Assembly: GCA_020355945.1 (NCBI GenBank)
Contig: CP070627.1
Coordinates: 7,183,290 to 7,215,168, forward strand
DNA from: Candidatus Aminicenantota bacterium
Lineage (GTDB): Bacteria > Acidobacteriota > Aminicenantia > UBA2199
Direction: 5' to 3'
DNA: 31,879 bases
The position numbers and the translations under genes were made by a program. Positions within the stretch are counted from its first letter, which is position 1; each line of letters starts with the position of its first letter. The notes beneath the pieces are model-generated. The model was given only the letters and a program-made list of their open reading frames with translations, ran no database searches and had not been told where the DNA came from. Of the stretch, positions 1-31,879 are shown one piece after another.

Positions 1-1051
1 AATAGAGACCCAGGGAAACCATTATATCCTGGGAGATGTCACATTGAACCATGGGGTTCAAGATATATGAGCCATCTCCCCAATTTCCGATATAACTGAA
101 CGCCGCAGATATAAAATCGGTAAAACTGAAACGCAGCATGGAGAAGAAATATTTTTGCCCCAGGGTAAAGCGTTCACCGGAAAGGAGAAGATCGAGATCA
201 TAGTTGGCACTGTCTTTTTCACCGCTGGAATCGTAATAAAATTCATTCAACCAATAGAGCCCTTGTTTTAAGGGAAAGGTATAATCAAATCCCAGCACAA
301 TTTTTTTATCCTTTCGCCCGGGTGAATCAAAATACCCGGCTTCAATCCACCAGCCGATAAAATTTTCACCCCTTAAGTCCAGGCCATATATGGAAGTATC
401 TACCGGTCCCGAACGGATAACGGTTAACGCCATATCGATACCTAAAGCATGGGTTTGGGCACGAAGGCCTGATTTAGAGGAGCTAAAGTCATTTTCCGGT
501 GAAAACACACCGGTGATACCGGAATAGGTTCCCAGTGGTATATAAACCTTAAGGGCATTGGCCCCGGGTTTTTCCTCTTTGGGTTCGAAAATATTCACCC
601 GGTTAAATATATCCAGGGGGGCCCAGAGATAAGAAACTCCCATGGCTACCCGCTGCTTGCCAATCGATATATCAAACCCTTTAAAATAAAGGTCCACATA
701 TGCCCGGTCCACGTCGATTTTCACCTTACTGGTTTCGGAACCGGTCCCGGCGGGGTCGCCGTAAGTTCCCAACGGACTGGTCATAATCCCATGAAAGGAA
801 AAAAAGTCCACTGCCACATTCACCGTCACTTTTTCCGAAGGGGAAGCTTGATATTTCAGCCGCAAACGGTTGTAATCCCCCAGGCTGAACTTATCGTTTA
901 AGTTTTTCCAGCTCATATCCAGGTGATTCAACAGGAAAAAACGGTTTTCAAAGTACCCGAAAATGTCCACATCTGCCATTAGACAACTGCCGGACAGGAT
1001 CGAAAAAAGAGCGACAGCAGTAAAAACATATTTTACTTTTTTCCCTTTCAT
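1..1051 (-). CDS. Outer-membrane beta-barrel-like protein, 3' end cut by window
   Basis: An uninterrupted minus-strand frame runs from an ATG at 1051 to the left edge (350 codons, no stop in the window), so the gene is partial. Residues 1-26 form a signal peptide: a basic start (MKGKKVKY), a hydrophobic core (VFTAVALFSIL) and a likely signal peptidase I site after CLMA. The Cys at 23 is not in a good lipobox. The mature part alternates polar and aromatic residues in short strands separated by Gly/Asp/Asn turns (for example VDLYFKGFDISIGKQRVAMG), as in porin-like outer-membrane proteins. No specific family is recognised; substrate and function are unknown. Its ATG overlaps the stop of the upstream TetR gene (ATGA), so the two are probably co-transcribed and translationally coupled. 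Confidence 0.72.
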   Translation of the reverse strand, partial: MKGKKVKYVFTAVALFSILSGSCLMADVDIFGYFENRFFLLNHLDMSWKNLNDKFSLGDYNRLRLKYQASPSEKVTVNVAVDFFSFHGIMTSPLGTYGDPAGTGSETSKVKIDVDRAYVDLYFKGFDISIGKQRVAMGVSYLWAPLDIFNRVNIFEPKEEKPGANALKVYIPLGTYSGITGVFSPENDFSSSKSGLRAQTHALGIDMALTVIRSGPVDTSIYGLDLRGENFIGWWIEAGYFDSPGRKDKKIVLGFDYTFPLKQGLYWLNEFYYDSSGEKDSANYDLDLLLSGERFTLGQKYFFSMLRFSFTDFISAAFSYIGNWGDGSYILNPMVQCDISQDIMVSLGLY

Positions 1052-1773
1052 TTGGGACCTCGTTGGGATTGATTCTCCTGGTCTTGTCCCTGGCTGTCAA
1101 GTTTAAAGATTTCAATATATTTGCGTTCCACCATCCTGAAGCTGCCCTCCGGGGCGCCCAAAATTCGCTCAACGCTTTTTTCAAAAACCTTTATTTTTTG
1201 TTCAATCAGATCGATATTTTCCGGTTTCTCTTCCGCTTGCAAAAGAAGTTCCACCACAATCTCATTCATACTAAACGCCATGATAAAGATGATCTCTGCT
1301 GTTTCCCTGGGGTACTGGGGGTGGAAATGCCCTTCTTCTATGCCCTGTTTGATGATTTCGGCAAAGGGAGGCGTTAATAATGCAATGCTTCGTTTAAATA
1401 TCTTGTGCCTGAGTATCAAATTTTCATCTTTGTACATGAACTTCATTAACATCTTCATCAAATCTTTGTTTTCAACTTTTCGATTCCTGATGGAAACAAA
1501 AAAGTGGTTCGCTTTTTCCAAAGCGTTCATATCCGTTTGTTCCATCATTTTTCCTACTTGTGATACGCTCTTTTCCGTAAATTGGTTTACCAATTGGTCC
1601 AGTAGGTCTTCTTTGGATTTGAAGTAGTGGTAAAAGGTACCTTTGGCCACACCGACCTTTTGGATGATATCGTTAACAGAGGTTTTTTCGTAGCCTTTCT
1701 CAAAGAAGAGCTGCCGGGCGGTATCGAGAAATTCGGTTAAGCGTTCGTCATATTCTTTGCTTATACGCACCAT
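1048..1773 (-). CDS. TetR/AcrR-family transcriptional regulator
   Basis: The 241-residue protein has the TetR N-terminal helix-turn-helix at about residues 9-56: FLDTARQLFFEKGYEKTSVNDI, then the recognition segment VGVAKGTFYHYFKSKEDLL, which is close to the family consensus. Residues 60-215 are a helical ligand-binding/dimerisation region, which is not conserved enough to name an effector. The tail (about 225-241) is polar and Gln-rich. Length is slightly above the usual 190-220. TetR proteins normally bind as dimers to palindromes over their own promoters and release on ligand binding; matching palindromes sit just upstream at 1802-1847. The only visible partner is the outer-membrane-type gene it overlaps by 4 nt. 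Nothing ties it directly to the NRPS operon, which starts 2 kb away on the other strand. Confidence 0.93.
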   Translation of the reverse strand: MVRISKEYDERLTEFLDTARQLFFEKGYEKTSVNDIIQKVGVAKGTFYHYFKSKEDLLDQLVNQFTEKSVSQVGKMMEQTDMNALEKANHFFVSIRNRKVENKDLMKMLMKFMYKDENLILRHKIFKRSIALLTPPFAEIIKQGIEEGHFHPQYPRETAEIIFIMAFSMNEIVVELLLQAEEKPENIDLIEQKIKVFEKSVERILGAPEGSFRMVERKYIEIFKLDSQGQDQENQSQRGPK

Positions 1774-1801
1774 TTGCAGTCTCCTTTAAAATTAACTGAC
1801 T

Positions 1802-1847
1802 GACGGTCTGTCTAGACTGACCGTCGGTCTAAACCGACCGTCGGTCA
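1802..1847. promoter_or_regulatory. Operator-like palindromes, probable TetR autoregulation site
   Basis: Positions 1802-1825 form a 24-bp palindrome centred on TCTAGA, with arms GACGGTC and GACCGTC and only one mismatched pair. The half-site GACCGTCGGTC occurs at 1819-1829 and again at 1836-1846, 17 bp apart, so the block is a cluster of related half-sites. It lies at the inferred transcription start of the TetR operon, where a bound repressor would block initiation. Assignment to this TetR is inferred from position. Confidence 0.7.
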
Positions 1848-1848
1848 T

Positions 1849-1877
1849 ATAATAGTATCATTTTTTTTATTTGTCAA
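1849..1877 (-). promoter_or_regulatory. Sigma70 promoter for tetR/outer-membrane operon
   Basis: Read on the minus strand, a perfect -35 TTGACA (1877-1872) is followed after 17 nt by -10 TATTAT (1854-1849). Transcription would start near 1842, inside the operator repeats, about 70 nt before the TetR start codon. Confidence 0.75.
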
Positions 1878-2216
1878 CTTTTTTTTAATTTTTTTTTGAA
1901 ATTCTAATTTTGAATATGTTTTAAAGAAGTATAACACAGAAAACAATTATTTTCAATTTCAAAACCAGGTCAACCCGTGTCCAAATAAAAAAATATTGTT
2001 AAAAGTAAAAATTATATTGAAATTTTTCCAAATTTATACTATTATACTCTGGTTGTCCAATAGCTAAATCAATCGAAACCCATCATAATTAGCTCGAGCA
2101 AAATTGACATTTATCATACCAGCAACCTAAAAAGACATCTATTGAGAAGCCAGTAAAAGACCACCTTTTGTTTCTACAAAAAACACACCAAAGAAAAAAG
2201 AAAAGAGAGGTAAAAC
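1878..2216. other. AT-rich intergenic region between divergent units
   Basis: This stretch lies between the leftward TetR operon and the first small peptide gene. It holds long A/T runs, a candidate rightward promoter (2017-2045) and the 5' leader of the peptide gene with a short hairpin (2155-2169). No ORF with a ribosome site is visible. Confidence 0.6.
2017..2045 (+). promoter_or_regulatory. Candidate promoter for first peptide gene
   Basis: TTGAAA (2017-2022) and TATTAT (2040-2045) are spaced by 17 nt. In such AT-rich DNA chance matches are likely. It gives a leader of about 165 nt, similar to the roughly 150-nt leader of the second peptide gene. Confidence 0.4.
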
Positions 2217-2402
2217 ATGAAAAAAAAAGCGTTAACAAGTAAGTTAGATTTGAACAAGGAAACAATTGCTCACTTAAATAGCCTGGAGATGTCTGCCAGC
2301 CGTGGTGGTGCTAAAGAGACGAGAATTGGCAGAAGTTGCTACACAGATAGATGCTGCCGTTCTAACCATTGCGAAGAAATGGTGCTGCTTCCCAACCAGT
2401 AA
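2217..2402 (+). CDS. RiPP precursor-like peptide 1 (double-glycine leader, Cys-rich core)
   Basis: This 61-residue peptide starts at an ATG 6 nt after a GAGAGG ribosome site. The leader begins MKKKALTSKLDLNKETIAHL; the L-NKETI-LN pattern recurs in natural-product precursor families, including class I lanthipeptide-type leaders. Residues 20-31 (LNSLEMSASRGG) fit the double-glycine consensus LSxxELxxIxGG: Leu -12, Glu -8, Met -7, Gly -2, Gly -1. Cleavage there, normally by a C39 peptidase/transporter, would leave a 30-residue core starting AKETRIG, with SCYTDRCC and a further Cys (HC), four Cys in all. The core has two Thr and two Ser, so thioether rings or disulfides are both possible. A paralogue follows at 2773. 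No modification enzyme or exporter of known type is in the window. Alternative: an unmodified small secreted Cys-rich peptide. Confidence 0.72.
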   Translation: MKKKALTSKLDLNKETIAHLNSLEMSASRGGAKETRIGRSCYTDRCCRSNHCEEMVLLPNQ

Positions 2403-2586
2403 GAAAACAGCGGCTGTCTTCCGGCACCTGCAAAAGTTGTTTTAAACTCCCAAATCCACTGTGGGGATACCTTTATAGCGGAATCAGTGCCCAATGTCCA
2501 ACGCACCAACGAATAAAACAGGGGAATTACTGTTTCCATTATAACTTTGCAGCAAAAATCAAAAAAAACGTTAAAAAATAATTAAT

Positions 2587-2615
2587 TTGATTTTTTTGTA
2601 ACTTTATGCTATAAT
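2587..2615 (+). promoter_or_regulatory. Extended -10 promoter for second peptide gene
   Basis: TTGATT (2587-2592), a 17-nt spacer, then TATAAT (2610-2615), preceded by TGC as in extended -10 promoters. The start would be near 2622, giving a leader of about 150 nt. The TATGCTAT core is shared with the NRPS promoter at 3503-3531. Confidence 0.7.
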
Positions 2616-2714
2616 AGTAAGGTTACTCGACGGGTGGTGTTCGAGTGGTGTTATCCCCGCGATAAGTTGGGGAAAGAGGCAATATGATTGAAGAGGCAGT
2701 CTCTAATCAAATCT

Positions 2715-2772
2715 GTTGAGAAACCAACAAAAGGTGAGCTTTTACTTCAAAAACAAAAAAAAGAGGTGAAAC
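2715..2772 (+). repeat. Duplicated 5' leader copy with hairpin (copy 2)
   Basis: The sequence just before the second peptide gene matches the one before the first (copy 1 about 2141-2216): TTGAGAA-CCA followed by AAAAG-5 nt-CTTTT, an A-rich run and the GAGG ribosome site. The hairpin arms are identical (2155-2159/2165-2169 and 2729-2733/2739-2743), while the loops differ (ACCAC versus GTGAG). The duplication that made the two peptide genes therefore included their leaders. Confidence 0.6.
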
Positions 2773-2949
2773 ATGAAAAAAAGAACCTTGAGAAAGTTGG
2801 TTTTGAACAAAGAAACAATTGTTCAATTAAATAACATTGAGATGAATGCCTTCCGGGCTGGTGCGAAGGAGACGAAAATTGGCGTAAGTTGTTATACCAA
2901 CAGGTGCTGCCAGAAAAAGGGGCAAATAAAGAACACAAAAATGTGCTGA
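2773..2949 (+). CDS. RiPP precursor-like peptide 2 (paralogue of peptide 1)
   Basis: This 58-residue peptide (ATG 2773, TGA 2947-2949) sits behind an AGAGGTG ribosome site. It begins MKKRTLRKLVLNKETIVQLN and is clearly paralogous to peptide 1. Residues 19-30 (LNNIEMNAFRAG) keep Leu -12, Glu -8 and Met -7, with AG in place of GG at the cut site. The predicted 28-residue core starts AKETKIG and contains SCYTNRCC plus a C-terminal Cys (KMC), four Cys in all. Only the KET-IG-SCYT-RCC part is conserved with peptide 1; the tails diverge, as in precursor families with a fixed ring-forming block. It has its own promoter and lies about 800 nt upstream of the NRPS start. Co-regulation with that operon is possible but unproven. 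Confidence 0.72.
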   Translation: MKKRTLRKLVLNKETIVQLNNIEMNAFRAGAKETKIGVSCYTNRCCQKKGQIKNTKMC

Positions 2950-3160
2950 TATTCCATATTCCATCAACGCCTTATTCTTCGGTCATTCCGTCATGCCCGA
3001 TACGTTCCGGATGGGAGATGTAATCAAAATTTGCCTCCAGGAAAAGCGGGGCAGGGGGATAACGATATCCCAAAAAAAATCGACAACAATTTCTTGCTAA
3101 CCTCCACCACCTCTGATTCGTTGTAGTATATGAAAAATCTGATAGGGATAGGAGGTTAAA

Positions 3161-3202
3161 ATGCGAGATGCAAACATCGTTATTGCCATGATTGTCAAAT
3201 GT
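3161..3202 (+). CDS. Possible 13-residue leader peptide ORF
   Basis: ATG at 3161 follows the Shine-Dalgarno site AGGAGG with 5-6 nt spacing; the product is MRDANIVIAMIVKC up to TAA (14 codons before the stop). GGAGGTTA (3151-3158), which includes the ribosome site, is exactly complementary to TAACCTCC (3098-3105), so the site could be hidden in an RNA stem. No clear promoter precedes it. It could be a regulatory leader ORF or a remnant of a decayed gene. Confidence 0.3.
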
Positions 3203-3502
3203 TAAAATGTGGAAAATGTGGAAATGTGGGGACAGGCAAAAAAAGGGATTTTGATGTGTAAGGCGGGGAAATTCGAAAGTTGAGAAATAATAACAAAAAT
3301 TGTTGCGTACCAAATTAACGTTAATATCCTACACAAAAAAGGACTAAAATGTTGATATAATTTACATTTCATTCAATAGTTGAAATCCCCAAAAAATTGT
3401 TAATAAAAAATTAAAAAATTTTTTTTCCTTTAAAAATGTTTTAAAAAGTAGATTTTTAAATGATTCTGCTCTTTTTGTGAATAAATGCAACAATTTTGAG
3501 TA

Positions 3503-3531
3503 TTTACAAAATTTTTTCAATATGCTATCTT
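3503..3531 (+). promoter_or_regulatory. Extended -10 promoter for NRPS operon
   Basis: TTTACA (3503-3508), a 17-nt spacer, then TATCTT (3526-3531) preceded by TGC. The start would be near 3538, leaving a leader of about 220 nt before the NRPS1 start codon. No better candidate lies closer to the gene. Confidence 0.6.
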
Positions 3532-3598
3532 AGAATTCCTGATACCTTTGATACCTGATATGAAGCAAGGCAAGAGGAAGGTTTTAATTGAAAAGAAG

Positions 3599-3687
3599 GG
3601 CTTCCAAAAGGCTTAAGGAAAAGAGTTAGGTTTAATAACTAAATTATTTATTCCAAAAGTCCGGCTAAAACCCCAGGGGCGGAAGCC
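3599..3687 (+). promoter_or_regulatory. Possible structured 5' leader of NRPS operon
   Basis: GGCTTCC (3599-3605) and GGAAGCC (3681-3687) are perfectly complementary and would close an 89-nt element. Inside is a hairpin AGTTA (3624-3628)/TAACT (3636-3640). The 5' strand can pair instead with GGAA at 3617-3620, giving two alternative folds. No known riboswitch consensus is recognised. Confidence 0.3.
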
Positions 3688-3757
3688 TATTCAAAATAAA
3701 AATCTATTAAGATTAACAACCAATCATTCCCAATTAAAGAGACTTCGGGTTAAAGAA

Positions 3758-6700
3758 ATGGAAAAATTAGATAAGAAAAATATCGAAGATATCCTTTCGC
3801 TAACGCCGATGCAGGAAGGAATGCTCTTTCATTATTTGCAAGATCCTGGGAGTGATATCTATTTTGAACAATTAAGCCTGGATATTTCCGGTGAAATCGA
3901 CGCTGACCTTTTTGGAAAAGCCTGGAATTTTGTTATTGAAACCAATGAGATGTTAAGAACGGTGTTCAGGTGGGAGAAGGTAGAAAATCCGGTTCAGATT
4001 ATTTTAAAAAAGCATCAACTTCAACCGAAATTTTTTGATCTCTCAGGAAAGGAACCCGGAGAAAAGAAAAAATGTTTGGAAAAGATAAAGGTCGAAGACA
4101 AGAAAGAAAAATTTGATTTACGGGAAGTTCCTTTCCGGGTGACCTTATGTAAAGTTGAAGAGAACAAATATGAGATGATGATCAGTAATCATCATATTCT
4201 TTACGATGGTTGGAGTACCGGGATTATTTTAAAGGAATTTTTTGAGGTATATCATGCCTTTTTGAATGGAGATCAAAGGACAAAGCCGTCGCTTAAACCA
4301 TCATTTAGGGAATTTGTGCAATGGCTCCAGGACCAGGATAAAGGTCAACAAAAACGATTCTGGGAAGGATATTTAAGTGGACTTTCAGCCCCAAGCACAT
4401 TCCCCTTAACCACCAACAAAAGGATAAAGGGAAAAGAGGCAAAGAGAATTGAAAATTACCCGGTGGTTTTGGCAAAAGATATGAAATACGAATTAGAGGC
4501 CTTTATCAAGCGTCAGCGGTTAACATTGGCCTCCTTTTTCTATAGTGCCTGGGGGATATTGCTGCAAAGATATTGTAACACCAATGATGTAAATTTTGGC
4601 ACCATCGTGTCAGGAAGGTCAGCCAGGATAAAAGGAATCGAAGATATGGTGGGACTGTTTATCAATACTATCCCGCTGCGAGTAAGCACAGAAGCGGGAG
4701 AAAAAATAAAAGACATGGTGCAACGAATTAACTGCATCCTACCAATAAGAGAAAAATATGAAAGTACCGCCTTAGTTGATGTTAAAGAATACAGTGAGTT
4801 GGAAAATAGCCAGGAACTTTTCGATTCCATTATCGTCCTGGAAAATTACCCATTAGATCTTGAGTTGATGCAAAAAAATGGTCAATGGTCATTGGTGGTG
4901 GAATCTTATTCCATCGTAGAAACCACCACATATCCTTTAGCCATCAGCATTACCATCGGCGAAGCTATAGAAATTCGCCTTATTTATCACCCAGCACTGG
5001 TGGAGAAAACAGCGATTTCCAGGCTATCCTGTCATTTCACCAATATTTTAATGGGTATTTTAAAGGATTTTGAGAAAGATATAAATGGTATTGAACTATT
5101 AGTAGAAGAAGAAAAGCAGCAGATTTTACATGATTTTAATGACACCCGGGTGAGATATCCAAAAGATAAAACCCTCCAGGAATTATTTGAGGAGCAGGTG
5201 GAGCAAACCCCGGACCATGTTGCCCTGGTAGGGACAACGAGGTGTCCTTCGGACATGAAAGTAAATGTGCTGGGCGAGAATATTTCAATCACTTACAAAG
5301 AATTGAATGAAAAATCTCATCAACTGGCCCATTTATTAAGGAAAAAGGGTGTTGCAGCAGAAACCATTGTAGGTATAATGACGGAGCGTTCCCTTAAGAT
5401 GATCATAGGCATACTGGCTGTATTGAAAGCAGGAGGTGCTTTTTTACCCATTGACACAGATTACCCGGCAGAACGAAAATCATTTATGCTCCGAGACTCA
5501 AACACCCATATACTGCTGATTTGCTCTCCCTTAATAAAAGAAAATAATTTTAAATTTAATGGAGAGATGATCTTATTGGATGAGCTAAGCGTACCAGATG
5601 GAGTGGAGATGAATAAAGACATCGCTTCAAAGCATGTCAATACAGCGGATGATCTGGCTTATATTATGTATACTTCAGGTTCCACAGGCAGGCCTAAAGG
5701 GGTGATAGTGGAGCATCGCAATGTTGTCCGTTTGGTGGTTAACACCAATTATATCCGGTTAACAGGAGAAACTCGCATCCTGCAAACCGGTGCTCCTGTA
5801 TTTGATGCCACCACTTTTGAAATATGGGGCGCGCTGCTTAACGGCGGTCAATTGGTATTAGTGGAGAAAGAAGTCATCCTGGATGCTCACCAGTTGGGCC
5901 AGGCCCTCCATCAAAATAAGATCAACACCCTATGGCTTACTTCCCCGCTGTTTAATCAATTGGTCGGGGAAAATTGCGAAATATTTTCAAACCTGGACTA
6001 TTTACTGGTGGGGGGCGATGTTTTATCTCCCCAATTCATCAATTTGGTAAGAAGTAAGAGTGAAAAACTAAAAATAATTAATGGTTATGGTCCAACAGAA
6101 AATACGACGTTTTCCACCACTTTTTTAATTGATAGAGATTTTGAAGAGGCCATTCCCATTGGCAGTCCTATTACCAATTCCACGGCATTTGTCTTAGGTC
6201 CACATGGAGAACTTCAACCCGTTGGGGTATTCGGAGAGTTGTGGGTAGGTGGAGATGGTGTATCTCGTGGCTATTTAAATCGTCCCGAATTGACCAGGGA
6301 AAAATTTGTTAACCTCCCGTGTTTAGGGGGAAAGCGGTTGTATCGAACCGGTGATATTACCCGATGGCTGCCGGATGGAAATATTCAATTTTCAAGACGT
6401 ATTGATTCCCAGGTTAAGATCAGGGGCTTCCGCGTAGAACCCGGAGAAATCGAGAAATACCTGTTAGAAAATCAAGAAGTTAAAGAAGCACTGGTAATAC
6501 CCAGGGAGGAAGAAACCGCTGAGAAATACCTTTGTGCCTATATCATTCCTGATTTTTCCGGCATTTCTCCAACCACCGATTCGTCAACTGCTGGTTTGAT
6601 TTCCCGATTACAGGAATTTTTATCTGGTGAATTGCCCGGTTATATGGTGCCTGCGCAATTTGTGATGCTGGAAAAGATACCACTGAATCCCAATGGTAAG

Positions 6701-9700
6701 GTAGATATAAAGGCCCTTCCGAAACCTGAAATAAAGAGAAAGCAGGCAGTTGTGGCTCCCCGGGACAGGGTGGAGAAACAACTGAAAGAATTATGGGCTT
6801 TGGTGTTGGGAATGGAAAAGGAGCGAATCAGCATTGATGACGATTTCTTTCAACTGGGTGGACATTCATTAAAAGCAACCACACTGGCATCCCGGATACA
6901 CAAAGTAATTCATGTAAAATTGCCGGTAATGGAGATATTTAATCGCCCCACCATCAGAAGTCTTTCTCAATACATAAAGGAAGCGGTTGAAGAACATTAC
7001 AGCTCGATAGAAGTCATAGAGGAGAAAGAATACTATTTATTATCCCCGGCACAGAAACGCTTATATTTTTTGCATCGGTTGGGCGAAACCACTTCAGCCT
7101 ATAACATATCTTGTGCCTGGTTGTTGGAAGGACTTTTAGATAAAGATAAGTGGGAGCACGTCTTTAGAAAATTGATCCAAAGGCATGAAAGTTTGAGAAC
7201 ATCGTTTTTGATCATAGATGAAGAACCGGTGCAGAGAATACACAAAGAAGTGGAATTTGAGGTTGAATGTTATGACGCAGAGCGCAAAGCGCAAAGCGCA
7301 GAGCACAAAGATGAACGCCATGCGCCATGCGCCATGCGCTGTGCAAGTACTATAAAGAATTTCATACGTCCGTTTGATCTGTCAAAAGCACCGTTGATCC
7401 GGGTTGGATTGTTAGAAATAGGAAAAAATAAACACCTCTTCATGGTGGATATGCACCACATCGTGTCTGACGGCACGTCGGTAGCGGTGCTGGTCAAGGA
7501 ATTTATGTCTCTATACGATGGTGAAGCGTTACCACCACTAAGGCTCCGGTATAAAGATTGCTCCCAATGGCAGAGCAGTAAAAAGCAAAAAGCTTTGATC
7601 AAGTGTCAAGGAGAGTACTGGCTTGAGGAATTTGCCGGGGATATCCCGGTGTTGAACTTGCCTTATGATTTTTCACGGCCCCTCATCCAGAGCTTTGCCG
7701 GAAATTCACTGGAATTTAAAATCGTAGAAGAGGAGGCAAAAAAATTAAAACACCTGGCCTTAGCCGAAGGTTCTACACTTTACATGGTCTTGTTGGCTTT
7801 ATTTTATATTTTCTTTGGTAAGGTGAGCGGCCAGGAAGATATTGTGGTGGGCTCACTTGCCGCGGGCAGAAAACAGCCAGGTTTAGAACAAATAATTGGG
7901 ATATTTATAAATACCCTGGCGCTTCGGAATTATCCTACAGCAGAAAAATCCATTACACTTTTTTTAAGAGATGTCAAAGAAAACACCTTGAAGGCCCAGG
8001 AAAACCAGGATTATCCGTTTGAAGATCTGGTGGAGTTGGTTGAGGTAAATCGGGATACCAGTCGCAATCCTTTATTCGATGTCATGTTGGTATTCCAGAA
8101 TATGGAACAGCATAAATTGCATGTACCTGGTTTAACATTAACACAATACCCCTACGAAAGTAAAAAATCGAAATTCGATATGACATTAACCGTTGTTGAA
8201 CATGAAGGCAGCCTCTCGTTTACCTTCACTTATAATCGGGATTTATTTAAGAAAACTACCATCCAACGGTTTATCGGATTTTTTAAGCGAATTGCGGCTG
8301 CAAGCCTGGAAAATCCGCTCCGGGAAATAGCCGAAATAGAGATAATCCCTGATAATGAGAAAAAACAAGTATTATATGATTTTAACGCCACTTCCAGGGA
8401 ATATCCCACAGGGAAGAGCATACATCTGTTGTTTGAAGAACAGGTACAGGAGACAGCGGATCATATTGCGGTTGTGGGAAACCCCGAAATGCCCGAGACA
8501 CAGGAAAGACAAAAAAGAGGAACCGCACCGATACAAATTACCTATAAAGAATTAAATGCCAGAGCTAATCAATTGGGACGGTTATTGAGAGCCAAAGGTG
8601 TGATACCGGATTCAATCACCGGCATCATGACCGGACCCTGGTTGGAGATGATGGTTGGCATCATGGCAATATTAAAAGCCGGAGGTAGTTATTTACCCAT
8701 TGATCCCTTGCAGCCGGCGGGAAGAATTACTTACATGTTAAACGACAGCCGGGCATCTGTCCTGTTGACATCCCTTGGGTTAGCCGAATCCCTTCCCCCT
8801 GAAAACCACAGTGGGCAGCAAAGGATTTACCTTGATGAAGCCTGTATTTACACTGGAGAGAGCACCAACCTGGAAACCGCCAGCAGGTGTCAGGATGTGC
8901 TGTACACCATTTATACCTCCGGTACCACCGGCAAATCCAAAGGGACCCTTGTTGAGAATAAAAACCTGGTCAACTATATCCATTGGTTCAAGCAAAAGGT
9001 ACATTTAACCGAAAATGACCGTACGGTGTTGACTTCATCCTTTGGTTTTGATCTGGGATATACCAATATCTACTCTTCGATTTTAAGCGGGTGTCAATTG
9101 CACCTAATTCCCAGGGATGTTTTCCTATCCCCGGAAGGTCTGCTTGGTTACATGATTCGCCACCGGATCACCTATATAAAAGTTACCCCTTCATTATTTT
9201 CCACTATAGTTGGCAGCTCTATTTTTTCACGGGAAGCGTGTCAAAATCTCCGGTTGGTGTTATTGGGTGGGGAAGAGATCAGGTTGAAGGATGTGGAAAA
9301 AGCGCATGGCATCGGGGTGCATATGGAAATCATGAACCATTATGGCCCTACTGAAGCCACCATTGGCTGTGTGGCCCGGTTTATTGATTTTAATCGGTTT
9401 GATCAATATAAAAAACATCCCACCATTGGCTCTCCTATTGATAACATGAAGGCAGTTGTACTGGACAACGGTTTAATGCTGGTGCCAGTGGGCGTGGCTG
9501 GAGAGTTGTGTGTGTCCGGTGCAGGTGTTGCCAGGGGATATTTAAATCAGCCGGAACTGACTGCGCAGAAATTTTGCCTCCGGCGGCCAGGGGGGCGCTT
9601 TTTGAAAAAACTGCCCCCCTGGACCCCCGGCAAAAACTTTTTATTAGAGGGGACAAAGGGGCTTGCCCCCTTGGTGTATCGTACCGGTGATAAAGCCCGG

Positions 9701-11677
9701 TGGTTAACCAGTGGAATGATCGAGTTCCTGGGACGAATTGACCACCAGGTGAAAATCCGGGGATATCGCATCGAAACCGGTGAAGTCCAAAACCAGTTGC
9801 AAAAACATAAAGCCATAAAGGAAGTGGTGGTTATTCCTTTTGCGCATTCCTCCGGTGATAAATATTTGTGCGCTTATATCGTATGGAATCGAGATGAAGC
9901 GGTTTATCCCGCAGCCCCCCAACAGGAATTAAAGGGATACCTGGCAGATAAGCTGCCGGAGTATATGATTCCCACATATTTTGTCACGGTGGACCGGCTA
10001 CCCTTAACCCCCAACGGAAAGTTAAACCGGAAATTATTACCGAAACCGGAAATAAAAATAGAAACAAGGTATGCTCCTCCAAGAGATGTCCTGGAAAGGC
10101 AATTAATAGAAATATGGGAAAAGGAATTGAATATTACTCCTGTAGGTATAAATGATAATTTCTTTGATGTTGGAGGGCATTCACTGAAGGCCATGGGTGT
10201 GATCAATCAAATTCACAAAACCTTCGGTGTAGAGATCACAATCCAGGATTTTTTCCGATCTCCCTTCATCGTTGATGTGGCCCGTTTCATTCGCACCAGT
10301 AAGCGCACAGGGTTTAGGGAGATTGAGAAACAGCCGGAACAGGCGTTCTATGAACTCTCATATTCCCAAAAGCGGTTATGGTTCATTTACAAACAGGAGC
10401 CTGGTAATACGGTCTACAACATGCCTGTAAAGATAACCTTATATGAGGTGGTTGACGAAGTTGTCATCCGAAAGGTCCTGGAACAATTGATGAGCAGGCA
10501 TGAAAGCCTCAGAACCTCCTTTAAGGAGATAAAAAAAGAACCAGTACAGGTGATTGAACCACTCACTCAATTGAAATTGAACTTTGAAGTGCTGGACTGG
10601 TGCCAATTGGAGGCAAAGGAGCAGGAAAACAGACGAAGCCAGTTATTAATGGATGAGTCAAAGTACATATTTAAGCTGGAAAAAGCACCCCTGTTCAGGG
10701 CCAAACTGGTGAAATGGCATCCGGGAGAATACGATTTTATATTCAATATACATCACATCATATCAGATGGCTGGTCACAGGAGATATTATTCAATGAATT
10801 TGAACGGATTTATGAAGCCCAGAAAAAAGGCATTACTTGTGATCTTCAGCCGTTGAAAATACAGTATAAAGATTTTGCTGCCTGGCAAAATCAACTATTG
10901 GCGGACGAAAAGAATATGGGCAAGGCAAAAAAGTTCTGGAAAAGTTATTTAAATGGAACGCTTCCGCTGTTGAATTTACCCTATGATACCCCTCCCAAAC
11001 CATCTGGCAGCAGGGCCAGCGCAGCCTACCGCCGTATGATTCCCGGGGAACTGGTAAAAGGACTGGAAGAACTGGCAATAGAAAATCATGCCAGTCTCTT
11101 CATTGTACTGTTGGCGGGTTTCAACATATTGTTGTCGAAAATTACCGGACAGGAAAACATTATTATGGCCATACCTGCTGCCGGCCGTCAGCATGAAGCA
11201 TTGAAAACCATCATAGGCATGTTTGTGAATACCTTGATCCTGCGAACCATGGTGAACGCGGATGAAACCTTCCTGGACTTTTTCAAAGCGTTTCAAGATA
11301 ATGCTTTACAGGTACTGGATTATCAAACCTATCCCATGGAATTGATTTGTAGTGCGCTAAAGATCAAATACCCTAAAATTTCCGTTTTCTTTAATATGAT
11401 CAATATCGGGAATTCCCGCCGGCAAAACCGGGAAGACCTTGAAGACTCCCATATAGAAAATGTTCAAGATACGAAATTCCATATTCACTGCTATTTAAGG
11501 GAATACAAAAATGGCATAGAAATCTCATGCCATTATTTTAAGGATTTGTTTATGCCGGAAACCATTGAAAAAATCACACATCTGTACATTAAAGTTCTTA
11601 AAAATATCGCCAATGAACCGGGAATGAAGATTGGAGAATACAGTTTTACCAGGAAGAAAAGAATGTCTATCATGTAG
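3758..11677 (+). CDS. NRPS1: C-A(Val)-T-C-A(Asp)-T-C
   Basis: This 2639-residue synthetase starts the operon. C1 (1-440) has HHILYDG at 145; an N-terminal C domain with no carrier before it implies either an acyl starter or an upstream partner elsewhere. A1 has YTSGSTG at 638 and FDATTFEIWG at 682; its by-eye code DAFWLGGTFK is a known valine code. T1 Ser is 1037 (GGHS). C2 has HHIVSDG at 1233. A2 has YTSGTTG at 1719 and code DLTKLGHIGK, closest to aspartate (Asn possible). T2 Ser is 2142. C3 has HHIISDG at 2332 and closes the protein, to act with the next A-T unit. There is no E, MT or TE domain. Two in-frame repeat-derived insertions are visible (7277-7344 in C2, 9575-9676 in A2). The next gene starts 6 nt after the stop. 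Domain order is certain; substrates are inferred by hand alignment to GrsA. Confidence 0.97.
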   Translation: MEKLDKKNIEDILSLTPMQEGMLFHYLQDPGSDIYFEQLSLDISGEIDADLFGKAWNFVIETNEMLRTVFRWEKVENPVQIILKKHQLQPKFFDLSGKEPGEKKKCLEKIKVEDKKEKFDLREVPFRVTLCKVEENKYEMMISNHHILYDGWSTGIILKEFFEVYHAFLNGDQRTKPSLKPSFREFVQWLQDQDKGQQKRFWEGYLSGLSAPSTFPLTTNKRIKGKEAKRIENYPVVLAKDMKYELEAFIKRQRLTLASFFYSAWGILLQRYCNTNDVNFGTIVSGRSARIKGIEDMVGLFINTIPLRVSTEAGEKIKDMVQRINCILPIREKYESTALVDVKEYSELENSQELFDSIIVLENYPLDLELMQKNGQWSLVVESYSIVETTTYPLAISITIGEAIEIRLIYHPALVEKTAISRLSCHFTNILMGILKDFEKDINGIELLVEEEKQQILHDFNDTRVRYPKDKTLQELFEEQVEQTPDHVALVGTTRCPSDMKVNVLGENISITYKELNEKSHQLAHLLRKKGVAAETIVGIMTERSLKMIIGILAVLKAGGAFLPIDTDYPAERKSFMLRDSNTHILLICSPLIKENNFKFNGEMILLDELSVPDGVEMNKDIASKHVNTADDLAYIMYTSGSTGRPKGVIVEHRNVVRLVVNTNYIRLTGETRILQTGAPVFDATTFEIWGALLNGGQLVLVEKEVILDAHQLGQALHQNKINTLWLTSPLFNQLVGENCEIFSNLDYLLVGGDVLSPQFINLVRSKSEKLKIINGYGPTENTTFSTTFLIDRDFEEAIPIGSPITNSTAFVLGPHGELQPVGVFGELWVGGDGVSRGYLNRPELTREKFVNLPCLGGKRLYRTGDITRWLPDGNIQFSRRIDSQVKIRGFRVEPGEIEKYLLENQEVKEALVIPREEETAEKYLCAYIIPDFSGISPTTDSSTAGLISRLQEFLSGELPGYMVPAQFVMLEKIPLNPNGKVDIKALPKPEIKRKQAVVAPRDRVEKQLKELWALVLGMEKERISIDDDFFQLGGHSLKATTLASRIHKVIHVKLPVMEIFNRPTIRSLSQYIKEAVEEHYSSIEVIEEKEYYLLSPAQKRLYFLHRLGETTSAYNISCAWLLEGLLDKDKWEHVFRKLIQRHESLRTSFLIIDEEPVQRIHKEVEFEVECYDAERKAQSAEHKDERHAPCAMRCASTIKNFIRPFDLSKAPLIRVGLLEIGKNKHLFMVDMHHIVSDGTSVAVLVKEFMSLYDGEALPPLRLRYKDCSQWQSSKKQKALIKCQGEYWLEEFAGDIPVLNLPYDFSRPLIQSFAGNSLEFKIVEEEAKKLKHLALAEGSTLYMVLLALFYIFFGKVSGQEDIVVGSLAAGRKQPGLEQIIGIFINTLALRNYPTAEKSITLFLRDVKENTLKAQENQDYPFEDLVELVEVNRDTSRNPLFDVMLVFQNMEQHKLHVPGLTLTQYPYESKKSKFDMTLTVVEHEGSLSFTFTYNRDLFKKTTIQRFIGFFKRIAAASLENPLREIAEIEIIPDNEKKQVLYDFNATSREYPTGKSIHLLFEEQVQETADHIAVVGNPEMPETQERQKRGTAPIQITYKELNARANQLGRLLRAKGVIPDSITGIMTGPWLEMMVGIMAILKAGGSYLPIDPLQPAGRITYMLNDSRASVLLTSLGLAESLPPENHSGQQRIYLDEACIYTGESTNLETASRCQDVLYTIYTSGTTGKSKGTLVENKNLVNYIHWFKQKVHLTENDRTVLTSSFGFDLGYTNIYSSILSGCQLHLIPRDVFLSPEGLLGYMIRHRITYIKVTPSLFSTIVGSSIFSREACQNLRLVLLGGEEIRLKDVEKAHGIGVHMEIMNHYGPTEATIGCVARFIDFNRFDQYKKHPTIGSPIDNMKAVVLDNGLMLVPVGVAGELCVSGAGVARGYLNQPELTAQKFCLRRPGGRFLKKLPPWTPGKNFLLEGTKGLAPLVYRTGDKARWLTSGMIEFLGRIDHQVKIRGYRIETGEVQNQLQKHKAIKEVVVIPFAHSSGDKYLCAYIVWNRDEAVYPAAPQQELKGYLADKLPEYMIPTYFVTVDRLPLTPNGKLNRKLLPKPEIKIETRYAPPRDVLERQLIEIWEKELNITPVGINDNFFDVGGHSLKAMGVINQIHKTFGVEITIQDFFRSPFIVDVARFIRTSKRTGFREIEKQPEQAFYELSYSQKRLWFIYKQEPGNTVYNMPVKITLYEVVDEVVIRKVLEQLMSRHESLRTSFKEIKKEPVQVIEPLTQLKLNFEVLDWCQLEAKEQENRRSQLLMDESKYIFKLEKAPLFRAKLVKWHPGEYDFIFNIHHIISDGWSQEILFNEFERIYEAQKKGITCDLQPLKIQYKDFAAWQNQLLADEKNMGKAKKFWKSYLNGTLPLLNLPYDTPPKPSGSRASAAYRRMIPGELVKGLEELAIENHASLFIVLLAGFNILLSKITGQENIIMAIPAAGRQHEALKTIIGMFVNTLILRTMVNADETFLDFFKAFQDNALQVLDYQTYPMELICSALKIKYPKISVFFNMINIGNSRRQNREDLEDSHIENVQDTKFHIHCYLREYKNGIEISCHYFKDLFMPETIEKITHLYIKVLKNIANEPGMKIGEYSFTRKKRMSIM
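7277..7344 (+). repeat. Heptanucleotide repeat array inside NRPS1 C2 domain
   Basis: Four consecutive 7-nt units GCARAGC (7277-7304) are followed, after 12 nt, by GCCATGC three times and GCTGTGC (7317-7344). The array is translated as a charged, Cys-containing loop just before the conserved FIRPFDLS motif, where the other C domains have a short linker. Confidence 0.8.
9575..9676 (+). repeat. GC-rich palindromic element inserted in frame in NRPS1 A2
   Basis: CCAGGGGGGC (9587-9596) and GCCCCCCTGG (9613-9622) form a perfect 10-bp inverted repeat with a T-run/A-run inner stem. A second hairpin, AAGGGG/CCCCTT, lies at 9656-9672. Together they encode about 34 residues (1940-1973) where A1 has about 12, just before the YRTGD motif. 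Composition differs sharply from the AT-rich flanks, as for a mobile palindromic repeat. Confidence 0.75.
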
Positions 11678-11683
11678 AGTAAA

Positions 11684-13069
11684 ATGGAAATAAGAGAAGA
11701 CGTATATAGAGCCCACCAACGATTGTCGGGATGCAGCGCAAAATTTCTCGATTTTGTGAAGAATAATCCGGAGAGTTTAAGACGTTCAAATTTTTCGGAG
11801 TTGGAAATCAACTATGGAAAAATTAAATTGCAGTCGTGGCCTACTTTTATCGATAAAAGAACAAAAGAAGAGATTAAAGAAGCCAGTGTAGGGGTATGTC
11901 AATTGATTAAAAGTTTACCCCAACGAATGTTTTCCAACAATCCCAGCCAGGTAAGCCGGTATTATGAAATTTCAGATCATATGGCCGCGACACTGCTGGA
12001 TGGAATAAGTGAAGAGCATATTGACAACTTGATCGCCAGGGGCGATTTTATTTTTTCATCCTCCGGGTTGAAATGCCTGGAATATAACATCTCAGCCAAT
12101 GTAGGCGGATGGGAAATAGCGATGTGGGAGCCCTTATATTTAAAGATTCCTATTATATCCCGATTTCTTCAGCAGTATGGATATAATGGAAAGATAAGAA
12201 ACGATAATTTATTATCGATTTTATTCAAGCATTTTATTCATACAGCCCTGGATAAATTTCCCGGTGGTTGCGATACGATTAATATTGCTGCTGCATTTTT
12301 GGCAAAAGGAATTGATAATCCTACCCAGTTGTACATCAATCAGTTATATAAAAATATATTGCGGCAAATAAGTATAAAATTAAAAGGAAGAATCGCTTTC
12401 TGTAGGTACCAAGACCTGGATATCGTTGATGATGTCGTGTATTACAAAGGAGAGCAGGTACATGTACTGGTAGAAATGTATGAAGGTGTTGTGCCTCCTG
12501 AGTTTGTAAAAGCCGTTAAGTCAAATAACGTCATCATATACAACGGGCACATAACAGGCTTGATGTCTAACAAACTCAATTTGGTGCTGCTAGCGGAAAA
12601 TGCCAATTCTGACATCTTTACTCCTGAAGAAAGGGAACTCATTACCAGGTATATCCCCTGGACCCGTAAAATGGTTCCCTGTAAAACCACATTCGACGGT
12701 AGAACAATAGACCTGGAGGATTTTGTTTGTTCCAATAGAGAGCAATTGGTTATAAAACCCTCCATTGGTTCCGGGGGAGAAAGTGTGTACGTTGGACACA
12801 ATCTCTACCAATCCCACTGGATAAGAATTGCTCAAAACGCATTCCGAACCAGAGGATGGGTAGTGCAAGAATATGTCGAATCCCTTCCCTATTTATACCA
12901 GGTGGGTGAGAGTAGAAGCGCTCCTCATAACGCAGTATGGGGATTTTTTGTTTTTGGCTCCCGGTATGCCGGAGCGTGGGTTCGGGTTTTGCCAAGGGAA
13001 GGTAATCCGGGAGTGGTAAACTCCAGACAGGGAGCTGAGGAAAGTGTTATCCTGGAAATCGATGAATGA
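11684..13069 (+). CDS. ATP-grasp-like protein 1 in NRPS operon
   Basis: This 461-residue protein is homologous to the next gene along its whole length. Residues 1-110 are an N-terminal domain (QSWPTFID at about 52). GLKCLEYNISANVGGW lies near 128-143 and has the acidic/Asn pattern seen in ATP-grasp and glutathionylspermidine-synthase-like folds. GHITGLMSNKLNLVLLAE near 289-306 resembles the segment of circularly permuted ATP-grasp enzymes that ends in a Lys. LVIKPSIGSGGESVYVG (about 355-371) is the ATP-binding strand and Gly-rich loop, followed by GWVVQEYVE. These enzymes usually make an amide bond between a carboxylate and an amine through an acyl phosphate. No signal peptide or membrane segment is present. 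The gene starts 6 nt after NRPS1, so it is part of the operon. Substrate unknown; no domain database was consulted. Confidence 0.7.
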   Translation: MEIREDVYRAHQRLSGCSAKFLDFVKNNPESLRRSNFSELEINYGKIKLQSWPTFIDKRTKEEIKEASVGVCQLIKSLPQRMFSNNPSQVSRYYEISDHMAATLLDGISEEHIDNLIARGDFIFSSSGLKCLEYNISANVGGWEIAMWEPLYLKIPIISRFLQQYGYNGKIRNDNLLSILFKHFIHTALDKFPGGCDTINIAAAFLAKGIDNPTQLYINQLYKNILRQISIKLKGRIAFCRYQDLDIVDDVVYYKGEQVHVLVEMYEGVVPPEFVKAVKSNNVIIYNGHITGLMSNKLNLVLLAENANSDIFTPEERELITRYIPWTRKMVPCKTTFDGRTIDLEDFVCSNREQLVIKPSIGSGGESVYVGHNLYQSHWIRIAQNAFRTRGWVVQEYVESLPYLYQVGESRSAPHNAVWGFFVFGSRYAGAWVRVLPREGNPGVVNSRQGAEESVILEIDE

Positions 13070-13111
13070 ACAATGACATATGCTGAATAAGATGAAGTAG
13101 AGAAGGTTAAA

Positions 13112-14512
13112 ATGAAGGTAACAAAAGAAATGAAAGAGGCACATAAAAGACTTTCCCGCCTAAATGTGGATTTTATCGACTTTGTTGAAAGAAACCCCGA
13201 AGCCTTAAAGGCATCGAATTTTAAACTGCTGGATTTGAATGACAAATTATTTAAACTGCAGCCCTGGCCAACCTTTATTAACCATGAAAGCAAGAAAGAA
13301 ATCCAGCAGGCAAGTGTGGCGTTGTTTGATTTAATCAAAAGTATCCCTCGCCGAATATTTGACAATGATCCTTATAAAATAAGCAAGTATTTGGAAATTC
13401 CCCATATCCGGGCTAAGCATCAATTGGAAGGGGTTAATGACCGTCACCTGGAAGATCTTTTAGCAAGAGGTGATTTTATTGTTTCGCCGTCGTCAGGGTT
13501 AAAATGTATTGAATATAATGTAACCGCCTGCCTCGGGGGGTGGAATTTACCTTCCTGGGAGTTATTGTACCTGAATAACCCGGTAATATCCGGATTTTTA
13601 AAAGAGTACCGGGTAAAGATAAACAATGAGAACTTACTGTCTTTGATGTTGGAGCACCTCATACATTCATCCCCGGACCCGGATACCCCCCCTCATCCTG
13701 GCAGCCAGATGAATATTGCCGTGGTGGTTCCGGGTTTTATCGAAGGCACTCCGAATACCACAAAGTTCTATTTAAATCATTTGTACCAGGAAATTTTAAA
13801 AGATAAATGTAAAGATAATACTTTAAAAGGCAGTGTATTTATGTGCGATTACGCCCATATAACGCCGGTTGATGGTTATGCCTTCTATAAAGACAAAAGA
13901 ATTCATCTTATCATTGAGATGTATAATGGCAATGTACCGCCGCAGATAATGGAACTTTTTAAATCAGGCCGCCTGCGTTTGGTCAATGGTCCCATTACCG
14001 ATTTATTGTCCAATAAATTATTGTTGGCGCTGCTCTCTGATGATGAAACCTCGGGTGCATTTACAGTGGAAGAAAGAGAGGTCATTGATGCATATATTCC
14101 CTGGACCCGCAAAATAGCCGCCGGTGTTACAGGTTATGGAGGGGAAAGAGTTCAGTTGGAAGAATTTATTCTCTCTAACAGGGAAAACCTGGTGATCAAG
14201 CCCTCAGATGCCATGGGTGGTGACAATGTATATATCGGCCGGAAAACCCCGGGAAAGAAATGGGAGCAAGTGCTTAAAACCGGCCTCCAACATAAGAACT
14301 GGCTGGTGCAGGAGTATGTGGAACCCTCACAGGGTTTATATCAAACCGGTGAAGAGGATTGTGTGCTGCATGATACGGTCTGGGGATTTTTTGTTTTCGG
14401 CTCCCGGTATGGAGGTGGATGGGGGCGGGTTCTACCGGCAGCAGATAACCAGGGTGCCATCAATTGCCATCAAGGGGCAACCGTTAGTGTGGTTTTTGAA
14501 GTTGATGAATGA
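13112..14512 (+). CDS. ATP-grasp-like protein 2, tandem paralogue
   Basis: This 466-residue protein aligns end to end with its neighbour (for example AHKRLS, WPTFIN, GLKCIEYNVTACLGGW, SNKLLLALLSDD, YIPWTRKI, LVIKPSDAMGGDNVYIG, WLVQEYVEP, WGFFVFGSRYGGG). The C-terminal block GRVLPAADNQGAINCHQGA may carry the Mg-binding Asn. Roughly half the residues match by eye in the first 90 positions, so this is an old duplication with both copies open and motif-intact. It lies 42 nt after copy 1 and 47 nt before NRPS2, between two synthetases that would otherwise be adjacent. A role in tailoring, priming or ligating the NRPS product is inferred from position only. Confidence 0.7.
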   Translation: MKVTKEMKEAHKRLSRLNVDFIDFVERNPEALKASNFKLLDLNDKLFKLQPWPTFINHESKKEIQQASVALFDLIKSIPRRIFDNDPYKISKYLEIPHIRAKHQLEGVNDRHLEDLLARGDFIVSPSSGLKCIEYNVTACLGGWNLPSWELLYLNNPVISGFLKEYRVKINNENLLSLMLEHLIHSSPDPDTPPHPGSQMNIAVVVPGFIEGTPNTTKFYLNHLYQEILKDKCKDNTLKGSVFMCDYAHITPVDGYAFYKDKRIHLIIEMYNGNVPPQIMELFKSGRLRLVNGPITDLLSNKLLLALLSDDETSGAFTVEEREVIDAYIPWTRKIAAGVTGYGGERVQLEEFILSNRENLVIKPSDAMGGDNVYIGRKTPGKKWEQVLKTGLQHKNWLVQEYVEPSQGLYQTGEEDCVLHDTVWGFFVFGSRYGGGWGRVLPAADNQGAINCHQGATVSVVFEVDE

Positions 14513-14559
14513 CGAACCAAACATAAAAAAAGAAGAAACGAATAAACAGAGGGGATATT

Positions 14560-17500
14560 GTGATAATAAAAAAATTCCAGCAGCAAGTTGAACGGTTTTT
14601 TGATAAACCGGCAGTAAAAGCAGGGGAGCATTTTTTTACCTACGGTCAGCTCAATCGCTGTGCCAACCGAGTTGTACATGATCTTCTCAAAGGCGATAAC
14701 ACAGCGGCGGAGCCCGGTAAGGTTGACCCTTCAATCGCAGCCCTGCTGTTTGAACATGGTGCCGATGTGATTGTGGCAATAATCGCAGTATTAAAGACCA
14801 ATAAAACCTATGTACCCATGGATGCAAACTATCCCCAAAATAGATTGTTGTACATGTTGGAGCATTCCGGAGCAGCCACCATCCTCACCAACCGTAAAAA
14901 CCTTGTCTTAGCCAGGAACCTGGTGAGAGAATCCGGGAGGGAAATAAGAATTGTAATAGTTGATATTGATGAAAACAGGGAAACGGACACTTTCGATGAT
15001 AACCCGGAACCGGAAACCGTGGGTAACCAACCCGCCTATATCCTTTATACCTCCGGTTCCAGTGGGCGTCCCAAAGGAGTGCTTCAAACCCATCAAAATA
15101 TTTTATATTTTATTCATCACTGGACACAACGTTTTTCCATCAATGCTTCCGACCGGTTGACCCTGTTGTCGTCATTAAGTCACGACGGTGCCATCCCTGA
15201 TATATACGGTTCACTGCTCAACGGCGCGGTGTTGTATCCATATGATATAAAGGAAAAGCCCAACCTCAGGGACCTGTCCCATTGGTTGATCAAAGAGAAA
15301 ATAACCGTATGGCATTCGGTTCCCACCCTCTACCGGTATTTTACCCGGACATTAATCGGTGAGGAGCGGTTTCCCCATCTTCGATTAATGGTGCTGGGGG
15401 GTGAAGAAGTCAGGGAGCCCGATGTCACACTATTTAAAAATTTTTTCCCCCACACGGATTTTGCCAATATTTACGGGCAAACCGAGTCCACTGTCAACTC
15501 CATATGGCTGCCTTCTCAACAAGAAATGTTTAAAAGAGTCATCATCGGGGAAGCCATAGGAGACACTGAAATTTTCCTGGTGGATGACAACGGTGGTATC
15601 GTGGAGGAAATGGGGGTGGGGGAAATTGTGATTGCCAGTGACCATGTTGCCCTGGGATATTGGAAAGATAAAGAAAATAGTAAAAAAGTATTTACCACCC
15701 ACAGTGAACTGGGGCGATTGTATTGGACCGGTGACCTGGGCCGATTAAACGCAGATGGGAGTATCACCACCAGTGGACGTAAAGATTCTCAAGTAAAGAT
15801 AAGGGGATTCCGGGTAGAAACCGGGGAAATCGAATCCCTGTTATTAAAACATCCTGCTGTCAAAGAAGTGGTGGTCATGGCAAGAGAGGATGAAAATAAC
15901 GATAACTACCTGTGTGCCTATATCGTCTCTGAGGGACCTACAGCTCCCGCTCAACTGAAAAAATTTTTGTACACGGAATTACCCGATTACATGATCCCGG
16001 CATATTTTGTAGATTTGGAAAAAATACCATTAACAGGAAGTGGTAAGATAGACAGGGCCGCCTTACCGGCACCGGGGGGCCATACTTGTTCAGCAGCGGA
16101 ACATGAATATGTCCCCACCACCAATGAAATCGAAAAAAAATTGATCATCATGTGGCAGGAACTCCTGGGAATGGAGAGAATTGGGCTCAATTCCAATTTT
16201 TTTGAACTGGGCGGACACTCCTTGATCATCATAACACTCATATCAAACATACATCAAGTTTTTAGTCTGGAATTGCAAATAAAGGATGTTTTTGATAACC
16301 CTACTGTCCGGGAACTGGCCCAATTAATTGCCTCTAAGGAAAAAAATATATGGGACTTCATTGAACCTGCCGAAGAAAAAGAGTATTATGAATTGTCCTC
16401 GGCCCAGCAGCGATTGTACATTTCCCAGCAAAGAGCCCCCAAAGACACAAGTTATAATATACCTGGCATATTCATATTCGAGGGGAAATTGGTTAGAAAA
16501 GAATTTGAAAAAGCACTTCAAGGGCTTATTGATCGACACGAAGTATTACGTACATCCTTCATCCTGGTCAATGGTCAATTGGTACAAAAGATAGATAATC
16601 ATATTGATTTTAAATTAAAGTACGGAAAAATCAGCAGCGAAGATAATGAAGCGCTAAGGAAGCGAATAGAAGAATTTGTAAAGCCTTTTGATTTAAGTGA
16701 GGCCCCTCTCCTTAGAGTTGAACTCATTGAATGTGATAAAGAAAAACACCTGGTTTCTTTTGAATTACATCACATCATTGCCGATGGCTCTTCCCTGGAG
16801 ATATTGATCAATGATTTTGCCCGACTCTATGGTGGAAAGGACCTTATCTCCTTACCTATCCAATATAAAGATTATGTGGTCTGGAAGAATAAAAGTTTAA
16901 ATAAAGAAAAACTTAAGACAAAGGAAGAATACTGGTTGAAAAAGCTGGAAGGTTTTGTGTTTACCCAACTTCCCATCGATCATTTTGATTCCTATAAACA
17001 GGAAGAAGGTAAGCGGGCACAGCAGGAAATCGGGGCATCCCATTATAATAAGATCGAGATATTTTGCAGTAAATACAACGTCACCAAATTTGTATTTATG
17101 ATTACGGTTTTTCAAATTGTACTGGCCAGGGAAATCGATCAGGCAGATATTACCATAGGAATTCCCGTATCAATACGAGAACATTCCGATTTAAGGGATT
17201 TAATCGGGATATTTTTAAATGTGCTGCTTATTCGTACCCTAATAGATAATCAAGATACATTTTTAAATTGCCTGGAGAAAAGTAAGCAAACAGTTAGCGA
17301 AGCATTAAATAACCAGGACTATCCCTATGAAATATTGAACAATAAAATCAGGGAGAATAGTCACTTAAAAAAAAGTGAGCTGTTTAGTATATTTTTTAAC
17401 TATTTCACCCGGGAAAAAGATAAAAAAGTATCCGTATTTGATGAAAATTTTAAAATCCGTCCCCTGAAAATTCAAGAATTTTCTTCCAGGTATGATATAA

Positions 17501-17742
17501 CTTTATATGTTGATGATTGCGATGAATATATGACATTATATTCGATTTATAAGGGCAATATTTATGATGAGGATTCCATTAAGAGTTTGATTGACGGCCT
17601 GGTACATGTGATTGATCTGGTTTTAGAAAATGAAAATATAGTTATTTCGGAGCTAATTCCTTCAAGTGAAGAGGAAGACGATGGACTTGAAGAAGAATTT
17701 GATAAATACTACGATGAAGAGAATGATTTCATTTTGAAATAG
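14560..17742 (+). CDS. NRPS2: A-T-C, GTG start
   Basis: This 1060-residue protein starts at GTG 14560 behind an AGAGGGG ribosome site. There is no C domain before the A domain. The A domain has YTSGSSGRPKG at 163 and LSHDGAIPDIYG, with the code Asp at 209; the code reads DGPHVGIVNK by eye and matches no specificity I know. YGQTEST replaces the usual YGPTE. T Ser is 554 (GGHSLIII). The C domain has HHIIADG at 737. The protein ends in a strongly acidic tail (SSEEEDDGLEEEFDKYYDEE), a plausible docking segment. Its A domain pairs with C3 at the end of NRPS1, from which it is separated by the two ATP-grasp genes. The A domain is most like the first A domain of NRPS5 (LNGAxLYPYDI, PTxYRYFT in both), so the two may load related monomers. 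Confidence 0.96.
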   Translation: MIIKKFQQQVERFFDKPAVKAGEHFFTYGQLNRCANRVVHDLLKGDNTAAEPGKVDPSIAALLFEHGADVIVAIIAVLKTNKTYVPMDANYPQNRLLYMLEHSGAATILTNRKNLVLARNLVRESGREIRIVIVDIDENRETDTFDDNPEPETVGNQPAYILYTSGSSGRPKGVLQTHQNILYFIHHWTQRFSINASDRLTLLSSLSHDGAIPDIYGSLLNGAVLYPYDIKEKPNLRDLSHWLIKEKITVWHSVPTLYRYFTRTLIGEERFPHLRLMVLGGEEVREPDVTLFKNFFPHTDFANIYGQTESTVNSIWLPSQQEMFKRVIIGEAIGDTEIFLVDDNGGIVEEMGVGEIVIASDHVALGYWKDKENSKKVFTTHSELGRLYWTGDLGRLNADGSITTSGRKDSQVKIRGFRVETGEIESLLLKHPAVKEVVVMAREDENNDNYLCAYIVSEGPTAPAQLKKFLYTELPDYMIPAYFVDLEKIPLTGSGKIDRAALPAPGGHTCSAAEHEYVPTTNEIEKKLIIMWQELLGMERIGLNSNFFELGGHSLIIITLISNIHQVFSLELQIKDVFDNPTVRELAQLIASKEKNIWDFIEPAEEKEYYELSSAQQRLYISQQRAPKDTSYNIPGIFIFEGKLVRKEFEKALQGLIDRHEVLRTSFILVNGQLVQKIDNHIDFKLKYGKISSEDNEALRKRIEEFVKPFDLSEAPLLRVELIECDKEKHLVSFELHHIIADGSSLEILINDFARLYGGKDLISLPIQYKDYVVWKNKSLNKEKLKTKEEYWLKKLEGFVFTQLPIDHFDSYKQEEGKRAQQEIGASHYNKIEIFCSKYNVTKFVFMITVFQIVLAREIDQADITIGIPVSIREHSDLRDLIGIFLNVLLIRTLIDNQDTFLNCLEKSKQTVSEALNNQDYPYEILNNKIRENSHLKKSELFSIFFNYFTREKDKKVSVFDENFKIRPLKIQEFSSRYDITLYVDDCDEYMTLYSIYKGNIYDEDSIKSLIDGLVHVIDLVLENENIVISELIPSSEEEDDGLEEEFDKYYDEENDFILK

Positions 17743-17754
17743 AGGAGGGCAGCA

Positions 17755-20700
17755 ATGAAGCAAGGGTTGCTGGATGCAAAGATAACCGAATATGCCCGGC
17801 TGCATCCCCACAAAATAGCCATAAAAAGGGAAGAACGATCGATTTCCTACCGGGAATTAGACAAACGCTCAAACCGGGTGGCTAATTTTATGCATGGAAG
17901 AATCAAAGAAATTCCACATGTAATCATCATTCTTGACAGGTCCCCGGAGTTAATCGAATCTATTATCGGATTGTTAAAGTGTGGATTGGTATTTGCACCG
18001 CTTAACCCATTATTTCCCGGGAATCGGGTAAAAAAAATGATTGAAGAAACCCGGGCAGAGTGGGTAATCACAAAGGCAAAATATTATGAAAAATTTAAAG
18101 ATGTTATTAATAATAACACAACCTCCCATTTAAAAACATTACTCATTGATGGGGACAGTCAGGGGGGTGATTCTCATAATGATATGTTTTATTTAGACTC
18201 CGATATAGAGAGTGAAGGTCTTGCATTTGAAAGGGTGTTCAATAAAAATTGCTATATATATTTTACCTCGGGTTCCACCGGGACCCCCAAAGGGGTGCTG
18301 GGGCGGCGGAGAAGCCTGGCCCATTTTATTCAATGGGAAATCAAGGAATTTGGGGTCAATGAGGATTTTAATGTCAGCCAGTTGACCCCACCGTCATTTG
18401 ATCCGTTCTTAAGGGATATATTTGTTCCTTTAATGGCAGGGGGCACCTCATGTATCCCTTCCGATAATACATTAACGAATATCAAGGAATTAACCCGGTG
18501 GATTGATGAAAATAGCATCACTTTGATTCATTCCGTGCCCTCTCTATTTAAACAACTGGTTCTTGGAATTAAAGATTCCAATTGTTTTCACAGCTTAAAG
18601 TATATACTTTTGGCAGGAGAATTATTGAGAGGAAGAGATATTTCCCGGTTTATTGATATATTTAAGGCTCGCATTCAACTGATCAACGTTTATGGCCCCA
18701 CAGAAACCACGTTAGCGAAGTTATTTTATCCTATTACGCCAGGTGATGTAAATCGAGCCATCATCCCGGTAGGTAAGCCCATTGACGGTGCACAGGTATT
18801 GATCCTGGATAGTAAAAAGCAAAAACGCAGCAGGGGGAAAAAAGGAGAAGTTTATATCCGAACTCCCTTTATGTCATCCGGGTATTACAATGATCCGGTA
18901 TTAACCGGGAAAGTCTTTATAAAAAATCCCTATGGCAAACATCCCCAGGACATTTTATATAAAACCGGGGACCTGGGACGGGTGCTCCCGGATGGAAACA
19001 TCGAAATATCAGGACGTGTGGATTACCAGGTGAAAATAAGAGGTATCCGGGTGGAACTGGGAGAAATCGAAAACCAATTGCTCAGGCATGAGGATGTGCA
19101 GGAAGCTGTGGTTACAGCAAAAGAGGATGACAGTGGTGATAAATGTCTCTGTGCTTATGTGGTCCCCGTCCCGGGAAAAGCGCCAAACGCACCGGTTTTG
19201 AGAAAATTCCTCTCCGGGGATTTACCGGATTATATGATCCCTAACTTTTTTGTACTGTTGGAGAAGATACCTTTAACCGCCAATGGGAAAATAGACCGCA
19301 GCGCATTACCAGGGACTGAAATAGAAGTAGAAGGGGAATATGCGGCTCCCCGGGATCAACAGGAAGAAAAATTAGTGGATATTTGGTCAGAGGTTTTGGC
19401 CCTGGGGAAAGAAAAAATAGGAATAGATTCTAACTTTTTTGAGTTGGGTGGACACTCATTAAAAGCAATTATATTAATATCAAAAATGCACCGGGAATTT
19501 AATGTAAAAATATCCCTGGCAGAGGTGTTTAGAACTCCTACTATCAGGGCTTTATCAGAACAGGTAAAAAAATCAAAGCAAAGTAAACATGTGTTTATAG
19601 AACCTGTGGAAAAAAAAGAATATTATGAATTGTCTTCTGCTCAAAAAAGATTTTATATTTTGCAGCAAATGAACCCGGAGAACACCAGTTTCAACATCCT
19701 GAGAATCGTTACCCTGGAAGGAAAATCGGATAGAGAAAAGCTTATGGAAATCCCCGGGAAACTGATCAAAAGGCATGAAAGCTTAAGAACATCCTTTGAG
19801 ATGATGGAAGGTAAACCCATACAGAAGATACATACCAACATTGATCCGGAAGTTGACTATCATGATTTAAGTGGCAGTGGTCAGGTTTTCTCACCCGATG
19901 ACAGTATAAAACGTTTTTTAAGGCCTTTTGATCTGTCTCAAGCACCGCTGATGCGGATAGGGTTAATTCAAATAGAGAAAGAAAAGCATTTACTAATGGT
20001 GGATATCCATCACATCACAGCGGATGGTTTGTCCGTCGGCATATTGGTAAATGAATTCCTGGCATTGTATGGGGGGAGAGAATTACCCGGGTTACGCATC
20101 CAATACAAGGATTTTTCAGAATGGTATAACAGCAGGAAGACACAGGAAACCATGAAAAAACAGGAAGATTATTGGTTGAGAATTTTCAATAGAGACATAC
20201 CGGTACCGGAACTCCCCACTGATTATGCAAGACCTGCGGAGATACAGGACTTTGAAGGAGATGTGGTGAGATTCCGGTTAGTAGGGGAAGAGACAAAGGC
20301 TTTAAAGGACCTGGCTAAAGAAGAAAATACCTCCCTGTATATAGTAATCCTGGCGGTATGTAATATATGGTTGTGGAGGATATGTGTCCGGGAATTCATC
20401 ATTGTTGGTACAGGGGCGGCAGGCCGCAGTAACCCTGACCTCGGGCAACTGGTTGGTTCGTTTCAAAACATGATGGCGCTGGTCAACCATCCGGCAGGAG
20501 AAAAAACATTTACCGGTTTCCTGGAAGAAGTAAAAAAAACAACATTGGAAGCGCTGGAAAACCAGGATTATCCATTTGAAGAACTGGTAAGTAAAATATT
20601 CAGCAGCAGGGAGGCAGGAAGAAACCCCCTTTTTGATGTTTTTTTCATATTGAATGATATGATACTTCAGGCAGCCCTCCCACAGGAAGTTGAAACCTTT

Positions 20701-20982
20701 GATTTGAAATTGATTCCATATAACTACAACAGCAGGAGGACACGGTTCGACCTGGGATTATTTGCTGTCGACACAGGGGAGAACCTGGCCTTTATGATTG
20801 AATATGCCGTAAGACTTTTTAAAAAGGACACAATAGAGAGATTTGCCGGTTACTTTAAAGATATCGTATATTCCGTATTAGAAGATAAAAACGTCAAATT
20901 GGAAGACATTAAAATTTCCCATGTTTTATCTGCCAGCAAGGAGTATTTTCATGAGGAAGAATATCTTGGTTTTGAATTTTAA
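17755..20982 (+). CDS. NRPS3: A-T-C
   Basis: This 1075-residue protein starts at ATG 17755; its GAGGAGG ribosome site touches the NRPS2 stop. The A domain has FTSGSTGTPKG at 170 and SFDPFLRDIF with the code Asp at 216; the code reads DPRHLAVLAK by eye, with no confident substrate. T Ser is 568 in ELGGHSLKA. The C domain (about 615-1050) has HHITADG at 752 and the NPLFDVFF motif, so it looks intact. The last residues (KEYFHEEEYLGFEF) are acidic and aromatic, possibly a docking tail. The next gene follows after 23 nt and begins with half a C domain, so two C-type regions lie between this carrier and the next A domain. Confidence 0.96.
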   Translation: MKQGLLDAKITEYARLHPHKIAIKREERSISYRELDKRSNRVANFMHGRIKEIPHVIIILDRSPELIESIIGLLKCGLVFAPLNPLFPGNRVKKMIEETRAEWVITKAKYYEKFKDVINNNTTSHLKTLLIDGDSQGGDSHNDMFYLDSDIESEGLAFERVFNKNCYIYFTSGSTGTPKGVLGRRRSLAHFIQWEIKEFGVNEDFNVSQLTPPSFDPFLRDIFVPLMAGGTSCIPSDNTLTNIKELTRWIDENSITLIHSVPSLFKQLVLGIKDSNCFHSLKYILLAGELLRGRDISRFIDIFKARIQLINVYGPTETTLAKLFYPITPGDVNRAIIPVGKPIDGAQVLILDSKKQKRSRGKKGEVYIRTPFMSSGYYNDPVLTGKVFIKNPYGKHPQDILYKTGDLGRVLPDGNIEISGRVDYQVKIRGIRVELGEIENQLLRHEDVQEAVVTAKEDDSGDKCLCAYVVPVPGKAPNAPVLRKFLSGDLPDYMIPNFFVLLEKIPLTANGKIDRSALPGTEIEVEGEYAAPRDQQEEKLVDIWSEVLALGKEKIGIDSNFFELGGHSLKAIILISKMHREFNVKISLAEVFRTPTIRALSEQVKKSKQSKHVFIEPVEKKEYYELSSAQKRFYILQQMNPENTSFNILRIVTLEGKSDREKLMEIPGKLIKRHESLRTSFEMMEGKPIQKIHTNIDPEVDYHDLSGSGQVFSPDDSIKRFLRPFDLSQAPLMRIGLIQIEKEKHLLMVDIHHITADGLSVGILVNEFLALYGGRELPGLRIQYKDFSEWYNSRKTQETMKKQEDYWLRIFNRDIPVPELPTDYARPAEIQDFEGDVVRFRLVGEETKALKDLAKEENTSLYIVILAVCNIWLWRICVREFIIVGTGAAGRSNPDLGQLVGSFQNMMALVNHPAGEKTFTGFLEEVKKTTLEALENQDYPFEELVSKIFSSREAGRNPLFDVFFILNDMILQAALPQEVETFDLKLIPYNYNSRRTRFDLGLFAVDTGENLAFMIEYAVRLFKKDTIERFAGYFKDIVYSVLEDKNVKLEDIKISHVLSASKEYFHEEEYLGFEF

Positions 20983-21005
20983 TAAAGGATGGAGGATAGG
21001 GGCGT

Positions 21006-24000
21006 ATGAGAACCCATAAACCATTTTCAGACAAGCTTGCAATTGCGGCAGCCCAAAACATCGACGCAGAAAAGTACTGGCTAAATAAATTAGCAGGTGA
21101 ACTGGAGAAGAGTCATTTCCCTTATGACTTTCCTAAAAAACCAAAATACAATTGCAAGAGTGATGTTGTAAAATCCGCGCTTCCCGGTGAACTTTTTTTC
21201 AAATTGGCGAAGTTAACCGGTGGTTCTGATGTAAGATTGTTTATAACCGTCAGTGCGGCGTTAGTTATATTAATATCCAAATACACACACAATAACGATA
21301 TTAAATTGGGTACATCCATCTACCGGCAGGAGCCGGACATTGAGTTCATTAATACCGTCCTGGTGTTAAGAAACCGGTTAAAGGGCAATATAACCTTTAA
21401 AGACTTATTGATACAGGTTGGCCAAGTTATCCTCGAGGCAAACAAATACCGGAATTACCCCATTGAAGTGCTGCTGCATCACTTAAATATACCAATACCG
21501 GCGGATGAAAGTTTCCCATTATTCGATATTGCCATTTTATTGGAGAACATTCATAATAAAAAATACCTTCACCCCATCAATCTTAACATGATTTTTATAT
21601 TCAAGAGATTGGACAAAGGGATGGAAGTAAACCTTGAATATAATTCATTACTTTATAAGAAAGCCACCGCTGCAAGAATCATATCTCATTTTACGAACCT
21701 ATTGAAAGGGGCTGTTTTTAATGTAAATTTGCAGGTATCCCGTATGGATATCCTGTCAGAGGTAGAAAGGAAAGAGATTCTATTTGATTTTAATGATACA
21801 CAAGCAGGATATTCCCGGGACAAAACCATGCACCGATTATTCGAAGAACAGGCGGAGAACATCCCTGGTAATATTGCGGCAATTGGCCCGATTGCCGGGA
21901 TAGACCAGCGATTAACCGCATATATCAGCTATAGGGAATTAAACCGGAAATCCAATCAACTGGCGCGGGAATTAAGAACCAGGGGGATTAAACCCAATGC
22001 TTTTGCGGCAGTAATAATGGATCGTTCCATTGAAATGATTATCGCCGTAATGGCCGTCTTAAAAGCAGGTGGTGCCTATGTTCCCCTGGAACCCCATCTG
22101 CCTGAAGCACGGATAATTACATGCCTGGCTTCGTTAAATGTGGAATATCTTTTAACCAACCGTTGGCAATTGGATAAAATTGGTAAAATAAGCGGGGAAT
22201 TGTTGGATTTAAAACATATATTCTGCCTGGACCTGGATAATACCCGGGCGTTGAAAAGAGAATTATTAAGGCTTTTTAAGGCAAAAGAATTAATTTCCAG
22301 GGAGGAAATAGAAAAAAACCCGGGAGAAGTCCCGAAACCCAGGGCTGCTGCCGGGGATTTTGCTTATGTTATTTTCACTTCCGGGACAACCGGAACCCCC
22401 AAAGGAGTTGCAGAAGCCCACAGACCGCTAATCAATGTAATCCAGTGGGTGAACGAAACCTTTCAAATAAGTAGTACTGAGAAGCTGTTATTTGTTGTTT
22501 CATTAAGTTTTGATTTATCCGTATACGATATATTTGGGATATTGGCCGCCGGAGCATCGATCCGGGTGGTGGGCCGCAGTGATTTAAAGTTACCGGAGCG
22601 TTTACTGGAAATTATTATGGAAGAAGGGATTACCTTTTGGGATTCGGCTCCCGCCGCATTACAAATACTGGTACCCTATTTACAAGATTTTAACCAGGAC
22701 ATGAGGTCTACCAATAAAGCAAAATTAAGGCTTGTATTCTTAAGTGGAGATTGGATCCCACTGATCATGCCCGATATTTTAAAAGAGGTTTTTGAGGGAG
22801 TAAGGGTGATTGGATTGGGTGGTGCCACAGAGGCTTCCATCTGGTCCAATTATTATCTGGTTGATAAAGTTGACCCGGACTGGAAAAGTATTCCTTATGG
22901 GAAACCCATTCAAAATGCAAAATATTATATCCTTGATCAAGGGCTTAATCCCTGTCCCATTGGTGTGCCTGGTGATCTCTACATCGGCGGTGAATGTCTT
23001 GCTTCCGGTTATATTAATGATATCGAATTAACAGCACAAAAATTTTTAGATAATCCCTTTGCAACCGGGGAGAAAATATATAGAACAGGAGACCTGGCCC
23101 GGTGGTTTCCCGATGGGAATATGGAATTTTTGGGCCGTATGGACAACCAGGTAAAAATCAGGGGATACCGGATCGAACTGGGAGAAATAGAAAGTCAGTT
23201 ATTGGCACATGATGAAATAAAAGAAACCGTTGTGTTAGCAAAAGAAGCAAAAAGTGATAAATATCTATGTGCTTATTATGTGGCAAATAATGAATTCACC
23301 GGGGATGAGTTAAGCGGCTATTTATCCAAAACACTACCCCATTATATGATACCTCTATATTTTGTGAAAGTAGATAAAATGCCATTAAGCCCCAACGGTA
23401 AAATAGACAGGAAGGCTTTTCCCGAACCTGGACCCGGTATTGGCCCCGTGGCCTATGCGGCACCGAGGGATGAAACCGAGGAGAAACTGGCATCCATATG
23501 GGCTGAAATTTTAGGTATTGAAAAAGATATCATCGGCATTGATTCCAATTTTTTTGAATTGGGAGGGCATTCCATAAAAGCAACCCGGTTAATATCAAGG
23601 ATTTATAAAGAATTAAATGAAAAAGTACCGCTGGCAGAAGTATTTAAAACATCAACCATAAGAGGATTGTCGGAGTATATGAGAGGAAAAGATAAAAATA
23701 GAGTCTCTATAGAGCCCGTAGAAAAAAAAGATTTTTATGAGCTTTCTTATAATCAGAAGCAACTCTGGATTATTCACCAACTGGAATACCAACAACTCTC
23801 CTATAACATACGGCAGAGATTTGAACTGCATCATCCTGTGGACCAAAAATTGATCAAAAAAACCCTTCAAAAGATAATGCAGCGTCATGAGAGTCTACGC
23901 ACCGGGTTTAAGGAGTTTAAAGGCAAACCAGTTCAATTTATCAAGGAAATTGTTGATGTTCCCCTCCGGTTTATTGATATATCATATCTTAATGATGGAG

Positions 24001-25016
24001 AAAAGCAGCAAGAATGGGAACGTATTATTACAAAAGTGGCTAAGGCGCCTTTTGATTTAACAATGGTTCCGCTTTTCAGATCAGTTCTTATCAAGTTATC
24101 TACCAGTCACTATGACCTTGTATTCGTTATCCACCATATCATTGCCGATGCCTGGTCAATGGAAATACTGCAGCAGGAGTTTTCCATTATATTTGAAGGA
24201 TATAGAACCGATAAAGCCGTCCAATTGGAGCCGATGGAATTGCAGTACAAAGATTTTGCCCAATGGCAAAACCGGCAAATCAATCACCCCGAATTTAGGG
24301 AGAAGTCCCATCATTTTTGGTTGGAAAAATTACAAGAAGGAATCCCGGCGCTTGAATTACCTATGGTCTCCAGGCAAAATAGGAATGATTACCAGGGGGT
24401 TGGCTATGAGTGTTTGGTGGAAGCGAAGGTGAAGAGACAGTTAACAGGATTGGCCCAGGAGAACAGCACCACCCTGTCCATGGTGACATTTGCCATTTTC
24501 AATATATTGTTGTCACTGCTCTCCAATCAGGAAGATATTGTATGCGCATTAATCAGTGCCGGAAGAGGGCATACGGCCTTGAACAATACAGTGGGGCATT
24601 TTATAAACTCCATCTTAGTGAAAACCCACGTGGATGTGGAGGAAGGATTTAATGATTTTCTCCGTCGGGTTAGTACCGATGTGATAGAACGCCTGGAACA
24701 TCAAAATTACCCCCTTGAATTGGTGTTGGACCAACTGAAGAGGAGCTACCCTGAGATATCAGCGGCTTTCAATATGATCAATTTGGAACAAAATGAAAAA
24801 GAATGGCCAAAAGAATTCTTAGAATCATATCACCGGGAAAAAGTCCAGGATGTAAAATTTGATATTGAATTGTATATTTACGAATACCAGGATTGCCTTG
24901 AAATATCCTGGAGATTCAGGAAATCGATGTTTTTTAAAGGTGTAATTGAATACATCACTGCCACTTATTCAGACCTGTTAGAAGAATTGTCCGAAGAATC
25001 AGGGAAGCAACTATGA
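21006..25016 (+). CDS. NRPS4: half-C, A(Cys-like)-T-C
   Basis: This 1336-residue protein starts at ATG 21006 behind GGAGG. Residues 1-255 match only the second lobe of a C domain (YWLNKLAGELEKSHFPYDF onward); the lobe with HHxxxDG is absent. The A domain has FTSGTTGTPKG at 457, SFDLSVYDIF (code Asp 503), LSGDWIPL and GLGGATEASIW. The by-eye code DLYDFSLIWK is one or two residues from the known cysteine code DLYNLSLIWK. T Ser is 856. The final C domain has HHIIADAWS at 1043, with Ala replacing the usual Gly after the Asp; the catalytic second His is kept. Nothing resembles a cyclisation domain (DxxxxD), so a Cys-derived thiazoline is not predicted. The stop overlaps the NRPS5 start (ATGA). Confidence 0.96.
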   Translation: MRTHKPFSDKLAIAAAQNIDAEKYWLNKLAGELEKSHFPYDFPKKPKYNCKSDVVKSALPGELFFKLAKLTGGSDVRLFITVSAALVILISKYTHNNDIKLGTSIYRQEPDIEFINTVLVLRNRLKGNITFKDLLIQVGQVILEANKYRNYPIEVLLHHLNIPIPADESFPLFDIAILLENIHNKKYLHPINLNMIFIFKRLDKGMEVNLEYNSLLYKKATAARIISHFTNLLKGAVFNVNLQVSRMDILSEVERKEILFDFNDTQAGYSRDKTMHRLFEEQAENIPGNIAAIGPIAGIDQRLTAYISYRELNRKSNQLARELRTRGIKPNAFAAVIMDRSIEMIIAVMAVLKAGGAYVPLEPHLPEARIITCLASLNVEYLLTNRWQLDKIGKISGELLDLKHIFCLDLDNTRALKRELLRLFKAKELISREEIEKNPGEVPKPRAAAGDFAYVIFTSGTTGTPKGVAEAHRPLINVIQWVNETFQISSTEKLLFVVSLSFDLSVYDIFGILAAGASIRVVGRSDLKLPERLLEIIMEEGITFWDSAPAALQILVPYLQDFNQDMRSTNKAKLRLVFLSGDWIPLIMPDILKEVFEGVRVIGLGGATEASIWSNYYLVDKVDPDWKSIPYGKPIQNAKYYILDQGLNPCPIGVPGDLYIGGECLASGYINDIELTAQKFLDNPFATGEKIYRTGDLARWFPDGNMEFLGRMDNQVKIRGYRIELGEIESQLLAHDEIKETVVLAKEAKSDKYLCAYYVANNEFTGDELSGYLSKTLPHYMIPLYFVKVDKMPLSPNGKIDRKAFPEPGPGIGPVAYAAPRDETEEKLASIWAEILGIEKDIIGIDSNFFELGGHSIKATRLISRIYKELNEKVPLAEVFKTSTIRGLSEYMRGKDKNRVSIEPVEKKDFYELSYNQKQLWIIHQLEYQQLSYNIRQRFELHHPVDQKLIKKTLQKIMQRHESLRTGFKEFKGKPVQFIKEIVDVPLRFIDISYLNDGEKQQEWERIITKVAKAPFDLTMVPLFRSVLIKLSTSHYDLVFVIHHIIADAWSMEILQQEFSIIFEGYRTDKAVQLEPMELQYKDFAQWQNRQINHPEFREKSHHFWLEKLQEGIPALELPMVSRQNRNDYQGVGYECLVEAKVKRQLTGLAQENSTTLSMVTFAIFNILLSLLSNQEDIVCALISAGRGHTALNNTVGHFINSILVKTHVDVEEGFNDFLRRVSTDVIERLEHQNYPLELVLDQLKRSYPEISAAFNMINLEQNEKEWPKEFLESYHREKVQDVKFDIELYIYEYQDCLEISWRFRKSMFFKGVIEYITATYSDLLEELSEESGKQL

Positions 25017-28000
25017 AAAGAATATCCGGGAAAAAAATCAGAAATCTAAAAGCCTTTGGCTTAAGGGGATTGCGGCCAAAAGGAAATCTTGTTAAACCAG
25101 ATAATGATTTTATACCCTTTAAGGAAGAAGATATTCATCAATCTATCCCCGCCCGTTTTGAAGAACAGGTAAACAAATATCCTGGTAAAATCGCGGTTAA
25201 AACAGTTACTCAAACATTAACGTATGATTTTTTAAACCGTTGGTCCAACCGGACAGCCCACACCATTTTAGCATTAGACAGCGGTAGTAGAATAGGAAAA
25301 AATAATCATATGGCAGCGCTGTTGTTCAAGCAGCAGGCCGAGATGATTGTAGGAATAATGGGGGCATTAAAAGCAGGAAAAATTTACCTTCCCCTGAACT
25401 CAACTTACCCACAGGATCGATTAATTTATATGCTGAAAGACTCGCAGTCCAAAATGCTCATTACTGATAATGAAAATTTCCACCTGGCCCTGGATTTAAA
25501 AGAAAGAGTGAAGAAAAATTTATCAATTATCAATATTAATCGGATTGAAGAAAATGTCTCCTGGAAAGACCCCACCATCAATATTGTCCCGGAACACCCC
25601 GCCTATGTATTGTATACCTCCGGTTCCACCGGGAGCCCCAAAGGAGTCGTACAGAGCCATCGAAATGTCCTGCATTTTGCCAGGGTTTATACCAATGCCC
25701 TGCATATCGATTCCCTGGATAAATTAACCTTGTTATCCTCTTACAGCTTTGATGCTGCTAAAATGGACATTTACGGCGCGCTGTTAAATGGGGCGGCCCT
25801 CTATCCTTACGATATAGTGCAGCAGGGCTCCCTCCGGCAGTTGCCTGTATGGCTCGGACAGGAGGCTGTGACCATCTATCATTCTATACCTACAGTATAT
25901 AGGTACTTTACCGATATGCTGCAGGAAACCGACCAATTTCCCAATTTGCGTTTTATTGTATTGGGCGGTGAAGCGGTGTTTAAAGAAGATATTGAAGCCT
26001 ATAAAAAATATTTCCCGGATCGCTGTCTATTTATTAACGGATTGGGACCCACAGAATCCACTGTAACTTTACAGTATTTTTTAAATAAAAACACTCCATT
26101 AAATAAAGAAGCCGTACCCGTGGGTTACCCGGCAGACCGGACAGAGGTTTTTCTGCTGGATGAAAACAATAAAGAAGCACCGGTTTACGGAAGCGGAGAA
26201 ATTGTATACAAAAGCGATCACCTGGCATTGGGTTATTTGAATAAACCGGAACAATCACATGAACTGTTTACACAGTACCCCTTAGCCGGGGACGGCAGAG
26301 TATACTGGTCCGGTGACCTGGGTAGACGTCTGCCGGATGGTAGTATTGAATATATCAGCAGGAAAGATTCCCAGGTAAAGATCAATGGTTATCGTATAGA
26401 ATTGGGAGAAATCGAAGCAAAGTTAGATAAAATTCATGGAATAAAAAAAAGTGCCGTGGAATGCAGGCAGGATCAACAAGGTGAAAACTATTTAATTGCG
26501 TATTATATTAATTTACCCGGGAGGGAACATGAAATCAGTGCCGCTGACCTGGCAAAGCAGTTAAAGCAGTTTTTACCCGAATATATGATCCCCAGATCAT
26601 TTATACCCCTACAAGCATTTCCCCTCACCGTCACCGGAAAAATTGATCGCAAATCCTTACCCGAACCTGATGAATCCTTCTTATTTAAAGCAAATCATAC
26701 ACCGCCCACCAATGAAACAGAAGAAAAGTTGATTGAAATATGGAAGAAAGTCCTGAAGGTTCAAAGGTTAGGCACCAGTGATAATTTCTTTAGTTTGGGT
26801 GGTCATTCCATTAAAGCGATATTATTGATCTCGGAAATCCATAAAGAATTCAACGTAAAGCTTCCCTTAAAAAAAATCTTTAGTGAACCTACGATCAAGG
26901 GGTGTGCTGATTTTATTAATAGAGCCGGGAAAAATATTTATGAAAGTATTCGCCCGGTGGAGAAAAAAGATTATTATCCTCTTTCTTCAGCTCAAAAGCG
27001 AATTTTCTTCCTGGAACAATTTGAAAATATCGGTACCACGTATAATATGCCGGTGGTGATGAAAATCGAGGGAGAGATGGATAAAAAAAGGTTTGAAAAT
27101 AATTTCCTCTCACTGATCATTCATCACCAAGCATTGAGGACATCCTTTGAATTAGTAGATAATGAACCGGTGCAAAGAATCCATGAAATCAATGATTTCC
27201 AGGTTCAAAAATTTCCCACCGGAAGGAAACATATCAACCAAATAATAGAAAATTTTATACGACCTTTTGATTTGAGTACTTCCCCATTATTACGAGTTGG
27301 ACTCATATCATTATCAGAGACAGAGAAAATACTTTTATTTGATATGCACCATATTATCTCAGATGGAACTTCAAAAGGCATTATGATCAAGGAATTTTTA
27401 AAATTGTACAATGGAGAAGAGCTGTATCCGTTGAACATTCATTACAAAGATTTTACCATATGGCAGAATGACTTATTTAAAGCCAATGAAATCAAAAGAC
27501 AGGAAAAATATTGGTTGAATCTCTATGCTGATGGCGCAGAAATACCAAAATTGAATCTCCCCCTTGATTTTCCCCGTCCGCCAGTCATGGATTTCATTGG
27601 TGAGCATTTTAGATTTAAGTTGGATTATGAAGATACATTGTTATTCAAAAAACTAGCCATGGATAATGATACCACACTTTTTATGAATCTACTGGCGGTT
27701 TTTAATGTATTATTGTATAAATACACCAGCCAGGATGACATTATTATAGGGACACCCAGTTCCGGAAGGCATCATACTGGCCTCCAGTACCTCATTGGTA
27801 TATTTGTCAATACATTGGCGATACGAAATTATCCTATGGGCCAGAAAACCTATCTGGAATTTCTTAAAGAGGTTAAAACAGCTTGTATTAATGCATTTGA
27901 AAACCAGGACCTCCAATTTGAGGCGTTGATAGACCAGTTAAATTTGGAGAGAGATCTTTCACGGAATCCCCTCTTCGATGTTTCCTTTGTTTTCCAAAAT

Positions 28001-31000
28001 TTTGATCAGCCTCGCCTGGAGGTAAGAGGGATAACCTTCTCCCCCTATGATTTCACTCCTGGTATTTCGAAATTTGATCTCACTTTGTTTGCCTGGGAGT
28101 TGGATAATGAAATTCATTTTACCCTGGAATATTCTAAATTATTAAGAAAAGAAACCATCGAGAGAATCACCAATCATTATCGGTTAATCATTCAGCGGGT
28201 GAAACGGGATCCCGGCATTCGGATTTCTGAAATTGAGATACTTACAGAGGAGGAAAAGCATTTACTGATTCACGATTTTAATAATACCGCTGCAAATTTT
28301 CCGGGAGATAAAACAATTGTTTCATTATTTGAGGACCAGGGAGAGATTACACCGGATAATGTGGCAGTAATTTATGAAAATGAGCACATTACCTACACGG
28401 GATTAAATGAAAAATCAAATCAATTGGCACAACTTTTGAAGGGCAGTGGAATCAAACCGGGCCTTATAGTGGCTATAATGATTGAGAGGTCAATAGGAAT
28501 GATGGTGGGAATTTTTGGGATTTTGAAAGCGGGAGGTGCTTATTTACCCATTGACCCGGGATTTCCCGGAAGAAGAGTTGAATATATGCTAAAAGACAGC
28601 GAAGCACCCCTGCTGGTTACCACCCATTCATGTCCGGCATTGGAAAAGACAAATTTTGATAAGGAGATTGTTTATTTAGATTTAGAAGCTGGTCATGCCG
28701 GTAACGCAGGTCTGGATTTTTCAGTCGCAGTCTCCAGGTCAACTTTAAACAGGCCTCCGGGAAAAAGTCGTATTCAGGGCGTTCCTGGTGGTATGGGTTC
28801 TGCCGTACCTTCCAATATTGTCTATGTAATATATACTTCCGGCTCCACCGGGAAACCCAAAGGTGTCATAGTGGAACACCGTGGTGTTATTAATTTTCTA
28901 TACGGCCTTTTTGAATTGTATCCCCTGACGGAATCGGATCATTATCTTTTAAAGACACCACTGTCATTTGATGTGTCGGTATCGGAATTATTCGGTGGGA
29001 TTTTGAGTGGCAGCGCAGTGGTTCTCTTAAAAAAGGATGGGGAAAAGGATCCACAGGTAATCACTGCTGCTATTGCCCGTTCAAGAATTACCCATATCAA
29101 TTTTGTCCCAGCCATGTTTAATGCCTTTTTGGATGCCTTTGAGCCTGAAAATACCAGCCAAATATCAAGCTTGAAATATATTTTTTTAGCCGGAGAAGAA
29201 CTTTTGCCAGAAACGGTTGAAAAATTTAGACGGTTTAACATCCCAATCAAATTGGAGAATTTATATGGCCCCACAGAGTGTACCGTATATACCAGTAGGT
29301 ATTCGTTATCGCATTGGGAGGGGACAGGCAGGATACCAATCGGCAAATCACTGCCCAATGTAAAGCAGTATATTTTAGATGCATATGGGCATTTACAAGG
29401 CATTGGCACCCCGGGAGAATTATTTATATCAGGTTTGGGACTGGGAAGGGGATACCTGGATAACCAGGAATTTACCGCTGCCAAATTTATCAAAAATCCA
29501 TTTGCAAAGGGAGATAGAATGTATCGAGCTGGGGATTATGCCAGGTATCTTCCCGATGGGAATATCGAATTTTTGGGACGAAAAGATCACCAGATAAAAA
29601 TAAGAGGATTCAGGATCGAATTGGGAGAAATAGAGAACCAGCTTTTAAGACATAAACATATAAGCGAGGCTGTGGTATCCTCCCTGGGGGGTGAACACAG
29701 CACCCATCTGCTTTGTGCATACATCGTTTCGGATAAAGAGCTTCAAAATGCCCAATTGAGAGATTACCTGTCTGAACAATTGCCGGATTATATGATACCC
29801 TCTTATTTTATGCGATTGGATCATTTACCTTTAACACCAGGGGGAAAAATAGATAGGAAAGTATTACCAAAACCAGGGGTTGGGGGAAGGGTTGAATACA
29901 CTCCTCCAGGCAGTAAAATCGAGAAAACATTGGTGGATATATGGTCGGAAGTATTAAGCATGGAAAAAGAGGCCATAGGCATAGATATAAATTTTTTTGA
30001 GATGGGCGGCCATTCACTAAAGGCCATCGCAGTGGTCACCAGGATTCACAAAAAACTGGATGTAAGAGTACCGATTGCACAAATATTCAGAACCCCCACC
30101 ATTAGAAAATTAACCAGGTATTTAAAAGAGGCGGTGAAAGACAAATATACCGCTATTAAGCAAATTGAAAAAAAAGAATATTATGTTCTTTCATCGGCCC
30201 AGAAACGTCTGTATATTCTCCAGCAAATGGAACCTGGAAGTACAAGCTATAATATGCTCTATGTGGTGTCGTTAAGGGAGAATGTTAACATAGACAGGCT
30301 GAAAAGGAGCTTTAAAAAGTTAATTTCACGTCATGAAAGTTTGAGAACCTCCTTTGTCATTGTAAATGAGAAACCCGTACAAAAGGTTCATGAAGCAGTG
30401 GAATTTAAGATTGAATATTATGATATGAAAGAGTTTGAGGCTAAGGTTGAAGAAGGAGAGGGAACAGGGGGGCTTTCCCCCCTGTCCATACCCGCAACTG
30501 GCAGCCTACAGCCGGCAACAGCTCTCATAAGTTCTTTCATCCGTCCTTTTGACCTGGAAAAGGCACCACTGCTAAGAGCGATGGTAATTCAATCTCAAGA
30601 GGGAAAACCACTGCTTTTGTTTGATATGCATCACATCATAACCGACGGCACATCGCAGATTTTACTGGAAAATGAATTTATATCGCTTTATTCAGGGGAG
30701 GAATTAACTCCTGTAAAACTGCAATATAAAGATTATGCCCAATGGCAAAATAATTGGAAACACCAGGAAGTAATAAAGCAGCAAGAGACATATTGGCTTG
30801 AGTTGTATAGGGGTGATTTACCGGTGCTTAACCTGCCCATTGATTACCCCAGGCCGCTCTTACAGAGTTTTGCCGGAAGTCGAATTCATTTTTCTTTAAA
30901 TGAGAACGAAACAAAACGCTTAAAAGATATTGCGCGAGGATGTGATGCAACCCTTTATATGATTATCCTGGCGGTATTCAATATATTACTTGCCATGCTC

Positions 31001-31687
31001 AGTGGAGATGAAGATATCATTGTAGGTACACCCACAGCCGGGAGACAGCACCCGGATTTAGAAAATATCATTGGCATGTTTGTCAATACCCTGGCCATGA
31101 GAAATTACCCGGTAGGAAATAAAGCTGTCAAAGAATTTTTAGAAGAGGTAAAGGAACGTACGTTAGAGGTTTATGAGAACCAGGAATATCCGTTTGAAGA
31201 ATTGGTAGAAAAGATTTCAGTCAACCGGGACACCAGCCGGAATCCTGTATTTGATGTCATGTTTAATCTTTTAAACCAGACAGATTATTCGCATCCGAGT
31301 GATATCAATATCTACACGGTGGTGGATAAAAACAGGAAAAATAGCCATGAAAATATTACATCAAAATTTGATCTGAATTTAGCAGCGGTGGATCTGGGGG
31401 AAACACTTTACTTTAGCCTGGAGTATTGTACAAAACTCTTTAAAAGGGAAACCATTGAAAGATTTATAAAATATTTCAAACGGACTGCCGAATCGGTGAT
31501 AAATAACCCGGGGCAGCAGTTGTCAGAATTGGAAATATTAGCATCATGTCGTTGGCAACTTCAACCAGTTTCTGCAGTTCCTTGGATTGTTCTGCCATTG
31601 CCGACCTCCTTCCAATCCGACCAGGCCGCTTTCTCCCGTATTTTACTCCCGCATTGGATTTCATTCAATACCAGAGTCTTCTCATAA
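25013..31687 (+). CDS. NRPS5: A-T-C-A-T-C, abnormal 3' end
   Basis: The open frame is 2224 codons. A basic N-terminal extension (about 30 residues, rich in Lys/Arg) could dock onto an acidic partner tail. The first A domain has YTSGSTGSPKG at 201; code DAMHVGGVTK (Asp 247), unassigned; its A8 motif reads QVKINGYRIE, with Asn where Arg is usual. T Ser is 599. C has HHIISDG at 779. The second A domain has YTSGSTGKPKG at 1274, an enlarged loop before it (about 1230-1265), and code DVSNFALVYK, unassigned. T Ser is 1668. The last C has HHIITDG at 1873 and an insertion with a GC-rich hairpin (30464-30521). NRPS-like sequence ends at SELEIL (about residue 2176); the remaining 48 residues look non-native. 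The true protein probably continued, so the stop at 31685 may be an artefact of a join. Confidence 0.9.
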   Translation: MKRISGKKIRNLKAFGLRGLRPKGNLVKPDNDFIPFKEEDIHQSIPARFEEQVNKYPGKIAVKTVTQTLTYDFLNRWSNRTAHTILALDSGSRIGKNNHMAALLFKQQAEMIVGIMGALKAGKIYLPLNSTYPQDRLIYMLKDSQSKMLITDNENFHLALDLKERVKKNLSIININRIEENVSWKDPTINIVPEHPAYVLYTSGSTGSPKGVVQSHRNVLHFARVYTNALHIDSLDKLTLLSSYSFDAAKMDIYGALLNGAALYPYDIVQQGSLRQLPVWLGQEAVTIYHSIPTVYRYFTDMLQETDQFPNLRFIVLGGEAVFKEDIEAYKKYFPDRCLFINGLGPTESTVTLQYFLNKNTPLNKEAVPVGYPADRTEVFLLDENNKEAPVYGSGEIVYKSDHLALGYLNKPEQSHELFTQYPLAGDGRVYWSGDLGRRLPDGSIEYISRKDSQVKINGYRIELGEIEAKLDKIHGIKKSAVECRQDQQGENYLIAYYINLPGREHEISAADLAKQLKQFLPEYMIPRSFIPLQAFPLTVTGKIDRKSLPEPDESFLFKANHTPPTNETEEKLIEIWKKVLKVQRLGTSDNFFSLGGHSIKAILLISEIHKEFNVKLPLKKIFSEPTIKGCADFINRAGKNIYESIRPVEKKDYYPLSSAQKRIFFLEQFENIGTTYNMPVVMKIEGEMDKKRFENNFLSLIIHHQALRTSFELVDNEPVQRIHEINDFQVQKFPTGRKHINQIIENFIRPFDLSTSPLLRVGLISLSETEKILLFDMHHIISDGTSKGIMIKEFLKLYNGEELYPLNIHYKDFTIWQNDLFKANEIKRQEKYWLNLYADGAEIPKLNLPLDFPRPPVMDFIGEHFRFKLDYEDTLLFKKLAMDNDTTLFMNLLAVFNVLLYKYTSQDDIIIGTPSSGRHHTGLQYLIGIFVNTLAIRNYPMGQKTYLEFLKEVKTACINAFENQDLQFEALIDQLNLERDLSRNPLFDVSFVFQNFDQPRLEVRGITFSPYDFTPGISKFDLTLFAWELDNEIHFTLEYSKLLRKETIERITNHYRLIIQRVKRDPGIRISEIEILTEEEKHLLIHDFNNTAANFPGDKTIVSLFEDQGEITPDNVAVIYENEHITYTGLNEKSNQLAQLLKGSGIKPGLIVAIMIERSIGMMVGIFGILKAGGAYLPIDPGFPGRRVEYMLKDSEAPLLVTTHSCPALEKTNFDKEIVYLDLEAGHAGNAGLDFSVAVSRSTLNRPPGKSRIQGVPGGMGSAVPSNIVYVIYTSGSTGKPKGVIVEHRGVINFLYGLFELYPLTESDHYLLKTPLSFDVSVSELFGGILSGSAVVLLKKDGEKDPQVITAAIARSRITHINFVPAMFNAFLDAFEPENTSQISSLKYIFLAGEELLPETVEKFRRFNIPIKLENLYGPTECTVYTSRYSLSHWEGTGRIPIGKSLPNVKQYILDAYGHLQGIGTPGELFISGLGLGRGYLDNQEFTAAKFIKNPFAKGDRMYRAGDYARYLPDGNIEFLGRKDHQIKIRGFRIELGEIENQLLRHKHISEAVVSSLGGEHSTHLLCAYIVSDKELQNAQLRDYLSEQLPDYMIPSYFMRLDHLPLTPGGKIDRKVLPKPGVGGRVEYTPPGSKIEKTLVDIWSEVLSMEKEAIGIDINFFEMGGHSLKAIAVVTRIHKKLDVRVPIAQIFRTPTIRKLTRYLKEAVKDKYTAIKQIEKKEYYVLSSAQKRLYILQQMEPGSTSYNMLYVVSLRENVNIDRLKRSFKKLISRHESLRTSFVIVNEKPVQKVHEAVEFKIEYYDMKEFEAKVEEGEGTGGLSPLSIPATGSLQPATALISSFIRPFDLEKAPLLRAMVIQSQEGKPLLLFDMHHIITDGTSQILLENEFISLYSGEELTPVKLQYKDYAQWQNNWKHQEVIKQQETYWLELYRGDLPVLNLPIDYPRPLLQSFAGSRIHFSLNENETKRLKDIARGCDATLYMIILAVFNILLAMLSGDEDIIVGTPTAGRQHPDLENIIGMFVNTLAMRNYPVGNKAVKEFLEEVKERTLEVYENQEYPFEELVEKISVNRDTSRNPVFDVMFNLLNQTDYSHPSDINIYTVVDKNRKNSHENITSKFDLNLAAVDLGETLYFSLEYCTKLFKRETIERFIKYFKRTAESVINNPGQQLSELEILASCRWQLQPVSAVPWIVLPLPTSFQSDQAAFSRILLPHWISFNTRVFS
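30464..30521 (+). repeat. Hairpin plus degenerate heptads inside NRPS5 last C domain
   Basis: ACAGGGGGG (30464-30472) and CCCCCCTGT (30477-30485) form a perfect 9-bp stem with loop CTTT. At 30494-30521 four degenerate 7-nt units follow, GCAACTG-like. The encoded loop lies just before SSFIRPFDL, the same site as the heptad insertion in NRPS1 C2. Confidence 0.7.
31541..31598 (-). pseudogene. Start of an unrelated gene fused antisense to NRPS5
   Basis: On the minus strand an AGGAGG ribosome site (31610-31605) precedes ATG at 31598 with good spacing. The product MAEQSKELQKLVEVANDMM is helical and natural-looking, but after about 19 codons the frame enters NRPS5 antisense sequence. It therefore appears to be a gene start cut off by a join near 31541. 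The protein family cannot be named from this fragment. Confidence 0.45.
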
Positions 31688-31729
31688 ATTTTCTGCCATG
31701 AAAATCAGCATATTCCAACAGAGAACCCA

Positions 31730-31758
31730 TTGACAAGACTATGCATGCTTGCTATTAT
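31730..31758 (+). promoter_or_regulatory. Consensus sigma70 promoter at right edge
   Basis: TTGACA (31730-31735), 17 nt, TATTAT (31753-31758). A hairpin ACTGTC/GACAGT (31778-31783/31792-31797) follows at once and could be an operator. An ORF from ATG 31770 stays open to the window end but has no ribosome site and would be nearly leaderless, so the gene served is unknown. Confidence 0.6.
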
Positions 31759-31879
31759 TACTAGCGGCTATGTATCGACTGTCCATTACCCGACAGTTTC
31801 CTATTTACCCAATTCAAGCAATTACAGCTCAGGGAACACACCTGACCATTTCCAGCAGGTGCTCGCGTAAATACTCTCA

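What the first reader, a model, noticed from the sequence alone, without database searches (positions are those of the whole stretch)
2217..2949. Two paralogous double-glycine peptides with a conserved SCYTxRCC core
Seen directly: both have LNKETI leaders, a match to the LSxxELxxIxGG processing consensus, and cores sharing AKET-IG-SCYT-RCC with four Cys each. Known: such leaders are cut by C39 peptidase/transporters and occur in lanthipeptide-like families. I do not recognise this core. The second gene is under 60 codons and easily missed.
Basis: partly seen in the sequence, partly recalled or inferred. Interest (0 to 1): 0.75.

Follow-up and report, generated by a model that had tools for sequence, protein, structure and literature searches.

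The report
Orphan lantibiotic-type precursors beside NRPS genes
Two small sister genes encode precursors of what is probably a four-ring lanthionine peptide with an unusual, strictly kept core motif, sitting next to an unrelated peptide-making enzyme cluster and without their own modifying enzymes in view.

Summary
ORFs 2217-2402 (61 aa) and 2773-2949 (58 aa) are paralogues with a duplicated upstream region and purifying selection (dN/dS about 0.24). Both leaders pass the cut-off of NCBIfam NF038153 (class I lanthipeptide) and fit the published LxLxKx5L motif. One metagenomic homologue, P0003, shares the core AKETKIGxSCYTDRCC. In all three the core block is more conserved than the leader, and each core has four Ser/Thr and four Cys with two (S/T)xxC spacings, as a four-ring lanthipeptide would. 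In 9 of 13 other genomes with this leader, LanC lies within 3 kb of one.

The window shows no LanB, LanC, LanM, radical SAM or C39 domain in the 21 ORFs scanned. Its neighbours are TetR, five NRPS genes and two glutathione-synthetase-fold ligases. Modifying enzymes must act from elsewhere; the genome is not held. Best reading: class I lanthipeptide-type precursors with a new core, modified in trans. A ribosomal/NRPS hybrid is not excluded but only adjacency speaks for it. New member of a known kind.

The parts
2217..2402 (+). precursor peptide 1, 61 aa; leader 1-31 (ends GG), core 32-61 with Cys41, 46, 47, 52 and Thr35, Ser40, Thr43, Ser49
   Evidence: NF038153 39 bits vs cut-off 22; S/T and Cys bookkeeping
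2773..2949 (+). precursor peptide 2, 58 aa; leader 1-30 (ends AG); core with Cys40, 45, 46, 58 and Thr34, Ser39, Thr42, Thr55
   Evidence: NF038153 32.4 bits vs 22
2310..2357 (+). conserved core block AKETRIGRSCYTDRCC of peptide 1
   Evidence: 13-14 of 16 identical in each pair of the three homologues
2863..2910 (+). conserved core block AKETKIGVSCYTNRCC of peptide 2
2122..2216 (+). 5' region of gene 1 shared with gene 2 (duplicated together with the gene)
   Evidence: local alignment, score 55 vs at most 42 in 300 shuffles
2696..2772 (+). 5' region of gene 2, counterpart of 2122-2216
2017..2045 (+). promoter-like site upstream of gene 1 (TTGAAA-17-TATTAT, 10 of 12); consensus match only
   Evidence: 13 sites found in 1700-4000 vs 7.1 expected
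2587..2615 (+). promoter-like site upstream of gene 2 (TTGATT-17-TATAAT with TG, 10 of 12); consensus match only
1048..1773 (-). TetR-family regulator, divergent; neighbour, probably not part of the system
   Evidence: PF00440 1.6e-19
3758..11677 (+). NRPS with three condensation, two adenylation and two carrier domains; neighbour
11684..13069 (+). ATP-grasp ligase 1, same family as ligase 2; neighbour
   Evidence: 46% identical to ligase 2; Pfam ATP-grasp matches only below cut-off
13112..14512 (+). ATP-grasp ligase 2, glutathione synthetase/glutathionylspermidine synthase fold; neighbour
   Evidence: AlphaFold model pLDDT 90.4; Foldseek hits
14560..31687 (+). four further NRPS genes (14560-17742, 17755-20982, 21006-25016, 25013-31687); neighbours

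Best explanation
The two genes encode class I lanthipeptide-type (LanA) precursors. Proposed route: the LNKETI leader recruits a LanB dehydratase and a LanC cyclase encoded elsewhere on the 9.13-Mb contig; the four core Ser/Thr are dehydrated and joined to the four Cys, giving two small rings (T43-C46 and the tail S/T-x-x-C) and probably two larger ones that use Thr35/Ser40 with Cys41/Cys47; a C39-type transporter then cuts after GG/AG and exports two related products. Shown: the genes, the leader family, core conservation, the 4:4 Ser/Thr to Cys count, and linkage of this leader to LanC, LanB and C39 in other genomes. Inferred: modification, ring pattern, cleavage, export and any antimicrobial or signalling role. 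The downstream NRPS operon is most likely an independent neighbour.
For: Leader over the curated NF038153 cut-off in 3 of 3 homologues (39, 32.4 and 40.4 bits vs 22); the same family matches 0 of 14 control genomes. The leader fits LxLxKx5L, reported for Bacteroidetes class I LanAs, many of which end in GG and often have a C39 protease in the cluster (passages of PMC7268733). Core block more conserved than leader in all three pairs: 13-14 of 16 vs 17-19 of 30-31. Four Ser/Thr and four Cys in each of three cores, with TxxC in the block and [ST]xxC in the tail in 3 of 3 (per-peptide shuffle chance 0.06-0.10 for the tail, 0.06-0.11 for two or more [ST]xxC in the whole core). dN/dS about 0.24. In other genomes with the leader, LanC lies within 3 kb of at least one leader in 9 of 13; LanB is in the same region in 3 of the 5 searched and C39 in 2 of those 5.
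Against: No LanB, LanC or C39 domain among the 21 ORFs scanned in the window. Four of 13 comparison genomes lack a LanC near the leader; three of them (G002, G311 with 19 leader matches, and G327) have no LanC match at all. Only three sequences share the core, two of them from this window; the tails of P0001 and P0003 look homologous, so the [ST]xxC spacing is not three independent observations, and each is only weakly unlikely by chance. The second peptide has AG, not GG. dN/dS rests on one pair of short genes.
Confidence: 0.7

Rival explanations
1. Double-glycine peptides exported without lanthionine formation: the four Cys form two disulfides or bind a metal, or another enzyme (such as a radical SAM protein) modifies them.
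For: No dehydratase found in the window. Double-glycine leaders are common in other RiPP classes (PMC7268733 passage). Weak similarity to TIGR04149, targets of radical SAM enzymes (16.3 bits). G311 carries 19 leader matches with no LanC match.
Against: TIGR04149 is below its cut-off of 25 bits, while NF038153 is above its own. The equal Ser/Thr and Cys numbers and the S/T-x-x-C spacing have no obvious reason to exist in a disulfide peptide.
Confidence: 0.18
2. Ribosomal/NRPS hybrid: the peptides are substrates or partners of the adjacent NRPS and ATP-grasp ligases, which extend or acylate the ribosomal core.
For: Same strand and directly upstream of a 28-kb NRPS operon; ligase 2 has the glutathione-synthetase fold, whose known members form peptide or amide bonds (the activity is recalled). 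NRPS clusters in which a LanB-like enzyme acts as peptide ligase are known (abstract of PMC11212132).
Against: 808 bp without an obvious gene, holding promoter-like sites of their own, lie between peptide 2 and the NRPS. In 13 other genomes with the leader, no condensation domain lies near it: 6 have such domains, all on other contigs or more than 1 Mb away (one search read). No LanB-like domain in the operon.
Confidence: 0.07
3. Graspetides: the two ATP-grasp enzymes make lactam/lactone links in the two peptides.
For: Two peptides and two ATP-grasp genes in one window; graspetide precursors of the microviridin kind typically have a GG motif (PMC8939145 passages).
Against: The modelled ligase matches (homo)glutathione synthetase best (E 1.4e-16) and also glutathionylspermidine synthase, while the graspetide ligase PsnB ranks 49th at E 0.037. 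The ligases begin 8.7 kb away inside the NRPS operon. The core lacks the repeated Thr and Glu/Asp layout of graspetides (recalled).
Confidence: 0.03

Closest known systems
NCBIfam NF038153 lant_leader_L1a, class I lanthipeptide precursors (LxLxKx5L leaders of Bacteroidetes)
   Same: Leader sequence, length, GG/GA end, Cys-containing core with Ser/Thr
   Different: Core AKETxIGxSCYTxRCC not seen in the 28 leader-bearing ORFs read nor in P0124-P0127; no LanB/LanC/C39 found in the window; host appears to be an Aminicenantes-like Acidobacteriota (inferred from names of ATP-grasp homologues)
   Same: Same type of leader, tandem copies, four Cys each, three of four copies with four Ser/Thr by a crude core cut, LanC 0.3 kb away
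   Different: Core sequence unrelated (VTCANASCAASCNQNSCN type)
Pinensins (Bacteroidetes class I lanthipeptides)
   Same: Class I route; the only lanthipeptides isolated from Bacteroidetes as stated in PMC7268733 in 2020 (passage)
   Different: Not compared sequence to sequence here; split LanB reported there (passage)
Prochlorosin-type systems (precursors far from a shared synthetase; recalled)
   Same: Precursor genes without modifying enzymes beside them
   Different: Those belong to the Nif11 leader family and class II (passage); their cores vary more than their leaders (recalled), whereas here the core block is the more conserved part

Membership tests
Class I lanthipeptide precursor, lant_leader_L1a type | Leader matches NF038153 above the curated cut-off | tested here: met
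   39, 32.4 and 40.4 bits vs 22
Class I lanthipeptide precursor, lant_leader_L1a type | LxLxKx5L leader motif ending in GG or GA | tested here: met
   LDLNKETIAHL...GGA and LVLNKETIVQL...AGA, against the motif in PMC7268733
Class I lanthipeptide precursor, lant_leader_L1a type | Core with Ser/Thr and Cys placed for thioether rings | tested here: met
   4 Ser/Thr and 4 Cys in 3 of 3; two S/T-x-x-C each
Class I lanthipeptide precursor, lant_leader_L1a type | LanB and LanC encoded nearby | tested here: not met
   None among 21 ORFs scanned in the window; only 2.2 kb of upstream sequence is visible, so a cluster to the left is not excluded
Class I lanthipeptide precursor, lant_leader_L1a type | LanB and LanC somewhere in the genome | not testable with these tools
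   Genome not held
Class I lanthipeptide precursor, lant_leader_L1a type | Thioether rings in the product | not testable with these tools
   needs mass spectrometry
Radical-SAM target peptides TIGR04149 | Match above the curated cut-off | tested here: not met
   16.3 and 13.8 bits vs 25 for peptide 1 and P0003; no match listed for peptide 2
Graspetides | Graspetide-type ATP-grasp ligase | tested here: not met
   Ligase 2: fold nearest to glutathione synthetase; PsnB rank 49, E 0.037. Ligase 1 was not modelled (46% identical)

The most novel reading that the evidence does not exclude
The peptides are the ribosomal half of a hybrid pathway in which the adjacent NRPS and the paired glutathione-synthetase-fold ligases build on, or conjugate to, the lanthionine core.
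Probability: 0.06. Interest if true: 0.8.

Novelty: new member of a known kind. Interest (0 to 1): 0.42.

Why it matters
If the reading is right, an uncultured NRPS-bearing lineage also makes lanthipeptides with a strictly kept SCYTxRCC block, which suggests a fixed target or structure. Precursors without neighbouring enzymes are easily missed by cluster-based mining, so the core motif is a useful search handle. The absence of LanB/LanC nearby makes in-trans modification testable once the source genome is read.

Tried and rejected
Rejected: radical SAM family TIGR04149 (below cut-off); graspetide reading. The NRPS conjugate is kept only as a low-probability case.

Led nowhere: the genome-contig scan matched 69 stretches, of which 5 were confirmed as relatives; 4 of these match in the leader only (residues within 1-32) and one, L005, over residues 2-56 at 39% without the SCYTxRCC block. 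Viral-contig scans: 3 stretches for the ATP-grasp and 172 for the peptides, no relative confirmed. Plasmid tblastn with P0003: no match. PDB sequences with P0003: no match at E up to 1. The 101 genomes around G005 have no ATP-grasp homologue, which says little since no positive control was among them. Second peptide search: besides the three, four proteins with the leader but another core, two of them at E above 0.01. RNA folds of four intergenic stretches: z-scores -0.16 to -1.94, nothing firm. Rfam and tRNA scans of the window: none. PF28317 is listed as a precomputed domain of P0001-P0003 and P0124-P0127, but the Pfam copy here shows no match for the two peptides and one search found no paper naming it, so nothing was built on it.

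Limits: ORFs of 100 aa or less other than the two peptides were not scanned against Pfam. LanB and C39 were searched in 5 of the 13 comparison genomes only.

Literature: 'lanthipeptide' or 'lantibiotic' with 'Aminicenantes' gives no paper in the held library. Papers seen: passages of PMC7268733, PMC8939145 and PMC10352776; abstract and outline of PMC11212132; all others only as search listings with the start of the abstract.

Full report
What is there. The window (31,879 bases; GC 39-43% over the first 28 kb) carries, from left: a frame of 350 residues on the minus strand that runs off the window edge and looks like a secreted or outer-membrane protein by eye (no Pfam match), a TetR regulator (minus), the two peptide genes, and then on the plus strand an NRPS gene, two ATP-grasp ligases and four more NRPS genes. 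A protein search reports that both peptides lie on a contig of 9,131,798 bases. Named homologues of the second ATP-grasp protein include Candidatus Aminicenantes and Acidobacteriota entries, with single entries from Omnitrophota and Kapabacteria among the 120 listed of 305, so the host is probably an Aminicenantes-like Acidobacteriota. This is an inference; no taxonomy of the window was available, and its genome is not held.

The observation. The peptides are 65% identical. Over 46 aligned codons dN is 0.18 and dS 0.73; in the 16-codon core block seven of the eleven differences are at third positions. The similarity continues upstream of both start codons but not downstream of the stops. Both facts point to a gene duplicated with its leader region and then kept by selection on the protein.

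The family. Both leaders exceed the curated cut-off of NF038153, class I lanthipeptide, as does the homologue P0003. The motif LxLxKx5L, described for Bacteroidetes class I precursors, many of which end in Gly-Gly and often have a C39 protease in the cluster (PMC7268733, passages), fits both. Two protein searches found one further peptide with the same core, P0003 (53 aa, from a 985-bp ENA contig), and four with the leader but another core. A scan of the collection of 84,980 species genomes with the two patterns KL[DV]LNKET and SCYT[DN]RCC matched 69 stretches; 5 were confirmed as relatives by tblastn and none of these carries the core. A core with another residue at the variable place would have been missed. 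The core is rare in held data.

Core anatomy. In each of the three pairs the 16-residue block is more conserved (13-14 of 16) than the leader (17-19 of 30-31). Each core has exactly four Ser/Thr and four Cys. T43-C46 has three-residue spacing in all three, and each tail, although of different length and sequence, has one Ser/Thr three residues before one Cys: S49-C52, T55-C58 and T49-C52. Chance of the tail pattern by shuffling is 0.06 to 0.10 per peptide, and of two or more such spacings in the whole core 0.06 to 0.11; the tails of peptide 1 and P0003 look homologous, so these are not three independent tests. The simplest chemistry for such a layout is four thioether rings. The ring assignment is a proposal.

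Context elsewhere. Thirteen genomes with NF038153 leaders were examined: five reached through (matches) and eight further ones from 296 genomes of the phylum of G001 (9 of 296 positive, G001 among them; 0 of 14 control genomes). The record title of G001 names it a Bacteroidetes bacterium. LanC lies within 3 kb of at least one leader in 9 of 13; the four exceptions are G002, G311 and G327 (no LanC match) and G005 (LanC and LanB adjacent to each other but on another contig). LanB and C39 were searched in the first five only: LanB is in the same region in G001, G003 and G004, C39 in G001 and G003. Condensation domains occur in 6 of 13 but not near a leader (one search read). So the leader belongs to the LanB/LanC world, and the NRPS neighbourhood of this window is not typical of it.

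Enzymes in the window. Twenty-one ORFs were scanned against Pfam: the two peptides, TetR, the two ligases, the left-edge frame, five NRPS genes and the ten other complete ORFs of more than 100 aa listed. None shows a LanB, LanC, LanM, radical SAM or C39 domain. Only 2.2 kb upstream of the peptides is visible, so a modifying cluster to the left is possible.

The NRPS neighbours. The second ATP-grasp protein was modelled from 27 sequences (pLDDT 90.4). Its best fold matches are homoglutathione synthetase, a glutathione-synthetase-like protein, human glutathione synthetase and a chain titled Ligase Cp1B; a putative glutathionylspermidine synthase gives the highest TM-score of the listed rows (0.65) and is also the only sequence-level PDB match at E up to 1. 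They look like amide-bond-forming enzymes of the NRPS pathway rather than graspetide ligases; that is inference from fold and place.

Conclusion. The finding is real and the class assignment is well supported, but the enzymes that would make it a working lanthipeptide system are not in view. I file it as a new member of a known kind: an orphan pair with a new core.

Noticed in passing
11684-14512: Two tandem ATP-grasp ligases (46% identical) sit between NRPS genes; ligase 2 has the glutathione/glutathionylspermidine synthetase fold. Their role in NRPS pathways may deserve its own study.
   Followed up: partly
7276-7339: Heptanucleotide tandem repeats (CGCAAAG x5, CGCCATG x3.4) lie in frame inside the first NRPS ORF, adding a stretch rich in Ala, His and Arg ahead of a FIRPFDL motif.
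   Followed up: partly
31540-31687: The last NRPS ORF ends in about 47 residues with no Pfam domain, right after a condensation domain, which suggests a frameshift, insertion or rearrangement near the right edge.
   Followed up: no
1798-1846: Nearly three 17-bp repeats GACTGACCGTCGGTCTA just upstream of the TetR gene, possibly its operator array (two copies).
   Followed up: no
L005:8794-10581: A Phycisphaerae contig carries five tandem precursors with NKETV leaders, GG ends and different cores in this stretch, six in the whole locus; its genome G005 has nine leader matches, with LanB and LanC adjacent on another contig.
   Followed up: partly
   Followed up: no
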